A DNA stretch of 64,000 bases. It comes from Pseudomonas sp. GGS8 (GTDB taxonomy: Bacteria; Pseudomonadota; Gammaproteobacteria; Pseudomonadales; Pseudomonadaceae). Within the stretch, counting starts at the first letter, position 1. The number at the start of each line of letters is the position of its first letter. The position numbers and the translations under genes are program-made. This document shows positions 1 through 64,000 of the stretch, piece after piece. The stretch spans positions 4,901,501 to 4,965,500 of the forward strand of contig NZ_JALJWF010000001.1 in assembly GCF_024168645.1 (NCBI RefSeq). Reading direction: 5' to 3'. The notes beneath the pieces are model-generated. The model was given only the letters and a program-made list of their open reading frames with translations. It did no database searches and was not told the DNA's origin.

Positions 1-1014
1 GATGCTGGCGGCCTCGACATTCTGGTTTGTTTGATAAATCGGTACGGCGTTGGCGGGCACCAGACGCCGGCCGGCCGGAGCGGTGGGGTATTCGTCGGCG
101 AACCAGAGGCCCAGGGTCGCTGCGGTACGGCTGTAGGCGGGGTTGAAAAAGATATCGGCGACGTTGTCCAGACCCTTCTGATACATCGCTTGCACTTTGG
201 CCATGTCCGCGGCTGTCGTGGAGTGGGTATTGATCGGCGGGAAGTCGTTGAAAATGCCGTTCTTGTCATAGTAGGTCAGGTAGGTGGAAAACCTGAACAT
301 CAAGCCACGAGCCCCTTGTTGCCTCATCTGCTGTTGAAGCTGACTCAGCAGCGCGGAGTTGCCGATAACCCATTCCAGGTTTTCCTGGGGAAAGCAGGTC
401 TGCCAGGTGGTGGTGACATACTTCAGACCACCGAGGGCCCCCCAATTGAAGTTCAGGAATCGGTCCAGCATCCGGTATTGCCGATTGAGGGTCAGGCCGC
501 ATTTATCATCCCCCAGCTCCAGCTTGTCGAAATACAACGCGGTGAAGGCGTTCTGCCACGGGCTGATGTCCACGAAGCGCGCGGCAGTAGGACTGGCGCT
601 GCCAAAGGGGTTACCGAGCAATTGGTAGTTCTTGCCGACCAGCGCATCCTGGTCGATGTAATTGTTGGCCTGTAGCTCGCCGCCGATGACCACGGAGCGG
701 ATATCTTCGTAGCACACCGTGCCGCAGGCATTGTCGCCAAACAGATCCCACTCTGCGGGAATGTACGGGGTCGGGCTGCCATTGGTCGGCACCATCGGCA
801 CGTAGTCCGGGACGTTATTCACGGGACTGATGACCCAGGGCATCAGCGTGTTGGGGGCGTTCTGGCGCGTGATGTCGTAGAAGTTCACAAACGGCCAGTT
901 AATATCCATGTTGACCGCGTCATAGAGTGGAAATACATCGTTGTTGTTGGCCGTTGGCGGGTTCCAGAACATATGGCCGTTGAGGTAGATGCGGGGGAAA
1001 TTCAATACGCTCAT
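1..1014 (-). CDS. Unknown protein, 3' end cut by window edge
   Basis: The reading frame is open from an ATG at 1014 to the window edge (338 codons), so the C-terminus is missing. I do not recognise the family. The protein has no signal peptide. It is rich in Asn, Pro and aromatic residues; it begins MSVLNFPRIYLNGHMFW and contains runs such as NPPTANNND. It lies 10 bases after the stop of the cytochrome-c-like gene, and an AGGAG-like Shine-Dalgarno precedes the ATG, so it is almost certainly the last visible member of the ebo transcript. The pairing with a cytochrome-like protein suggests a shared redox or substrate-binding job, but this is inference only. The gene is real, since coding character is strong over 1 kb; its function is unknown. 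Confidence 0.8.
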   Translation of the reverse strand, partial: MSVLNFPRIYLNGHMFWNPPTANNNDVFPLYDAVNMDINWPFVNFYDITRQNAPNTLMPWVISPVNNVPDYVPMVPTNGSPTPYIPAEWDLFGDNACGTVCYEDIRSVVIGGELQANNYIDQDALVGKNYQLLGNPFGSASPTAARFVDISPWQNAFTALYFDKLELGDDKCGLTLNRQYRMLDRFLNFNWGALGGLKYVTTTWQTCFPQENLEWVIGNSALLSQLQQQMRQQGARGLMFRFSTYLTYYDKNGIFNDFPPINTHSTTAADMAKVQAMYQKGLDNVADIFFNPAYSRTAATLGLWFADEYPTAPAGRRLVPANAVPIYQTNQNVEAASI

Positions 1015-1024
1015 GTCATGCTCC

Positions 1025-2164
1025 TTAGCGTTGCCACTGGGCGTGTTTCAACGACCAGACAAAATCCAGTTTGTTGTAACCGGCGAAGGCCGAGTTCGGC
1101 AGCGGGGTGGTGGGGTAGACAATGCCGCCCTGTTCTTTCAGGGCGAAATTGAAGTAACCCTTTTGGTTCGAGTAGGCGGCGGTGCCGTGGCAGGCTAGGC
1201 AGGACGAGGTGTTCTGGAAGGCCGATTCCAGCTGGGAGTTGGCCAGCACCTGGGTGATGGGCTGGAATTCGACCCCGATCAGTTCGTACTTCGCCAGAGC
1301 GGGATTAGCGGCCTGAAAGCTGGTATTGACCGTTTTGGCGGCTGGTGTCGGTCCTGTGGTGTTGGTTATCGGGGTGGCCGGCACGGCATTGGTCACGGTG
1401 TACTTACTGTTGTTGACGTTTTCGAAGGTGGTCCAGACCCAGTTGGCGTTCAGTTTGTTGACGACGTGCAAGCCGCTCATTGCGGCATAGCCGACCTTGT
1501 ATTTACCGTCTTGCAGGTAATAGGCCTGGGCGATGTAGTAACCGTCTTTCTCCAGTTTCTGTTTGTAGGTCGCGTCGGAGCCGATCCACAGCCAGGAGGA
1601 TTTCAACTCCCAGGCAATGGGCGGAAACTCCAGATTGCTGGTCAGGGCGGCCTGGCCGTTCATGTTGTAGACCTGCTTCTGCACGATGTAATCGAACGTG
1701 CCCTGGCCCATCAGCAGCTGAAAGCGTACGGGTTTGCCTTTTTCTGTCGCGGGCACCGCTCCGCCCATTTGCAGAATCAAGCCATCGACCTGTTGGGTGG
1801 CTTTGAGGTTATGGAAGGTTCGGGACAGATCCATTCCTAGTGCCTTGGCCTGTGTAACTACCGCGTTCGGGGGTGGCACGGGGGTGCCATAAGGGGCGGG
1901 TTTGGCGCCATTGGGCAGGTAGACCTGGTCGGAGGGTTTCATCGATTCCCACTCGCGGTTGGGGTTCCCCGCGGCAGCGGGCTGGTTCAAGCAGACAAAC
2001 CAGTTCCAGGCCATGGTCTCGGGGCTCTGCGCAAACGCGGCCCGGGTCTTGTCGACGTCTCCTCCAAACTGCAGGAAGTTGCTGCAGTCGAAGGTGTTCG
2101 TGCTCTGAGCCTGAGCCAAACCGGCCAGGGTACTCAGAACTGTTATAGAAATGGCTCGCCGCAT
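1025..2164 (-). CDS. Exported cytochrome-c-like protein of the ebo operon
   Basis: The frame opens further upstream, but the ATG at 2164 is preceded by AAGGAG at good spacing and starts a clear signal peptide (MRRAISITVLSTLAGLAQAQ, cut near residue 20). The mature protein of about 359 residues is therefore periplasmic. It carries one haem-c motif, CLACH, at about residues 322-326, near the C-terminus. The rest has no domain I can name, and the length far exceeds a simple class I cytochrome c, so it resembles the loosely named cytochrome c family proteins. Its start overlaps the end of eboF by 22 bases, which implies translational coupling. It may move electrons for a periplasmic oxidation of the ebo product; that is inference. 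Confidence 0.75.
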   Translation of the reverse strand: MRRAISITVLSTLAGLAQAQSTNTFDCSNFLQFGGDVDKTRAAFAQSPETMAWNWFVCLNQPAAAGNPNREWESMKPSDQVYLPNGAKPAPYGTPVPPPNAVVTQAKALGMDLSRTFHNLKATQQVDGLILQMGGAVPATEKGKPVRFQLLMGQGTFDYIVQKQVYNMNGQAALTSNLEFPPIAWELKSSWLWIGSDATYKQKLEKDGYYIAQAYYLQDGKYKVGYAAMSGLHVVNKLNANWVWTTFENVNNSKYTVTNAVPATPITNTTGPTPAAKTVNTSFQAANPALAKYELIGVEFQPITQVLANSQLESAFQNTSSCLACHGTAAYSNQKGYFNFALKEQGGIVYPTTPLPNSAFAGYNKLDFVWSLKHAQWQR

Positions 2165-3588
2165 GGAAGCTCCTTGGCATTGGCCGGGTCGGTGTGTGGG
2201 TGCCCCAGGAAGTGTTCCAGGAGCAGTTGCTTCACTGCCGTGGCCGCAAGGCACTGCGGCAACGGCAGATCGCAATTGGTGATGAGTAGCGGGCCGGTGT
2301 TCTCGCTGTCGGGCAGGCGGCCATGGCTGCCACGGACCAGGCGGGTGTCCAGCGGAATCAGGTCCATGTAGTAGCGAAAGCCGAGTTTTTTCTGCAGCAG
2401 GCGACGCGCCACTTTCAATTTGGGGAAGCGAATGGCCGGGTCGATGAACAGCTCCAGCGGGTCGTAGCCGGGCTTGCGATGGATGTCCACGGTGCGGGCA
2501 AAGTCGGGTGCCTTGCGATCGTCGAACCAGTAGTAGTAATCGAACCAGTAACCCGGCGCGGCCACGGTCACCAGCTCGCCGCTGCGCGGATGATCCAGTT
2601 GCCAGGCCCGTTGTTCGGCTTTATCCAGCACCTGCTCGATGCCGGGCTGGTGCTGCAACAGCGCTTTGACGCGAGGGATGTCGTACGCCTGCTTCACGTA
2701 GACATGTGCGATCTGATGATCGGCCACGGCAAAGGCCGCGCTGGCGCCGGGGTCGAGCAATTCCCAGGTCAATGATTGGCGCACTTGCAACAAGCCTTCC
2801 GAGCGCAACAACCGGTTGATCGATACGGATTGCTCTACCGCTTCGATCCCATATTCGGACAACAACATCACCGCCGCGCCTTGCTCCTGGGCAAAGGTCA
2901 GCAGGCGACCCACTTCACTGTCGATGGCCCGCACTTCGTCGGCAATCGACGGATGATCGGGGCCCAGTCGCTGCAGGCAGTAGTCGAGATGCGGCAGGTA
3001 GACCAACTGCAAGTCAGGTCGATCGATCTGGAACTCGGCAATGGCGCAGTCGACGATCCAGCGACTCGACGCGATACCGGCCGCCGGGCCCCAGAAACCC
3101 GGAAACGGGAATTCGCCGATCTGCTCCTCGATACGCTCATGCAACGAGGCCGGTGACGAATACAGACCGAACATCTTGCGGCCATCGGCCGGGTAATGAG
3201 GGCGTGGGGTGATGGCGGCATCCACGTCCGCGTACATGTTGTACCACCAGAACAACTGGCTGCAGCGAAACCCGGGGAGCTCGCGCTTGAGCGCCTGCCA
3301 GACCTTTTCACCCTGGATCAGTGCGTTGGGTTGTAGCCAGAAGCGTACTTCGGCCTGGTCGCGGAAATACCAGCCATTGCCGACAATGCCGTGCTCCGAC
3401 GGCGACAGACCGGTCAGGATCGACGCCTGCACCGTCGACGTGACGGCCGGAAACACTGGTTGCAGGCTGGCCATTTTTGCCGTTTTCAGCAGGGCATTGA
3501 TGTGTGGCGTCGCCGGTCCCAGCAGCGCCGGGGTCAGTCCGACCACGTTGATCAGCAGCAGCGGTTGGCGCGGATTTTCAGAGGGCAT
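2143..3588 (-). CDS. eboF: EboF-type alkaline phosphatase/nucleotide pyrophosphatase family protein
   Basis: 481 residues of the type I phosphodiesterase/nucleotide pyrophosphatase superfamily as found in ebo/EDB clusters. Family hallmarks are the VFPAVTSTVQASILTG segment at about residues 44-59, where the nucleophile Thr/Ser lies, followed by SPSEHGIVGNGW. Several usual metal ligands are replaced: the first motif reads INVVGLTP where DG is typical, and SEYG stands where SDHG is typical. From memory the ebo branch shares these changes, so this is a divergent subfamily and not a damaged copy. The start overlaps the eboE stop by 11 bases. Function in metabolite export or modification is inferred from cluster membership; the substrate is unknown. 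Confidence 0.85.
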   Translation of the reverse strand: MPSENPRQPLLLINVVGLTPALLGPATPHINALLKTAKMASLQPVFPAVTSTVQASILTGLSPSEHGIVGNGWYFRDQAEVRFWLQPNALIQGEKVWQALKRELPGFRCSQLFWWYNMYADVDAAITPRPHYPADGRKMFGLYSSPASLHERIEEQIGEFPFPGFWGPAAGIASSRWIVDCAIAEFQIDRPDLQLVYLPHLDYCLQRLGPDHPSIADEVRAIDSEVGRLLTFAQEQGAAVMLLSEYGIEAVEQSVSINRLLRSEGLLQVRQSLTWELLDPGASAAFAVADHQIAHVYVKQAYDIPRVKALLQHQPGIEQVLDKAEQRAWQLDHPRSGELVTVAAPGYWFDYYYWFDDRKAPDFARTVDIHRKPGYDPLELFIDPAIRFPKLKVARRLLQKKLGFRYYMDLIPLDTRLVRGSHGRLPDSENTGPLLITNCDLPLPQCLAATAVKQLLLEHFLGHPHTDPANAKELPCGEPFL

Positions 3589-4810
3589 CGGCGTACGCCT
3601 CCCGCACTTGGGGGTGCAGCAATTGGCGCTGGCGCAATTGGTCTTCTACCCAGTGCAGTTCCGCGGCGATTCCCTGCAGTTGGGCGTGCTCGGTGTCGGG
3701 CCGCAGTTGCGCGGGCAGGACGCCCCAGCTGTAGGTTTCCACTTCCAGCACCGGACGAAAATCCCCATGGTCTGCGAGAAAGTCGAAGGTTTGCGACAGG
3801 GCGATCTGACTGCCGCTGAGTTCGGGCAGCAGCAAGTGATCGCTAAACAGCGGAATGTGGAAATGAATCCGCAGTTCGGGATACTGCCCCAGGTTGTTGG
3901 CGCAATCGTCGAGTGCTGCGGGAAGGTCGGCCCAGCCCGATAACTGCGCCTGCGCATCGCGGGCTTTGACTTGATGCAGGTAGGTGGTTTCGGCGAAATC
4001 GCTCAAGGTCTTGAGCACGTGTTCGCGTCGCTTGGCGTCTTGAGTGGGCAGGCGACAAATCAGCGCGTTGGACAACTGAATCTTGCCGACAGGTACTCGG
4101 GCCTGGCGCAGCTTTTCCAGCGACTGATAGCAGTGTTCGAAAACCACAGCCTGATGGCAGACATCAAAACACAGCGCCAGATAGTCATGGTGCGGGTCGC
4201 TGGCTTGGTAGCGGTGGAAGAAGGCGATCGCCTGGTCAGTGTTTTCCAGCACGCAGTCCGGCTCCATCTCCAGGCAGAACACGATCTTCTTACCGGTCTC
4301 CCGATGCAGCCTGGCCAGCGAAGCCGTGAGTTGGCGCAGCAGATGTTCGGCTTGCTGTTGTAACTGCGGGCTCCAGCTGGCGGCATAGCCCAGCGGCACG
4401 GTGGAAATCACGCCCTGGCGACAGTCCGGCGGCAGGGCATCGGCGAGGATCCGCGCCAGATTCAGGCTATATGCCAGCCGTTCAGGCTCGGCCCAACTGG
4501 GCAGATAGACCTCGGCTTTCACCGCGCCCTGATGAAATTTCCCATAAGGAAAACCGTTAAGCGACGTCAGCCGTAGCCCGCTGCGTTGCAGCAGACTGAG
4601 AAAGTCCGCGCGAGCCGACGGCTGTTGCAAATCGGCCGCGGCGAGGGCGCTGATCCACAGCCCACTGTCTTGCTCGTTCAGGCCGCGCAGGGTGCGCACG
4701 CCCTGAAAATGCCGCTCGATGGATGACCGTAGCCCAGCCAGGTCACGGGTCGGGTGCACGTTGCTGCAATAACCGACCTGCGCGGCAGCCCAACCCGTGC
4801 CGGCACTCAT
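3578..4810 (-). CDS. eboE: Metabolite traffic protein EboE (xylose-isomerase-like TIM barrel)
   Basis: 410 residues. The frame opens at 4855, but I choose the ATG at 4810 because it forms an ATGA overlap with the eboB stop, the coupling used throughout this operon. The sequence matches the EboE family: QVGYCSNVHPTRDLAGL near the N-terminus, LTSLNGFPYGKFH, then FCLEMEPDCVLE and CFDVCHQAV, acidic and histidine residues placed like the metal ligands of sugar-isomerase TIM barrels. In Nostoc, ebo genes are needed to move a scytonemin precursor to the periplasm; the chemical step done by EboE is not known. No membrane segment or signal peptide is seen. Confidence 0.9.
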   Translation of the reverse strand: MSAGTGWAAAQVGYCSNVHPTRDLAGLRSSIERHFQGVRTLRGLNEQDSGLWISALAAADLQQPSARADFLSLLQRSGLRLTSLNGFPYGKFHQGAVKAEVYLPSWAEPERLAYSLNLARILADALPPDCRQGVISTVPLGYAASWSPQLQQQAEHLLRQLTASLARLHRETGKKIVFCLEMEPDCVLENTDQAIAFFHRYQASDPHHDYLALCFDVCHQAVVFEHCYQSLEKLRQARVPVGKIQLSNALICRLPTQDAKRREHVLKTLSDFAETTYLHQVKARDAQAQLSGWADLPAALDDCANNLGQYPELRIHFHIPLFSDHLLLPELSGSQIALSQTFDFLADHGDFRPVLEVETYSWGVLPAQLRPDTEHAQLQGIAAELHWVEDQLRQRQLLHPQVREAYADAL

Positions 4811-5691
4811 TTGATCACCGGTTCCTGGCCACGCAGGGCAGAGTTGTCCTGCCACTGCCGACGCTGGTCGATGGGCAGCGGGGTGCTGACCAGAGCCTTG
4901 TCCAGTTGGCCGCTTTGGGCAAAAAAGTCTACGGGGTTGTGGAACAGCACCTGTTCGACCTGGGCTTCACTGAAGCCTGCAGCCAGCATCGCTTCGCCGG
5001 TTTTCGGCACCTTGAGCGGGTCGCTGATGCCCCAGTCGGCGGCGCTGTTGACCACCATTTTCTCAGTGCCGTACTCCTTCAACAGGGCGACCATGCGCTG
5101 TTCCGACATCTTGGTGTTGGGGTAGATCGAATGGCCGCGCCAGCAGTCGCTGTCCAGCACCAGCGGCAGGGTCAGTTCGTTGAGGTGGTCGATGATCACC
5201 AGGTGCTCGGCAATCCCGACTTCGCGAATCACCGCCAGGGTGCGTTTGGTGCCACCGATCTTGTCGCGGTGTGGGGTGTGCACCAGCACCGGCAAATTGA
5301 ATTGTTTGGCCAGCTCCAGTTGAGCGGCGAGGAAGCGATCTTCCTCGGGGGTGATGTCGTCGTAGCCGATTTCGCCAACCGCCACGACGCCGTCTTTTAC
5401 CAGGTAGCGCGGCAGAATCTCCAGCACTTCATTGGCCACCGACAGATCATTGGCTTCCTTGGGGTTGAGGCCGATGGTGCAGAAGTGATGGATGCCGAAC
5501 ATGCTGGCGCGAAAGCGTTCCCAGCCCAACAGAGTGTCGAAGTAGTCGATGAAACTGCCGACACTGGTCCTGGCCTGGCCCTGCCAGAAGGCCGGTTCGA
5601 TTACCCCGGTGATGCCGGCGGCGGCCATGTTCTGGTAGTCATCGGTGGTACGGCTGACCATATGAATATGCGGGTCGAAGTACTTGAGCAT
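4807..5691 (-). CDS. eboB: TatD-family metal hydrolase EboB
   Basis: 294 residues of the TatD/amidohydrolase family. The N-terminal metal motif is DPHIHM (residues 6-11). Further ligand-like residues are in GIHHF, GEIGYDD, HTPHRDK and DHLNE, so the dinuclear metal site looks intact. This is the usual EboB member of the ebo cluster; its substrate is unknown. The ATG at 5691 has a GAGG-type Shine-Dalgarno. It begins 36 bases after eboA, the largest gap in the core operon, and its stop is ATGA-coupled to eboE. Cytoplasmic location is expected because no signal peptide is present. Confidence 0.88.
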   Translation of the reverse strand: MLKYFDPHIHMVSRTTDDYQNMAAAGITGVIEPAFWQGQARTSVGSFIDYFDTLLGWERFRASMFGIHHFCTIGLNPKEANDLSVANEVLEILPRYLVKDGVVAVGEIGYDDITPEEDRFLAAQLELAKQFNLPVLVHTPHRDKIGGTKRTLAVIREVGIAEHLVIIDHLNELTLPLVLDSDCWRGHSIYPNTKMSEQRMVALLKEYGTEKMVVNSAADWGISDPLKVPKTGEAMLAAGFSEAQVEQVLFHNPVDFFAQSGQLDKALVSTPLPIDQRRQWQDNSALRGQEPVIK

Positions 5692-5727
5692 CGTAAAACC
5701 TCGTCAAGGAAAAGCAGTCGTTGAGTG

Positions 5728-6501
5728 TCAGTTCAGTGAGGTGCCAGCCAGGTGCTCGTGCCACTCCGGCGGCAAGCGTTGCTGCTGATTCAGCCCGGCC
5801 AGACGCTGGTGTTGCGCCGGGCTGAGCAGATCGAAGGCGATCACTCGGGGCAGCCCGGCGGACACCGTTCGTTCGGCAGCAAGCTGTTCGTCCAGCAGGT
5901 CGAGGGCCAACTGGTTGAGGGTGACGCTGTGTCGTTGCGTCAGGCCGATCAGGCGGCGTACGTCGAGCCCCATGCCCAGCGCCTTGAGCACCAATTGATG
6001 GAAGGCCCGTTCGCTGTAATGGCGCGATGGGTAAAGGGTGTCCAGCGCGAGGGCGGCAAACACCTGGCTGTTGCTGGTACGCCCGGCCTGCAGGGCCAGC
6101 TCTACGCAGAGCCCACGGCTGTCGAGCCAGTCGAGGGCCTTCAGGGTGACGATTTTTTCTTGGTCGTCGCCCCACAGAAACAGTTGGCGCAGCAAGGGCA
6201 GTTGCCCGGCGAGGGGCTGTTGCTCCAGGACCTGAGCGAGCAACAATGCCCGCGCCAGTTGGACGTTGTTCCAGCCGGGATTAAGCGGCAGCGGCGGCTG
6301 CTTGAGGTTGCGCTTGCACTGGCTGCTCAACAGCGCCGCGGTATTGGCGTCCGGGCGTTGGGCAAGCCGCTCCTGTGCCTGGCGCCACCACTGCAGCTCG
6401 GCGTCATCGAGCTGTTGCGTGAGGGCCTGGTGTTGTTCGGCGAGGCAGTCGTGGCGCATATCGAGTGCCGTCAGTGGCGACGCAGTGACGTCCATGTTCA
6501 T
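5728..6501 (-). CDS. eboA: EboA domain protein
   Basis: 257 residues. The frame continues upstream to 6555, but the ATG at 6501 overlaps the eboC stop as ATGA, matching the other junctions, so I start there (MNMDVTASPL). The protein is alpha-helical and rich in Leu, Gln and Ala, with the EboA-type stretch LNPGWNNVQLARALLL followed by LFLWGDDQEKIVTLKALDWLD. I see no catalytic motif, signal peptide or membrane span. EboA is a conserved core component of ebo/EDB operons of unknown biochemical role. Identification rests mainly on neighbourhood and on this helical domain. Confidence 0.85.
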   Translation of the reverse strand: MNMDVTASPLTALDMRHDCLAEQHQALTQQLDDAELQWWRQAQERLAQRPDANTAALLSSQCKRNLKQPPLPLNPGWNNVQLARALLLAQVLEQQPLAGQLPLLRQLFLWGDDQEKIVTLKALDWLDSRGLCVELALQAGRTSNSQVFAALALDTLYPSRHYSERAFHQLVLKALGMGLDVRRLIGLTQRHSVTLNQLALDLLDEQLAAERTVSAGLPRVIAFDLLSPAQHQRLAGLNQQQRLPPEWHEHLAGTSLN

Positions 6502-7388
6502 GTCGGTTTGATCCAGCGCTGGAAGTGTGGAAGCAGGAAAAACACCAGAATGCATAACAGGCTGCCCAGTGGCTGATTGGCCACGGCCAACACCAGGGCA
6601 TCGAACAATGGCAGAGCCGCCAGGCCAGCGCCGATGAAGGCGCGGACCTGCCGTTGCTGCGGGTGGGCCAAGTGGTGCCAGTAATGCCAGCCCAGCCAGC
6701 CAAGCCAGAGCAGTAGCACCGGCCAGAACCAGGCGTTGTCGGAATAGATCGTCAGGGCCAGCGGGCTCAACATCAGCAGGAGAGGCAGGCGGCTGAGCAA
6801 CTGGTTATCGTGTTCCTGACGAGCCAGGTAGGTCAGGCCGCTGATGTAGACGCCAAGCAAAATGGCGCACAGCCAGATCGGCTCCGGCGGCACCGCCAGG
6901 CTGGCCGCCGCCGTGAGGTAGAGGGCCGAGCGGCAGGCGCCCATCAACCAGACACTGTGGGCGTATTTCTTGTGCAGCAGGTTGTAGCCGAGGATGCAAC
7001 CCACCAGCAGGGTGGCGCTGCCCAGCAACCAGTGCGGTTGCTCGATCAGCCGGCTCAGGCCCAGTACCGAGGCGGCGGCCAGCATCAGCAACAGCGCAGT
7101 GGCCAGCCCCACTTGTTGGCGGCTGACCAGACCCAAAGTGATGGGGCGCGGGTTGTGGTGCTGTTGGTCCCAGTCGGCGTCCAGCAGGTCATTCAATAAC
7201 ATACCGGCCAAATACAGCAGCGACAGCGCGGCCAGCAGCAGGATCCACACCAGCGACGACGGCGGCGCCAGGGCCCCGGCGCTGCTGGCGAGCAGGGCGG
7301 CGGCCAGGGTGTTGGTCCACACCGTGGGCAGGTTGGATACCCGGCCGAGGGTCATCCAGGTTTTCAGGTTCAGCGGTGTCTGGCTCAT
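6498..7388 (-). CDS. eboC: UbiA-like membrane prenyltransferase EboC
   Basis: 296 residues with about eight hydrophobic spans, of the UbiA superfamily. The first Asp-rich motif is NDLLDADWD (about residues 66-74), a variant of the NxxxDxxxD prenyl-diphosphate site. The second Asp-rich motif of UbiA enzymes is weak: the second half has GLTYLARQEHD in its place. This fits EboC, which probably attaches a prenyl group, or a related lipid-linked group, to the molecule handled by the operon. The start shares ATGA with the eboD fusion stop, and its own stop is ATGA-coupled to eboA. The substrate is unknown. Confidence 0.87.
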   Translation of the reverse strand: MSQTPLNLKTWMTLGRVSNLPTVWTNTLAAALLASSAGALAPPSSLVWILLLAALSLLYLAGMLLNDLLDADWDQQHHNPRPITLGLVSRQQVGLATALLLMLAAASVLGLSRLIEQPHWLLGSATLLVGCILGYNLLHKKYAHSVWLMGACRSALYLTAAASLAVPPEPIWLCAILLGVYISGLTYLARQEHDNQLLSRLPLLLMLSPLALTIYSDNAWFWPVLLLWLGWLGWHYWHHLAHPQQRQVRAFIGAGLAALPLFDALVLAVANQPLGSLLCILVFFLLPHFQRWIKPT

Positions 7389-9259
7389 TGCGCGCAGCCC
7401 TCGCTGAGGGTGAGCGCGGGGTCGATGCGGGTGGACAGCCGTTGCAGCGCCTGCTCCATCCGCGCGGCATCGATTTCATGCAGGTCCACCGATTCGCCGA
7501 TCCGGCTGAGCATGGGGATGGAGAGTTTCCCGCCCAGGTGCTGACGGAATTCCTCCAGCCCGAGCAGAACCAGCGAGCGTCCCCGCGCATCTTTCAAGGT
7601 CAGTTCCGGCGGGCACAGGTTGAAGCCGAGCTTGAGCAGCAGGTTCAGAACCCGTTCGGTGTCGCCATCGCTCAACAGTCCCAGGGCATTGGCATAGAGT
7701 CCATCCAGGGCGATGCCCACCGCCACGGCTTCACCATGGCGCAGTCGGTGCTGGCTGAGGTTTTCCAGTTTGTGTGCCGCCCAGTGCCCGTAATCCAGTG
7801 GCCGTCCGTTACCGCGTTCGAAGGGGTCGCCGGCGCCGGTGATGTGCGCCAGGTGCAGTTCGGCGCAGCGGCGAATAGCATATCGACTGGCCGAGTGATC
7901 GAAGTGGGCGAGGGCGTCGGCCTGTAGCTCCATCCATTGGAAGAAGGCCTGGTCCTTGATCAGCGCCACCTTGACTGCCTCGGCCAGCCCGGCGATCTGG
8001 TCGCGGCGGGTAAGGCTGGTCAGCAGCTGAAAGTCGTTAATCACCGCGGTGGCGGGGTAGAAGGCCCCCAGCAGGTTTTTCTGGCCGAAGGCATTGATGC
8101 CGTTTTTCACACCGATGCCGGCGTCGTTCTGGGCCAGCACAGTGCTCGGGATGCGGATCAGGCGAATGCCACGGTGGAAGGTGGCACAGGCGTAGCCCAC
8201 CGCATCCAGCACCGCGCCGCCGCCCAAGGCCAGGACATAACAATGTCGGTCCAGCCCATGGTGCAACATGTCGCTGTAGAGCTGTTGCAACACCTGCGAG
8301 TCCTTGCTCAGTTCGCCGGCCGGCACCGCAATGGGTGCGGCCTGCAAGTGCAGGTCCGCCGCATGCGCGGCAAAGTAGGCATCGATCTGATCCAACAGGT
8401 GTGGGGCGCTTTGCAGCAGTTGTTCATCGGCGAACACCAGCACCGTCACCGGGCCGCGATGCTGGGCGGTGAGCTGACGGTGCAGACACGGATTGGACGG
8501 CTCGAACAGGTGATCGGTGAACACCACCGGGTAGTCGTAACGGACGTCGAAGCGCCCTCGCAGGGGGCCATCCGTGTCGTGTTTGCGCAAGGTCTTGAAC
8601 AGGCTGTACCCGGCGATAAACAGCCCCGGCAACACCATGCTGGCGAGGAGCGTCACCAGCAGCGCATTCTGCTCGACGAGGTAGATACCGATGGCACTGT
8701 AGGCCAGTGCCAGGCCGGCATTGGCCAAGGTGGTAACCCACAAAAATGCGCGCAGCGGATAACGCTGCATCCCGGCGGCCACCACTGAAGTTTCCGCCAA
8801 TACCGGCACGCCGCGCAGGCAGATCAACGACAGCGTACCCAGCTTGTATGCCAGCTGCCCCGGCTGGCGCTGATGCAGGCCCAGGCGACCGGACAGCAGA
8901 CGAAAGTAACCGGCCCCCAGCGCATAACCCAGCCCAGCGCCCAGGCACAGCCCCATGAAAATCACCAGATAGCCACCAACACCGCCCAGCATGGCCACGG
9001 CCAGCAGCGCGACCATGCTCGACGGCACTGGCAGCACCACGTCCAGCGCGAGCAGGGCGATCAGCAGCAGTGCCAGGTTGAGTTTCTGGGTGGGTGTGGA
9101 GGGCTGGTACAGGTTGAGATGGGTCAGGAAGTCCTGGATCTGTTGTTCGAACAACAGAAAACTGGCGATCACCAGGCCTGAGAAGCAAAGCAGTGACAGC
9201 CAGAAATGTCCGGCCGGCCCCTTTTGCGAGAACGCACGATACCCATGGCTGCGCTTCAT
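7385..9259 (-). CDS. eboD: VTT/DedA-like membrane domain fused to EboD 3-dehydroquinate synthase-like cyclase
   Basis: 624 residues from the ATG at 9259, which has an AGAGGGA Shine-Dalgarno; a TTG lies one codon earlier. Residues about 20-220 form a polytopic VTT (SNARE-associated, DedA-like) domain with VLPVPSS and LRGVPVLAETSVVAAG. Residues about 235-600 are a sugar-phosphate cyclase of the dehydroquinate synthase family: LALGGGAVLDAVGYACA for NAD binding, then AEAVK, HWAAHKLE and RHGEAVAVG, so the Zn ligands (Glu, His, His) and key Lys appear intact. EboD is normally a stand-alone cyclase; here it is tied to the membrane, upstream of UbiA-like EboC. First gene of the operon. The ring product is unknown. 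Confidence 0.88.
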   Translation of the reverse strand: MKRSHGYRAFSQKGPAGHFWLSLLCFSGLVIASFLLFEQQIQDFLTHLNLYQPSTPTQKLNLALLLIALLALDVVLPVPSSMVALLAVAMLGGVGGYLVIFMGLCLGAGLGYALGAGYFRLLSGRLGLHQRQPGQLAYKLGTLSLICLRGVPVLAETSVVAAGMQRYPLRAFLWVTTLANAGLALAYSAIGIYLVEQNALLVTLLASMVLPGLFIAGYSLFKTLRKHDTDGPLRGRFDVRYDYPVVFTDHLFEPSNPCLHRQLTAQHRGPVTVLVFADEQLLQSAPHLLDQIDAYFAAHAADLHLQAAPIAVPAGELSKDSQVLQQLYSDMLHHGLDRHCYVLALGGGAVLDAVGYACATFHRGIRLIRIPSTVLAQNDAGIGVKNGINAFGQKNLLGAFYPATAVINDFQLLTSLTRRDQIAGLAEAVKVALIKDQAFFQWMELQADALAHFDHSASRYAIRRCAELHLAHITGAGDPFERGNGRPLDYGHWAAHKLENLSQHRLRHGEAVAVGIALDGLYANALGLLSDGDTERVLNLLLKLGFNLCPPELTLKDARGRSLVLLGLEEFRQHLGGKLSIPMLSRIGESVDLHEIDAARMEQALQRLSTRIDPALTLSEGCAQ

Positions 9260-9712
9260 CAAGCATCCCTCTTTGTTGTTATGACTGATTCCGTGTCAGT
9301 AGTGATAAGCAGCGGCTGGTCGGTTTTAGATCAATAGACTCTCTCGCCTGAGGGGCTGGTTTATGTACGGTTTGGTTACGCCTGTAGAGATAGTTCTGAA
9401 CTTAGACGGTCGTTGTGTTTTTGCAAGGCGACCTGATGGCAATCTGATTTTTTTACCCGCGGCAGCTGCTACGCAAGTGCATCGCGGCGACGGGTGCCAC
9501 TGAGTCGATGTTAAAAAATGTTATTTTAAAAAAACACTTCACATAATCTGTTCATTGGTGGATTATCTGCTCAACCAGTGTCAAGCGATCGTAGCTGCCA
9601 TGGTGTTGGGCGATCTGCTGGCCATGCCGCCGGTGCCCACCTCTACATCGCGGCCTCGTCACCTGCGCTTTGTCGGCGTGGAACAGGTCGTTGCTTCCCT
9701 CAGGAGTACCCC
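9260..9712. promoter_or_regulatory. Divergent promoter region between ebo and tetronate operons
   Basis: No gene is seen in these 453 bases. The middle, about 9509-9550, is strongly AT-rich, unlike its surroundings. ATAATC at 9543-9548 and GATTAT at 9561-9566 make an inverted repeat with a 12-base gap, enclosing TGTTCATTGGTG. It lies about 150 bases before ltnD and is a candidate DeoR operator. The ltnD Shine-Dalgarno CAGGAG is at 9701-9706. On the other side, the eboD leader carries AGGGATG across its Shine-Dalgarno, a GGA motif that could be an Rsm target. Both assignments are inferences from pattern only. Confidence 0.5.
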
Positions 9713-10618
9713 ATGAATAACAAGAATGTCGGTGTTGTCGGTCTGGGCGCGATGGGGCTGGGCATTGCCCGCTCACTGTTGCGCAGTGGTTTCAATGTGC
9801 ATGCCTGTGATGTGCGTGCGCAGGTGACTGAACAGTTTGCCGGGGAGGGCGGCGTGGCATGTTCTTCACCCGCACAGATGGCCGCGGCGTGCGACGTGAT
9901 CATTACCGTGGTGGTGAACGCCGAGCAGACCGAAACCGTATTGTTTGGCGAGGGTGGCGCCGTCGCAGCGTTGCGCCCTGGCAGTTTGGTGATCGGTTGC
10001 GCCACCGTGGCCCCGACCTATGCTGTCGACTTGGGCCAGCGCCTGACCGCCCAAGGCTTGCTGTATCTGGATGCCCCGATCTCCGGTGGCGCGGCCAAGG
10101 CGGCCGCTGGTGAAATGACCATGATGACGTCCGGCCCGGCCGACGCTTACGCCAAGGCCGAAGCCGTCCTGGCAGGCATGGCCGGTAAGGTTTATCGCCT
10201 GGGCGACAGCCATGGCCTGGGTTCCAAGGTCAAGATCATCAACCAGCTGCTCGCCGGGGTGCACATCGCTGCTTCTGCCGAAGCCATGGCGTTGGGCCTG
10301 CGTGAAGGGGTCGATGCCGATGCACTTTACGAAGTGATCACCCACAGCGCCGGTAATTCCTGGATGTTCGAAAACCGCGTGCCGCACATTCTCAAGGCCG
10401 ATTACACGCCGTTGTCCGCGGTGGATATTTTCGTCAAGGACCTGGGCCTGGTGCTGGATACCGCCCGGGCCAGCAAATTTCCGCTGCCGCTGTCGGCCAC
10501 CGCTCACCAGATGTTCATGCAGGCTTCCAGTGCCGGCTTCGGGCGTGAGGACGACTCGGCGGTGATCAAGATTTTCCCCGGCATCGAGTTGCCGACTGCC
10601 AAGACCGAGCCGGTTTGA
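9713..10618 (+). CDS. ltnD: L-threonate dehydrogenase
   Basis: 301 residues of the beta-hydroxyacid dehydrogenase family. The ATG at 9713 follows CAGGAG and gives the normal N-terminal Rossmann motif GVVGLGAMGLGIARSLL. The substrate signature LDAPISGGAAKAAAG and the catalytic Lys in GSKVKIINQLLAG are present. By family and by the partner genes otnK, otnC and otnI it should oxidise L-threonate at C2 with NAD+. It heads a five-gene operon and is followed after 10 bases by otnK. A 3-hydroxyisobutyrate or tartronate semialdehyde reductase could look similar, but the neighbours decide the call. Confidence 0.88.
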   Translation: MNNKNVGVVGLGAMGLGIARSLLRSGFNVHACDVRAQVTEQFAGEGGVACSSPAQMAAACDVIITVVVNAEQTETVLFGEGGAVAALRPGSLVIGCATVAPTYAVDLGQRLTAQGLLYLDAPISGGAAKAAAGEMTMMTSGPADAYAKAEAVLAGMAGKVYRLGDSHGLGSKVKIINQLLAGVHIAASAEAMALGLREGVDADALYEVITHSAGNSWMFENRVPHILKADYTPLSAVDIFVKDLGLVLDTARASKFPLPLSATAHQMFMQASSAGFGREDDSAVIKIFPGIELPTAKTEPV

Positions 10619-10628
10619 GGAACGCCCA

Positions 10629-11921
10629 ATGAACACAACCCCTGCACGGCCCTTGCTGGGCTGCATCGCCGACGATTTCACCGGCGCCACGGACCTTGCC
10701 AACATGCTGGTGCGCGGCGGTATGCGCACCGTGCAAAGCATCGGCATTCCGCGCAGCGAAGTGGCGGCCGGGCTTGATGCCGATGCGATCGTCATCGCCC
10801 TGAAGTCGCGTACCCTTCCAGTCGCCGAAGCAGTCGAGCAGTCCCTCGCCGCGCTGGCCTGGCTGCGTGAGCAAGGTTGCGAACAGATTTTCTTCAAGTA
10901 CTGCTCGACGTTCGATTCCACCGGCGCCGGCAATATCGGCCAGGTCAGCGAAGCACTGCTGGCGGCGCTGGGCAGCGACTTCACCCTGGCGTGCCCGGCG
11001 TTTCCGGAGAATGGCCGGACAATTTTTCGCGGCCACTTGTTCGTGCAGGATCAGCTGTTGAGCGAGTCGGGCATGCAGCATCACCCGCTGACGCCGATGA
11101 CCGATGCCAACCTGGTTCGGGTGCTGCAATCGCAGACGCGTCTGAACGTTGGCCTGTTGCGTTACGACACCATCGCCCAAGGGGCCGAGCAAGTACGCGG
11201 GCGCATCGCCGAGCTGCGGGCCCAAGGTGTCGGCATGGCGATTGCCGATGCTTTGTCGGACCAGGATCTGTACACCCTCGGCACCGCCTGCGCCGACTTA
11301 CCGTTGCTCACCGGTGGTTCGGGGCTGGCCCTGGGCTTGCCGGAAAACTTCCGTCGCGCCGGAAAACTGCGGGACCTCGATGCCTCGAAACTCCCGGCAG
11401 TATCGGGCGGTGAAGTGGTGTTGGCCGGCAGCGCGTCGATCGCTACCAATGGGCAAGTGGCGGCCTGGCTCGAAACCGGTCGTCCAGCGCTACGGATTGA
11501 TCCGTTGGCCCTGGCGGCGGGTGAACCGGTGGTTGCCCAGGCCGTGGCGTTCGCCAAGGGCCATGAAGAAACCGTATTGATCTACGCCACCAGTTCGCCG
11601 GATGAGGTCAAGGCGGTGCAACAGCAGCTCGGTGTCGAACAGGCCGGCAGCCTGGTGGAAAACGCGTTTGGCGAAATAGCCCAAGGCTTGCGTCAAAGCG
11701 GCGTGCGGCGCTTCGTGATCGCCGGCGGTGAAACTTCGGGCGCGGTGGTTCAGGCGCTGGGTGTGCAACTGCTGCAGATCGGCGCGCAGATCGATCCGGG
11801 TGTGCCGGCGACGGTCAGCAGCACCGATGAGCCTCTGGCGCTGGCGCTCAAGTCGGGCAACTTCGGTGCTCGGGATTTCTTCAGCAAAGCCTTGAAGCAA
11901 CTGGCGGAGGGTGTTTCGTGA
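10629..11921 (+). CDS. otnK: 3-oxo-tetronate kinase (DUF1537/four-carbon acid sugar kinase)
   Basis: 430 residues of the four-carbon acid sugar kinase family. The N-terminal substrate domain starts LLGCIADDFTGATDLANMLV, the hallmark of this family. The C-terminal nucleotide-binding domain has FVIAGGETSGAVVQALG and ends with SGNFGARDFF. OtnK phosphorylates 3-oxo-tetronate to its 4-phosphate in threonate and erythronate catabolism. The stop overlaps the start of otnC by four bases (GTGA). Cytoplasmic. The family is well established and the operon composition is exactly that of the described tetronate pathway. Confidence 0.93.
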   Translation: MNTTPARPLLGCIADDFTGATDLANMLVRGGMRTVQSIGIPRSEVAAGLDADAIVIALKSRTLPVAEAVEQSLAALAWLREQGCEQIFFKYCSTFDSTGAGNIGQVSEALLAALGSDFTLACPAFPENGRTIFRGHLFVQDQLLSESGMQHHPLTPMTDANLVRVLQSQTRLNVGLLRYDTIAQGAEQVRGRIAELRAQGVGMAIADALSDQDLYTLGTACADLPLLTGGSGLALGLPENFRRAGKLRDLDASKLPAVSGGEVVLAGSASIATNGQVAAWLETGRPALRIDPLALAAGEPVVAQAVAFAKGHEETVLIYATSSPDEVKAVQQQLGVEQAGSLVENAFGEIAQGLRQSGVRRFVIAGGETSGAVVQALGVQLLQIGAQIDPGVPATVSSTDEPLALALKSGNFGARDFFSKALKQLAEGVS

Positions 11922-12556
11922 GTAATGAAAATGCCTTGCGCGAAGAAATCTGCGACGTTGGCCGCAGCCTTTATGAGCGCGGTTACACCGTCGGCAGCGC
12001 CGGCAATATCAGCGCACGGCTGGATGACGGCTGGCTGATCACGCCGACTGACGTGTGCCTCGGTCGCCTCGATCCGGCGACCATCGCCAAGGTCAATCTG
12101 GCCGGTGAATGGGTCTCCGGTGACAAGCCGTCGAAGACATTGGCGCTGCATCGCCAGGTCTACGACCGCAACCCGAGTGTCGGTGGCGTGGTGCATACCC
12201 ACTCCACTCATCTGGTGGCATTGACCCTGGCGGGTGTCTGGCAGCCGAACGACATCCTGCCGCCACTGACGCCGTATCAGGTGATGAAAGTCGGGCATAT
12301 CCCGTTGATCAGCTACCAGCGTCCCGGCTCGCCAAAGGTTGCCGAACAGGTCGCACAACTGGCCAACAGCGTTCGCGGCGTGATGCTCGAACGGCTGGGG
12401 CCGGTGGTCTGGGAGAGTTCGGTGTCCAGAGCCAGCTACGCCCTGGAAGAACTCGAAGAAACCGCGCGGTTGTGGCTGATGAGCAATCCCAAGCCCGACC
12501 CGCTCGACCAGACAGCACTGGACGAGCTGCGAGCGGCCTTCGGCGCGCAGTGGTAG
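11918..12556 (+). CDS. otnC: 3-oxo-tetronate 4-phosphate decarboxylase
   Basis: 212 residues of the class II aldolase/adducin family. It starts at GTG 11918, coupled to otnK. The zinc-binding HTHSTH motif at about residues 88-93 and the N-terminal GYTVGSAGNISARLDDG phosphate-binding loop are intact. The enzyme decarboxylates 3-oxo-tetronate 4-phosphate to dihydroxyacetone phosphate, feeding glycolysis. Fuculose-phosphate aldolase relatives look alike; the pairing with otnK decides the call. A 204-base gap with no gene follows before the permease. Confidence 0.9.
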   Translation: MSNENALREEICDVGRSLYERGYTVGSAGNISARLDDGWLITPTDVCLGRLDPATIAKVNLAGEWVSGDKPSKTLALHRQVYDRNPSVGGVVHTHSTHLVALTLAGVWQPNDILPPLTPYQVMKVGHIPLISYQRPGSPKVAEQVAQLANSVRGVMLERLGPVVWESSVSRASYALEELEETARLWLMSNPKPDPLDQTALDELRAAFGAQW

Positions 12557-12760
12557 GGCGCTGACTTTTCTTCAAACGATAGAACACGAAAGACCGATAA
12601 AGCGGGCCCTGTTCGGGAGACGTGCAGCGACTCCCACGACCCCGGCTTGCCTGAAAAATACAATAACAAGAGGACATCCAGGCATGACTCACCTTCACTG
12701 CGGCATTTTCAGACCCGGTTGCAGCACCCTTGTGTTCAGCCGGCGCGGAGGGCTTGTGAA

Positions 12761-14221
12761 ATGAGCCCGTTAATCTTGATGGTTACCGCGGGGCTAGGGA
12801 TCGCTCTGTTGTTGTTTCTGGTGCTCAAGTACAAGTTCCAGCCGTTCGTGGCGTTGATGCTGGTGAGCATTCTGGTGGCGCTGGTGGCCGGGGTGAAGCC
12901 GGCTGATCTGGTCGCCACCATCGAAGGCGGCATGGGCAAGACCCTGGGTCATATCGCGATCATCATTGCCCTGGGCGCGATGATCGGGCGGATCATCGAA
13001 CTCTCCGGCGGCGCCGAGGCGCTGGCCAAGACGCTGATCAGCCGTTTCGGCAATCGACGCACGCCGCTGGCGCTGACGATTGCCGGGTTCATGGTCGGAG
13101 TACCGGTGTTCTTCGAGGTCGGCGTGATCATCCTGATGCCGCTGGCCTATGGCGTCGCTCGCAGTGCGCGCAAGCCGCTGTTGGTGTTCGCGTTGCCGAT
13201 GTGTGCGGCGTTGCTGACTGTACACGCCTTCCTGCCGCCGCATCCGGGGGCGGTGGCCGCTGCCAGCCAGTTGGGCGCCGACCTCGGTCGTGTGTTGATG
13301 TTCGGCCTGCCGTTGACCGCGTTCCTTTGCTATGTCGGCTACCGCGTGGCCGGGCGTATGACCCGTCGGGTGTACCCGATGACCGACGATATCCGCGCCG
13401 AAGTCTATGGCCCGCATGTCACCAACGAGGATCTGGCCGCCTGGGCCAATGGCAACGGCAAGAGCGCCGAACGAGCGGCCGTGGCCGCATCGCACATGGG
13501 CCTGGAAGAGGCTACCAGCAGCATTGTCTCGAAGTTGCCGCCGGCGCCAGCACCGGGATTCGGGATGATCGTCAGCCTGATCGCGTTACCGATTATTTTG
13601 ATTCTGCTGGGGACACTGTCCAACTCGTTGCTGCCGGCCGACTCGGTCCTGCGCGGCATCATGACCGTACTCGGTGCGCCATTGGTGGCGTTGCTGATTG
13701 ATACCTTGCTGTGTGCCTGGTTGCTGGGCTCGCGTCGGGGCTGGAGCCGTACTCAGGTGTCTGACGTGATCGGTTCGGCCTTGCCGGGTGTGGCCATGGT
13801 GATTCTGATTGCCGGCGCCGGCGGTGTGTTCGGCAAGGTGCTGGTGGACACCGGCATCGGCGCCGTCGTCTCCGATTTGCTGCGCACCACCGGTCTGCCG
13901 GTGCTCGCGCTGGGCTTTCTGCTGACCATGCTGCTGCGTGCGGTTCAGGGTTCGACCACGGTGGCGTTGGTGACCACTGCCGGCATCATCAGCCCGCTGA
14001 TCGCGACCCTCAACCTCACGGCGAACCACATGGCGCTGCTGTGCCTGGCCATGGGCGGTGGCGGGTTGGCCATGTCCCACATCAATGATGCCGGTTACTG
14101 GATCTTCACCAAACTGTCCGGGCTGAACGTGGCCGACGGCCTGCGCACCTGGACCGTGCTGACCACCTTGCTCGGCACGTTGGGTTTCGGTATTACCTTG
14201 CTGATCTGGCCGTTTGTCTAA
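12761..14221 (+). CDS. GntP-family permease, probable tetronate importer
   Basis: 486 residues from the ATG at 12761, which has a GCGGAG Shine-Dalgarno; the frame opens earlier, at 12647, but that extension is not membrane-like. About twelve hydrophobic spans and the gluconate-permease hallmarks are seen: GGMGKTLGHIAIIIALGAMIG, GVPVFFEVGVIILMPL, HAFLPPHPG and RAVQGSTTVALVTTAG. GntP proteins carry gluconate and related sugar acids by proton symport. Its place between otnC and otnI makes L-threonate or a related four-carbon acid the likely substrate. The 204 bases upstream (12557-12760) hold no gene I can support. Confidence 0.87.
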   Translation: MSPLILMVTAGLGIALLLFLVLKYKFQPFVALMLVSILVALVAGVKPADLVATIEGGMGKTLGHIAIIIALGAMIGRIIELSGGAEALAKTLISRFGNRRTPLALTIAGFMVGVPVFFEVGVIILMPLAYGVARSARKPLLVFALPMCAALLTVHAFLPPHPGAVAAASQLGADLGRVLMFGLPLTAFLCYVGYRVAGRMTRRVYPMTDDIRAEVYGPHVTNEDLAAWANGNGKSAERAAVAASHMGLEEATSSIVSKLPPAPAPGFGMIVSLIALPIILILLGTLSNSLLPADSVLRGIMTVLGAPLVALLIDTLLCAWLLGSRRGWSRTQVSDVIGSALPGVAMVILIAGAGGVFGKVLVDTGIGAVVSDLLRTTGLPVLALGFLLTMLLRAVQGSTTVALVTTAGIISPLIATLNLTANHMALLCLAMGGGGLAMSHINDAGYWIFTKLSGLNVADGLRTWTVLTTLLGTLGFGITLLIWPFV

Positions 14222-14242
14222 CCTTCTGTCCAAGGAGCTACC

Positions 14243-15025
14243 ATGCCTCGTTTTGCTGCCAACCTCAGCATGCTCTATCCGGAACATGAGTTTCTGGATC
14301 GCTTCGCCGCCGCGGCCGCCGATGGTTTCGAAGCGGTGGAGTACCTGTTTCCCTACGACTACAGCGCCCAGGAACTCAAACAGCGCTTGAGCGATAACGG
14401 TCTGGTGCAAGCACTGTTCAACGCACCGCCCGGCGATTGGGCGGCGGGCGAGCGGGGCACGGTGTCGTTGCCGGGCCGGGAGAGTGAGTTTCGCAGCGGT
14501 TTCGATCGCGCACTGGAATACGCCGCCGTGCTGGGCAACTCGCGCATCCATGTGATAGCCGGGTTGCTGCCGTCGGAAAGCGATCGACCACGGCATCACG
14601 GTGTGTACCTGGAGAATCTCGCATACGCCACCGCGCAGGCCGCCAAGGCTGGCATCACGGTGCTGCTGGAACCGATCAACACACGCGACATGCCGGGCTT
14701 TTTCCTCAACCGCCAGGATCAGGCCCAGGCCATCTGCAAGGAAGTGGGCGCCAGTAACCTGAAGGTTCAGTTCGACTGTTACCACTGCCAGATCGTCGAA
14801 GGTGACCTGGCCACTAAACTGCGTCGGGACTTCGCCGGCATCGGTCATATCCAGATCGCCGGCGTACCGGATCGACATGAGCCGGACCTGGGCGAAGTCA
14901 ACTATCCCTACCTGTTCGAGTTGATCGACCAGTTGGGTTATGACGGCTGGGTAGGGTGCGAATACCGGCCCCGTGGCAACACGTCGGCCGGCCTGCAGTG
15001 GTTGCGTGACTGGAAGGCGCGCTAA
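14243..15025 (+). CDS. otnI: 2-oxo-tetronate isomerase (hydroxypyruvate isomerase family)
   Basis: 260 residues of the Hyi/xylose-isomerase-like TIM barrel family, starting with AAGGAG seven bases before the ATG. Family features are [21 protein letters not shown], the metal-binding Glu in [28 protein letters not shown], and the second Glu in [10 protein letters not shown]. In this operon it should convert the 2-oxo acid made by LtnD into 3-oxo-tetronate, the substrate of OtnK. Hydroxypyruvate isomerase is the alternative name for the family. It is the last gene of the operon; its end nearly meets the convergent DeoR gene, with four bases between them. Confidence 0.88.
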
Positions 15026-15029
15026 CGCC

Positions 15030-15848
15030 TTACAGGTTGTTGTCGGAGGGCAACAGCAGTTCGACGCCTTGCTTGCGGATGCTATCAGCCGCGGCAGGAG
15101 TCAGCGCGTCGTCGCTGAGGATGATGTCGAACTGCTCGAGCCCGGCGATCCGGTACATGCTGAATGTGCCGTACTTCGAACTGCTGGCCACCAGCACCAC
15201 TTGTGAGGCCGATTGCATCGCGACTTGCTTGACCTCCACCTTCAGCGCCGAAGGCGTGGTGAGGCCGCGACGCAAATCCCAGGAGCTGGTGGAGATGAAG
15301 GCGATATCGGTGACGATCTGGCGCAAGGTGGCCACCGCCAGCCCGCCCACGCACGATTGATTCGAATGATCCAACTGCCCGCCAGTGTGAATCACCGTGA
15401 CATGGGGCGCATCGATCAGCGCCTGGACAATCCCGAAGTCGTTGGTCACCACGGTCATGCCGGACAGCGCCTTGATATACGGGACGATTTCCAGGGTGCT
15501 CGTCCCTGCATCCAGATAAACCGTCATATCAGCATGCAGCAGGCGTGCGGCCAGTTTTGCCATCGCCTGCTTCTGCGGCAACTCGACCACCGCCTTGAAC
15601 TGATGGCTGGGCTCGCTGTGGAGCTGGCTGGCGATTCGCACGCCGCCAGTGACCGAGTAAGCGCGGCCTTCCTGTTCGAGCAGCGCGATATCGCGGCGGA
15701 TAGTCATGTGCGAACAATCGAACATTTCCATCAACTGATGAACGCTTAGCACCTGATGCTTGCGCAATTGGCGCAGCATCAATTCACGGCGCTGTTCAGG
15801 AATCATCGGTGCGCCGCTGTCGGCGGCGATGTCCTTTTGACTAGGCAT
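15030..15848 (-). CDS. DeoR-family transcriptional regulator of the tetronate operon
   Basis: 272 residues from the ATG at 15848, which has TGGAG upstream; the frame runs on to 15896. The N-terminal helix-turn-helix is typical of DeoR: RRELMLRQLRKHQVLSVHQL, MFDCSHMTIRRDIALLEQEG. The C-terminal sugar-phosphate sensor has TVYLDAGTSTLEIV and ALIDAPHVTVIHTGG. Such proteins are usually repressors released by a sugar phosphate made in the pathway they control. Convergent orientation right behind otnI points to the ltnD-otnI operon as target. It could also act on the operon starting at 16150, because an inverted repeat lies 118 bases beyond its start. Confidence 0.85.
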   Translation of the reverse strand: MPSQKDIAADSGAPMIPEQRRELMLRQLRKHQVLSVHQLMEMFDCSHMTIRRDIALLEQEGRAYSVTGGVRIASQLHSEPSHQFKAVVELPQKQAMAKLAARLLHADMTVYLDAGTSTLEIVPYIKALSGMTVVTNDFGIVQALIDAPHVTVIHTGGQLDHSNQSCVGGLAVATLRQIVTDIAFISTSSWDLRRGLTTPSALKVEVKQVAMQSASQVVLVASSSKYGTFSMYRIAGLEQFDIILSDDALTPAAADSIRKQGVELLLPSDNNL

Positions 15849-15965
15849 TCGGGCTCCAGAGTGAAGAAATCCGCAGACAAGGAAAGCGGGACCCACATAG
15901 TAGCGAATCTACAGTAAAGGAACGAGTTGTGCGGATCACTGTTCTGGTGGCGGCAGCCTCAATTC

Positions 15966-15989
15966 TTAGTTCATGATTTTCTGAACTAA
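15966..15989. promoter_or_regulatory. Perfect inverted repeat, candidate operator
   Basis: TTAGTTCA and TGAACTAA are exact inverted 8-base arms around an 8-base spacer. It sits in the 301-base gap between the DeoR gene and the divergent TIM-barrel gene, which holds no other feature I can support. A repressor site for either gene is likely. The half-site TTCA recurs in the region before ltnD. The binding protein is inferred, not shown. Confidence 0.55.
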
Positions 15990-16149
15990 CTATTTGCTGC
16001 AGCCTATTCAATCGCTTGTCGCCATAGCCTTAGGATTCGTCACACGGGACCGCAGCCAGCAGAGCAGCGGCCCGCAGCACCCCCTTTCGACTGCCCAGTA
16101 ACGCCGTCAGCCCAAACAGCTGGAGGCCTGACGCAGCCGAGAGGAATGC

Positions 16150-17007
16150 ATGAAGCTAGAAATTTTCCGCACGTTATGGGGCTATACCGCCAGCAAGGCA
16201 CAGGCCCTGGATGAGTTGCTCGCCGCCGGCTTCGATGGCCTAGAGGCGCGCTTGCCACTGCAGGCTGATGAGCGTGGCGAGTTCGGCGCTTTCCTGCGCA
16301 GCAACCAAGTCCCCTACATCTGCACCCTGTTCAGTGCCTACGATGTATTGCCCGACCAGAACGCCACGCCCACCCAACACTTGGCCGACATTGATCGCAA
16401 ACTGGGCTGGGCCTCGGAGCTGGCCCCTCGTTTCGTCAATCTGCTGGCAGGCAACGATCGCTGGCCGCAGGCATTGCAGGTCGAATTTTTCGGCCAGGCC
16501 CTGGAACTGGCCGCCAGGCACGGGGTGCTCTGCAGTTTCGAGACACATCGCGCCCGTTCCCTTTACAGCCCTTGGGTGACCCTGGAGCTGATCCGCCAAC
16601 TGCCGGGCCTGCGTTTCACCAGTGACATCAGCCACTGGGTGGTGTGCTGTGAGCGACTGCTGGACGATCCGGCCGACGATCTTTCGGCCTTCGTCGAACG
16701 CGTGCATCACATTCAGGCTCGGGTCGGCTATGACCAGGGCCCGCAAGTCCCCCATCCCGCCGCCCCGGAATATGCCCGTGAATTGGCGTTTCATCAGCAC
16801 CATTGGGAGGCCGTCTGGACCTCTCAGCGCGAACGGGGCTACCCGGTCAGCAGCTTGACCCCGGAGTTCGGTGCCGACGGTTATCTGCATCACTTGCCCT
16901 TCACCAACATGCCGGTGGCTGACCTCTGGACCTTGAACCAGTGGATGGCCCGGACCGAGCGCGAACACTTTGACCGTTTCACCCGTGAAGGAGCCCGCCA
17001 TGCGTAA
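16150..17007 (+). CDS. Sugar phosphate isomerase/epimerase-like TIM-barrel protein
   Basis: 285 residues of the xylose-isomerase-like TIM-barrel superfamily. GAGG precedes the ATG. The N-terminus [10 protein letters not shown] starts strand 1. Likely metal ligands are the Glu in CSFETHR, the Asp in FTSDISHW, a His in HHIQARVG and the Glu in LTPEFGADG, so a single divalent metal site seems complete. The exact reaction (isomerase, epimerase or endonuclease-like) cannot be told. Its stop overlaps the start of the 2-oxoglutarate oxygenase gene by 8 bases, so the two are coupled, and an ABC importer follows. The operon probably takes up and alters one small organic nutrient. Confidence 0.8.
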
Positions 17008-18049
17008 TACCTCGCCAACCCTGGCCAACTTCAACAGCATTCCGGTAGTGAATATCGCCGGGCTCTTCAGCATCGAACTGGAGCACCGCTTGGTGGTGGC
17101 CGAGCAACTGGGCCGCGCCGCCAGCGATGTGGGTTTTCTGTACATCACCGGGCACGGCATCGATCCGGCGCTGATCGAGGGCCTGCACCAGGCGGCCAGG
17201 GATTATTTTGCGCAACCGCTGGAGGCCAAGATGCGCCACTACATCGGTGCCTCAGAAAGCCACAAGGGCTTCGTGCCCGAAGGTGAGGAGGTGTATTCCA
17301 AGGGCAAGCCGGATCACAAGGAAGCGTTCGATATCGGCTTCGAAGTGCCCGTGGATGACCCGCTGTTCCTCAACCGTACACCGCTGCTAGGGCCGAACCA
17401 CTGGCCCGAGGTGCCGGGCTTCCAGAGCGCGGTACAACACTACTATCAGGCGGTGTTCGCCCTAGGCCGCCGGTTGTTCGATGGCTTCGCCTTGGCTCTG
17501 GGGCTGGAGGAGGGCTACTTCGACGCACTGGTGACTCGCCCGCCCTCCAAGTTGCGGCTGATCCATTATCCCTTCGACGCCGATGTTGTCGACGCTCCGG
17601 GTATCGGCGCGCATACCGACTACGAGTGCTTCACCATCCTGCACGCCGATCAGCCGGGGCTGGAGGTGCTCAATGATCAGGGGCAGTGGATCGACGCACC
17701 GCCACTACCCGACGCGTTCGTGGTGAACATCGGCGACATGCTGGAAGTCATGACCGCGGGTGCCTTTGTGGCCACTGCCCACCGGGTGCGCAAGGTCGCT
17801 CAGGAGCGCTACAGCTTCCCGCTGTTCTACGCCTGCGACTATCACACGCTGATCAAGCCGTTGCCGGCCTTCGCCAGGGATGCCCAGGAATACGAGGCGC
17901 TGGCGATTGGTGAACACATGTGGAGCCAGGCCTTGCAGACCTACCAGTACCTGCGCAAACGCGTGGAGAACGGCGAGCTTGAACTGCCGTCACGGGCCCG
18001 AAAGCCATCGAGCTTCGGCCACCTGAAGAACACCACCCCTCATTCCTAA
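17000..18049 (+). CDS. Isopenicillin N synthase-like 2-oxoglutarate/Fe(II) oxygenase
   Basis: 349 residues from the ATG at 17000, preceded by AAGGAG. It has the N-terminal DIOX_N region ([22 protein letters not shown]) and the catalytic 2OG-Fe(II) domain. Iron ligands are His205 and Asp207 (HTD) and His261 (TAHRV). Arg270 and Ser272 (RYSFPLF) form the 2-oxoglutarate site. This is a complete active-site set. Proteins of this type oxidise amino acids, alkaloids, hormones or ethylene precursors; the substrate here is unknown. It is coupled to the TIM-barrel gene and followed after 26 bases by the transporter's binding protein, so the imported compound is a fair guess for its substrate. Confidence 0.87.
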
Positions 18050-18075
18050 AAAAACAACCCACGGAGCTTCCCACG

Positions 18076-18873
18076 ATGAAAAGCCACTACGCTCTGACCA
18101 AACTGAGCCTGCTCGCCGCCGGCCTGTTCTGCGCCAACGCCGCCTTCGCCAGCACCGCGACCCCCGGTGTGTTGAAAGTCGGTATGGAAATCACCTACCC
18201 GCCGTTCGAGTCCTACGATGCTGACAAGAATGTGGTCGGCTCCGACCCTGAGTTGGCGCATTCCCTGGCCAAGGCGATGAGCGTCAAGGCCAACTTCGTC
18301 GACACCAAGTTTCCCAATCTGATCAACGGCCTCAACGCCGGGCATTACGACGCGATCATTTCCGGCATGTACATCACCCCCGAACGCCAGCTCCAGGCCC
18401 GCACCATCGCCTACGCCAATACCGGCGCCGCGATCATGGTGCCCAAGGGCAGTGAGTTGAGCCCGCAGGTTCCCGAGGACTTGTGCGGCCTGAAGGTCGG
18501 TCTGGAGCAGGGCACCACCTGGGTTGCCAAGTTCAACCAGTTGTCCAGTGACTACTGCGTTCCGAACAACAAAGGCGCGATCACCGTCAACGAATACCCC
18601 TCGGCCCCTGAAGTGACGCAGGCACTGCTGTCGAAAAACATTCAGGCCCAGGTGGAAATCGCCGGTGCCGCGCACATGATCGCCCAGCGTACCAACGGGC
18701 GGGTCGTGGTCAGCTCGCAGAAGCTGGTGTACCCGCAGACCTTGGGCATCTACGTGAAGAAAGACGCCGATGCTACTTATCAGGCGCTGGTCAAGGCGCT
18801 GGCCGACAGCAAAGCCAGCGGTGAGTACGCTGCCATTCTCAAAAAATACGATCTGGAACCGGTCTCCGAGTAA
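18076..18873 (+). CDS. Periplasmic binding protein of amino-acid-type ABC transporter
   Basis: 265 residues of the bacterial extracellular solute-binding protein family 3. The signal peptide covers about residues 1-25 (LLAAGLFCANAAFAS). The mature protein has the hallmark LKVGMEITYPPFESYD and GLNAGHYDAIISGMYITPERQ. Two cysteines (LCGL and DYCV) could form a disulfide. Ligands of this family are polar or basic amino acids and opine-like compounds; specificity cannot be read here. A strong hairpin just after the stop suggests that this gene is expressed above the transporter that follows. Confidence 0.88.
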   Translation: MKSHYALTKLSLLAAGLFCANAAFASTATPGVLKVGMEITYPPFESYDADKNVVGSDPELAHSLAKAMSVKANFVDTKFPNLINGLNAGHYDAIISGMYITPERQLQARTIAYANTGAAIMVPKGSELSPQVPEDLCGLKVGLEQGTTWVAKFNQLSSDYCVPNNKGAITVNEYPSAPEVTQALLSKNIQAQVEIAGAAHMIAQRTNGRVVVSSQKLVYPQTLGIYVKKDADATYQALVKALADSKASGEYAAILKKYDLEPVSE

Positions 18874-18881
18874 TGGCTGAA

Positions 18882-18907
18882 GCCGCGCCCTCGTTGGAGG
18901 GCGCGGC
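18882..18907 (+). terminator. Intercistronic GC hairpin after binding-protein gene
   Basis: GCCGCGCCCTC and GAGGGCGCGGC pair perfectly over 11 bases around a GTTG loop. No T-run follows, so it is more likely an mRNA-stabilising or partial-attenuation hairpin than a full terminator. Such elements often raise binding-protein output relative to permease and ATPase. The hairpin ends 16 bases before the next ATG. Confidence 0.75.
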
Positions 18908-18922
18908 GTGCACGAGGTGTCT

Positions 18923-20458
18923 ATGCAATTCGACTGGTCTTACTTTATTTCGCTGTTCTCCATGACTGACTTCTGGGCGGCGAGCCTGACCGTCATCGAA
19001 CTGAGCGCCCTGGCCTGGTTCCTGGGGATGTTGCTGGGCTTTGTTCTAGCGTCAGCCAAGTTGTCTGGCTCACCCTGGCTGCGATTACCGGCGGCGCTCT
19101 ACATCTGGTTCTTTCGCAGCATTCCGTTGCTGGTGCTGGTGGTCTTCATCTACAACCTGCCGCAGCTGCTGCCCGGTGCCGGGCCGGTGCTGTCGGTACC
19201 GTTCTATTCCGGCCTGTTGGCGCTGGTGATCACGGAGGCTGCCTACATGGCCGAAATTCATCGTGGCGGGCTGATTTCGGTCGCCAAGGGCCAGAAGGAA
19301 GCCGGCCGTGCCTTGGGTATCGGCCTGTTCGGCCTGCAACGGCTGATTGTGATTCCCCAGGCATTTCGTATCTCACTGCCGACCTTGATCAACGAATACA
19401 TCACGGTGGTCAAACTGACGTCGTTGATCTCGGTGATTTCATTGACCGAACTATTGACCGTCGGTCAGCGCCTGTATGCGCAGAACTTCCTGGTGATGGA
19501 AACCCTGGCGGCGGTGGGTGTGTACTACGTGCTGATCGTCACGTTGTTCGGCTTTGCCCTGCAGCGTCTGGAACGCTACCTGGACCTCAACCTGCGGACA
19601 CCGCAAACCCTCGACAGCGCCTCCGCGCAGGTATTGCGTGGCAGCCTGGCGCCTGTGGTGTCCAACAAGCTCAAGCCCCCGGCCAAAGGCGCTGCCCCGG
19701 CCCTGCAACTGCAGGGCGTGCACAAACGCTATGGCGATCATCATGTGCTCAAGGGCATCGACCTGAAGGTACAAAGTGGCCAGGTGATTTCGATCATCGG
19801 TCCGTCCGGCTCCGGCAAGACCTCACTGATTCGTACGGTCAATGGCCTGGAGCGCATCGATCAGGGCGAAATCCTGTTGTTCGGCGAGGGCTTTATCAAT
19901 GCCTGGGACAAACCGGATAGCCGTCGGATTCGTCAGGGCGTACGCCGCATCGGCATGGTGTTCCAGAACTTCAACCTGTTCCCGCACCGGACACTGCTGG
20001 ACAACATCAGCCTCGCTCCCCGTTATCACGGTGCCGGTCGCGCACTGAGCGAACAACGCGCCTGTCAGCTACTCGACAAGGTCGGCCTGTTGGCACATGT
20101 CCACAAATATCCGCATCAACTGTCCGGCGGCCAGCAACAGCGCGTGGCCATTGCCCGGGCCATGGCCATGGACCCGGATATCCTGCTGTTCGACGAACCC
20201 ACCTCAGCGCTGGATCCGGAGCTGGTCGGCGAGGTGCTCACGGTCATTAGCCAATTGGCGCGCGAAGGCATGACCCTGCTGATTGTCACCCACGAGATGG
20301 ACTTTGCCCTGTCGATTTCCGACCGGGTGATCTTCATGGAAAACGGTCACATTCAGCTGGATGCATCACCACAGGCGATCCGCGGGAAGCCCGAGGCTCA
20401 TAGAGTGCGGCGGTTCATGGGGTTGCAGGCGCCGGAGGAGGAGGGATGCCTGTCTTGA
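18923..20458 (+). CDS. Amino-acid-type ABC importer, permease and ATPase fused
   Basis: 511 residues from the ATG at 18923 (CGAGGTG upstream; a GTG at 18908 is the alternative). Residues about 1-220 are a HisM/GlnP-type permease with five hydrophobic segments and the EAA loop ending EAGRALGIGLFGLQRLIVIPQA. Residues about 255-505 are the ATPase: Walker A GPSGSGKTS, Q-loop MVFQNFNLFP, signature LSGGQQQRVAIARA, Walker B ILLFDEPTSALD, and the switch His in VTHEMD. These are normally two genes; here one chain carries both through a linker rich in Pro and Ala. It completes the importer begun by the binding protein at 18076. Confidence 0.9.
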   Translation: MQFDWSYFISLFSMTDFWAASLTVIELSALAWFLGMLLGFVLASAKLSGSPWLRLPAALYIWFFRSIPLLVLVVFIYNLPQLLPGAGPVLSVPFYSGLLALVITEAAYMAEIHRGGLISVAKGQKEAGRALGIGLFGLQRLIVIPQAFRISLPTLINEYITVVKLTSLISVISLTELLTVGQRLYAQNFLVMETLAAVGVYYVLIVTLFGFALQRLERYLDLNLRTPQTLDSASAQVLRGSLAPVVSNKLKPPAKGAAPALQLQGVHKRYGDHHVLKGIDLKVQSGQVISIIGPSGSGKTSLIRTVNGLERIDQGEILLFGEGFINAWDKPDSRRIRQGVRRIGMVFQNFNLFPHRTLLDNISLAPRYHGAGRALSEQRACQLLDKVGLLAHVHKYPHQLSGGQQQRVAIARAMAMDPDILLFDEPTSALDPELVGEVLTVISQLAREGMTLLIVTHEMDFALSISDRVIFMENGHIQLDASPQAIRGKPEAHRVRRFMGLQAPEEEGCLS

Positions 20459-20528
20459 ATGCATTTAGCTGTGCGCTATCAGAATTCGCCCGTTGGATCG
20501 GCCGCACATCCCTCGCTGCTGCGTTGCG

Positions 20529-21293
20529 TTATGGCGACGAATAGCGCCTTTGGATGCGCGCCAGGGTGCCGTCATTGCGAAGCGTTTCAATCGCCTTGCG
20601 CAGGTCGTGCACCAGTTGGGCGGAGCACTGCTTCGAGCAAGCCAGGTAGAGGTCCGCTCTGCTCATGACGGGGCTCATGTGCAGTGTGTGTTCAGACACT
20701 TTCGGCCAGATGTATCGACTCTCCGGGACACCGTTGAACCAGGCATCGATGCGACCTTTCAAGAGCATCTGCGCGGGGTTGTCGCCAATGGTCAGGGGGC
20801 GGATCTGATCGTCGCTGAAGCCTTGTGCGCGGAGGATTTCCTCCTGCGCACTGCCCAGGCCGACGCCGATCACCCGGTAGGTTTGCTTCGCTTGCTCGAA
20901 GCTGCTCACCGGCCGGTCAAGGCTGAAAAAAGCGCGCTCCATGAGCATGATCGGCGCGATCCAGGTGAAGCGATCCTCACGTTCCGGCGTGCGTGACAAA
21001 GGGGCGATCAGGATGTCCTGAGTCTCGCTGACGTGTTTCTGCGATCTGGCCCAGGGAAGCACATGGACTTGCGCGACATAACCGGCGTTGGCAATGGCAG
21101 TCAGCACGGCTTCACCGACCATGCCGTGGCCTTTGGCGCCATCGACGAACGTCAGGGGCGGAGCGTCCGGGATATACAGTTCGAGCGGCAAGGGCGCGCC
21201 GCTCGCGTGACAGGCAATCAGCAGCGAGACCGACAGACAAAACCAGCAAAGTGCCTTTGTACGGGCAGTCGAGAGTCGTGAACTCCCGCTCAT
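20529..21293 (-). CDS. Orphan periplasmic substrate-binding-like protein
   Basis: 254 residues with an N-terminal export signal (ALCWFCLSVSLLIACHASG, residues about 14-32). A Cys in LLIACHAS gives a possible but poor lipobox. The mature part is a family 3 solute-binding fold (PLELYIPDAPPLTFVDGAKG, DILIAPLSRTPERED, AQMLLKGRIDAWF). No transporter gene is beside it, and it converges on the ABC fusion. Such orphans in Pseudomonas may act as sensors or in amino-acid uptake by other transporters. The 249 bases upstream (21294-21542) hold no gene I can support. Confidence 0.75.
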   Translation of the reverse strand: MSGSSRLSTARTKALCWFCLSVSLLIACHASGAPLPLELYIPDAPPLTFVDGAKGHGMVGEAVLTAIANAGYVAQVHVLPWARSQKHVSETQDILIAPLSRTPEREDRFTWIAPIMLMERAFFSLDRPVSSFEQAKQTYRVIGVGLGSAQEEILRAQGFSDDQIRPLTIGDNPAQMLLKGRIDAWFNGVPESRYIWPKVSEHTLHMSPVMSRADLYLACSKQCSAQLVHDLRKAIETLRNDGTLARIQRRYSSP

Positions 21294-21542
21294 GGTTGAT
21301 CATTCAGGCATTGAAAGTAGAGGAGAACCACAATTCACCAGTGGTATTAATCACAGAGATAATGAGTTTGTTTTTTTATTGGATCCGGCAACGACACCCT
21401 ATTCTACGCAGACTTTGCGGCGGGACACATCCACCCTCCAAGTGAATGTGATTTGCGGGTGCAGTGCCTGTTGTGCGTCCGTATCACAATGGGCGAGCAG
21501 CAGGTGGCGCACGGTCAAGGTCCGGATGGCCTGTGAGATGGC

Positions 21543-22535
21543 TTAACTTGCTGGCGTCAGGAGCGGGGCCTGGGTATCACGGAATAGCTTGGGCGACATG
21601 CCGAACGCCGATTTGAACTGCCTGCTGAAGTGAGCGCTGCTGCCATAACCCCAGGCAAAGGCGATGTCGGTGAGTGAGCGATGGGCATGCTCCCGGCTGC
21701 GAAGATCTTCGGCGCAGCGCGACAGGCGCCGTTGCCAGATGTATTCGCTGATGCTGCAGCCGAGCTCCTCCTGAAATGCGCGGTGCAAGCTGCGCACCGA
21801 GCATTGCTCGACGTTGGCGATGCGTTCGATGGTCAGGTCGCGGTCAGCCAGGTGGCGTTCGATATAGGCCTTGAGGCGGTTTTGCTTGAAGAAGCGGAAA
21901 TCGTGTTCGAGTTGCTTTTCTTCCTGTTTGTTCTTCAGCACGTTATCCAGAAGCCCCACGATACTGTCACCGATCAGCCTGGCTGAATGGTTGTTGAGCA
22001 GTGGGTACTGGCAGTAAGCATCACTGATGAGATGCATCAACATCCGACCCAATCCATTGCGCCCGTTCAGGTGAACATCGCCCGCCTGAGGTGGCTGTCC
22101 GGCCGGCCCCTTGAAGAGCAGGATGAAGTGTTCGCAGCCTTGCGTGCTGGTGACGCTGAAGGGCCGGCCGCTGTCGACCAGTAGCATCTCATCAGGCGCT
22201 AACGCGCTGCTGTGCCGGTCTTGCTCGAAATGACTGACCCCGGCAATCTGCAGGATCAACATGCGCGGCGTGTCGAGTGAATCGACCGCTTTGCTCAGAT
22301 GGCGCGAATAGCGATGGGCACTGGCGGTCATGCGACAGAAACCGAGTTGACCCAGATCGCCATACTCCAGCCGCCCCTGAAAGTTGCTGTTATGCAACGG
22401 ATCGATGAATGTCGATTCCAGGCGCTTGATGTAGTCCGGCGTGCGACCCAGGTGATCACTCATGAACTCTTTCCACTTCATCAGTCGGTCGGAGCGAACA
22501 ACCTGATCGGTGGACACACAGGCTAAATGACTCAT
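21543..22535 (-). CDS. AraC-family activator of the aromatic cluster
   Basis: 330 residues. The N-terminal AraC-binding-like domain runs to about residue 210. The C-terminal double helix-turn-helix has IERIANVEQCSVRSLHRAFQ and the family signature ending AHFSRQFKSAFGMSPKLFRD. The start has GAGGCG upstream. It is the last gene of the minus-strand aromatic cluster, next to the aldehyde dehydrogenase. From memory, the isoeugenol monooxygenase and vanillin dehydrogenase genes of some pseudomonads are controlled by such an activator, iemR. It probably activates some of the cluster in response to the aromatic substrate. Confidence 0.85.
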   Translation of the reverse strand: MSHLACVSTDQVVRSDRLMKWKEFMSDHLGRTPDYIKRLESTFIDPLHNSNFQGRLEYGDLGQLGFCRMTASAHRYSRHLSKAVDSLDTPRMLILQIAGVSHFEQDRHSSALAPDEMLLVDSGRPFSVTSTQGCEHFILLFKGPAGQPPQAGDVHLNGRNGLGRMLMHLISDAYCQYPLLNNHSARLIGDSIVGLLDNVLKNKQEEKQLEHDFRFFKQNRLKAYIERHLADRDLTIERIANVEQCSVRSLHRAFQEELGCSISEYIWQRRLSRCAEDLRSREHAHRSLTDIAFAWGYGSSAHFSRQFKSAFGMSPKLFRDTQAPLLTPAS

Positions 22536-22622
22536 TTTTCGCCTCTTTTCTTATTGTTTTTATCGATTGGGCAAATGGGTCAACACTTGCCCAATGTTAG
22601 TCCGGTCAGTATCGAGCAAGAA

Positions 22623-24101
22623 TCAGAAAGGGTAGTGATGGCTCCCCGGTTGCCAGGTGACCCAATGGGCACGGGTGAATTCATCCAGGGCGTAGTGACC
22701 GTTGAACCGCCCGAGACCGGAGTTCTTTTCGCCGCCGAAGGGCGCATTGGGCTGGTCGTCGACGGTGATGTCGTTGATATGGGTCATCCCGGCCACGATA
22801 CCACGGGCAAAGTTCAAGCCGCGGGCCATGTCCCGGGTGAATACTGCGCTGGACAGGCCATATTCGCTGGCGTTGGCCAACTCGAGGGCATGCGCTTCGT
22901 TTTCTGCGATCAGCAGTGGCAGCAACGGCCCGAAGGTTTCATCGCGTGCCAGTTCCTGATCGGCCCCGACTTCACCGAAGACGTGCGCAGGCAATACCAG
23001 CCCGCAGGCTGGACCGCCACAGAGCCGCTTGAGGCCCGCGTTCTCGGCAGCATCGATTTTACGCAACAGGCCATCGAGCTGGTTCTGATTGACCACCGGC
23101 CCAATCACGGTGTCTGCGTTGGCCGGGTCGCCGGTCTTGAGCTTGCGCACTCGCTCCACCACCAGCGCAGTGAAGTCTGCATACAGCGAGCGGTCGACGA
23201 TTACCCGGTTGACGCTCATGCAGATCTGGCCCTGATGCAGGAAGCGCCCGACCACCGCCGCGTGCGCGGCTATATCAATATCCGCGTCACCCAGGACCAC
23301 CAGCGGAGCATTGCCGCCCAACTCCAGCGCAACGCGTTTGATGTGTTTGCCGCCGGTTGCAATGCGGCCGACATTGCGACCGACATCGGTTGAGCCGGTA
23401 AAGGAAATCAGGCTCGGTACCGGATGTTCGACGAAGGCATCGCCAATCTCCGAACCCGCGCCGACCACGACATTGAGCGAACCATTCGGGAAGCCGGCTT
23501 CTTCGAACAGATGGGCAATCAGCAGGCCGCCTGTTACCGCCGTGTCGCTGGCGGGTTTAAGCACTACCGTGTTGCCTAGCGCGAGTGCCGGGACCACCGA
23601 ACGCATGCTCAGATACAACGGAAAATTCCACGGGCTGATCACCCCGACCACCCCCAGCGGTTCACGAAAGACAAAGCTCTGTTCGCCGGGCTTGTAGCTC
23701 GTCAGGATCCGTCCTTCAACCTGCATCGGCAACGTTGCACACTCACGCACCAGGTTCAGGGTGAACTGCCACTCCATGCTCGCCTTGATGCGCGTGCTGC
23801 CGGACTCGCGAATCAGCCAGTCGATGATTTCATCGCGACGGTTCTGGATGACGTGAGCGAGTTTCTCCAGTTGCGCACCGCGCTGTGTCGGATGCAGCTG
23901 TGCCCACGCCGTTTGCGCACGATGTGCAGCCTGATAGGCATCGTCGAGATCGGCAATCGAGGCCAGCGGCATTTCCAGCAGTTGTTCGCCATTGAAGGGG
24001 TTGCGGTCATCCAGGCGTCGCGCGGAACGACCTGCACGCCAGGTGCCGTTGATGTATTGATCGCCGTTGATGGCGAAGGGGGCGAAATGTTGAGTCGTCA
24101 T
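22623..24101 (-). CDS. Aromatic aldehyde dehydrogenase (benzaldehyde/vanillin type)
   Basis: 492 residues of the NAD(P)+ aldehyde dehydrogenase family with complete active site: Asn159 in SPWNFPLY, Glu260 in VALELGGN and Cys294 in GQICMSVN. The SVN context after the Cys is typical of benzaldehyde, salicylaldehyde and vanillin dehydrogenases. In this cluster it should oxidise the aryl aldehyde released by the carotenoid-oxygenase-type dioxygenase to the acid. It follows the VOC dioxygenase gene by 76 bases and precedes the AraC gene. The exact aldehyde cannot be told from sequence. Confidence 0.9.
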
Positions 24102-24177
24102 AGTCTTACCTTTGGAGGCAGATGGCCGCGTCGATTAAGGAAGTGGATGATGCAAAACCTTGTCTGTAGAAAAGTGC

Positions 24178-25026
24178 TCAGCTCCTGATCCAGGCACGCC
24201 CCCAGGAATTGAGCGTGTATTCCTCCTGCGGCCAGACACCGGGTTGGCGGGCGGCATCGGTCATTTCGAGTTCGGCGGAAAACTCCAGGCGATTGCGATC
24301 GGCATCGACGACCATGAAGAACAGATTGTTGCCCGGTCCATGTCGGCCGGGGCCGAAGAATATGGTGATGCGCTCCTTGGCAAAGCGATCACCCCAGTCG
24401 CGGATGTCGTTCCATTCATTGGTTTCGTAACAGTGGTGGTCCCACTCGTTTTTCGAACCACGGAAAAATGCCAGCGAATGATGCTCATCGTCCGAGCGCA
24501 GGAAGCACACCATGAGCTGGCCGGTCTGCTCGTCGACGACATTGTCCGACACCGTAAACCCGACCTTATTGACGTAGAAATCGATCATGGCTTCCAGTTC
24601 AGTGGTCTGAAATACCACGTGCTGCAGGCGGCCCGGCATGCCTTGGCGGTCGACACCGGAATCAATGCGGGACACGCCAAATACCGTTTGCCGACCCTGA
24701 GGGTCACGAATCAGAAAGGCACCCGGTTCGAGCAACGGTGAGTCAATGTCTTCGACCGCACAGTCGTGCCCGATCAGGCGAACGCGCAGTTCACCCAGTC
24801 GAGCTTGATCGCCCAGGTCATAGGCCGCCGCGAGCAGGCCACTGTGATCGGCGGGCGACACGAGCATGGTGCGTTGCGGGCCACTGAGTATCCAGCTGCC
24901 ATCGGGCTGCGCCAGGCCTTCCATGTCCAGCATGCGCCGGTAGAAATCGATTTGTCGTTGTGGCTCCTTGCTCGCCAGATGCAGGTAGCACAGGCGCGCA
25001 GGGGTGCAGGTCTGTAGGGTTTGCAT
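24178..25026 (-). CDS. VOC-fold extradiol ring-cleavage dioxygenase
   Basis: 282 residues from the ATG at 25026, five bases after GGAGG; a GTG two codons earlier is less likely. It has two VOC modules. The C-terminal one holds the Fe(II) ligands of type I extradiol enzymes: His in LQHVVFQT, His in WDHHCYE and Glu in RLEFSAELE. This points to a catechol 2,3-dioxygenase-like enzyme that opens a dihydroxylated ring by meta cleavage. It sits between the flavin hydroxylase (18 bases before its frame) and the aldehyde dehydrogenase, which fits hydroxylation followed by ring opening. The substrate is unknown. Confidence 0.85.
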   Translation of the reverse strand: MQTLQTCTPARLCYLHLASKEPQRQIDFYRRMLDMEGLAQPDGSWILSGPQRTMLVSPADHSGLLAAAYDLGDQARLGELRVRLIGHDCAVEDIDSPLLEPGAFLIRDPQGRQTVFGVSRIDSGVDRQGMPGRLQHVVFQTTELEAMIDFYVNKVGFTVSDNVVDEQTGQLMVCFLRSDDEHHSLAFFRGSKNEWDHHCYETNEWNDIRDWGDRFAKERITIFFGPGRHGPGNNLFFMVVDADRNRLEFSAELEMTDAARQPGVWPQEEYTLNSWGRAWIRS

Positions 25027-25050
25027 AAACACCTCCGTAGCTTTAAGGGT

Positions 25051-26697
25051 TCAGGGAAAGACCGGCGCGATACTCGACTCGGCTGTCTGGTTTCGCGCCT
25101 GCGCGATGCCGAACAGCGACTGCAGCGACTCGGCAGCCTTTGTTTCGCCGGCCTTGTCGAAGATGGCGGCGATATAGCGATCCGGGCGCAGCAGCAAGAA
25201 AGTGTTTGAATCGCCCAGTATTTCTTTGAGCAACCCCTGGCGGTCATGGAGCACCGTGCAGCCAGGCATCGAAGGCATGGTTTTGACAGGCTCGGGCAGG
25301 ATCAGAATGCGTTTGGCTTCAAGGTGGAACCACAAGCCATGCTGGAGTTCATCGATGCGTTGGCGGCTGTGGTCGCCGTACTGAATCAAGGCGAAGCCGG
25401 CGCCGATCGAGGCATCGAGCAGCGATTCCTGGCCTTGGGCATCGGTGAGCATCGGTTGAGGGAACATGTGCCCACAGGACAGTTTTCCGGCTTTACCTTC
25501 GGTCAGTACCAGCCCTTTGGTGAACCGGGGTTTAGGCTTGAAGCGCATTTGCAGGAAATAGTCCCGCAACGGTGGCAGCAGACCGATCAAAGCAAATGCG
25601 CCGCTGATCAAGCGAGCGCGCAAGACGGTTGCCGGCGCCATGACCACGCCGAGGTTCAAGGCCAGCCTGATCAGTGCCCAGGCGTGATCGCGACGCTCGC
25701 TTTCGTATGACAGCAGAGCCGTTTCAGCCATTTTGCCCTTCAGCACGCCGATCAGTTTCCAGGCCAGGTTATGGGCATCGCGAACACCGCTGTTCATGCC
25801 TTGTCCGGCATAGGGTGGGGTCAGATGCGCGGCATCGCCGGCGAGAAACACGCGGCCGACCTGCCACCGCTGGGCAACCCGGGCGTGGAAGGTGTAAACG
25901 GTCTTGCGCACGATGGACGTCGGGGTGCTGCCCTTGAACGGGTGAAGCAATGCTTGCAGGCGAGCGTCGCTGAGCACTTGTTCATCCGTTTCGTCTGGTT
26001 TGAGTAGAAACTCGAAGCGGCGTGTGCGGTGGGGGCCGGGTACTTCAACGACAGGACGGCGTGCATCGCAGTACACGCGTGTTTGCCAGAATGGATCGTC
26101 ATCTTGATCGGTGTCGACTACCAGCCAGCGCGAGGAGAAGCTTGAGCCAACCATCTCGATTCCGAGTTGCTTGCGCACCGGGCTACGGCCGCCGTCACAG
26201 GCGACCAGGTAAGTAGCGTTGACTTCCATCAACTCGCCATCGGCATCGCGAATCAGCGCGCACACACCGTGGTTGTCCTGATTGAACTCCAGCAACTCAT
26301 GGTTGAAGCGTGCCTTCAGGTTGGCAAAACGCTCGAGGCCCGTTTTCAGGGTGCCTTCAAACAGTGGCTGGCGGAATGCATTGCGCTTGGGGAAGCCATA
26401 CAACTTGCCGGTGGGTTCGACTTTGCCGAAGCAGCGGCCACCGGGCCGAGTGAAATAGTGCACGCCATAGCCAGGCACCACATCTCGCAACACGGCTTCA
26501 TCCAGCCCGACGGCCTGCATGGTGCGCAAGGATTCGTCATCGATTGAAACGGCCCGTGGCTCGGTCACCGTGCCGGGCTTGCGATCAATGATCAAGGTGT
26601 CCACATCGGCCTGGCCGAGCAGGTTGGCCAGGGTCAGCCCGGTGGGCCCGGCGCCGATGATCAAGACGTGCGTACTGATGTTTTTGAGGGGTGTCAT
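25051..26697 (-). CDS. FAD-dependent aromatic hydroxylase (MhpA-like)
   Basis: 548 residues of the class A flavoprotein monooxygenases. The FAD-binding GxGxxG is VLIIGAGPTGLTLANLL (residues about 11-27). The DG motif is ACDGGRSPVRKQ. The GD motif is VFLAGDAAHLTPPYAGQGMNSGVRDA. A C-terminal thioredoxin-like part follows, as in 3-(3-hydroxyphenyl)propionate and phenol-type hydroxylases. It should add a hydroxyl group ortho to an existing one, preparing the ring for the VOC dioxygenase downstream. It starts 24 bases after IclR. The substrate probably derives from the aryl acid made by the cluster's aldehyde dehydrogenase. Confidence 0.9.
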   Translation of the reverse strand: MTPLKNISTHVLIIGAGPTGLTLANLLGQADVDTLIIDRKPGTVTEPRAVSIDDESLRTMQAVGLDEAVLRDVVPGYGVHYFTRPGGRCFGKVEPTGKLYGFPKRNAFRQPLFEGTLKTGLERFANLKARFNHELLEFNQDNHGVCALIRDADGELMEVNATYLVACDGGRSPVRKQLGIEMVGSSFSSRWLVVDTDQDDDPFWQTRVYCDARRPVVEVPGPHRTRRFEFLLKPDETDEQVLSDARLQALLHPFKGSTPTSIVRKTVYTFHARVAQRWQVGRVFLAGDAAHLTPPYAGQGMNSGVRDAHNLAWKLIGVLKGKMAETALLSYESERRDHAWALIRLALNLGVVMAPATVLRARLISGAFALIGLLPPLRDYFLQMRFKPKPRFTKGLVLTEGKAGKLSCGHMFPQPMLTDAQGQESLLDASIGAGFALIQYGDHSRQRIDELQHGLWFHLEAKRILILPEPVKTMPSMPGCTVLHDRQGLLKEILGDSNTFLLLRPDRYIAAIFDKAGETKAAESLQSLFGIAQARNQTAESSIAPVFP

Positions 26698-26721
26698 TAT
26701 TGTTGTTCCCTTCCGGATGGC

Positions 26722-27543
26722 TCAGTCCAATGGCTTGGGGCGGTTGGCGAGTGCAGCCATGCGCTGCGACAGGTTTTGTGCCAGGGCAAGGATCTGCTGT
26801 CCTTGTTGCTCTTCTTGAGTGCTGTCTCGTTCCTGAATCGGGCGAACGCAGCTGAGGCTGCCGACGACTTTGCCGTCGCTATCGAAGATCGGTGCGGCGA
26901 GGCCATAGACGCCCGCGTCGACTTCGCCAGCGCTGGCCACATAGCCCTGACGACGCAGGCGCTGCAGCGAGCGACGGAACGGCTCCCAGGTCTGGCCAAG
27001 GTTGCTGGCGCGCACCTCATCGGGGTTTTCCAGGAAGAGTTGGCTGTGTTGACGCGAGCTCATGTTGGCGAGGATGGCCTTGGAAGTTGCCCCCAGGAAC
27101 AACGGCCTCGGGGAGCCGCGTGAGTAGCTGACCTCGCTGAACAAATCGCCGTACTGATGAATGCAGACCACTTGGTCCTTGAACAATCGGCAGATCAGCC
27201 AGACCTGCTGCTCGCACCAGCGTGGGAGGCTAGGCTCCAATGATTGTGCGGCGCGCACCAGGGGGTCGCTCAGTCGCAACTGACGGTCCCAGGTAATGAT
27301 CCTCGCGCCCAGCGCGTAACGTCCGGCCCCGACCTGGAACAACAGGTTGGCCTCGGCCAGTTCGCGCACATAGCGGTAGATGGTCGAACGGGTAAAACCC
27401 AATGCACTGCCCATGTCATCGACAGCCCAGATCGGGCTCTCTTCGGTAAACAGATCGAGTACCCGCAGCATGCGCTCCAGGCTCGAACCTTTACCGTCGG
27501 TATCCTGCTCAGGCAGTTGTGCCGCTTCGTGTAGTGTGTCCAT
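26722..27543 (-). CDS. IclR-family regulator
   Basis: 273 residues. The N-terminal winged helix has SLERMLRVLDLFTEESPIW and DDMGSALGFTRSTIYRYVREL. The C-terminal IclR effector domain (GAF-like) has YSRGSPRPLFLGATSKAILA. Its start lies 3 bases after the FAH gene stop, so it is co-transcribed with the genes it likely controls. IclR proteins of aromatic catabolism (PcaR, PobR, MhpR types) respond to pathway intermediates. Two palindromes upstream of the FAH gene, at 28514-28523 and 28532-28550, are candidate operators. Having both IclR and AraC suggests two control layers. Confidence 0.87.
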   Translation of the reverse strand: MDTLHEAAQLPEQDTDGKGSSLERMLRVLDLFTEESPIWAVDDMGSALGFTRSTIYRYVRELAEANLLFQVGAGRYALGARIITWDRQLRLSDPLVRAAQSLEPSLPRWCEQQVWLICRLFKDQVVCIHQYGDLFSEVSYSRGSPRPLFLGATSKAILANMSSRQHSQLFLENPDEVRASNLGQTWEPFRRSLQRLRRQGYVASAGEVDAGVYGLAAPIFDSDGKVVGSLSCVRPIQERDSTQEEQQGQQILALAQNLSQRMAALANRPKPLD

Positions 27544-27546
27544 GGC

Positions 27547-28398
27547 TTACTGCTCGTCGACGATGCTGTTGCGCAGGATGCCGATTCGCGAAATCTCGAC
27601 TTCGACTTCATCGCCCGGTTTCATCCATACCTGCGGTTCACGGAACGCGCCGACGCCACCGGTGGTGCCGCTGACAATCACGTCACCGGGGGCCAGTTCG
27701 GTGAAGGTGGAGCAATATTCGATCAGCGCGCGGACATCGAAAATCATGTCGCTGGTGCTGGTGTGCTGCATGACTTCGCCATTCAGGCGAGTGGTCAGTT
27801 CCAGGCCCTGCGGATCACCGATCTCGTCGCTTGTGACCAGCCAAGGGCCAAAGCCGCCGGTGTTCGGGAAGTTCTTTCCCGGCACGAATTGAATAGTGTG
27901 TTTCTGCCAGTCGCGGACACTGCCGTCGTTGTAGCAGGCGTAACCGGCGACGTAGTCCAGTGCGTCGGCTTGCTTGACGTGACGCGCCGGTTTGCCGATC
28001 ACCACCGCCAGCTCGCCTTCAAAATCAAGCTTGTGCGAGGCCTTTGGGCGAACGATGGGTTGCAGGTGGGCCGTCTGGCTGTCAGCGAAACGGGTGAAGA
28101 TCATCGGGTAGGTCGGCATCTCACGACCGGTTTCACGCACATGCGTGGCGTAGTTGATGCCAATGCACAGCACTTTGCCCGGGTTCGGGATAACGGGCAG
28201 GAAAGTTACTTCAGCCAGCGGGATACGCGGCAGGCTCGTCAGGACCTCGTGGCTCAGTTCGGCCAGGCGATTGTTGGCAATGGCCTGTTTGAGATCGGCG
28301 CCGAAGGTCTGCTTGACCGACTCCAGATCGATGACGTATTCGCCATCGACGACACCGTAGGTGCTACGGCCTTGAACAATAAAGCTCGCGAGTTTCAT
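27547..28398 (-). CDS. Fumarylacetoacetate hydrolase-family enzyme
   Basis: 283 residues with the FAH-fold catalytic core: LCIGINYATHVRE, the metal-binding DFEGELAVVIGK, GYACYNDGSVRDWQ and the C-terminal SGTTGGVGAFREP. The family includes fumarylpyruvate and acylpyruvate hydrolases, 2-hydroxyhepta-2,4-diene-dioate isomerases and 2-oxo-diene hydratases. In this cluster it should split or isomerise the product of ring cleavage. It appears to be the first gene of the operon FAH-IclR-hydroxylase-dioxygenase-dehydrogenase-AraC, with a 316-base leader region before it. Confidence 0.87.
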   Translation of the reverse strand: MKLASFIVQGRSTYGVVDGEYVIDLESVKQTFGADLKQAIANNRLAELSHEVLTSLPRIPLAEVTFLPVIPNPGKVLCIGINYATHVRETGREMPTYPMIFTRFADSQTAHLQPIVRPKASHKLDFEGELAVVIGKPARHVKQADALDYVAGYACYNDGSVRDWQKHTIQFVPGKNFPNTGGFGPWLVTSDEIGDPQGLELTTRLNGEVMQHTSTSDMIFDVRALIEYCSTFTELAPGDVIVSGTTGGVGAFREPQVWMKPGDEVEVEISRIGILRNSIVDEQ

Positions 28399-28714
28399 TG
28401 AATGCTCCTTGAAAGAGGATCAGTGCCTGCGCAGGGGGCAAAGAGGCTCGGCACTGCTCATGCGATGCTGGCTGCGAGTAAGCCGCAGCGGTTGAGGTTT
28501 AATCTAGTTGCGTGGATTAATCCTGTAAAGCGGGATTTGTTGTAAATCCCAAAATATAGGAATTATGCTTTTTTGTGTGTTTTTGGCAGCATTTTGCCGA
28601 CCCTCCGGAACAGGCAATACGAGGCAGTGACGTTTGTGGGAGATCAGGGCAGGCGCGGTATCCCGGCCTGGTTAATCACGGGCTCCCCGTCATTTCAGCG
28701 GGCCATTCATGGCT
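28399..28714. promoter_or_regulatory. Leader/promoter region with two palindromes
   Basis: 316 bases with no gene I can support. GGATTAATCC at 28514-28523 is a perfect 10-base palindrome. GGGATTT (28532-28538) and AAATCCC (28544-28550) are exact arms around GTTGT. Both share the core GGATT/AATCC and lie about 115-150 bases upstream of the FAH start, in an AT-rich stretch. They look like paired sites for the IclR regulator. The carotenoid-oxygenase gene ends just beyond, so this region also separates two transcription units. Confidence 0.6.
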
Positions 28715-30166
28715 TTATTGTTTGCTCGGCACCCAGCAACCATGCAGCGACATGCGCATCCGGAACGGCACTTTGATTCGTGCAATGGGGCCACTTTCCA
28801 TGTCACGAGAGTCCAGTACGACGAGCTCGCTGCGGCCTTCTGCAATGAGATTGAGCAGGGCGACGACATAACCATCCGCTTCCTGCGCATCAGGGGCGCG
28901 TGGAATGAAAACGGGTTCCTGGAAGCATCCGCTGTCACCGGGAAACCAAGCGTCGGTGGCGCCAGTTTTGAGGTTTACACGAGCCAGCAGATTGAAGAAT
29001 TGAAACGGTATCGGCCCATTCGCCGGGTTATACGGGCGCTCCGGATCGAATGCGAGTACAAAGCCGTGCTCGTATTTTCGGCCGATGTAGCGGTCATCGC
29101 ACCTCGGGAATTCGCAGGGATAATCCGTCAATGGCTGCGGTTGAATGTCCTCCTGGGTGCTGGTCAGGTCGAAGGTCCAGCGCATCAGACTGGCAGCCAG
29201 CGTTTCGGGGGGCGGCACGTAACCGTCGGCCTGGGGAAAGAAGTAAAAGATATTCCCGCCGGTGACCGGCATGTCTACGTAAACCTTGCCGTCCTCATCG
29301 AACGCATTGAGCGTATGGCCCTGGAAACCGTCTTTGGGGCCTTTGAACCAACGAACGTCGTCCGCGCGCCCATTGCGTGGTACGACGGCGAAGAGCTGAG
29401 GCAGATCGGGTTGCCATTGGAAATGCTGTCCACCGTTTTTCATACGCTCGACGTCGACCGTCAACGGAATCAGCGGAAACACCACGTAGCGTTCAGTCAC
29501 CGCAAAGTCATGCACCATGGCCGCGTAAGGCGCCTGGAACCAGATTTCGTGCAGCAGTTTGCCGTCGGGCGATAGTTCGAAATAAGCCAGGTCAGGCGTG
29601 CCGTCTCCTTTGGCTTCGTAGCTGAAGGCCAAGAGGTTTCCTGTTACCGGGTCGAGTTTGGGGTGGGCGGTGAATGTCGCCGATTTGACCTGCTCGTCAA
29701 AATTCCATTCGCCAAGGGTCTCCAGCGTTTCGAGATCCATTGCCCAGGGCATGGCATCTTCTTTGAGAGCAAGCAGGACGCCGTTGTGCGGTATCACGCT
29801 GGTGTTAGCGGTTGTGTTGTTTTTCGCTGCGAGCGGATCATTGGTGTAGGCGTTTCGGTAGAGACCATTGAGCGAGCGACCTTCACGGCGCTGAGCCATC
29901 AAACGATCCGTCTTCACGTAACGGCGTCGCATCGATACCTTGCCGCGGGCAAAGTAGAAGCCGCTGACCATTCCGTCACCGTTGAAAAAGATATCGCTGC
30001 CCAACATCGGTGGGTACTGCGGGTCTGGCGCGACCTGATAAAAAGTCCCACGGATCGAGGCGGGAAGGGTGCCTTCAATTTCGAGGTCGAACACCTCGGC
30101 TTCTACGCGGCTGGGCGTATAGAGAGCGCCGGAAAATTCAGGGGTTTGGGGGAATGGAGTGGTCAT
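28715..30166 (-). CDS. Carotenoid-oxygenase-family dioxygenase (isoeugenol/lignostilbene type)
   Basis: 483 residues of the carotenoid cleavage oxygenase family. The four iron-binding histidines are in place: His168 (TAHPK), His219 (MVHDF), His284 (GHTLNA) and His475 (LHGCW). The C-terminal part (QEPVFIPRAPDAQEADGYV, then a KVPFRMRMSLHGCW-like end) resembles isoeugenol monooxygenase and lignostilbene dioxygenases, which split the side-chain double bond of 4-hydroxy-styryl compounds to an aryl aldehyde. Isoeugenol, stilbenes such as resveratrol, or vinylphenols are candidate substrates. No signal peptide. It is followed upstream in the same direction by transporter genes and downstream by the ring-degradation genes. 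Confidence 0.9.
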   Translation of the reverse strand: MTTPFPQTPEFSGALYTPSRVEAEVFDLEIEGTLPASIRGTFYQVAPDPQYPPMLGSDIFFNGDGMVSGFYFARGKVSMRRRYVKTDRLMAQRREGRSLNGLYRNAYTNDPLAAKNNTTANTSVIPHNGVLLALKEDAMPWAMDLETLETLGEWNFDEQVKSATFTAHPKLDPVTGNLLAFSYEAKGDGTPDLAYFELSPDGKLLHEIWFQAPYAAMVHDFAVTERYVVFPLIPLTVDVERMKNGGQHFQWQPDLPQLFAVVPRNGRADDVRWFKGPKDGFQGHTLNAFDEDGKVYVDMPVTGGNIFYFFPQADGYVPPPETLAASLMRWTFDLTSTQEDIQPQPLTDYPCEFPRCDDRYIGRKYEHGFVLAFDPERPYNPANGPIPFQFFNLLARVNLKTGATDAWFPGDSGCFQEPVFIPRAPDAQEADGYVVALLNLIAEGRSELVVLDSRDMESGPIARIKVPFRMRMSLHGCWVPSKQ

Positions 30167-30213
30167 CAGGCAATCTCATTAATGTCAGTTTCGTTCATGT
30201 GTAGGGCGGGAAC

Positions 30214-31395
30214 TCAGGCCGACTGAGGCGACATTGCGGTCCCGGAAGGTTTCAAGCTGCGATGAAAGCGTGCAACGAGCAGACACGAGATACCCAGGGC
30301 TGTCAGATAGGCTGAGGCCGCCAGCCAGCCGACGGCGCGGAATTGTCCCTCACCCACCACGAGCGCCGCGCCAAACGGCCCGAGGCCCTGACCGACAAAA
30401 ATCGCGGCGTTACCCAGGCCGGCCAGTCGGCCGGTCGGATCAAGTTCGGCCGCCATGGAAAGCAGGTAAGGCAGGCTGAAAAACCACACCATATGGATCA
30501 GGCAGGCAGTGGCGGCAAAAGCAACGGGGCTATCGCCATAGACCATGACCAGCGTCGCAAGCAATGCTGTGCCGAAACTCAGCAGTTGCGGAAACAGCAG
30601 CCCAAGGCGTCTGCCGATAAATCCGGCCAGTGCCGCCCCAAGGGCACCGGCAAGGATGCTGCCCCCCAGTATTCCACCGATCTGTTGCGGTTCCAGGCCA
30701 ATGCTTTTACCGATGCGCTCTTGATAAACCCACAGCGCGGAATGGCCAAAAAACAGCAGTGCAAAAAGCATCAGTAGCAAGATGGACGTGAGCCCGAAAG
30801 GCCGGATCGGGCCGCTCGCCACACGATGTGCCTCAGGGTAATTCCTCGGCACTCGCCAGCAACCGGCAATCGCGAGGGCGCTGGCAATGGCCAGGAGATA
30901 AAATGCCCCGGCCACGCCGTATGATTTCAGAATCACCGGCATGGAGCTCACAAGCAGCATCCCCCAGAGCAGATTGCCGATATTGATCACCGCGAACGTC
31001 GAATCCTTGGATGTGCGCAGGGCTCCCGTGGCGTAGACAACGGCCATGACCGCGCCACCGCTTGCGCCGCATATCATTCGGCAGATCAGTAGCAGCCCCT
31101 GGCTGTGCAGCTGAGCACTGGCCAGATTGCCGAGTACCAGCATCAGCAAGGCAATCAGGGCAAAGCGCCGACGGTCGACGCTGGCCATCAACAAGGCGCA
31201 AGTGCCGCAGGCGACTGCCATCGCAATCAGTTCTGCCGCAAAAATGGCGCCGATGGCGTTCAGCGGCAAGCCGAGTTGGTCGATAAAAGCTCCGCCCAGA
31301 ATAGGCTGGATTTGCAACGTCCCTAAGGAAATGACCATCATCAGGCAGATAGCGGCCAATGATTTTTTACTGTCTATCGAGTCGAGCGCGTTCAT
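30214..31395 (-). CDS. MFS transporter of the aromatic cluster
   Basis: 393 residues from the ATG at 31395, nine bases after GAGGTGA; the upstream extension to 31446 is not membrane-like. About twelve hydrophobic spans are predicted. The loop between spans 2 and 3 has MASVDRRRFALIALLML. The chain is shorter than typical aromatic-acid/H+ symporters (about 440-450 residues) and lacks their clear DGxD signature, so it may be an importer of a neutral phenylpropanoid or an exporter. It lies 47 bases before the carotenoid-oxygenase gene and 54 bases after the outer-membrane protein gene. Confidence 0.82.
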   Translation of the reverse strand: MNALDSIDSKKSLAAICLMMVISLGTLQIQPILGGAFIDQLGLPLNAIGAIFAAELIAMAVACGTCALLMASVDRRRFALIALLMLVLGNLASAQLHSQGLLLICRMICGASGGAVMAVVYATGALRTSKDSTFAVINIGNLLWGMLLVSSMPVILKSYGVAGAFYLLAIASALAIAGCWRVPRNYPEAHRVASGPIRPFGLTSILLLMLFALLFFGHSALWVYQERIGKSIGLEPQQIGGILGGSILAGALGAALAGFIGRRLGLLFPQLLSFGTALLATLVMVYGDSPVAFAATACLIHMVWFFSLPYLLSMAAELDPTGRLAGLGNAAIFVGQGLGPFGAALVVGEGQFRAVGWLAASAYLTALGISCLLVARFHRSLKPSGTAMSPQSA

Positions 31396-31449
31396 GGAAA
31401 CATCACCTCGGGTAAAGGGCCCGCTCATGCACGAGCGGGCGCACATCGG

Positions 31450-32442
31450 TCAGAATGTGTGGGCGTATCGGATCTGGACGGCGTAATCCGTTTGCGCGCG
31501 GTTCTCGACGCCGGTCTCTTTATAGGTGTTCAGCCAGAAGCCCTGGCCATCGCTGATTTTCCAGAACAGGCCCGGGCCGATGCCCAGCACCTTTTCCCGA
31601 GAGTTGCTCAGCCGACCCCCGTTCACCTTGTCATCTGATATTTGCTTGAAGTAGTACCCGTTGATACCGAGGGATACGTTGGGGATCACTTCGTACGAGG
31701 CCGTGAAGTTGGCCCACGCCGATTGTCCTGCCTGGGTGTCGCGCACAGGCTGGCCCTCGAAAAGTTGCGTCGAACTGCTGGCGGGATCGTTGTTCTTGAA
31801 GTTGTACAGGTAGTGCAGCCTCCAGCTCACTTCCCAACGAGGCGCCGGCATCCAGGTCGCTGCCCAGTAGGGGTTCAGAGAGAAGTAGTTGGAGCCCGGG
31901 TTCAGGTCTTTATGTTTATCGTATTTGCCGGTTGGAAGGATGGTGTCGAAAGCCAGGCGTTGCACAAAAACGGGCCTGCCGTGGGCGTCGACGATCGGGT
32001 CGAACTGGATCTGCGGCCCTACCGTGACATCACCAAGGCCAGTGCCGTTATCCTGGAGCTTGGCACCGTTGTCGCCAAAATCACCGTCCAGGGAGATGAT
32101 GGGCACCAATAAACTCCAACCCAGGTGCGCACCGCCGCCGATGGAGTCGGGTGAGTAATAGCTCAGTTGATTGATCAGCGAGATGACGTTGATCTTCGGA
32201 TTATCGAAGGCGCCATTATCCTTGCCTGCATTGTCCCTGATGCTGCGCGCGGTGCTGAATTTCAGATAGGTCAGGTGGGATAAGCCGGGCGGCCCCGCGA
32301 AACCGTCGTAGAAACTGGTGCCGCCCAGGTTGATGCCGCTGGGCTCACTCACCGACGGTGGTGGAGGGCCATCTGCTGCGGGTACGGCAAACGATGCGAA
32401 GCTGAGTGCCAGGCAGGCTGGCAGGGATTTTTTCAGGCTCAT
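31450..32442 (-). CDS. Outer-membrane channel of phenol_MetA_deg family
   Basis: 330 residues from the ATG at 32442, which begins a signal peptide (MSLKKSLPACLALSFASFAVPAADG). The mature protein is beta-strand-rich and ends in HTF, as outer-membrane barrels do. GPQIQFDPIVDAHGRPVF and DTILPTGKYD match the transporter family often found in aromatic catabolic clusters (MetA pathway of phenol degradation). It should let a hydrophobic aromatic cross the outer membrane, working with the MFS protein encoded next. It seems to be the first gene of the first transcript of the island. Confidence 0.82.
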   Translation of the reverse strand: MSLKKSLPACLALSFASFAVPAADGPPPPSVSEPSGINLGGTSFYDGFAGPPGLSHLTYLKFSTARSIRDNAGKDNGAFDNPKINVISLINQLSYYSPDSIGGGAHLGWSLLVPIISLDGDFGDNGAKLQDNGTGLGDVTVGPQIQFDPIVDAHGRPVFVQRLAFDTILPTGKYDKHKDLNPGSNYFSLNPYWAATWMPAPRWEVSWRLHYLYNFKNNDPASSSTQLFEGQPVRDTQAGQSAWANFTASYEVIPNVSLGINGYYFKQISDDKVNGGRLSNSREKVLGIGPGLFWKISDGQGFWLNTYKETGVENRAQTDYAVQIRYAHTF

Positions 32443-32586
32443 CGAAGTGGCTCTATTCTTGGAATTGTGAGCCGGGGTAGCTTCCCCTGGCACTTCGACT
32501 TTAATTCCAGGACGTTCGTGATGCTTGAGCGCAACGGCCAGAGTTGACTGAGAGCGTCACGATGCGGGGAGGGCAGTGGGGAGCCG

Positions 32587-32672
32587 GTGGGAGCGGGCTT
32601 GCCCGCGAAGGCGGTGTATCAGTCGACATCAATGCCGGATGTGCCGCCGCCTTCGCGAGCAAGCCCGTTCAC
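32587..32672. repeat. REPIN (inverted pair of REP sequences)
   Basis: The unit GTGGGAGCGGGCTTGCCCG at 32587 is followed by its inverted relative near 32643-32672 (CTTCGCGAGCAAGCCCG), with about 25 bases between. Each unit is itself a small palindrome, and the whole can fold into a long hairpin. This REP class is typical of the P. fluorescens group and is moved by RAYT transposases acting in trans. It lies just after the bamA-like stop and may act as its 3' hairpin. Confidence 0.85.
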
Positions 32673-32676
32673 TGGA

Positions 32677-35043
32677 TCAAAAAGTCTGGCCCATGGAGAA
32701 CTGGAACACTTGAGTATCGGCGTTCTCGGGTTTTTTGACCGGGAACGCCAGGTTGAAACTCAACGGCCCCATCGGGCTGTACCACGTGACGCCGACCCCC
32801 ACGGAACTGGCCAACTCGCCGAGGTCGACACCGTCGCAGCCCTGGGTGGTGCTCAGGTAGCACTTGTTGGCGTAGACGCTGCCGACGTCCCAGAACACCG
32901 AGGTGCGCAGGGATTTGTTGTCTTTGATGAAGGGCATCGGGAACAGGTATTCCACCCCGCCGGTGATAAGGATGTTGCCGCCCAACGCATCGGTGTCCCG
33001 ATCGGAGTAGTACGCCTGGCCGGCACTGGCATACGTGCCGGTGGCCGGGGTGTTACGCGGGCCGAGGGTGCCGCTTTCAAAGCCGCGCACCGAACCTTCG
33101 CCACCGGCCGTGTAGTTTTCATAGAAGGGCAGGCCGTCGGTTGAGCCGTAGCTGTTGCCATAACCGAGCTTGGTGTGGAAACGCAGCGAAGTGGCATTGC
33201 TGACGGGCAGGAAGGTCTGCCCGGTGTAATCGATCTTGTAGAAACTCAAGTCACTGCCGGGCACTGTCACCGTCAGGTTGAGGTTCTGCGAATGACCGCG
33301 GGTGGCCAGCACGCCCTTGTTCAGGGTCGACTCCGACCAGCCGAGGTTGGCCTTGAAGTTGTTGAACTCTTTACCCTCGCGTGCAATGAAGTCGTAGATC
33401 TCATCGGCGCTGTAGGTGCCGGGCTCGATGTTGTCGTGTTGCACGGTCAGGCCGAAACTCAGCCGTGAGGTTTCATTGATCGGGTAGCCAAGTGAAGTGC
33501 CGGCGCCATAACTGTTGATGGAATAGTACGAAACGCCGTCACTGTAATAATCGTTGTAGTCGGTGGCGTTGTAGAACAGGTTGTAGCCCAGGCTCACCCC
33601 GTCCGGCGTGAAGTAGGGGTTGGTAAAACCGACGTTGTATTTGCTTTGGTAGTCGGAGCGGGTCAGGCCCAGGCTGGCGTAGTTGCCGGTGCCCAGGAAG
33701 TTGTTCTGAGTGATCGAACCTCCGAGAATCAGGCCGGAACTCTGGGAGAAACCGACGCTGGCGCTAATCGACCCGGAGGCCTGCTCTTCGACGCTGTAGT
33801 TCACGTCAACCTGGTCGTCGACACCCGCCACGGCCGGCGTCTCGACGTTGACTTCCTTGAAGAAGCCCAGCCGTTCCAGACGCGTCTTGGATTGGTCGAT
33901 CAGGTAGGTCGAGGCCCAGCCGCCTTCCATCTGGCGCATTTCACGACGCAGTACCTTATCGTCGGTCTTGGTGTTGCCGCGAAAGTTGATGCGGTTGATG
34001 TAGGCACGCTTGCCCGGGTCGACCACGAAGGTGATATCGACCGTATGGTCGTCATTATTCGGGGTCGGCACCGCGTTGACGTTGGTAAAGGTGTAACCCT
34101 CGTTGCCCAGGCGACGGGTAATCAGTTCGGAAGTTGTGGTCATCAGTTTGCGCGAGAACACCTGGCCTTGCTGAACCAGCAACAGGGAACGGATCTGGTC
34201 TTCAGGCACTTTCAGGTCGCCGCTGAGCTTGACGTCACGAACGGTGTACTTCTCACCTTCGTTGACGTTGACAGTGATATAGACGTGTTTCTTGTCCGGG
34301 GTGATCGACACCTGGGTCGAAGTGATATCCATGTTGATATAGCCGCGATCCAGGTAGTAGGAACGCAGACGCTCCAGGTCACCGGAGAGTTTTTCGCGGG
34401 CGTACTTGTCGTCGTTCTTGAAGAACGACAGCCAGTTGCTGGTCTTGAGTTCGAACAGGTTGATCAGGTCTTCATCAGCAAAGACCGTGTTGCCCACCAC
34501 GTTGATGTGCTGGATCGCCGCGACAGAACCTTCGTCGATGTTGATTTTCAGGCCCACGCGGTTACGCGGTTGTGGGATCACTTCGGCATCGACCGACGCC
34601 GAGTAGCGGCCCTGAGCGACGTATTGGCGCTGCAGCTCGTTACGCACGCCTTCAAGGGTGGCGCGCTGGAAGATCTCGCCTTCGGCCAGCCCGGACTGCT
34701 TGAGGCCCTTCATCAGGTCTTCAGTGGAGATCGCCTTGTTGCCTTCGATCTCGATACTGGCGACCGAGGGGCGCTCGACCACCGTGATGATCAGCACATC
34801 GCCGTCGTGCCCCAGTTGGATATCCTGAAAGAAACCGGTCTTGAACAACGCCCGGGTGGACTCCACCAGGCGATGATCGTCCGCTTCATCACCGACGTTC
34901 AATGGTAATGCACCGAACACGCTGCCAGCGGAAACCCGCTGCAGGCCATTAATGCGAATATCGGAAATTTTGAAGCCTTGGGCGTGCGCAAGTGTGGCGT
35001 TGAGCAGTAGTGCAGCCGAGCAGAGCAGGCGCGAAAAATTCAT
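32677..35043 (-). CDS. BamA-like outer-membrane assembly protein, paralogue outside usual locus
   Basis: 788 residues starting at the ATG at 35043. Signal peptide to about residue 22 (LLLNATLAHA). Five POTRA domains span about residues 23-420 (FKISDIRINGLQRVSAGSVF onward). A 16-strand barrel follows, with the conserved loop-6 VRGF at about 652-655 and a C-terminal Phe. It resembles Pseudomonas BamA almost throughout the POTRA part. The usual neighbours (rseP before; skp, lpxD, fabZ after) are absent, so I infer a second copy. The barrel seems to carry most of the differences. It is divergent from a Cpx-like two-component system that may control it. Confidence 0.88.
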   Translation of the reverse strand: MNFSRLLCSAALLLNATLAHAQGFKISDIRINGLQRVSAGSVFGALPLNVGDEADDHRLVESTRALFKTGFFQDIQLGHDGDVLIITVVERPSVASIEIEGNKAISTEDLMKGLKQSGLAEGEIFQRATLEGVRNELQRQYVAQGRYSASVDAEVIPQPRNRVGLKINIDEGSVAAIQHINVVGNTVFADEDLINLFELKTSNWLSFFKNDDKYAREKLSGDLERLRSYYLDRGYINMDITSTQVSITPDKKHVYITVNVNEGEKYTVRDVKLSGDLKVPEDQIRSLLLVQQGQVFSRKLMTTTSELITRRLGNEGYTFTNVNAVPTPNNDDHTVDITFVVDPGKRAYINRINFRGNTKTDDKVLRREMRQMEGGWASTYLIDQSKTRLERLGFFKEVNVETPAVAGVDDQVDVNYSVEEQASGSISASVGFSQSSGLILGGSITQNNFLGTGNYASLGLTRSDYQSKYNVGFTNPYFTPDGVSLGYNLFYNATDYNDYYSDGVSYYSINSYGAGTSLGYPINETSRLSFGLTVQHDNIEPGTYSADEIYDFIAREGKEFNNFKANLGWSESTLNKGVLATRGHSQNLNLTVTVPGSDLSFYKIDYTGQTFLPVSNATSLRFHTKLGYGNSYGSTDGLPFYENYTAGGEGSVRGFESGTLGPRNTPATGTYASAGQAYYSDRDTDALGGNILITGGVEYLFPMPFIKDNKSLRTSVFWDVGSVYANKCYLSTTQGCDGVDLGELASSVGVGVTWYSPMGPLSFNLAFPVKKPENADTQVFQFSMGQTF

Positions 35044-35267
35044 CAAGATCTTATCCAGAACACATCGACAAGCAGCGTAGGCGGGCGCGGATATCTCACA
35101 GCAAGACGAGTTACCGCGAAGCGAGCAGGCTGGTGGAGGTGAAGCATAAAAGCTCGGTGCGTTTGGTGCGGTTAACCAAGTGTCAAGTTAGGTAAAGGTT
35201 GGTCGCGGGCGATGACGCTGTGCCGTGCAAGGGCGATAATGCGCGGCCCCCACTCAAGAGCCCGCCA
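35044..35267. promoter_or_regulatory. Divergent promoter region, bamA-like / two-component system
   Basis: 224 bases between the two divergent starts, without a gene. At about 35171-35199, GTTAACC, GTCAAGTTA and GGTAAAGG form an AT-richer block resembling the spaced GTAAA-type sites used by CpxR-like regulators, but the match is loose. No clear -35/-10 pair could be fixed. Shared control by the neighbouring regulator is an inference from layout. Confidence 0.35.
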
Positions 35268-35951
35268 ATGATCTGCGTATTGCTCGTCGATGATGACCAG
35301 GAACTGACAGGAATGCTCAGCCAATACCTGGAGCGTGAAGGCTTCGAGGCGACTGCCGTGCACACGGGCGAGGAGGGTGAGATTCAAGCGCTGTCCGGGC
35401 GCTACAGCATTGTGGTGCTGGACGTGATGCTGCCGCGCCTGTCGGGTATCGAGGTGCTCAGGCGCATTCGCGCGGTCAGTCAGGTGCCGGTGGTATTGCT
35501 CACGGCCCGTGGCGACAACATCGACAAGATCACCGGCCTGGAACTGGGCGCCGATGACTATGTACCCAAACCCAGCTCGCCGGGGGAACTGGTTGCGCGT
35601 TTGCGGGCAATCATGCGTCGGGTGCAGCCAGTGGGCCAATCAATCTCCGAGGTGATCAGGACCGGCCCGCTGGTCTTGTGGCCCGGCAAGCGCCAGGCCC
35701 TGTGGCAGGGGCGCGAGTTGGGGGTGACCAGTACCGAGTTCAGCCTGCTCGAAGAACTGGCCCGCTGTGCCGGGCAGGTGGTGAGCAAACAGGACCTGTC
35801 GCTCAATGCCTTGGGCTGCCCCTTGACCCGCTACGACCGGCGCATCGACGTGCACATCAGCAGCATTCGCCAGAAGCTCGGTCCGCGCCCCGACGCCAAG
35901 GCCTGGATTCAGAGCGTGCGTGGCCTCGGTTACCTGTTGATCGCCGAATGA
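35268..35951 (+). CDS. CpxR-like response regulator
   Basis: 227 residues from the ATG at 35268, which begins the receiver domain directly (MICVLLVDDDQELTGMLSQYL); longer readings add a non-domain tail. The phosphoacceptor Asp is in IVVLDVMLPRLSG, and the switch Lys is in YVPKPSSPGEL. The C-terminal OmpR-type winged helix has GVTSTEFSLLEELAR and RIDVHISSIRQKLG. The stop overlaps the kinase start as ATGA. Divergent from the bamA-like gene, it is the obvious candidate to control it in response to envelope stress. Confidence 0.87.
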   Translation: MICVLLVDDDQELTGMLSQYLEREGFEATAVHTGEEGEIQALSGRYSIVVLDVMLPRLSGIEVLRRIRAVSQVPVVLLTARGDNIDKITGLELGADDYVPKPSSPGELVARLRAIMRRVQPVGQSISEVIRTGPLVLWPGKRQALWQGRELGVTSTEFSLLEELARCAGQVVSKQDLSLNALGCPLTRYDRRIDVHISSIRQKLGPRPDAKAWIQSVRGLGYLLIAE

Positions 35952-37210
35952 TGAAACCCAGCCGGTTGTTCTGGAAGCTGTTCCTGGCGTTTTGGCTCGC
36001 CACCAGCCTGACGTTTCTGGTCGGTGTGGGCATTCTGGTGCTGGGCAGTCACGGGCCTGGCGATCCTCATTTGGAGGCCATCCTGGCCAGCGAAGAGCAA
36101 CTGCTGCGCCAGTTCGGCATCGAGTCGGGTAGACAACTGTTGACGGTGTGGGAGCACCCCGGTGACGAAACCATTGGTGTCTATGACAGTGCCGGTCAAT
36201 TGCTGGCAGGGTCGCAGGTCCCCCGGCCGGCCTTTGAACGATCGGTCATCAGCAAGGACGGTCTGACCCTGTCGCTCAGATCCTCACAGCCGCTTGGCAA
36301 AGAAGGCGAGCAAGGGCCGGGGCGTTCGGTGCCGCTGATCATCGGCACGGTGATGAGTGCGCTGTTCAGCGGCTATATGGCGTACTACCTGGCGTGGCCG
36401 CTGGCGTATCTCCGGCGGGCGATGAGCGACGTGGCCAAGGGGCGTTTCGAAACCCGGGTCAAGCCGATGATGGGGGGGCGCCGCGATGAAATCGTCGATC
36501 TGGCCGAGGACTGCGACCGAATGGCCAACCAACTGAAACTGCTGGTAGAGGCCCAGCAACACCTGCTGCACGACATCTCTCATGAACTGCGCTCACCGTT
36601 GACGCGCATGCAAGCGGCCATCGGGCTGTTGCAGCAAGATCCGGCCCGCCAGGAAATGGTGGAGCGCATCGAGCGCGAATCGGTGCGCATGGATACGCTG
36701 ATCGAAGCGTTGTTGACCCTGGCACGCATGCAGGGTCGGCCCGAAAGTATCGACCGCGAGCCACTCGATGTCATCGAATTGCTGACGGTGATTGTCGAGG
36801 ACGCTCAATTCGAGGCGGGAATGAAAGGTTGCCGGGTCAGCCTGCAAGCATGTCCGGCTTTTGTCAGTCGTGTCAGCGGCGAGTTGCTGTATCGGTGTTT
36901 CGAGAACGTCATCCGAAACGCAGTGCGCCATACCAGGCCCATGACGACGGTTGTGGTATCGGCTGAGGTCAATCTCGACCCAGACTGCCTGACGGTGCGG
37001 ATCACCGATCAGGGGCCGGGCGTTGAAGACGAGCGGCTACAAAGCATTTTCCACCCGTTCGAGCGCGGCCTGAACGAGGCCAGTAGTGGCTTCGGACTGG
37101 GCCTGGCGATCGCTTCAAGGGCCGTGGAAATGCACGGCGGTACCCTCGTGGCGCGTAACGAGCGGTCCACTGGGTTTACCGTGGAAATCAGCTTGCCCCG
37201 TCAGGCGTGA
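35948..37210 (+). CDS. CpxA-like sensor histidine kinase
   Basis: 420 residues starting at 35948 (ATGA overlap); a second ATG follows at once. Span 1 is at residues about 10-33 and span 2 near residues 135-155, enclosing a periplasmic sensor of only about 100 residues. HAMP follows, then the HisKA box HDISHELRSPLTRMQ and the ATPase lobe (ENVIRNAVRHT, DQGPGVEDE, GFGLGLAIASRAVEMHGG). Domain order and size match CpxA. The signal is unknown; misfolded outer-membrane protein is plausible given the bamA-like neighbour. Confidence 0.87.
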   Translation: MMKPSRLFWKLFLAFWLATSLTFLVGVGILVLGSHGPGDPHLEAILASEEQLLRQFGIESGRQLLTVWEHPGDETIGVYDSAGQLLAGSQVPRPAFERSVISKDGLTLSLRSSQPLGKEGEQGPGRSVPLIIGTVMSALFSGYMAYYLAWPLAYLRRAMSDVAKGRFETRVKPMMGGRRDEIVDLAEDCDRMANQLKLLVEAQQHLLHDISHELRSPLTRMQAAIGLLQQDPARQEMVERIERESVRMDTLIEALLTLARMQGRPESIDREPLDVIELLTVIVEDAQFEAGMKGCRVSLQACPAFVSRVSGELLYRCFENVIRNAVRHTRPMTTVVVSAEVNLDPDCLTVRITDQGPGVEDERLQSIFHPFERGLNEASSGFGLGLAIASRAVEMHGGTLVARNERSTGFTVEISLPRQA

Positions 37211-37317
37211 TCTTTACACGATATTACATTGGCTTGACGGCTCTGTACGCCCCGCCTCAGTAGACTTCCCGCTCAAACTTACGCAGCGTTTGCTGATGCT
37301 TCAACGTGGAGGTGGGC

Positions 37318-37767
37318 ATGTTTCTGGTTCATAAAAAGGGCTTCGTTTCCGGCAAGAAAATGGTCGACGGGCTGGTGCCCTATGACTTCTTTTGTGAAGA
37401 CAATCCAGCCATCAATCTGTTTGTGTTTACGGGCTCTACCACGCAGGGCAAAGCAGTCGAGGAACAGACGCTCTGGGGCTTTACACGGCTGGAGCGTTTC
37501 GAGGCGCTGACCAGCACCCTGGTATCGAACAAAAAAAATGATGGCTGGTTTCAAACGGTCAATGTGCTCACCGGGCCTGCCCAGAACGGCACCCACAGCG
37601 TGAAATTTCAGCGGGTGCTGAAAATCATCAAGCATGCCGCTGTATCGAGCCGTGTCGCCAGCAAGGCGCAATACGAGATCCACACCGATGACGGCGACAC
37701 CTACTTCACCCGTCCGCCTGCAACAGCAGACAGCGCCCAAACCATCATCTATGCGGCGGAGCAATAA
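37318..37767 (+). CDS. Hypothetical protein, 149 residues
   Basis: I choose the ATG at 37318, which follows GGAGGTG; a GTG at 37306 is in frame. No signal peptide or membrane span is seen and I do not recognise the family. It begins MFLVHKKGFVSGKKMVDGLV and has a single Cys (FFCEDN). It is polar with mixed alpha/beta character. It stands alone between the Cpx-like kinase gene and the siderophore receptor. The 107 bases before it include TTGACGGC near 37232, a possible -35 element. Confidence 0.65.
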   Translation: MFLVHKKGFVSGKKMVDGLVPYDFFCEDNPAINLFVFTGSTTQGKAVEEQTLWGFTRLERFEALTSTLVSNKKNDGWFQTVNVLTGPAQNGTHSVKFQRVLKIIKHAAVSSRVASKAQYEIHTDDGDTYFTRPPATADSAQTIIYAAEQ

Positions 37768-37816
37768 CCCGTTAGTTAATAGCCGCGAAGGTGTTTACTG
37801 GAAATACATCGCACCA

Positions 37817-37835
37817 TACAATGAGAATCATTACT
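37817..37835. promoter_or_regulatory. Fur box
   Basis: TACAATGAGAATCATTACT matches the 19-base Fur consensus at 14 positions, including the central AATCATTA run. It ends 23 bases before the receptor start, where Fur-Fe(II) would block transcription when iron is plentiful. This fits a siderophore receptor gene. Confidence 0.75.
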
Positions 37836-37858
37836 ACTAACTCATTGAGTGCAACGTC

Positions 37859-39985
37859 TTGAGCCATCCCCACCTCTTTGCCCGCCGCAAGGTTTTCATC
37901 AAACACGCACTGCCGACACTGTCTTGCGTGATGTTTGCCGGTCCTTTGTGGGCACAGGAACTGATCGAACTGCCGACCACTGATATTCAGGCGAGCCGCG
38001 TCAGCCAAGACACGAGTTACACCACCTCCCAAGCCAGCACCGCAAGCAAAAGCGATGTGCCGATCAAGGAGGAGGCGCAATCGGTCAATGTCGTCACCCG
38101 GCAAACCCTGGCCGACTATCAGGTGCGCTCGCTGGACGACGCGATGAAGTTCGTCAGCGGCGTCAGCCAGGGCAACACCCTGGGCGGTTCTCGGGACTCG
38201 CTGGTCAAGCGCGGTTTCGGCACCAACGATGACGGCTCGATCCTGCGCGATGGGGTGCGTTCCAACCTGGGGAAAAACTTCAGCGCCACGACGGATCGCA
38301 TCGAAGTGCTCAAAGGGCCTGCGTCGATGCTGTACGGCGCGCTGGAACCCGGCGGGTTGATCAACGTGATCAGCAAGAAGCCTGAATACACCCAGAGCAC
38401 GACCCTGAGCGGCTCGGCCTACAGCGAAGGTGGCGGCACCCTGGCCGTGGACACCACCGGACCGCTGGGCGATACCGGCCTGGCCTACCGCCTGATTGCC
38501 GAGCGCGGCCACGAGGATTACTGGCGCAATTACGGCGTGAATGAAAGCACCCTGGTCGCACCGTCGCTGAGCTGGACGGGCGAGCGCGCCAGCCTGACCC
38601 TCAGCTACGAATACAACGATTACTCCAAACCCTTCGACCGTGGCACGGTGTTCACCAACGGTCATCCGGCGGACATCGACTACGACAAGCGCCTCGACGA
38701 AAAATGGGCCAAAAGCGTCGGTATCCGTGAATTGGCTACCGCGCGTTTCGAGTATCAGCTGAGTGACGACTGGAAAACCCGCGTTACCTACGGCTGGAAC
38801 AACGACCGCTACAGCCTCTCGATTGCCCAGCCGAGTTCGTTGACCGGCAACAACCTGCGACGGGCTGCCAACGGTGCTCACTACGATGATGAAACCCGTT
38901 ACGCCAGCTGGGACTTCATCGGCCAGCAGGAACTGCTCGGCCAGCGCCATGACTTGCTGATCGGCGCCGACACTGAAGCGTCCGACCAATTCCGCGGCAA
39001 AACCTACCGTAATACCGCGCAGTCAGGCTTCGACATCACTTCGCCCGTTTATGGTCGCCTGGCCGAACCGAGCCTTGTCAGTGCCAGCCAAAGTGACCTG
39101 AGCAACCAGCTGAATTCCAGCTCCGTGTACTTCAAGGATAACTGGCACCTCGATGACCGCTGGATCCTGGTTCTCGGCGGTCGCCAGCAGCATTTCGATC
39201 AGTACAGCGATCAGGGCCGCGGCAGCAGCTACACGGTCAACCGCGACGATAACGGCGATGCCTTCGTGCCGTTCCTGGGGCTGGTCTACAAAGCCACCGA
39301 TAGCTTGTCGCTGTACGGTAACTACAGCCGTTCGTTCAAGCCCAATACCCAAGTCGACGATGCCGGCCACACCTTCGATCCGGAGGAGGGGCGCAGCTAT
39401 GAGGTCGGCGCCAAGTACGATCCGCTGCCGGGGCTGAACATCAACCTGGCGCTGTTCGACATCGAGAAAAAAAACGTCGTGACCACCCAGACGGTCGGTG
39501 GCGTCAGCCTCTCGGAGGCGGCGGGCAAAGTCGGTTCACAGGGCCTGGAACTGGACGTCACCGGGCGTGTGGCCGAGCGCTGGGACCTGATCGGCACCTA
39601 CGCTTACACCCACACGGAAATCCTCGACGATCCGGATGACGAAGGTCACCGCCTCGCCGATGCGCCGAAGCACACCGCAAGCTTGTACCTTACCCATCAC
39701 CTGAATGTGCCTACGGAGTTCGGGGCTTGGCATGCGGGCGCCGGTGCACGTTATGTCGGCGAGCGTGCGGCCAACAATGCCAACGATTTCTGGCTGAGCA
39801 GCTACACCGTCGCCGATGCCTTCGTGCGCTGGGAGTCGCCGATGTTCGGGTACAAGACTTCGCTGCAGTTCAACGTCGACAACCTGTTCGACAAACAGTA
39901 CTACCCGTCCTCAACCGGCAGCCAACTGGCAGTCAATGTCGGCGAGGCGCGCACGGCACGCCTCAGCGCCAGTGTGACATTCTGA
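37859..39985 (+). CDS. TonB-dependent siderophore receptor
   Basis: 708 residues if read from the TTG at 37859. An in-frame stop at 37838-37840 limits the start, and no ATG precedes the signal peptide (ARRKVFIKHALPTLSCVMFAGPLWAQ), so a TTG start is likely although the Shine-Dalgarno is poor. The plug domain has SVNVVTRQTLADYQVRSLDDAM, IEVLKGPASMLYGALEPGGLINVISKKP. The barrel ends with the usual aromatic F (RLSASVTF). No N-terminal signalling extension is seen, so it should not work through an anti-sigma factor. It imports a ferric siderophore; which one is unknown. A Fur box precedes it. Confidence 0.87.
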   Translation: MSHPHLFARRKVFIKHALPTLSCVMFAGPLWAQELIELPTTDIQASRVSQDTSYTTSQASTASKSDVPIKEEAQSVNVVTRQTLADYQVRSLDDAMKFVSGVSQGNTLGGSRDSLVKRGFGTNDDGSILRDGVRSNLGKNFSATTDRIEVLKGPASMLYGALEPGGLINVISKKPEYTQSTTLSGSAYSEGGGTLAVDTTGPLGDTGLAYRLIAERGHEDYWRNYGVNESTLVAPSLSWTGERASLTLSYEYNDYSKPFDRGTVFTNGHPADIDYDKRLDEKWAKSVGIRELATARFEYQLSDDWKTRVTYGWNNDRYSLSIAQPSSLTGNNLRRAANGAHYDDETRYASWDFIGQQELLGQRHDLLIGADTEASDQFRGKTYRNTAQSGFDITSPVYGRLAEPSLVSASQSDLSNQLNSSSVYFKDNWHLDDRWILVLGGRQQHFDQYSDQGRGSSYTVNRDDNGDAFVPFLGLVYKATDSLSLYGNYSRSFKPNTQVDDAGHTFDPEEGRSYEVGAKYDPLPGLNINLALFDIEKKNVVTTQTVGGVSLSEAAGKVGSQGLELDVTGRVAERWDLIGTYAYTHTEILDDPDDEGHRLADAPKHTASLYLTHHLNVPTEFGAWHAGAGARYVGERAANNANDFWLSSYTVADAFVRWESPMFGYKTSLQFNVDNLFDKQYYPSSTGSQLAVNVGEARTARLSASVTF

Positions 39986-40003
39986 TCGCACTGCCTTGAT
40001 GTG

Positions 40004-40033
40004 CCGCCCCGTTCTGCCCGTGGAACGGGGCGG
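40004..40033. terminator. Hairpin between convergent receptor and response-regulator genes
   Basis: CCGCCCCGTT and AACGGGGCGG pair perfectly over 10 bases around a 10-base loop. It lies 19 bases after the receptor stop and 27 bases beyond the end of the convergent regulator gene. The T-run is weak on both strands, so it is probably a shared, bidirectional transcript end. Confidence 0.65.
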
Positions 40034-40059
40034 TAGTCTTCCTTCATCTCGACGACGCT

Positions 40060-40743
40060 TCAGGCGTCGGCGAGCTGAAACCGATAACCCACCCCATACA
40101 ACGATTCAATTGGATGCTCCCCCGGGCAGGCCTGTTCGAGCTTGCGCCGCAGATTGCGGATATGGCTGTCGACCGTGCGGTCGGTGACCACCCGGTGATC
40201 GGAGTAGATCCGGTCGAGCAACTGATCTCGGGAAAACACCCGTCCCGGCGAGCGGGCGAGGGTGCCGAGCAGGCGCAATTCCAGCGGTGTCAGGTCCAGC
40301 GTTATGCCGTCGAGGGAGGCCAGGTACTGTTCTTCGTCAATCTGTAGGCGCGGTGGTGCGGACGTCAAAAGCAGAGGGCTACGCCGCAAAATGGCTTTGA
40401 CCCTGGCCACCACTTCACGAGGGCTGAAGGGTTTGCAGATGTAGTCGTCGGCGCCCAGGTCTAACCCGAGCAGGCGATCCACTTCCTCGACGCGGGCGGT
40501 GATCATGATGATCGGTACGGCACTGAAACTGCGCAGTTCCTTGCACACTTGCAGGCCATCGCGCCCAGGCAGCATCAGGTCGAGCAGGATCAGCCGCGGC
40601 TCGCGGGCACGAACCGCCGGCACCACCTCCAGCCCGTTGTCCAGGCACTGGGTCGCATACCCGGCGGCAATCAGGTAATCACGCATCAACGCGGCCAGTT
40701 TGGGCTCGTCTTCGACGATCAGGATCGGGTTGTCGTTGACCAT
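40060..40743 (-). CDS. baeR: BaeR-like response regulator
   Basis: 227 residues: receiver domain ([19 protein letters not shown], phosphoacceptor in [13 protein letters not shown], switch Lys in [13 protein letters not shown]) and OmpR-type winged helix ([36 protein letters not shown]). Sequence and length fit BaeR, which answers envelope stress and controls multidrug efflux in enterobacteria. It follows the kinase gene by 3 bases and is divergent, as a pair, from an RND efflux operon it very probably activates. The symbol is by similarity; other OmpR-type regulators cannot be excluded. Confidence 0.8.
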
Positions 40744-40746
40744 GGT

Positions 40747-42132
40747 TCAGGCATTCCGTGGCAGGCGCAGGGTCAGCCAAAGGCCACCCAAAGGGGAATG
40801 ATCGGCACTGAGGCTACCGCCGTGAGCCAGGGCGATGCTGTGACAGATCGCCAGCCCCAGACCGGCGCCGCCGCTGGCGCGGTTGCGTGAGGTTTCGCCG
40901 CGGTAGAAACGCTCGAACAGCCGCGGTAACTGATCCGCGTCGACCCCGGGGCCGGAATCAAGGAAATCGATGCGTACGTCGTCGCCATCGCTGGCCGCAC
41001 AAATACGCAGCACGCCGCCTTCATCGGTATAGCGCACGGCGTTTTCCAGCAGATTGCCGAACAGTTGCTGCAAGCGCTTGGGGTCGGCTTCCACCCTCAG
41101 TGGTGGTGTCGGCAGCTCCAGCTCCAAGCGCAAGTGCCGGGCATTGCAGCGTTCCTGGAACATCGCTGCGCAACTGTCCAGCAACTCGTTGAGATCGCAT
41201 TCGCTCTTGCGGTAGGTCAGCGCGCCCACATCGGCCAGGGACAGTTCATACAGGTCATCCACCAGTTTACTGAGCATGCCGACTTCGCCTTGCAGCGATT
41301 TCATCGACGACTGATCGAGAGTGCGCACACCATCCTCGATGGCCTCCAGCTCTCCGCGCAATACCGACAGTGGAGTGCGCAGTTCATGGGACACATCGGC
41401 CATGAACTCCCGGCGCATTTTTTCGTTGCGCTCCAGCGTATATGCAAGTTGATTGAAGTCGCGGGCCAACTGACCGACTTCGTCATTGGAGGACACCGCC
41501 ACCCGGTTGCTGTACTCGCCTGCGGCCAATCGATGCGTGGCGGCGGCTACCCGCTTGACCGGGTCAAGCAGAGTGCGAGCGATCCACCAGGCGATCAGTA
41601 TCGCCAGCAGCAACGAGAACACACCCATGGCCAGGCTGGTGCGCAACAGGTACAGACGAAAACGTTCGCCGCCGGCTTCGGTCACGTTCTGGAACGGCGT
41701 CACCGCCAGCCAGCCGACGGTTTTACCGGCGACCTCGATCGGGCGCATCAGGGCGTCGTCGGCAATCGCCGAGTAGCCCATCACCAGCTGCTTTTGCGGG
41801 TCCAACAGGGCGATGCGAAACACCGCGCCGGTCAGGTCGGACGTGGTCAGGGGCGGCTGCTGCGGGCCGGTGAAGTCTACGCCGGGCTCCGGCCGCATGA
41901 GCTCGAACCAGCGATCCGGCTGGTTGCGCAGAAACTCCCAACTGCCTTCGCGCTCATAGGCGCTGGCCAGGCGCGGCAGCACCGGGGTCATGCGCAACAG
42001 AGCCTGTTCGTTGAGGTAGTCGAGAAAGCCTTTGCCGAAGCTCCAGCCGTTGGCCAGCCCCATGCTCAGGATGACAAACAGCACACTGGCCAGTACCGCA
42101 ATAAACAGCTTGGTGGAGATACTCAGTTTCAT
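40747..42132 (-). CDS. baeS: BaeS-like sensor histidine kinase
   Basis: 461 residues from the ATG at 42132 (MKLSISTKLFIAVLASVLFV); the frame continues to 42165. Two membrane spans (about residues 7-28 and 163-185) enclose a periplasmic domain of about 135 residues. HAMP with RLAAGEYSNRV follows, then HisKA (ADVSHELRTPLSVLRGEL) and the ATPase lobe (NLLENAVRYTDEGG, DSGPGVDADQ, GGAGLGLAICHSIALAHGG). Pairing with the BaeR-like regulator and the divergent RND operon supports the name. The ligand is unknown; envelope-damaging phenolics or metals are typical BaeS signals. Confidence 0.82.
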   Translation of the reverse strand: MKLSISTKLFIAVLASVLFVILSMGLANGWSFGKGFLDYLNEQALLRMTPVLPRLASAYEREGSWEFLRNQPDRWFELMRPEPGVDFTGPQQPPLTTSDLTGAVFRIALLDPQKQLVMGYSAIADDALMRPIEVAGKTVGWLAVTPFQNVTEAGGERFRLYLLRTSLAMGVFSLLLAILIAWWIARTLLDPVKRVAAATHRLAAGEYSNRVAVSSNDEVGQLARDFNQLAYTLERNEKMRREFMADVSHELRTPLSVLRGELEAIEDGVRTLDQSSMKSLQGEVGMLSKLVDDLYELSLADVGALTYRKSECDLNELLDSCAAMFQERCNARHLRLELELPTPPLRVEADPKRLQQLFGNLLENAVRYTDEGGVLRICAASDGDDVRIDFLDSGPGVDADQLPRLFERFYRGETSRNRASGGAGLGLAICHSIALAHGGSLSADHSPLGGLWLTLRLPRNA

Positions 42133-42278
42133 GGGCTCGGGCAGGTCAGTGAATGGCCCGCCCATTTAGGCCCTGGCGCGGCGAAGATTCAAGGGCGGCA
42201 GGCAATCTTCAATTTTCCTGCACATTTGCCTCGCAGTATGGCGTCTGGCTTCAGCCATCCCGTCTTGCAGAGGCATTT

Positions 42279-43475
42279 ATGTCGACCAAAATTCTCGCCA
42301 AATCCCTGGTAACCGCCGCGGTTTTACTGTCCTTGATTATTCTGGTGGTGTTGAGCGGTTGCTCCCCCGGCGCATCTGCGCCCGTGATTGAACCGGCCAA
42401 GGTGTCAGTGATCACGGTGCAACCCAAAAGCCAGGCGCTGACCACGGAGCTGGCCGGGCGCACTCAGGCGTTCATGATCGCCGAGATTCGCCCGCAGGTC
42501 GGCGGTATCGTCCAGCAACGGCTGTTTGTCGAAGGCGCCGAGGTCAAGGCCGGGCAGGCGCTGTATCAGTTGGACGCGTCCTCATACAAGGCTGCATTGG
42601 CTGAAGCACAGGCGACCCTGGCCAAGGCTCGCGCCACGTTGAAATCGGCCCAGGCCACGGCCAAGCGTGATGCCCAGTTGGCGAAGATCGATGCCATCAG
42701 CCAGCAGGACAACGAGGATGCCCAGGCCAGTCTGCTGACCGCCGAGGCTGAACTGCAAGTGGCCCAGGCCGGCGTGGATACCGCGCGTATCAACCTGGCC
42801 TATACCCGCATCAGCTCGCCCGTCAGCGGGCGCATCGAAACCTCGACGGTCACCCCCGGCGCACTGGTGGTGGCCAATCAGGACAGCGCACTGACCACGG
42901 TGCAGCAACTGGACCCGATCTACGTGGATATCACGCAATCGACCACCGAGCTGTTGCGCCTCAAGCGCGACCTCGCCAGCGGTGTACTGCAAAGCAACGG
43001 CGAGGGCGAAGCGCGGATCAGTCTCAAGCTCGACGACGGCAGCACTTACGGCCATGAGGGACGCTTGAAATTCAGCGGGGTCAGCGTCAATGAGGGCACC
43101 GGCACCGTGACCCTGCGGGCGGAAATCGCCAACCCGGAGCGGCTGTTGCTGCCGGGCATGTATGTGCGGGCGGTGCTGGAACAGGCCCGGGACGATCAAG
43201 CGATCCTGATTCCGCAGCAAGCCGTGACCCGCAGCGCCAGTGGCGTGACGTCGGTGTTGCTGGTGGTCAATGGCAAGGTCGAACAGCGTGTGCTGACTAT
43301 CGATCGCGCCGTGGGCAACCAATGGTGGGTCACCTCCGGCCTGACGGCGGGTGACCAGGTGATTGTCGAGGGCGGGCAGAAAGTGCGGGTCGGCGCCCCG
43401 GTGCTGGCGCAAAACACCGGCACTCGTAGCCGCACGCGGCAATCGGCGCCGACTGCCATTGCGCAGGAGGGTTGA
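42279..43475 (+). CDS. RND efflux periplasmic adaptor (MexA/AcrA-like lipoprotein)
   Basis: 398 residues from the ATG at 42279, with AGAGG upstream. The lipobox is LVVLSGC (Cys at about residue 27), so the protein is lipid-anchored. The hairpin domain is flanked by two lipoyl halves ([25 protein letters not shown] and [22 protein letters not shown]). Beta-barrel and membrane-proximal domains follow ([29 protein letters not shown]). It is the first gene of a complete tripartite pump operon and starts 146 bases from the divergent baeS. Confidence 0.92.
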
Positions 43476-43477
43476 GC

Positions 43478-46400
43478 ATGGCGCGGTTCTTTATCGATCG
43501 ACCGATTTTTGCCTGGGTCATCGCCATTGTCATCATGCTCGCCGGCGCCTTGTCGATCAGCCAACTGCCGCTGGAACAGTATCCGGACATCGCGCCACCA
43601 ACGGTACGGATCTCCGCCACCTACACCGGCGCCTCGGCCAAGACCGTGGAAAACTCGGTGACGCAGGTCATCGAACAGCAGATGAAAGGGTTGGATAACC
43701 TGACCTACATGTCGGCCTCCAGCAGTTCGGCGGGCAGCGCCAGCATCAGCCTGACCTTTGCCGCCGGCACTAACCCGGATGTGGCGCAGATGCAGGTGCA
43801 GAACAAACTGCAACAGGCCGAATCACGACTGCCGCAATCGGTGCAGAGCGAAGGCCTGACCGTGACCAAGGGCGGTTCGGACTTTCTGATGATTGCCGCC
43901 CTGGCCTCCGACAACCCAAGCGTCACCGGCACCCAGATCGGCGACTACATTTCCAGCACCTTGCTCGACCAGATCAGTCGTATCGATGGCGTCGGCGACG
44001 TGCAGACCCTCGGTTCGGGCTATGCCATGCGCATCTGGCTGGACCCGGCCCTGCTGGAAAAGTATGCGTTGATGCCCTCGGACATCAGCAGCGCCCTGGA
44101 AGCACAGAACACCGAAGTGTCCGCCGGCCAGCTCGGTGCCTTGCCGGCGGTGGCCGGGCAACAGTTGAACGCTACTATCAGCGCCCGCAGCAAGTTGCAA
44201 ACCGCCGAAGAATTTCGCAACGTCGTGGTCAAGTCCACCAGCAATGGCGCGGTGGTGCTGCTGGGGGATGTGGCGCGGGTCGAACTGGGCAGCGAAAGCT
44301 ACGACGTGAGTTCTGCCCTCAACGGCAAACCCGCTGCCGCCATGGGTGTGCAGCTCGCCGCCGGGGCCAATGCCTTGAGCGTGGGTGAGGCCGTGAAGGC
44401 CAAACTCAAGGAACTGGAGCCGTTCTACCCGGCGGAAATGCAGCTCAAGAACGTGATCGCTTACGACACGACCCCCTTTGTCAGCCTGTCCATCGAAGAG
44501 GTGGTCAAGTCTCTGGGCGAGGCGATCGTGCTGGTGGTGCTGATCATGTTCCTGTTCCTGCAGAATCTGCGGGCCACATTGATCCCGGCGATCACCGTGC
44601 CGGTGGTATTGCTGGGCACCTTTGGCGTGCTCGCGCTGTTCGGCTATTCAATCAATACCCTGACCATGTTCGCCATGGTCCTGGCTATCGGATTGCTGGT
44701 GGACGATGCCATCGTGGTGGTGGAAAACGTCGAGCGAGTGATGGGTGAGAAGGGGCTTTCGGCGCTGGCGGCGACTCGCCAGTCCATGACGGAAATCACC
44801 AGTGCGCTGATCGGCATCGCTCTGGTGCTCAGTGCCGTGTTTATTCCCATGGCGTTTTTTGGTGGCTCTACCGGGATTATCTATCGGCAGTTTTCGGTGA
44901 CCATCGTCTCGGCCATGCTCCTGTCGGTGTTGGTGGCGATGACCCTGACGCCGGCCTTGTGTGCGACCTTGCTCAAGCCGTCCGATGCCCAGGGCCATGG
45001 TGCGCAAAGCGGCTTCTTCGGCTGGTTCAACCGCAGCTTTGAACGTAGCGCCGAGCGCTATCGACAGTTGGTGGGCGGCATTCTGCAGCGTGGGCGTCGG
45101 AGCCTGCTGGTGTATGGGGTGATTTTGCTGGCGATGGGCGCTGGTTATGCCAGCCTGCCGACTTCGTTCTTGCCGGACGAAGACCAAGGCATCCTCATGG
45201 CGCAGATCCAGTTGCCGGTGGGGGCCACCGATAGCCGCACTCAGGCCGTGATGAAGCAGTTCGAGAGCTACATGCTCGAACAATCGGAAGTCGAGGCGCT
45301 GATCAGCATCAGCGGCCTGGGCATGGGTGGCAACAGCCAGAATACCGGCCGGGCTTTCATCAAACTCAAGGACTGGAACGAGCGATCGGGGAAAGGCCAG
45401 GACGCAGCCTCTATTGCCCAGCGCGCGACCCTGGCGTTGGCGAATATTAGCGATGCCAGCGTGTTTGTCATGCAGCCACCGGCCGTGCGCGGTCTGGGGC
45501 AAAGTTCGGGTTTCGACCTGCAACTCAAAGACCTTGGCGGTTTGGGGCATGACGCCCTGGTCGCGGCGCGGGAGCAGTTCATCGAACTGGCCAAAAAAGA
45601 CCCGCGCCTGCTGGGGGTTCGCAGCAATGGCCTGGACGACACACCGCAGCTCAAAGTCAGCATCGATGATCGCAAGGCCGGCGCCTTGAGCCTGAGCACC
45701 AGCGACATCAACAGCACCTTGTCCACGGCGCTGGGCGGCACTTACGTCAACGACTTCCTCAACCAGGGCCGGGTGAAGAAGGTCTACGTGCAGGGTGAGG
45801 CGTCGGCGCGGATGCAGGCGGCCGACCTGGAGCACTGGTTCGTGCGCAACAGCAAAGGCGAGATGGTGCCGTTTTCCTCGTTCGCCAGCAGCGCGTGGAG
45901 CTATGGCTCGCCGTTGCTGGAGCGCTACAACGGCAATGCCTCGCTGGAGGTGGTCGGCGATCCGGCACCGGGGGTGAGTTCCGGGGTTGCGATGGATGCG
46001 GTGGAAGCGATCATCAAACAACTGCCCGAAGGCATCGGCTACGAGTGGACCGGACAGTCATATCAACTGCGCTTGTCCGGCTCCCAGGCGCCGCTGTTGT
46101 ACGGGATTTCGGTGCTGTTTGTGTTCCTCTGCCTGGCGGCGTTGTACGAGAGTTGGTCGGTGCCGTTCTCGGTGATGCTGGTGGTGCCGTTGGGGGTGGT
46201 CGGCGCGGTGCTGGCGACCCGCTTCAGTGGTTTGAGCAACGATGTGTACTTCCAGGTTGGGCTGTTGACCACGGTGGGACTGGCGGCGAAGAACGCGATT
46301 CTGATCGTCGAGTTTGCCAAGCACCTGCAAGAGCAGGGCAACAGCCTGCGGGACGCGACTCTGACCGCCGTGCGCCAACGCCTGCGACCGATCTTGATGA

Positions 46401-46624
46401 CGTCTTTGGCCTTCATGTTCGGCGTGCTGCCACTGGCGTTGAGTTCCGGCGCCGGTTCTGCCGGGCGCCAGGCCATCGGCACTGGCGTGCTGGGGGGCAT
46501 GTTCAGCGCCACCGTGCTGGGGATCTTCTTTGTGCCGCTGTTCTTCGTGCTGATCCGTCGCCGTTTCGGTCGTGGATCCCCCGCAACAACCGCCAACCCA
46601 ACCGCCCAGAAAGGTGATGCATGA
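43478..46624 (+). CDS. RND multidrug efflux pump inner-membrane transporter (HAE1 family)
   Basis: 1048 residues from the ATG at 43478, with AGGAGG eight bases upstream; a TTG two codons earlier is the alternative. It begins [20 protein letters not shown], the standard HAE1 start. It shows twelve spans, the proton-relay Asp pair in [14 protein letters not shown] and the family segment [21 protein letters not shown]. Length and motifs fit MexB, MexF and AcrB relatives that export antibiotics, solvents and biocides. The substrate range cannot be read. Its stop overlaps the outer-membrane gene as ATGA. Confidence 0.93.
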
Positions 46625-48006
46625 TCAAGTTTCATTGGCCCTTGTTGGCTGCTCTGGCGTTACTCAGTGGTTGTGTCAATCTGGCGCCGCAGTATCAGCG
46701 CCCCGAAGCGCCGGTTGCCGGGCAATGGTTGCCGTCGACCAGCGCGCCTTCAGGCGATGTGGCGGCGGATATTCACTGGCAGCAATTTTTTACCGACAGT
46801 CGTCTGGCGCGCTTGCAGACCCTGGCCCTGACCAACAACCGTGATTTGCGTCTGGCCAGCCTGAACATCGAAAAGGCCCAGGCTCAATATCGCATTCAAC
46901 GGGCGTCGGCGTTTCCCACCATCGATGCCGGCGTCAGCGGCACACATAGCCGCACGTCCAGCAGCGGCACGGCGAGCACCAGTCATGAGTACAGTGCGCA
47001 ACTGGGGCTGAGCAGTTATGAACTGGATGTGTTCGGGCGAGTACAGAACCTTCAGGACGAATCGCTGGAGGACTATCTGGCACTGACCGAAACCCGGCGT
47101 AGCACCCAGATCAGCCTGGTGGCTGAAGTGGCCACGGCCTGGCTGACCCTGGCGGCGGACAACGAGCGTTTGCAACTGGCCCAGGAAACCCTGCGCAGCC
47201 AACAGGCAACCTACGAACTGACTCAACGCAGCCATGCCTTGGGTGGCTCTTCCGGCTTGGCCCTGGCCCAGGCGCAAACCACTGTGGAGTCGGCCCGAGG
47301 CGATGTGGCGGTCTACGCCAGTCAGATTCTCCAGGACCGCAATGCCTTGCGCTTGCTGGTCGGCAGCGATATCCCCGATGAATTGCTGCCCGGCGCGAGC
47401 CTGCAATCGGTCGCGCTGCTGGTGCAGGTGCCGGACGAGTTACCGTCCAGTCTGTTGCAACGGCGCCCGGATGTGCTGGCCGCCGAACACACCCTCAAGT
47501 CGGCCAACATCGACATTGGCGCGGCTCGGGCGGCGTTCTTTCCGAGCATCAGCCTGACTGCCAATGCCGGTTCTGCGAGTTCGGCGTTGTCCGGTCTGTT
47601 CAAGTCCGGCAGCGGCGCCTGGACCTTCGCCCCGAGCGTCAGCCTGCCGATCTTCGATGCCGGCAGCAACCGCGCGACGCTGGATGCGGCCAAGGTCGAG
47701 CGTGAAATTCAGGTGCAGACCTACCAGCAAACCTTACAGACTGCCTTCAAGGAAGTGGCCGATGCGCTGGCGGTGCGCAGCACCCTGGACCAACGCCTGA
47801 CGGCGCAGCAAGCCTTGACCGACGCCAGCCGTAAAAGCTTTGAACTGGCCGACGCGCTCTATCGAGGTGGCTCGCAAAGCTACCTCGAAGCGCTGGACGC
47901 CCAGCGTTCGTTGTACAGCGCCCAACAGGACCTGATCACCCTGCGTCTGGCCGAGCAGAGTAATCGGGTGACGTTGTACAAGGTGATGGGGGGCGGCTGG
48001 AATTAA
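46621..48006 (+). CDS. Outer-membrane efflux lipoprotein (OprM/NodT family)
   Basis: 461 residues. The signal peptide ends in a lipobox (LLSGC, Cys18). Two OEP repeats give the TolC-like fold, with typical segments [69 protein letters not shown]. It completes the tripartite pump with the adaptor and transporter encoded upstream and is ATGA-coupled to the transporter gene. A REPIN lies 40 bases after its stop. Confidence 0.92.
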
Positions 48007-48046
48007 TGTTCGCGATAGTGGTCTGGCAGGCGACATGGATGTCGGC

Positions 48047-48158
48047 GGTGATGGCCTCATCGCGGGCAAGCCCGCTCCCACAGGGGTTGTGTGTCGAGCC
48101 GAATATTCGGGGCAGTGCAGTTCAAAAATGTGGGAGCGAGCCTGCTCGCGATGAGGCC
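48047..48158. repeat. REPIN between efflux operon and lactate permease gene
   Basis: CGCGGGCAAGCCCGCTCCCAC near 48061-48081 and GTGGGAGCGAGCCTGCTCGCG near 48130-48150 form an inverted REP pair; the second unit has base changes against the first. Between them CCGAATATTCGG is a perfect 12-base palindrome. The two genes converge here, so the element may also end both transcripts. Confidence 0.82.
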
Positions 48159-48172
48159 CGCAACCCTCTGGA

Positions 48173-49936
48173 TCAGTGCCCGCCCACCACCAGATGGCTG
48201 AACGGCGCCACATACGCCTGCAACGTCACCAGCCCGCCGACCAGAATCGCCAGCACCACGGAGTGGAAAAACACGTAGCGCAGGATTTCCCCTTCATGGC
48301 CGTACCAACGGGTGGCGGTGGACGCGACCACAATCGACTGGGCGTCGACCATCTTGCCCATGACCCCGCCGGAACTGTTGGCGGCGGCCATCAGCACCGG
48401 GCTCAGGCCCAGTTGCTCGGAGGTTACCCGTTGCAAGCCGCCGAACAGCACGTTGGAGGCCGTGTCCGAGCCCGTCAGGGCCACGCCGAGCCAGCCGAGC
48501 AGGGTGCCGAACATCGGGTAGAAAATGCCCGTTGCGGCGAAGGCCAAACCCATGGTGGCGTCGAGGCCCGAGTAGCGGGTCAGAAAGCCCAGGGCGAGCA
48601 TCGCCACAATGGTGATGAGCGAATAGCGCACCACCCACAGCGTTCGCACGTAATGGTTCAGCAGTTGCGGGATGGAATAGCCCATCAGCAGCCCGCCGAG
48701 AATCGCCGCAAGCAAGATGCCGCTACCGGTGCTGGTGAACCAGGTGAATTTGTAGATCGCGTCCTCGGTTTTCGGCGCGGGCACCACGGGCGGGACCTTC
48801 TCGATCTGTTGGTGAATTGTGGTGAAGGTCACGATTGGCGCAAAGATCGGGTTGGCCTCGAGCATCGGTTTGCCCTGAGGATCAAGCTTGGCCGAGTGGG
48901 TTTGCGGATCCATCGCCGGGCGGGTATCGAACAGGTTTTTGAAGCTCTGAGTGCCCCAGGCAAAAACGAACACCGTGAGGATGATCCATGGCATCCATGC
49001 GCGCATTACGGCAGGTTTTGCATCGCTGGCAAAGGTCGCGCTGGCGACGGGTTTTTCGTCATGCTCCTGGGCTATTTTGGAGTTGTCGACTCGCCCTGAC
49101 AGGGCGGCTGAGGTATGCACCGTGGCCGGTTTCCAGACCCTGAGAAAACCGGTCAGGCAGGCCATGGAAATCAGTGCTGCGATGACGTCTACCAGCATCG
49201 GCCCGTGGTAGTTGGACACGAGGAATTGCGGTATGGCGAAGCTGACTCCGGCCACCAGAATCGCCGGCCAGATTTCCAGCATCTTGCGCCAGCCAGCGAA
49301 GGCCCAGATCAGCCAGAACGGCACGATCACGGAGAAGAATGGCAACTGCCGACCGACCATCATCGACAGCTCCATTTCATCCAGCCCGGTCACTTTGGCC
49401 AGGGTGATGACGGGCGTGCCCAGAGCACCGAACGCCACCGGCGCGGTATTGGCGATCAACGCCAGGCCAGACGCGGCCAGGGGCGAGAAACCCAACCCGA
49501 TCAAAATGGCCCCGGTCACCGCCACGGGGGTGCCGAAGCCGGCGGCCCCTTCGAAGAAAGCACCGAAACAGAAGGCAATCAGCAGCAATTGCAGACGTCG
49601 ATCATCGGTGATGCGCGCCAGGGAGTCTTGCAGCACTTTGAACGAGCCATTCTCGGTGGTCAGCCGATGCAGGAAAATAATGTTGAGCACGATCCAGCCA
49701 ATCGGCAACAGACCGTTGGCGGCGCCGAACAGTGCGGCCGAGCCGGCCATCTTCGCGGGCATGCCGAAGGCGAAAATCGCCATCAACAAGGCCGAGCCCA
49801 GGGCCAGCAGCGCAGCCAGATGCGCCTTGATGTGGAAAAACGCCAGGGAAACCAGCATCACCACCACCGGCACCGCCGCCATGAGGGTTGATAGCACGGG
49901 GTTACCGAAGGGGTCATAGATTTGCTGCCAGACCAT
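48173..49936 (-). CDS. lldP: L-lactate permease
   Basis: 587 residues with many hydrophobic spans, of the LctP family. Typical segments are FFEGAAGFGTPVAVTGAILIGLG, TAPVAFGALGTPVITLAKVTGL and GSDTASNVLFGGLQ near the C-terminus. It imports lactate, and often glycolate, by proton symport. It is some 20-35 residues longer than common LldP proteins, mostly in the loop around residues 330-380. The usual lldD/lldR/dld partners are not adjacent, so this may be a second, separately controlled copy. A CCCC-GTT-GGGG hairpin sits about 35 bases before the start, which has AGAGGTGG upstream. Confidence 0.88.
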   Translation of the reverse strand: MVWQQIYDPFGNPVLSTLMAAVPVVVMLVSLAFFHIKAHLAALLALGSALLMAIFAFGMPAKMAGSAALFGAANGLLPIGWIVLNIIFLHRLTTENGSFKVLQDSLARITDDRRLQLLLIAFCFGAFFEGAAGFGTPVAVTGAILIGLGFSPLAASGLALIANTAPVAFGALGTPVITLAKVTGLDEMELSMMVGRQLPFFSVIVPFWLIWAFAGWRKMLEIWPAILVAGVSFAIPQFLVSNYHGPMLVDVIAALISMACLTGFLRVWKPATVHTSAALSGRVDNSKIAQEHDEKPVASATFASDAKPAVMRAWMPWIILTVFVFAWGTQSFKNLFDTRPAMDPQTHSAKLDPQGKPMLEANPIFAPIVTFTTIHQQIEKVPPVVPAPKTEDAIYKFTWFTSTGSGILLAAILGGLLMGYSIPQLLNHYVRTLWVVRYSLITIVAMLALGFLTRYSGLDATMGLAFAATGIFYPMFGTLLGWLGVALTGSDTASNVLFGGLQRVTSEQLGLSPVLMAAANSSGGVMGKMVDAQSIVVASTATRWYGHEGEILRYVFFHSVVLAILVGGLVTLQAYVAPFSHLVVGGH

Positions 49937-50061
49937 GTTCCACCTCTGCTTTTTATTGTCGGTAGCGCAGGTCCCCGTTGGGGGGAGGTGGCTTGAGTAT
50001 AGGTGGCATTACGCTGCTGTTCTGGCGGGTACTTGCCAGCCGTTCGATGTGCTTCAGGCTT

Positions 50062-50694
50062 CTAGGCTCTCCCGAGGCGCGCGCTCCTTTCGACCATCGC
50101 CACGATCGTTTCGAAGAGCTCGTCCTGTGCCTGCTCCGCGGTGATTTCTCCGGTCGCGGCGGCATGGGACAGCGCCTCGGCGGCACCCAGCATCGCCCGA
50201 AGCCTCGCTGGCGCGATATCACCGGTTCCGGCGAAGGGGAGCAGGGCGTTGCGGCACTTGTCCATGAAGATCGCTTCGTACTCGCGCTTGATCTTTTCCA
50301 GCTCGGGCGAGCTCGTCAGCGCCGCGATCACGCCCGGTATCTCGCGGCCCTGAAGCAGAACGCAGTCGACATAAGACGAGGCGATGACCATTGCCTTACT
50401 GGCCAGTGTCGGTTCACTGGTTTCAAGCGCGGCATCCATGAGCGCGGTCTGACGCGCGTCGAATTCCTGATAGAGCACCGCCAGTAACCCGGGGCGGGTG
50501 GTGAAGTGGTCGTAAACCACCGGTTTTGTCACCCCCGCCTGTTCGGCGAGCCGGCCAAGCGTCAACGCGTCCGTGCCTTCCTCTCGAACGAGTTGCCAGG
50601 CGACATCCAGCAACTGGCGCAGACGCTCCTCCCGCGACATCCGACGGCGCGGTTGCGGGTTGGAATCCTGCTCGGGTGTTTCGGTGCTTGACAT
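50062..50694 (-). CDS. TetR-family repressor
   Basis: 210 residues from the ATG at 50694; the frame extends to 50769 but would include the operator region. The N-terminal helix-turn-helix has EEGTDALTLGRLAEQAGVTKPVVYDHF. The C-terminal half is a helical ligand-binding domain without a recognisable ligand signature. It is divergent from the quinone-reductase-like gene at 50795, the usual layout for a TetR repressor and its target. Repeats at 50702-50740 between the two genes are the likely operator. Confidence 0.87.
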   Translation of the reverse strand: MSSTETPEQDSNPQPRRRMSREERLRQLLDVAWQLVREEGTDALTLGRLAEQAGVTKPVVYDHFTTRPGLLAVLYQEFDARQTALMDAALETSEPTLASKAMVIASSYVDCVLLQGREIPGVIAALTSSPELEKIKREYEAIFMDKCRNALLPFAGTGDIAPARLRAMLGAAEALSHAAATGEITAEQAQDELFETIVAMVERSARLGRA

Positions 50695-50701
50695 GGCTAT
50701 A

Positions 50702-50740
50702 TACCAAAAGTAGCTTACTGGGCGTAACTTACCAAGAGTA
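50702..50740. promoter_or_regulatory. Repeated operator-like sites between TetR and reductase genes
   Basis: TACCAAAAGTA (50702-50712) and TACCAAGAGTA (50730-50740) are direct repeats 28 bases apart with one mismatch. Between them GTAGCTTAC (50710-50718) and GTAACTTAC (50724-50732) are near-palindromic 9-mers 14 bases apart, differing at one base. Two TetR dimers binding here would block both promoters. TATATAAGG at about 50739-50747 may be part of the reductase -10 region. Confidence 0.6.
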
Positions 50741-50794
50741 TATAAGGCTCGCCTTTCACCCTCAATCACTCATTCCGTAGCAGGAGTCTTCGTC

Positions 50795-51448
50795 ATGCAC
50801 GCACTCATCGTTGTGGCTCACCATGATCCCCGGTCGCTCACCCATAGCCTCGCGAGGTACATCGCTGAAGGTGTATCCGAGGCAGATTCCGACCACTCTT
50901 TCGAACTCGCGGACCTCTGGGCGCAAGGGTTCGATCCGCGATTCGGCGCGGCCGATCTCGCCGTCCATCACCGCGAAGCACTGCCGCCCGCCGATGTGGC
51001 CGCCGAGCAGGCGCGAATCGATCGCGCCGATGCGTTGGTGCTGGTTTATCCGGTTTATTGGTGGTCGATGCCAGCGTTGCTCAAAGGCTGGATCGACCGT
51101 GTGTTCGCCAATGGCTGGGCGTTCGATTTCACGGCGGATGCCAAGTTAGAGAAGAAGCTTCGCCACCTGCGGGTTCATCTGGTGGGTGTTGGCGGTGCCG
51201 ACGCAGGAACCTATGCGCGCCACGGTTATGCCGACGCCATGAAGACGCAGATCGACCATGGGATCTTCGACTATTGCGGTGCTTGCGTGGTGACGTCCGA
51301 GTTGCTGCTCGAGTCGGAAATCCAGGACCCGACGGTTCATCTGGAGGCTGCGCGTGCGATCGGTCGTGAGCTTTTCGCTGCCTCCGGGCGCCGCGACGTG
51401 GGCCAGGATGTTCAGCGTTGCCGAGCGGTCGGCGCCGAGGCTTTTTGA
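50795..51448 (+). CDS. NAD(P)H dehydrogenase (quinone), flavodoxin-like fold
   Basis: 217 residues of the NQO1/KefF/MdaB family; CAGGAG precedes the ATG. The N-terminus MHALIVVAHHDPRSLTHSLA is the FMN/FAD phosphate-binding strand and loop. LVLVYPVYWWSMPALLKGWIDRVFANGWAF is the family hallmark. Such enzymes reduce quinones by two electrons and protect against electrophiles. Divergent TetR control suggests induction by a quinone or related compound. A terminator-like hairpin follows at 51454-51477. Confidence 0.88.
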   Translation: MHALIVVAHHDPRSLTHSLARYIAEGVSEADSDHSFELADLWAQGFDPRFGAADLAVHHREALPPADVAAEQARIDRADALVLVYPVYWWSMPALLKGWIDRVFANGWAFDFTADAKLEKKLRHLRVHLVGVGGADAGTYARHGYADAMKTQIDHGIFDYCGACVVTSELLLESEIQDPTVHLEAARAIGRELFAASGRRDVGQDVQRCRAVGAEAF

Positions 51449-51453
51449 CAGGC

Positions 51454-51477
51454 AAAAAAAGAGCCTCAAAGCTCTTT
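51454..51477 (-). terminator. Intrinsic terminator, best on the minus strand
   Basis: AAAGAGC (51458-51464) and GCTCTTT (51471-51477) are exact inverted arms. Read on the minus strand the stem is followed by a run of seven T, a strong terminator. It would end a transcript coming from the methyltransferase gene or from the structured stretch at 51480-51691. On the plus strand the T-run is too short for a firm call. Confidence 0.75.
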
Positions 51478-51479
51478 GA

Positions 51480-51691
51480 TGGGGAGGAAGTAGAGCCGAG
51501 AGGCTCAAGATGCGCATGAAACAAGGGGTGGGCTTATTGGGGTTCAGTTCACCCACCACTTACGCAACGGCTTTAAACCTCCAACCGCTGCGTATCATTA
51601 TCGTAGGAAGCCGCGGGTTCGGGCTCAAGTACCATTAGTCTGCTGAGTCTGGCCGGCCTGCCTGGTGTTGAATCACCATTTTGATTTTCAA
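51480..51691 (-). ncRNA. Possible structured RNA or long 3' UTR
   Basis: No protein gene is supported in these 212 bases. On the minus strand CGCAGCGGTT and AGCCGTTGCG pair over about 10 bases with one wobble (51563-51592). GAGCCTCTCGGCTC makes a second stem (51494-51507), and an intrinsic terminator follows at 51454-51477. This could be a small RNA, or the 3' UTR of the methyltransferase gene. I do not recognise the RNA, and no promoter was found. Confidence 0.3.
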
Positions 51692-52630
51692 CTACCCCTG
51701 TCTGAACACCAACGCCTTCAACCCGCACTCAACATCGGCGTCGGGAAATTCCGGTGGGTTTTCCAACCGCTGCTCAAACCGCAGGCTCGGCGCTTCGCGG
51801 GTGACGCCATCGATGAGGAAGTCCGCGCCGAAAGCCGGGTCGTTCATGCAGGCCAAAACCGTACCCTGAGGGCGGAGCAACTCTGGCAGACGGCGCAGCA
51901 CACGCTGATAGTCCTTGCTCAGCAGAAAACTGCCTTTCTGAAAGGACGGTGGGTCGATGATCACCAGATCGTAAGGGCCGCTATTGATCACTTTGCCCCA
52001 GGACTTGAACAGGTCGTGGCCAAGAAAACTGACTTTGCTCAAGTCATGGCCATTGAGCCGATGATTGTCGCGGCCACGGCTCAGGGCCGCGCGGGACATG
52101 TCCAGGTTGACCACATGCGCTGCGCCTCCGGCAATGGCGGCCACCGAAAACCCACAGGTATAGGCGAACAGGTTCAACACCCGCTTGCCATCCGAATTGG
52201 CCCGCACCCAATCGCGGCCGTAGCGCATGTCGAGAAACAGGCCGGTGTTCTGTTTGCGGCCCAGGTCCACGCGATACTGCAAACCGCCCTCGGTGATCGT
52301 CATTTCCTCGATCGGCTCCCCGAGCAGCCATTCGGTGGTGCTCTCCTGCAGATAGCGATGTTGCAGGAGCAAGGTATGCGCACCGGAGGTTTTCCACGCA
52401 GGCGACTGTGTGATCGCCATCAGTCGCTGCTTCAAATCGTCCAGTTGCGACGCTTGCGGCTCCTTGAACACGCAGACCAGCACCACGCCCTGGAGCCAGT
52501 CGACGGTCAATTGCTCCAGCCCCGGCCAGCAGCGGCCACGGCCGTGGAACAGCCGACGGGTTTCTGCGGGTGCTGCCGCAAGCGCTGTGAGCAAATGGTC
52601 GTGGAGGATGGAGAGGGCGTCTGGATTCAT
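51692..52630 (-). CDS. SAM-dependent methyltransferase, RlmI/RlmK-like
   Basis: 312 residues from the ATG at 52630; the frame opens at 52672. The N-terminal half is a small beta-rich domain. A methyltransferase domain follows: motif I VLNLFAYTCGFSVAAIAGGA, acidic end of strand 2 VNLDMS, NHRLNG, and motif IV VIIDPPSFQKGSF. The DPPSF motif and domain order match 23S rRNA cytosine-C5 methyltransferases of the RlmI/RlmK group. Substrate specificity is not proven; relatives in Pseudomonas are annotated only as class I methyltransferases. Confidence 0.85.
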   Translation of the reverse strand: MNPDALSILHDHLLTALAAAPAETRRLFHGRGRCWPGLEQLTVDWLQGVVLVCVFKEPQASQLDDLKQRLMAITQSPAWKTSGAHTLLLQHRYLQESTTEWLLGEPIEEMTITEGGLQYRVDLGRKQNTGLFLDMRYGRDWVRANSDGKRVLNLFAYTCGFSVAAIAGGAAHVVNLDMSRAALSRGRDNHRLNGHDLSKVSFLGHDLFKSWGKVINSGPYDLVIIDPPSFQKGSFLLSKDYQRVLRRLPELLRPQGTVLACMNDPAFGADFLIDGVTREAPSLRFEQRLENPPEFPDADVECGLKALVFRQG

Positions 52631-52831
52631 CGGGCAGGGTCGGTCATGTGGAAAGGGCGGCATTTTAACCACAATTATGCGCGGACAAACGGTCGGGTTT
52701 ACCGGCCTGGACGGAGAATGTCCTGGATAGGTGTATCAAAAATGAATTTTCCCTGAAGTCCGCTGTTCATACCTGTAGGTGGCGGATTTGAGCCTGCGAA
52801 ACTATTTGCGCAATCAGGGAGTGGCACAGTC

Positions 52832-53239
52832 ATGAGTCCAGTATCAACGGCGGGCGCGCACTTGTCTGACGGATTGATTCTTGTGGTTGAGGACGACCCG
52901 TTGATCCTGGAGTTTCTTTGCGAAATTCTTCAGGAGGAAGGCTTTGCGGTTGAACCACAAATCAGCGCGGACGCTGCATCGCAGTTTCTGGAACAGCACG
53001 CCCCGCAGGTGGGGTTATTGCTCACGGACATCACCATGCCGGGCAAACTCAATGGCGCGGACCTGGCCAATCAGTTTGGCGACCGTTGGCCAGACAAACC
53101 GATCATGATCATGTCCGGCTTCGAAACGCCGAAAAGCTCCGGGGTCAAGCATCCGGTTTCGTTCATCAAGAAACCCTGGGCGGTGGGGCAGTTGCTCGAT
53201 TGTGTGCAACGCGCCTTGCAGTCGACCCGAACCCTGTAG
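52832..53239 (+). CDS. Single-domain CheY-like response regulator
   Basis: 135 residues consisting of one receiver domain: acidic pocket VVEDDPLILEFLCEIL, phosphoacceptor Asp in LLLTDITMPGKLNG, switch Lys in FIKKPWAVGQLLD. No output domain is attached. No kinase gene is adjacent, so the partner is unknown; such proteins often work in phosphorelays or by binding a target. It precedes the HAD phosphatase gene by 58 bases, which may be chance or a shared transcript. Confidence 0.87.
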   Translation: MSPVSTAGAHLSDGLILVVEDDPLILEFLCEILQEEGFAVEPQISADAASQFLEQHAPQVGLLLTDITMPGKLNGADLANQFGDRWPDKPIMIMSGFETPKSSGVKHPVSFIKKPWAVGQLLDCVQRALQSTRTL

Positions 53240-53297
53240 GCGCTGGTGTACATTAGCTGACAACATTTGCCTGGCTCTTGCAAAAGGACGTCGCCCT

Positions 53298-53966
53298 TTG
53301 TCTGTCAAAACATCCCTGCTCAACAGGTCATACCGTGGCTTGCTGTTCGATATGGACGGCACCATCCTCAACTCCATCGCCGCCGCCGAGCGGATCTGGG
53401 CAACTTGGGCCGTGCGTCACGGCGTCGATGTCGAAACTTTCCTGCCGACCATCCATGGCGTTCGCGCCATCGACACCATCAATCGCCTGGCGTTGCCCGG
53501 GGTGGATGCCGAAGCTGAAGCGGCGTGGATCACCGAGGCCGAAATCGTTGATGTGGAGGGGATTGTCGAGGTGTCCGGCGCGGCCAATTTTCTCAAGTCG
53601 CTACCCGCCCACCAATGGGCCATCGTCACCTCTGCGCCGCGGGCGCTGGCCTTGCGCCGAATGGCCGCGGCCGGTATTCCCGAGCCTGGCGTGATGGTTA
53701 CCGCCGAAGACGTCAGCACCGGCAAACCCGACCCTGCGGGCTATCGGCTGGCGGCTCGTCGACTGCAGGTGGATCCCGCCGAGTGCCTGATCTTCGAAGA
53801 CGCCGACGTCGGTATTCGCGCAGGCGAAGCGGCGGGTGCCAACGTCATGGTCATCACCGCGACCCACGTTCATCTCCTTCAGACCCCGCACGCCACACTG
53901 GCCAGTTATGACCTGGTCGAGGCGCGAGTGGATCTCGACAGCCAAATCAGCCTGTACAGGCTCTAA
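53298..53966 (+). CDS. HAD-superfamily phosphatase (sugar-phosphatase-like), TTG start
   Basis: 222 residues from the TTG at 53298, which follows AAGGACG at proper spacing; reading from the ATG at 53202 would overlap the response-regulator gene and add an unlikely Cys-rich tail. HAD motif I is LLFDMDGTILNS, motif II lies in AIVTSAP, the motif III Lys is in STGKPDPAGYRLAA and motif IV is IFEDADVGIRAGEAAG. The small cap marks subfamily IA, close to YfbT/GPP-type sugar or glycerol phosphatases. The substrate is unknown. Confidence 0.83.
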   Translation: MSVKTSLLNRSYRGLLFDMDGTILNSIAAAERIWATWAVRHGVDVETFLPTIHGVRAIDTINRLALPGVDAEAEAAWITEAEIVDVEGIVEVSGAANFLKSLPAHQWAIVTSAPRALALRRMAAAGIPEPGVMVTAEDVSTGKPDPAGYRLAARRLQVDPAECLIFEDADVGIRAGEAAGANVMVITATHVHLLQTPHATLASYDLVEARVDLDSQISLYRL

Positions 53967-54001
53967 AGTTGATGTGAGCAAATGTGGGAGCTGTGTTTAT
54001 T

Positions 54002-54661
54002 TCAGTAAATCCCCGGAATCAATCGCCAGCTACGGGCGCAGTAAGCCTCGTATTCGCTGCCGAACTGCGTGCGTAACAGTGCTTCTTCGGAGCGAATGCG
54101 GGCGATCAGCGGAATCAGCATCAGCACCACCAGCAGCAACCCGACGCCGGAACGAAAGGCCAGCGCCCAGCCCACGCCATTGATCAGCAGCCCCAGGTAG
54201 CTGGGGTTGCGCACATTCCGATAAATTCCGTCGGTGACCAGGCGGTGCCCTGGCTGAATCGCCACTAACCCGCTGAAGCGCTTGCCCAGCACAAACACTG
54301 GCCACAGCCGCAACGCGCCGCCACCAATGAACAGCAGCGCGCCCAGCCAACGCAGGCCCTCGCCACCGAAGGTCCAGAAGTCGATCCGGTCGTTGTAGGC
54401 CGGCAGATACCCGCTCAACAACCCGAGCACCCCAAAGACCGGCAGCACCCAACGATTGGCCCGGTCTTCACGTTCGCCGGGGCTCAAGTTGACTTCGCTG
54501 AACAACGACACGATCGTCATCAACAGGGTGGCCAGCGCAATGACCACCAGCGGCGGATGCGAGAAAAAAGCCGCCAACCCGCCCAGCCCGAACACCGCGA
54601 GAGCGAGGTAGGCAAGGGTGGTGACGAGCGCGGAAAACGCGAGTTTGGCTGAGATTTTCAT
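54002..54661 (-). CDS. Isoprenylcysteine carboxyl methyltransferase-family membrane protein
   Basis: 219 residues with five or six hydrophobic spans. The C-terminal catalytic region is typical of the ICMT/PEMT family: HRLVTDGIYRNVRNPSYLGLLI, then EEALLRTQFGSEYEAYCAR. These membrane enzymes methylate lipids or isoprenyl-linked groups using S-adenosylmethionine; the bacterial substrate is unknown. It is divergent from the PLP enzyme gene at 54829, with 167 bases between. A partial REP-like tail (AATGTGGGAGC) lies near 53981. Confidence 0.82.
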   Translation of the reverse strand: MKISAKLAFSALVTTLAYLALAVFGLGGLAAFFSHPPLVVIALATLLMTIVSLFSEVNLSPGEREDRANRWVLPVFGVLGLLSGYLPAYNDRIDFWTFGGEGLRWLGALLFIGGGALRLWPVFVLGKRFSGLVAIQPGHRLVTDGIYRNVRNPSYLGLLINGVGWALAFRSGVGLLLVVLMLIPLIARIRSEEALLRTQFGSEYEAYCARSWRLIPGIY

Positions 54662-54828
54662 GACTGATCTCGCAAAAAGGGCCTATTACCAGTGTAGGGG
54701 GGCAGCCCGTTATGAGAGCGGCAGTCGTCCGGCAGGGTGAACTAAGCTTGGATAAAGATGAGCCTGCCCGTTCACTTCCGGCCCGTTGAAAGATCTCAAC
54801 GCGCCGGTGCTGCCACAAGGAGCACACG

Positions 54829-55776
54829 ATGCTTCACATCAGAACGCCCCTGATTCTGCACCCGGGTCTGTCAACTCCGACTCGGCGAATCTGGCTCAAG
54901 CTGGAAAACCTGCAACCCAGCGGCTCGTTCAAACTGCGCGGCATGGGCCTTTTGTGCAGTCAGGCGGCGGCGCAGGGCAAGCGCAAAGTCGTCTGTCCAT
55001 CCGGTGGCAATGCCGGTTTGGCCACGGCGGTGGCCGCCGCCAGTCTTGGGCTGAAAGCCTGCATCGTGGTGCCGAACACCACCCCGGAAACCACCCGCGC
55101 CCGGATCAGGAACACCGGGGCCGAGGTGATCGTTCACGGTAAGGTCTGGGACGAGGCCAATCAACGGGCGAAAGAACTCGCACAGGGTGCGGACACCGAG
55201 TACGTCCCGGCTTTCGATCACCCGGTGTTGTGGGAAGGGCACAGCACGATGGTCGATGAAATCCTTGAGGATTGTCCTCAGGTCGATGTGTTGGTGACAT
55301 CGGTGGGGGGCGGCGGTTTGCTGGCGGGCCTGCTCACCGGGTTGATCCGTCATCAGCGTATGGACTGCCGGATTGTGGCGTGCGAAACCCAGGGCGCGGC
55401 GTCTTTCGCGGCTGCTATCGCTGCCGGGCACCCGGTCAGACTGCCGCGCATCGATACCGTCGCCACCTCACTCGGCGCCGCCCAAGTGGCGGCCTGGCCG
55501 GTGCAGCACATCCTCGATTTTGCCCACGAATGCGTGGTGCTCAGCGATGATGAGGCGATCATGGGCGTGGTTCGTTACGCCAACGACCTGCGCCAGTTGG
55601 TCGAACCGGCGTGCGGTGTTTCATTGGCGGTGGCGTACCTTGACCATCCAGCGATTGCCGAGGCCCATGACGTGGTGGTTGTGGTGTGCGGCGGTGTCAG
55701 CATCAGCGCGCAGCTGGTCGCCGGCTGGGCACGCCTGTCCGCTGAGGTGGAGAAAAACAGTGCCGAAGCAAGGTAG
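54829..55776 (+). CDS. PLP-dependent serine/threonine dehydratase-like enzyme
   Basis: 315 residues of fold type II PLP enzymes; CAAGGAG precedes the ATG. The Schiff-base Lys is in SGSFKLRGM, the phosphate loop is the Gly-rich TSVGGGGLLAG, and VCPSGGNAGLATAVAAA binds substrate carboxylate. The C-terminal VVVVCGGVSISA is typical of mammalian-type L-serine dehydratases. It probably deaminates L-serine or L-threonine to a 2-oxo acid. No regulatory ACT domain is attached. Single-gene unit. Confidence 0.87.
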   Translation: MLHIRTPLILHPGLSTPTRRIWLKLENLQPSGSFKLRGMGLLCSQAAAQGKRKVVCPSGGNAGLATAVAAASLGLKACIVVPNTTPETTRARIRNTGAEVIVHGKVWDEANQRAKELAQGADTEYVPAFDHPVLWEGHSTMVDEILEDCPQVDVLVTSVGGGGLLAGLLTGLIRHQRMDCRIVACETQGAASFAAAIAAGHPVRLPRIDTVATSLGAAQVAAWPVQHILDFAHECVVLSDDEAIMGVVRYANDLRQLVEPACGVSLAVAYLDHPAIAEAHDVVVVVCGGVSISAQLVAGWARLSAEVEKNSAEAR

Positions 55777-55809
55777 GGCTGGCTAGCCCTACCGCTTGCG
55801 TTGGAGATT

Positions 55810-56127
55810 TCATTTACCGGCTGGAACACCTTCCTGAACGAGGATCGCTCTGGCCAGATCTTCATCGCTGGCCTTCAGGTCGGGATGAGTTTGGCGAATG
55901 TCCTTCAATACCGACTCCAGGTAAACGCCACGGATCGTGCCGCCGCTGGCGACAAAACTGGAGGCGTCATCCCGGGCGGGAATGACCAATTTATGATCCT
56001 TGAACGTCGAGTACAGCGATGCGGAGACCCCGGCTGAGGTGGCGACATCTTTTGCATCCACACCGGCCATAGCCGAACCAACGGGCAAACAAAGCACTAG
56101 CGAAGAGATGAGAAACAGACGGCGCAT
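55810..56127 (-). CDS. Small exported DUF2388 protein
   Basis: 105 residues from the ATG at 56127, which has GGAGGA upstream; the frame opens at 56142. The signal peptide spans about residues 1-21 (MRRLFLISSLVLCLPVGSAMA). The mature domain has PARDDASSFVASGGTIRGVYLE, the conserved DUF2388 segment found almost only in Pseudomonas. Its function is unknown; it should be periplasmic. The 234 bases upstream to the FAD oxidoreductase gene hold no gene I can support. Confidence 0.82.
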   Translation of the reverse strand: MRRLFLISSLVLCLPVGSAMAGVDAKDVATSAGVSASLYSTFKDHKLVIPARDDASSFVASGGTIRGVYLESVLKDIRQTHPDLKASDEDLARAILVQEGVPAGK

Positions 56128-56361
56128 GACGGCGTCCTCCAAAGCGTGAAGCGTAAAGGAAGTAACACATAATTTAGGATGCCTGGCGGTGGTCAGGAGT
56201 TCCCCTGTCGATGCGAGATATGCATCGGAGACTGTTCAAAACCGACTCAAGGGCCGAGAACTCCCCCCGGACCGTATTCGATTCGTGGTCATGGACTGGC
56301 GATATTCTTCTGCCTGATCGATTATCGGCAGCCAGGGCTGGTTTGAACGAGTGGAGGGCAG

Positions 56362-57468
56362 GTGAGCGTCGATATCGAATGCGTGGTGGTCGGGGCCGGC
56401 GTGGTCGGGCTGGCGGTGGCCAGAGCCATGGCCCGGACCGGTCGGGAAGTGATTCTGGTCGAGGCGGGCGAGGGGATTGGCGTGGGCATCAGTTCGCGCA
56501 ACTCGGAAGTGATCCATGCCGGGATCTATTACCCGAGCGGCAGCCTCAAGGCGCAATTGTGCGTGGAGGGCCGGCAACGCCTGTATGCCTACTGCGATGA
56601 GCGCGGCGTCGATTACCGGCGCCTCGGCAAGCTGATCGTGGCCACCGATGACCGCCAGCGTCATGCCTTGCAGGTATTGCTGGAGCAAGGTTTGCGCAAC
56701 GGCGTCGATGACCTGCAATGGCTGGATGCCGGGCAGGCACGAGCGCTTGAACCGGCGTTGTCTTGTGTCGCAGCGCTTTGGTCGCCGTCCACCGGGATCG
56801 TCGACTCCCACGCCTTGATGCTGGCGCTGCAGGCAGACGCTGAAGCGTGCGGCACCTCGATAGCCTTTCGTACGCCACTGGAATCGGCCCGTTGCACCGC
56901 GCAGGGTTTCGAGCTGCACATGGGCGGTGCTCAGCCCATGACCTTGAGCTGTCGTCAGTTGATCAACTGCGCGGGACTGTCCGCGCCTGAGGTAGCCGGC
57001 CGGATCGAAGGCTTGCCGGCGCGGCACGTTCCCCAGGCCTGGTTGTGCAAGGGCAGCTATTTCAGTTTCAGTGGCCCGGCGCCGTTTCGGCATCTGGTCT
57101 ACCCGGCGCCGGAAAGCGCCGGGCTGGGTGTGCACATGACCCTGGACCTGGGCGGTCAGGCCCGTTTCGGGCCGGATGTCGAATGGGTCGGGCAGGTTGA
57201 TTACCGCGTCGATTGCCGTCGCGGCGAAGGTTTCTATCAGGCGATCCGGCGTTACTGGCCGGCGTTGCCCGATGGCAGCCTGCAACCGGCCTATAGCGGC
57301 ATTCGCCCGAAAATCAGCGGGCCGGGCGAGCCGGCCGGCGACTTCATCGTTAGCGGCCCGAGCGAGCATGGCGTGCCGGGGCTGGTCAACCTGTTCGGCA
57401 TCGAGTCACCGGGGCTGACCAGTTGCCTGGCGCTGGCCGAACGGGTGGTGCAGGCGATCGACCGGTAA
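56362..57468 (+). CDS. FAD-dependent oxidoreductase (LhgO/glycine-oxidase-like)
   Basis: 368 residues starting at GTG 56362, which follows GGAGGG; no better ATG lies before the FAD motif. The N-terminal Rossmann fold is [55 protein letters not shown] is the segment shared with L-2-hydroxyglutarate dehydrogenases (LhgO/YgaF). [18 protein letters not shown] near the C-terminus supports the family. L-2-hydroxyglutarate oxidation is the best guess, but other 2-hydroxy acids are possible. Next to DinB and DUF2388, with no pathway partner. Confidence 0.85.
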
Positions 57469-57553
57469 ACGCCTGCCAGTGATCGACGGCAGCGATGGCG
57501 AGCGCCGCGAGGACTATTCTTGGCAATGCGCCCATCGACATGGGGGACCTCTG

Positions 57554-58060
57554 ATGATCAACCTACGCACTGCCCGCATGCTCGCCGATTACAAGCGCTG
57601 GGCCGATCAGCGACTCTTCGACAGCCTCATGGCGCTGCCACCGGAGGAGCTCAACCGCAAACGGCGATCGGTGTTCAACAACATGATTGGCACCTTGAAC
57701 CAGATCTACGTGGTGGACTGCATCTGGCAAGCCCACCTGGAAGGCCGAGGGCACGACTTCAAAACCTCCCATGACCTGCTCCATACCGAACTCCCCGAGC
57801 TGCGAATGGCACAACAGGAGATCGATCAATGGTTCTGTGGCTGGAGCTCGGCCCAGACCGACGACTCGCTGGATAAACTCATCGAGTTCACCTCCGTGTC
57901 GGGGGAAAGCGGGGTCATGAGCGCCGGCGCCATGCTGTTGCATGTGGTCAACCACGCCAGTTATCACCGAGGCTGGGTGGTCCAGATGTACGTCGAGATT
58001 CCGGCCATGCCACCGATCACCGATTTGCCGGTGTTTCTGCGCGAGGTTCCGGGGTATTGA
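57554..58060 (+). CDS. DinB-family metalloprotein
   Basis: 168 residues from the ATG at 57554. It is a four-helix-bundle protein. The DinB metal site is formed by His in VDCIWQAHL and the HxxxHxxYH-like NHASYHRGW of the last helix. Members include DNA-damage-induced proteins and thiol transferases (mycothiol or bacillithiol type); the exact role here is unknown. The gene follows the FAD oxidoreductase by 85 bases and is followed by a REPIN. Confidence 0.85.
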   Translation: MINLRTARMLADYKRWADQRLFDSLMALPPEELNRKRRSVFNNMIGTLNQIYVVDCIWQAHLEGRGHDFKTSHDLLHTELPELRMAQQEIDQWFCGWSSAQTDDSLDKLIEFTSVSGESGVMSAGAMLLHVVNHASYHRGWVVQMYVEIPAMPPITDLPVFLREVPGY

Positions 58061-58083
58061 GTGCCTGCTGACTCAGGAAAATC

Positions 58084-58175
58084 CTGTGGGAGCGGGCTTG
58101 CCCGCGATAGCGGAGTGTCAGGCGACATAATTTTCTCTGTCAGGCCGCCATCGCGGGCAAGCCCGCTCCCACAGG
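58084..58175. repeat. REPIN after dinB-like gene
   Basis: CTGTGGGAGCGGGCTTGCCC at 58084 and its near-perfect inverse at about 58150-58175 (GGGCAAGCCCGCTCCCACAG) form the best preserved of the three REPINs in the window. The arms are almost identical, which suggests recent mobilisation. It lies between convergent genes. Confidence 0.88.
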
Positions 58176-58201
58176 TTATGTGTCAGTTCAGGAGATTTGG
58201 G

Positions 58202-59596
58202 TCAGGTCTGTGGAATCAGGTTCTGCCGGCAATCGAGCACCAACCGCGCACCCCCCAACTCGCTGTCGCCCACCTCCAGCGTAAACCCGTGCAGGCTGAC
58301 GATCGCGGCGACGATCGACAGGCCCAGGCCGAAACCGCTTTGCGGGTTGCTACCTTCGGCGCGATAGAAACGTTGAAACACCGCCTCACGCTCCGCCAGC
58401 GCGATCCCGGGACCGGAGTCGAGCACTTCAATGCGGGTATGCCCAGCGTCATTCACCCCACGCAGAATCACCCGGCCGCCCGGTGGTGTGAACTTGATCG
58501 AGTTGCTCAGCAGATTCGCCACGGCCTCGAACAACAGCGCTCTGTCGCCGTTCAGTTGTGGCAGGGACTCGGGCAATTGCAGTTCAAAGGTCAGTTCGCC
58601 TTCTTCCGCCAGTGGCAGATAAAAGTCGTGCAGTTCTTGCAGCAACGGCACCGGGTCCAGTTGCACGAAACCCGAGCGGCGCTGACGATCTTCCAGCTCG
58701 GAAATCCGCAGCAAGCCACGAAAGCGCGCCATCAAGGTATCCGCCTCGCCGAGCACCGAATCCAGTTGCACGGCCAGCGTCGATCCTTCATCGGCCTGCT
58801 GCTGAATCCGGTACAGCTGCGCCCGCAGGCGCGTGAGCGGCGTGCGCAGGTCATGGGCGATGTTGTCGCATACGCCCTTGACCTCGTTCATCAAGTGCTC
58901 GATGCGTTCGAGCATGGCATTGACGATGGCGGCAAGCATGTCCAGTTCGTCACGGCGATTGGACAGCGGTAGGCGTCGGGTCAGGTCGCCGGCGACGATA
59001 GCTTCGGCGCTGGCCTGGATCGCCCGGATCCGGCGCAGTGGGCGCCGTCGCAATAAATGCCAGCCGGCGATACCTGGCAGAATCGTCAGCGACACGCCCC
59101 ACAACAGCGCGTGCAGGATGATCCGGGTCACGGCAAACAACGAACCGTTGTCCCGCACCAGCACCAGCCAACGGCCGTCCAGGGTTCGGGTGGCCACGGC
59201 GTCGCAGCTGTCGGCGGGCAGGGTCGGGTCGTCGGATTCGGCGCAATCGCCGAGCATGTGAATCTTGCCGTCCAGCGGCAGTTCTTCTGGGATCTGGCGC
59301 AAGGCGCCGCTGAGGTAGCGCTGCTGGTCATCGAACAGGCCATAGGCATCGATGCCGCGAATGTCGAAGGTCATGCTGGCGGCGAGGGCATCCACCAGTT
59401 GCTCGCCCTGGAAGCGTGAAAACAGATGCTGACGTTGCATCAGCGAGTGTTTGGCGAGGGTGTCGAGGTAGTTGGACACCTCGTAATACATGACCCCCAT
59501 GAGAATCGCGCTCCAGGCGACGAACAGCGAACTGTAAAGCGCCAGCAAGCGGCTGCTGGAGGAACGCCAGCCTTTAGAGGGGTTCAGCAATGACAT
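58202..59596 (-). CDS. Sensor histidine kinase with two-Cys periplasmic domain
   Basis: 464 residues. Two spans (about 15-37 and 165-188) enclose a periplasmic domain with two cysteines in GDCAESDDPTLPADSCDAV. HAMP (DLTRRLPLSNRRDELDML), HisKA (CDNIAHDLRTPLTRLRAQL) and ATPase lobe (NLLSNSIKFTPPGG, DSGPGIALAE, GFGLGLSIVAAIVSLHG) follow. It resembles CopS/CzcS-type kinases in layout. The gene overlaps the end of its response-regulator gene by 23 bases. The Cys pair could sense redox state or a metal; that is inference. Confidence 0.87.
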   Translation of the reverse strand: MSLLNPSKGWRSSSSRLLALYSSLFVAWSAILMGVMYYEVSNYLDTLAKHSLMQRQHLFSRFQGEQLVDALAASMTFDIRGIDAYGLFDDQQRYLSGALRQIPEELPLDGKIHMLGDCAESDDPTLPADSCDAVATRTLDGRWLVLVRDNGSLFAVTRIILHALLWGVSLTILPGIAGWHLLRRRPLRRIRAIQASAEAIVAGDLTRRLPLSNRRDELDMLAAIVNAMLERIEHLMNEVKGVCDNIAHDLRTPLTRLRAQLYRIQQQADEGSTLAVQLDSVLGEADTLMARFRGLLRISELEDRQRRSGFVQLDPVPLLQELHDFYLPLAEEGELTFELQLPESLPQLNGDRALLFEAVANLLSNSIKFTPPGGRVILRGVNDAGHTRIEVLDSGPGIALAEREAVFQRFYRAEGSNPQSGFGLGLSIVAAIVSLHGFTLEVGDSELGGARLVLDCRQNLIPQT

Positions 59597-60257
59597 AGCC
59601 CGAGCCTCGCACGGTCCGAATCAGTGGGACTTTGCCTGGCGGGTCGATTTTCTTGCGCAGACGGCCGATGTGCACGTCGATCAGGTTGGTGCCAGGGTCG
59701 AAGTGATAACCCCAGACCTCTTCGAAAATCATCATCCGCGACAGAATCTGCCCGGTGTTGCGCATCAGAAATTCCAGCAACTTGTATTCGGTGGGCAGCA
59801 GCGTCAGCAACTGGCTGTCACGGCTGGCTTCGTGGCTGATCAGGTTCAGCTCCAGATCGGCCACCCGCAACGTGGTGGCATGGGCGGTCACGGTGTTCTG
59901 CCGGCGCAGCAAGACTTCGACCCGGGCGGCCATTTCATCGGTGGCGAACGGTTTGGTCAGGTAATCGTCACCGCCGGCGCGCAGGCCGCGCACTCGTTCA
60001 TCGACGTCGGAGAGGGCGCTGATCATCAAAATCGGCGTGGCCACGCCCATGGTGCGCAGGGTGGTGACAATGGCCAGGCCATCGAGCTCCGGCAGCATGC
60101 GATCGAGGGTGATCAGGTCGTAGTCGCCGCTGACTGCGCGCTCCAGGCCTTCGCGGCCATTGTCGACCCAATCCACCTCAAGGCCGTGGCTGCTCAGTTC
60201 GGCGACGATTTCCCGGGCGGTCACGGCGTCGTCTTCGATGGTCAAAATACGGGTCAT
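59574..60257 (-). CDS. OmpR-family response regulator
   Basis: 227 residues from the ATG at 60257; the frame opens at 60305. Receiver: MTRILTIEDDAVTAREIVAEL, phosphoacceptor in LITLDRMLPELDG, switch Lys in DYLTKPFATDEM. Winged helix: LTLLPTEYKLLEFLMRNTGQ, TNLIDVHIGRLRKKID. Close in type to CopR/CzcR/IrlR regulators. It precedes and overlaps the kinase gene, and is divergent from the cysteine-rich secreted protein gene at 60405, a possible target. Confidence 0.87.
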   Translation of the reverse strand: MTRILTIEDDAVTAREIVAELSSHGLEVDWVDNGREGLERAVSGDYDLITLDRMLPELDGLAIVTTLRTMGVATPILMISALSDVDERVRGLRAGGDDYLTKPFATDEMAARVEVLLRRQNTVTAHATTLRVADLELNLISHEASRDSQLLTLLPTEYKLLEFLMRNTGQILSRMMIFEEVWGYHFDPGTNLIDVHIGRLRKKIDPPGKVPLIRTVRGSGYVIAEPL

Positions 60258-60404
60258 AGGCTGCCTGATAATCGGTTCGATACGAAGTTGCGTGCATTTT
60301 GCCAAGAATTACGTGCGGCTTATTAAATTAACTTTCATGTCGTCTCGTGAGTCTGGCCGCAACATTGATATCATCCAGCCATGACTCTAAAGGGAAGCTG
60401 CACT

Positions 60405-60740
60405 GTGCGCACTTTAATGGTTCGTGGCTGGATGCCAATATTTCTGTTGTTAGTGTGCCTGTTCGGCTCATCCGCCTGGGCTGCCAACACACCGTGTTCC
60501 GGGAATAAGGGTGGTATCGATCGTTGCGACGGCGATCTGTTCCTGTGCAATGACGGCTCCATCAGCGGTTCGAAGAAGAGCTGTTCGGCGATGTTTGGCA
60601 CTAACAGCCAGGCGCGGCCACAGACGCTGTTACAGGAAACCGACGGCTGCGCCTGCGGCACCGGTACGTTCTGCACCGGGCCCAGAGGCGGGGTGTATTG
60701 CCTGACGCCCAGCGGCAACAAGAGTTACAAGCGCAAGTAG
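60405..60740 (+). CDS. Small secreted cysteine-rich protein
   Basis: I choose the GTG at 60405, which follows AAGGGAAG; an ATG at 60381 lacks a good Shine-Dalgarno. 111 residues with a signal peptide (MPIFLLLVCLFGSSAWAA). The mature part has eight cysteines, in TPC, DRC, FLC, KSC, GCAC, TFC and VYC contexts, probably paired as disulfides, and a basic tail (SYKRK). I do not recognise a named family. It is divergent from the response regulator. A short GC hairpin (CCGCCG/CGGCGG at 60765-60780) follows the stop. Confidence 0.72.
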   Translation: MRTLMVRGWMPIFLLLVCLFGSSAWAANTPCSGNKGGIDRCDGDLFLCNDGSISGSKKSCSAMFGTNSQARPQTLLQETDGCACGTGTFCTGPRGGVYCLTPSGNKSYKRK

Positions 60741-60860
60741 TTCGGTTGGCGCAATGCATAAAGCCCGCCGCCAGCGGCGGCTCCTTGCAAAGTGCATGGT
60801 CCTGAGAAGTTCATTGTTTTCAACTTATTGAAATGGAACGATTTATTTAAGTGGTGCGAC

Positions 60861-60876
60861 TGGCACGCTGTCTGCA
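60861..60876 (+). promoter_or_regulatory. Sigma-54 (RpoN) -24/-12 promoter
   Basis: TGGCACGCTGTCTGCA fits the RpoN consensus TGGCACG-N4-TTGCW with a single change (CTGC for TTGC), and GG and GC are exactly 10 bases apart. Transcription would start near 60888, about 50 bases before the membrane-protein ATG. An enhancer-binding protein would be required; none is encoded nearby. Confidence 0.65.
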
Positions 60877-60884
60877 ACGGCTCG

Positions 60885-60912
60885 TTTGACGAGTTGTATT
60901 TGACGAGTTGTA
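60885..60912 (+). repeat. Tandem direct repeat of 14 bases in the 5' leader
   Basis: TTTGACGAGTTGTA occurs twice, back to back and without mismatch. The second copy runs into ACAAC, making the palindrome GTTGTAACAAC. It lies between the RpoN-type promoter and the ATG at 60937, so it would be at the 5' end of the mRNA. Regulator binding or replication slippage are both possible. Confidence 0.7.
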
Positions 60913-60936
60913 ACAACTGCCTGGAGTACAACAACA

Positions 60937-61887
60937 ATGAATAGATCCCCCGATGGTTTTTATCCTGTCGCCGAAGAGTCCAGCACACTATCGGGCGTCT
61001 CATGGCCCGCAATCTTCGCCGGGGCCGCAGCGGCAGCGGCGTTGTCGCTGATCCTCGTGCTGCTCGGTTTTGGCCTGGGTTTTACGGTGGTTTCGCCGTG
61101 GGCCAATGAAGGTGTGAGCGCCAAGGGCCTGGGTATCTCGACGATTGTCTGGCTGGCCGTTACGCAAATCGTGGCGTCCGGTCTCGGCGGTTACATCGCC
61201 GGCCGCCTGCGGGTGAGGTGGGCGTACATGCACGGTGACGAGGTTTATTTCCGTGACACGGCCCATGGCTTCCTGGCCTGGTGTGTGGCGACGCTGGTGA
61301 CCGCGACCCTGGTGGTCGGTTCGGTCAGTAGCGTCGTCAGCGGTGGTGTGCAGGCCGGGGCAATGGTCGCCGGCGGTGCCGCCAGCGCCATGACCCAGGC
61401 TGCCGGCAGCGCTATCGGCAATCGTGCGAGTGATCCGTACGGCTACTTCATCGACAGTCTGTTTCGCGATGACCGCCCGGTCGCTGTCAGTGATGACGCC
61501 GCCCACGGCGCCGTCACCCGCATCTTCGCGCGCAGCCTGAGCAACGACGGTCAACTGGCCGCCGAAGATCGGGCTTACCTGGCGCAATGGGTGGCCCAGC
61601 GGACCAACCTCACGCAAGCGGATGCCGAGCGTCGCGTCGATGAAGTGTATGCCCGCACTCAAAAAGCTGTGGCCGACGCCAAACTGGCTGCGCAACAAGC
61701 GGCTGACACTGCCGCGAAAGCAGCGGCATGGACGGCGTTGTGGATGTTCATCGCGCTGCTGGCCGGCGCGTTTTTCGCCAGCCTCGCCGCGACCTTCGGC
61801 GGTCGTCGCCGGGATGCCGTGGAGTATCTGGAGGCCGATGCCTATGTGACCACCACCACGACCACGACGCTGCCACCTGTTCGCTAA
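60937..61887 (+). CDS. Unknown membrane protein, 316 residues
   Basis: Spans lie near residues 22-52, 65-90, 110-132 and 272-295. The first is alanine-rich (FAGAAAAAALSLILVLLGFGLGF). Between spans 3 and 4 is a long soluble stretch with a glycine/alanine-rich start (GGVQAGAMVAGGAASAMTQAAG) and a helical, coiled-coil-like DAERRVDEVYARTQKAVADAK. The tail has a Thr run (VTTTTTTTLPP). I do not recognise a family with a known role. TGGAG precedes the ATG weakly. The gene is followed after 15 bases by a 24-residue membrane peptide and has an RpoN-type promoter. Confidence 0.78.
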   Translation: MNRSPDGFYPVAEESSTLSGVSWPAIFAGAAAAAALSLILVLLGFGLGFTVVSPWANEGVSAKGLGISTIVWLAVTQIVASGLGGYIAGRLRVRWAYMHGDEVYFRDTAHGFLAWCVATLVTATLVVGSVSSVVSGGVQAGAMVAGGAASAMTQAAGSAIGNRASDPYGYFIDSLFRDDRPVAVSDDAAHGAVTRIFARSLSNDGQLAAEDRAYLAQWVAQRTNLTQADAERRVDEVYARTQKAVADAKLAAQQAADTAAKAAAWTALWMFIALLAGAFFASLAATFGGRRRDAVEYLEADAYVTTTTTTTLPPVR

Positions 61888-61902
61888 CCCAGGAGAACCA
61901 CC

Positions 61903-61977
61903 ATGCGCTCATTACTGCTGTTCTTTCTCGGCGTTCCGATCCCGATCATCATTCTGATTGCCTTGTTCATGCACTGA
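61903..61977 (+). CDS. 24-residue membrane peptide
   Basis: An ATG with AGGAGAACC at ideal spacing opens a short frame (24 residues) that is almost wholly hydrophobic: MRSLLLFFLGVPIPIIIL then IALFMH. It starts 15 bases after the larger membrane-protein gene and is followed at once by a strong terminator, so it is the last gene of a two-gene operon. One membrane span is expected. Function is unknown; it may assist or regulate its larger neighbour. Confidence 0.7.
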   Translation: MRSLLLFFLGVPIPIIILIALFMH

Positions 61978-62000
61978 TCCCTTTGAGGCATTTGGCCTCT

Positions 62001-62039
62001 GCCGCTTCTGCCTCCGGTAGAAGCGGCGTTTTGCTTTTT
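62001..62039 (+). terminator. Intrinsic terminator
   Basis: GCCGCTTCT (62001-62009) and AGAAGCGGC (62019-62027) pair perfectly around a 9-base loop and are followed by GTTTTGCTTTTT. This ends the membrane-protein operon and separates it from the hcn promoter. Confidence 0.85.
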
Positions 62040-62068
62040 GGGGGGGGCGGTGGGCTCAGGCGATTTCA

Positions 62069-62082
62069 CTGGCCTGGATCAA
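62069..62082 (+). promoter_or_regulatory. Anr-box-like site in the hcnA promoter
   Basis: CTGGCCTGGATCAA keeps the right half ATCAA and part of the left half of the Anr/FNR consensus TTGAT-N4-ATCAA. If centred at -41.5 the transcript would start near 62117, giving a leader of about 170 bases, similar to what I recall for hcnA of P. protegens CHA0. Low-oxygen activation by Anr is established for hcn operons. Confidence 0.45.
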
Positions 62083-62264
62083 TATTTCCTTCAGCGATAT
62101 CTCCTAGCATCAAAGATCCAGCCCCATCCTGCGGTATCAACTACGGTGTCTGGACGCGCAGCTGATGCGCTGTCGAAGTACCTGTGCAGACCTTCTCGTT
62201 GTTATTAGTCAGGTGGCCCGCAAGGTGTAGTGCAGCATGGCGCTGAAGAATCTCACCTGAACTT

Positions 62265-62276
62265 TTCACGGATGAA
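62265..62276 (+). promoter_or_regulatory. RsmA/RsmE-binding site over the hcnA Shine-Dalgarno
   Basis: TTCACGGATGAA has self-complementary flanks presenting GGA in a loop, and lies 8 bases before the ATG. As far as I recall it is identical to the site in CHA0 hcnA whose complex with RsmE was solved by NMR. It means translation is blocked by Rsm proteins and released by Gac-controlled small RNAs. Confidence 0.85.
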
Positions 62277-62284
62277 CAATCGCA

Positions 62285-62599
62285 ATGCAACGCATAAACC
62301 GAACCTTCGATATCCAGCCGCTGGTGCGGGCGGATATGACTGTGCGCATCAATGGCCAAACCGTCAGCGCCGCCATCGGCGAAACCGTCCTGACGGTCAT
62401 TCAATCACTGGGTATTCGCCAGGTGGCCCGTAACGATCACGATCAAATCAGCGGTGCCTATTGCGGCATGGGCGTGTGCCAATGCTGCCTGGTGAAAATC
62501 GATGGCCGACACAAACGTCGCGCCTGCCAGACTATCGTGCGTGAGGGCATGAGCGTCGAAACCCGGGTTAACCGTATCGCCGGGCAGGAGGTGCTATGA
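62285..62599 (+). CDS. hcnA: Hydrogen cyanide synthase subunit HcnA
   Basis: 104 residues with a [2Fe-2S] ferredoxin-like domain. Cluster cysteines are Cys60, Cys65, Cys67/68 and Cys81 (GAYCGMGVCQCCLV and RRACQT). The run FDIQPLVRADMTV and RNDHDQISGAYCGMGVC are close to HcnA of known producers. With HcnB and HcnC it forms the membrane-bound enzyme that oxidises glycine to HCN and CO2. Its stop overlaps hcnB (ATGA). Translation should be controlled by Rsm proteins through the site at 62265-62276. Opine-oxidase small subunits are related, but the leader and length favour HcnA. Confidence 0.93.
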   Translation: MQRINRTFDIQPLVRADMTVRINGQTVSAAIGETVLTVIQSLGIRQVARNDHDQISGAYCGMGVCQCCLVKIDGRHKRRACQTIVREGMSVETRVNRIAGQEVL

Positions 62600-64000
62600 G
62601 CCTGCATCCGGTGATCGTCGGCGGCGGGCCGGCGGGTATGGCCGCGGCCATTGAATTGGCGCGGCAGGGTGTGGGTTGTACCTTGCTCGAAGAAGCTTCG
62701 CGCCTTGGCGGGGTGGTCTATCGCGGCCCCTTGCGCGATAACGTTCAACTGGATTACCTGGGACCACGCTATTCGGAAGCGCTGGCCAAACTGCATGGAG
62801 AGTTCCAGGAGCATTCGGGCCTGATCGATGTGCATTTGAACCACCGCGTGGTCGGTGCCGAAGGTACCCGGGCGTTAGTGGTGCTGGACATCAACGAGCA
62901 TTTGCAAGAGGTCGAATACCCGCAGCTGCTGTTGGCTGCCGGTTGCCATGAGCGCAGCGTACCGTTCCCCGGCTGGACCTTGCCTGGGGTGATTCTGCTG
63001 GGTGGTTTGCAACTGCAAATCAAGAGCGGCGTCGTTCAACCACAGGGGCCGGTGGTGATTGCCGGCACCGGTCCGCTGTTGCCGCTGGTGGCTTGCCAGC
63101 TACACGCTTCGGGGGTGAGCGTCGCCGGGGTTTATGAGGCATGTGCTTTCGGCAAGATCGCCCGGGAAAGCCTCGCGCTATTGAACAAGCCGCAGTTGTT
63201 CCTCGACGGTTTGAGCATGCTTGCGTACCTGAAACTGCACGGCATTCCCATGCACTATGGCTGGGGCGTGGTCGAGGCTCAAGGCGAGGAAGCGTTGAAA
63301 ACGGTGACCGTCGCGCCGTACTCCAGCACCTGGGAGCCGGACCTGAGCCGCGCCGAACGGATTTCCGCGCGAACGCTGGCGGTCGGCTATGGCTTCATTC
63401 CACGCACCCAACTCAGCCAGCAAATGGGCCTGGACCACGGCTTCAGCCATGACGGCTATCTGCGGGCCAGTGCCAATGTCTGGCAACAAAGCAGCGAACC
63501 CCACGTGCATCTGGCCGGTGACATGGGCGGGATTCGCGGTGGCGAGGCGGCCATGCTCGCGGGAAGGATCGCGGCAGTGTCGATCCTGCTGCAACGGGGT
63601 GTGCTGGACGCGGAGCTGGCGCGAGTCAGGCGTGACCGTTACCTGTCCAAACTCAAGTCGATCGTGCGCTTTCGCGCCGCCGTCGACCGTTACACCGAAC
63701 GCGGTGCCGGGCAGACTGCATTGCCGGCTGCCGACACGGTGATTTGCCGCTGCGAGCATGCGACCCGCGCCGACATCGATCGGGCGCTGAAGCAGGGGGT
63801 GCAAGACCTGGCGAGCCTGAAAATGCGCACCCGCGTGAGCATGGGCGACTGTCAGGGGCGGATGTGTGTCGGCTATTGCACCGACCGTTTGCGCGAAGCC
63901 ACCGGACGGCAAGACGTGGGCTGGTTGCGCCCGCGCTTTCCCGTCGACCCGATTCCTTTTTCAGCGTTCCAGTCTGTCGGCACGGAGGCGGCAAGCCATG
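62596..64000 (+). CDS. hcnB: Hydrogen cyanide synthase subunit HcnB, 3' end at window edge
   Basis: 468 codons visible, which is essentially full length for HcnB. N-terminal FAD site: PVIVGGGPAGMAAAIELARQG. Second dinucleotide site: VVIAGTGPLLPLVACQL. C-terminal Cys-rich [2Fe-2S] BFD-like region: VICRCEHATRADIDRA and GDCQGRMCVGYCTDRL. RPRFPVDPIPFSAFQ at the end is typical of HcnB. The last visible bases are GCCATG in another frame, which may be the start of hcnC overlapping the hcnB end. HcnC (D-amino-acid-oxidase type) should follow outside the window. Confidence 0.92.
   Translation, partial: MSLHPVIVGGGPAGMAAAIELARQGVGCTLLEEASRLGGVVYRGPLRDNVQLDYLGPRYSEALAKLHGEFQEHSGLIDVHLNHRVVGAEGTRALVVLDINEHLQEVEYPQLLLAAGCHERSVPFPGWTLPGVILLGGLQLQIKSGVVQPQGPVVIAGTGPLLPLVACQLHASGVSVAGVYEACAFGKIARESLALLNKPQLFLDGLSMLAYLKLHGIPMHYGWGVVEAQGEEALKTVTVAPYSSTWEPDLSRAERISARTLAVGYGFIPRTQLSQQMGLDHGFSHDGYLRASANVWQQSSEPHVHLAGDMGGIRGGEAAMLAGRIAAVSILLQRGVLDAELARVRRDRYLSKLKSIVRFRAAVDRYTERGAGQTALPAADTVICRCEHATRADIDRALKQGVQDLASLKMRTRVSMGDCQGRMCVGYCTDRLREATGRQDVGWLRPRFPVDPIPFSAFQSVGTEAASH

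Follow-up and report, generated by a model that had tools for sequence, protein, structure and literature searches.

The ebo genes of bacteria and algal plastids, whose chemistry is still unsettled, are believed to assist in the export of a small molecule. The neighbours of ebo at the locus described here give testable hints about that chemistry. The stretch of DNA analysed is a 64,000-nt window. All eight genes from eboD to vioBL1 lie on its minus strand, and the gene arrangement reported earlier for them holds (Table 1).

Table 1. Features of the ebo locus. Positions refer to the window unless marked otherwise.
Feature	Position	Strand	Description
ANGGANG motif	9264-9271	-	over eboD ribosome-binding site
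eboD	7385-9259	-	624 aa; VTT (DedA-type) membrane domain and 3-dehydroquinate-synthase-like sugar-phosphate cyclase
eboD VTT part	8585-9259	-	approximately residues 1-225; border set by us
eboC	6498-7388	-	UbiA-family prenyltransferase
eboA	5728-6501	-	EboA_domain match
eboB	4807-5691	-	TatD-like metallohydrolase
eboE	3578-4810	-	TIM-barrel protein
eboF	2143-3588	-	type I phosphodiesterase/nucleotide pyrophosphatase family
cyt1	1025-2164	-	haem-motif protein, 379 aa, one CxxCH
cyt1 CLACH haem c motif codons	1187-1201	-	residues 322-326
vioBL1	1-1014, then past the window edge to G000:C1:4900142	-	790 aa in full
sec3, cyt2, vioBL2, ScyE-like gene	G000:C1:4894913-4900068, outside the window	same direction	genes after vioBL1

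On family evidence, the locus is an ebo cluster. EboE matched TIM_EboE (NF035939) at 407.2 bits against a curated cut-off of 250, and was accompanied by homologues of EboA, B, C, D and F whose EboA_domain, TatD, UbiA, DHQ synthase and Phosphodiest matches were all above cut-off. Individual matches were 9.8e-39 for EboA (EboA_domain, NCBIfam), 3e-12 for EboB (TatD_DNase), 6.1e-12 for EboC (UbiA) and 3.3e-63 for EboF (Phosphodiest). The narrower NCBIfam models for EboA (EboA_family, 71 bits, cut-off 320) and EboC (83.9 bits, equivalog cut-off 250) were not reached. EboD matched DHQ_synthase (5.9e-35), DHQS_C (3.4e-31) and, above cut-off, PRK06203 (635.7 bits). It also carried an N-terminal VTT domain (VTT_dom, 1.8e-10), a fusion missed by the preliminary description, which had rightly placed eboD in the core set. 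The fusion was present in 23 of the 25 Pseudomonas loci, and VTT had no match in the 82 other loci compared by BLAST (eboD itself matched in 57 of 81 of these).

The coupling described earlier for the core genes agreed with the coordinates, with ATGA overlaps at the D/C, C/A and B/E junctions and an 11-base overlap at E/F; a gap of 36 nt separates eboA from eboB. The same was true of the 22-base overlap between eboF and cyt1 and of the 10-base gap that follows. Overlap of eboF with the haem gene was found in all 25 Pseudomonas ebo loci, spanning 22 nt in 18 and 31 nt in 7 at start codons chosen by script, and the gap from the haem gene to the VioB-half was 4-12 nt throughout. Such tight spacing in 25/25 loci exceeds chance. 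The operon had been said to be extended by two genes, the second of them unknown. Both additions stood. The second gene is homologous to VioB's N-terminal half and runs beyond the window edge, and the list was incomplete, as sec3, cyt2, vioBL2 and a ScyE-like gene also lie downstream. Extension beyond the ebo core is not wholly new, being partly known from the EDB cluster of P. fluorescens, some of whose non-ebo ORFs bear signal peptides according to passages of Klicki et al. 2018 (PMC6282210). As far as those passages describe it, the EDB cluster of strain NZI7 resembles the present one in combining, in Pseudomonas, a full ebo set with such ORFs.

Among 199 sampled Pseudomonas genomes (25 with ebo, 174 without), cyt1 and vioBL1 followed eboF in every ebo genome. 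EboE, full-length cyt1, vioBL1 and the ScyE-like protein occurred in the same 25 of the 199; since these loci were the source of the profiles for vioBL1 and the ScyE-like protein, it is the lack of matches in the remaining 174 that carries weight. None of those 174 held a full-length haem protein or a VioB-half. Weaker cyt1 relatives were found in 14 sampled Pseudomonas genomes lacking EboE. Related ebo genomes without the linkage, named earlier as the refuting case, did not occur among the 25. Linkage of the two genes to ebo is strongly supported for Pseudomonas; outside the genus it does not hold. In 81 further ebo loci, 55 of which span at least 19 kb, the haem and ScyE-like profiles had no match and the VioB-half profiles matched in just four. 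Consequently, ebo does not need the added genes in general.

The conserved set in Pseudomonas comprised nine genes (eboDCABEF, cyt1, vioBL1 and the ScyE-like gene). An optional trio, sec3, cyt2 and vioBL2, was missing from two lineages that lie apart in the ebo tree, whereas cyt1, vioBL1 and the ScyE-like gene were missing from none. The ScyE-like protein matched the ScyD/ScyE family (NF033206) in 20 of 20 loci scanned from the 25, with a best E of 3.8e-19; in the window strain it scored 54.2 bits against a cut-off of 80. The locus resembles the Nostoc punctiforme system in its EboA-F families and in this candidate ScyD/ScyE relative, but no ScyA, ScyB or ScyC was noticed among the cluster genes of the window strain. 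It further differs from Nostoc in the fusion of VTT to EboD and in the added VioB-halves and CxxCH proteins.

Profile comparison showed vioBL1 to be homologous to VioB's N-terminal half. Residues 1-426 aligned with VioB 1-379 (hhalign probability 96.6, E 5.5e-10; target VioB residues 1-620, unrelated control profile 0.1), and the remainder of that half was aligned by MAFFT alone. The VioB model TIGR04492 was matched in 25/25, under its cut-off (28.1 bits in the window strain, equivalog cut-off 1250). Both vioBL1 and vioBL2 align with the N-terminal half, including its C-terminal MPxTRDLS-type motif. Unlike VioB, they lack the ferritin-like half: PF12902 had no Pfam match in vioBL1 (searched as two overlapping pieces) or vioBL2, and was absent genome-wide from 24 of the 25 Pseudomonas ebo genomes. 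Their neighbour is instead a CxxCH-protein gene, and in all 43 Pseudomonas cases the haem gene immediately preceded the VioB-half (25 vioBL1, 18 vioBL2). Outside the genus, the VioB-half stood immediately before a ferritin-like gene in all five cases found (identified by Pfam PF12902 in three and by BLAST in two). Split VioB-type gene pairs were present in Chromobacterium and Trinickia. A stand-alone VTT gene adjoins the sec3/VioB-half/ferritin module of genome G350.

Cytochrome P460 and c'-beta proteins carry haem c in an open site, and in their superfamily the CxxCH lies near the C-terminus. A single CxxCH near the C-terminus, positioned by alignment, was likewise found in cyt1 and its relatives (25/25), and the predicted cyt1 fold aligned with 127-144 residues of P460/c'-beta chains. 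Cyt1 is longer than the listed chains (135-159 residues), and a Pfam comparison of 46 members, at E up to 1, returned no P460 family. The predicted fold appears closer to the P460/c'-beta type than to an electron carrier. Judged by eye from a consensus of 25, the N-terminus of cyt1 is signal-peptide-like, and a periplasmic redox step on the exported molecule is plausible from the motif and the modelled fold. By the same inspection, no signal peptide was seen in the VioB-halves, nor in the ScyE-like protein at the chosen starts, so the pathway would run in the periplasm only in part.

We tentatively suggest, as a possible reading still short of probable, that the Pseudomonas cluster is an export-and-finishing system of the ebo/EDB type, in which a VioB-half prepares a molecule, the Ebo proteins move it and a haem protein oxidises it. 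In the cytoplasm, the VioB-halves would bind an aromatic precursor and hold it in the right orientation; by analogy with VioB, this precursor is probably derived from an amino acid, of the arylpyruvate or imine type. EboC and EboD may make a prenylated carrier, and the Ebo proteins with the EboD-fused VTT domain would carry the intermediate over the inner membrane. In the periplasm, its oxidation or coupling could then fall to the exported P460/c'-beta-like haem proteins. These haem proteins might stand in for the role that the ferritin-like half may play in VioB and in the split Chromobacterium and Trinickia pairs. Association of ebo with half-VioB relatives in all three genera, and in Pseudomonas also with a ScyE-like gene, points to aromatic oxidative chemistry in two compartments. 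A more specific version, which we consider unlikely, is that ebo in these proteobacteria handles transport for a VioB-like oxidative coupling divided over two compartments: the VioB-half would ready an aromatic monomer in the cytoplasm, the Ebo/VTT system would move it, and a P460-fold haem c protein replacing the ferritin-like half would couple it in the periplasm, yielding a cell-bound, anti-grazer aromatic dimer.

The end product could instead be the ebo product itself, a prenylated membrane lipid or carrier of the cyclitol type, oxidised by the haem proteins with the VioB-halves as non-catalytic scaffolds. The EboC and EboD families would suit it, prenyl-cyclitol proposals appear in passages of PMC6282210 and PMC5133447, and quinoline acids are farnesylated by EboC relatives according to part of PMC9235831; the want of a ferritin-like half, here and elsewhere in nearly all these genomes, fits as well. 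However, it does not explain why VioB-halves recur beside ebo in Pseudomonas, Chromobacterium and Trinickia, or why they are paired with a gene for a ferritin-like or haem protein, and we regard this explanation as rather improbable.

Much the same weight is given to a separate, co-regulated function of the haem/VioB-half pairs, such as the periplasmic capture of a gas, be it nitric oxide, peroxide or some other. Gases are ligands of cytochrome c'-beta proteins, and hydroxylamine is oxidised by P460; the listed PDB titles include NO and NH2OH complexes, and the weaker cyt1 relatives in genomes lacking EboE would agree with this. Coding overlap with eboF and exact co-occurrence in 25/25 speak against it, and it offers no reason for the adjoining VioB-half. 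That the added genes are hitch-hikers, fixed once in the ancestor of the Pseudomonas cluster and retained through linkage only, is very unlikely. The lack of haem-gene or ScyE-like matches in the other 81 loci and the Mantel correlation (r 0.80) between the distances of the added genes and those of eboB/E/F would be expected, but the explanation is weakened because the copies are intact: they were full-length in 25/25 loci despite a mean protein divergence of 0.31, the haem motif was retained throughout, and only the trio was absent from any lineage.

On the export-and-finishing reading, a vague role in export becomes testable gene by gene, and the added genes are candidates for the nematode repellent of EDB strains. 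In Nostoc, ebo mutants fail to produce scytonemin, which passages of PMC6282210 interpret as a block in transfer of the monomer into the periplasm. The same passages relate that insertions in eboA, D or E of the EDB cluster make NZI7 edible, and that its repellent was not found in the supernatant. By analogy, the product here may stay cell-associated and deter grazers, as proposed for that cluster.

An ANGGANG motif, which we take to be the RsmA/E-type consensus, lay over the eboD ribosome-binding site in 25/25 loci and before eboB, cyt1 or vioBL1 in 0/25. It is possibly an RsmA/E site at the start of eboD. This conserved motif parallels the EDB cluster of NZI7, which is under GacS control (Burlinson et al. 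2013, as cited in passages of PMC6282210 and PMC4406715).

The ebo genes and those that extend the cluster lie on the minus strand; the window spans G000:C1:4901501-4965500, where G000 is the source genome and C1 its contig. Re-reading the sequence bore out all six ebo genes, with the overlaps between them, as given in the preliminary description. Pfam and NCBIfam backed the ebo assignments and EboE scored far above its curated cut-off; the EboA and EboC of the window did not reach the NCBIfam EboA_family and EboC equivalog cut-offs. The unexpected length of EboD is due to a VTT (DedA-type) membrane domain that precedes its cyclase domain at the N-terminus (Pfam). The cytochrome-c-like gene after eboF, cyt1, encodes 379 aa with a single CxxCH, at residue 322, and a signal-peptide-like N-terminus as judged by eye. 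The next gene, recorded as unknown, is indeed present, and when read past the window edge it can be identified as a homologue of the N-terminal half of VioB (a VioB-half), here named vioBL1. The ScyE-like protein further along matched the ScyD/ScyE family model at 1.6e-14, under the cut-off, with weak matches to strictosidine-synthase and NHL models. Past its gene are opposite-strand genes with what we take to be acetoin-catabolism-like sequences. On the other side, genes for L-threonate dehydrogenase, 3-oxo-tetronate kinase, 3-oxo-tetronate-4-phosphate decarboxylase and a GntP-family transporter (window 9713-14218, plus strand) make up a sugar-acid catabolic set of the usual kind.

Genes following cyt1 in the source genome, in order of transcription
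Gene	Position	Strand or direction	Product
vioBL1	C1:4900142-4902514	minus	790 aa
sec3	after vioBL1	same direction	307 aa, signal-like N-terminus
cyt2	beyond window	same direction as vioBL1	436 aa, one CxxCH
vioBL2	beyond window	same direction as vioBL1	602 aa
ScyE-like gene	last of four further genes; ends C1:4894913	same direction	351 aa

The VioB model TIGR04492 matched all 25 vioBL1 proteins, at best with E 3.3e-11, far under the equivalog cut-off. A genuine VioB from a Chromobacterium subtsugae genome (1701.5 bits) served as reference. In hhalign comparisons, positions 1-426 of the vioBL1 profile paired with VioB 1-379, thus from residue 1 (probability 96.6), while a ScyE-like control profile gave 0.1 in the same kind of comparison. 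VioB-halves from Chromobacterium and Trinickia aligned to VioB 1-581 (probability 89.1) and to vioBL1 (97.4). A nine-sequence alignment extended to the end of the N-terminal half of VioB, where an MPxTRDLS-type motif is shared. The other half of VioB, ferritin-like PF12902, was not found in 24 of the 25 Pseudomonas ebo genomes; in the remaining one, G079, it is located elsewhere in the genome, beside what is presumably a GMC-type oxidoreductase.

EboE exceeded the cut-off in 25 of 199 Pseudomonas genomes sampled out of a larger group, counts that are not independent events since the genomes are related. Full-length cyt1 (E 5e-139 or better) was found in exactly those 25 and in none of the 174 without EboE, 14 of which had weaker relatives (E 2.4e-10 or worse). 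Profiles of vioBL1 and the ScyE-like protein, built from the 25 loci themselves, returned the same 25 genomes. All 25 loci retrieved had cyt1, vioBL1 and the ScyE-like gene; sec3, cyt2 and vioBL2 occurred in 18. The eboF and cyt1 genes overlapped by 22 nt in 18 loci and by 31 nt in 7, cyt1 and vioBL1 were 4-12 nt apart throughout, and cyt2 and vioBL2 were separated by 3 nt in 18/18. The extension is a real, conserved and under-described addition to a known kind of cluster, and the preliminary observation of an extended ebo cluster stands.

Divergence of the added core genes (cyt1, vioBL1 and the ScyE-like gene) was about twofold faster than that of eboB/E/F (0.31 vs 0.15), and the two sets of distances tracked each other (Mantel r 0.80, equalled in 0 of 2000 permutations). 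Two distinct groups in the ebo tree lacked sec3, cyt2 and vioBL2 (L069 and L070; L074, L075, L076, L078 and L084). The ebo and added-gene trees disagreed in places, for example in that L069 and L070 were sister loci in the former but separated in the latter, a pattern suggesting some degree of exchange of the extension among strains. Both these loci have an eboD without the VTT domain. L069 is also the one locus of 25 lacking eboC, of which an in-frame 66-aa remnant persists; given its eboD and reduced eboC, this cluster may be decaying or misassembled.

Outside Pseudomonas the linkage did not hold. EboE was detected in 3 of 398 sampled Pseudomonadota genomes, and the vioBL1 profile matched two, both Pseudomonas. 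An EboB scan of named genomes gave at least 80 loci, among those listed mostly Planctomycetota and Bacteroidota by title; 80 of them and L089 (from genome G382) made up the 81 loci tested, 55 of at least 19 kb and 13 below 12 kb. Profiles of cyt1, cyt2 and the ScyE-like protein matched 0/81. VioB-half profiles matched four, from Trinickia and three Chromobacterium; L089 and the other 76 loci matched none of the extension genes. The four VioB-halves (~660 aa) are immediately followed by a ferritin-like gene, identified as PF12902 by Pfam in two loci (5e-64, 3e-44) and with 99% and 55% identity to one of these in the others. A sec3 gene, ~60% identical to that of Pseudomonas, also occurs in two of the Chromobacterium loci. 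In the Trinickia locus (L102) an antibiotic-biosynthesis-monooxygenase/glyoxalase-type gene (15457-16248) lies between eboC and the VioB-half, and a small relative of it adjoins the lone ferritin-like gene of G079.

Second-type VioB-halves are rare: their profile matched 3 of 369 Pseudomonadota genomes, two Pseudomonas and G350. The latter carries a sec3/VioB-half/ferritin-like module (L177, G350:C6, 7269-12080) and has no EboE, so ebo is not required for the module to occur; a VTT protein is again beside it, as a stand-alone gene directly upstream together with a TonB-type receptor. Close relatives of vioBL1 or cyt1 (P0075, P0179, P0214, P0224) are labelled Pantoea sp. Cy-639, Paucimonas MAG and Rheinheimera MAG; either these are Pseudomonas sequences under the wrong name, or the genes have been transferred to other genera.

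By hhalign, cyt1 (n=25) and cyt2 (16 of 18) matched with probability 99.7, and vioBL1 (n=25) and vioBL2 (14 of 18) with 98.9. On these profiles they form two paralogue pairs, and the haem gene and VioB-half were probably duplicated together, as one pair. A wider single-CxxCH family (~460-500 aa; noted at G000:C1:1634137-1634535 and in loci L056-L060), nearer cyt2 than cyt1 and with no clear Pfam family, was seen in Pseudomonas without ebo.

Signal-like N-termini, as seen by eye, would make cyt1, cyt2 and sec3 periplasmic; none was seen in the VioB-halves or the ScyE-like protein. The cluster thus looks divided between two compartments, Ebo lying between them. DedA-type proteins flip lipid carriers across membranes, so the VTT domain on EboD fits a lipid-carrier model. 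Klicki et al. (PMC6282210) argue that ebo carries the scytonemin monomer into the periplasm and put forward a cyclitol-headed lipid as the carrier; quinoline acids are described as farnesylated by EboC relatives (PMC9235831). EDB, the ebo-containing cluster of P. fluorescens NZI7, has been linked to grazing (PMC6282210, PMC4406715), and violacein is described as toxic to C. elegans, with avoidance only after learning (PMC4935850). The earlier proposal of a periplasmic redox step on the exported molecule is sharpened here, though its chemistry is still hypothetical.

An ANGGANG motif spans the eboD ribosome-binding site in 25/25 loci (window 9264-9271, minus strand). It is a possible Gac/Rsm site, and its conservation would suit the GacS control reported for EDB (PMC4406715). 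In the 40 nt before the other genes examined, the motif occurred in 0/25 loci at eboB, cyt1 and vioBL1, 0/18 at sec3, 1/25 at the ScyE-like gene, 7/18 at cyt2 and 12/18 at vioBL2.
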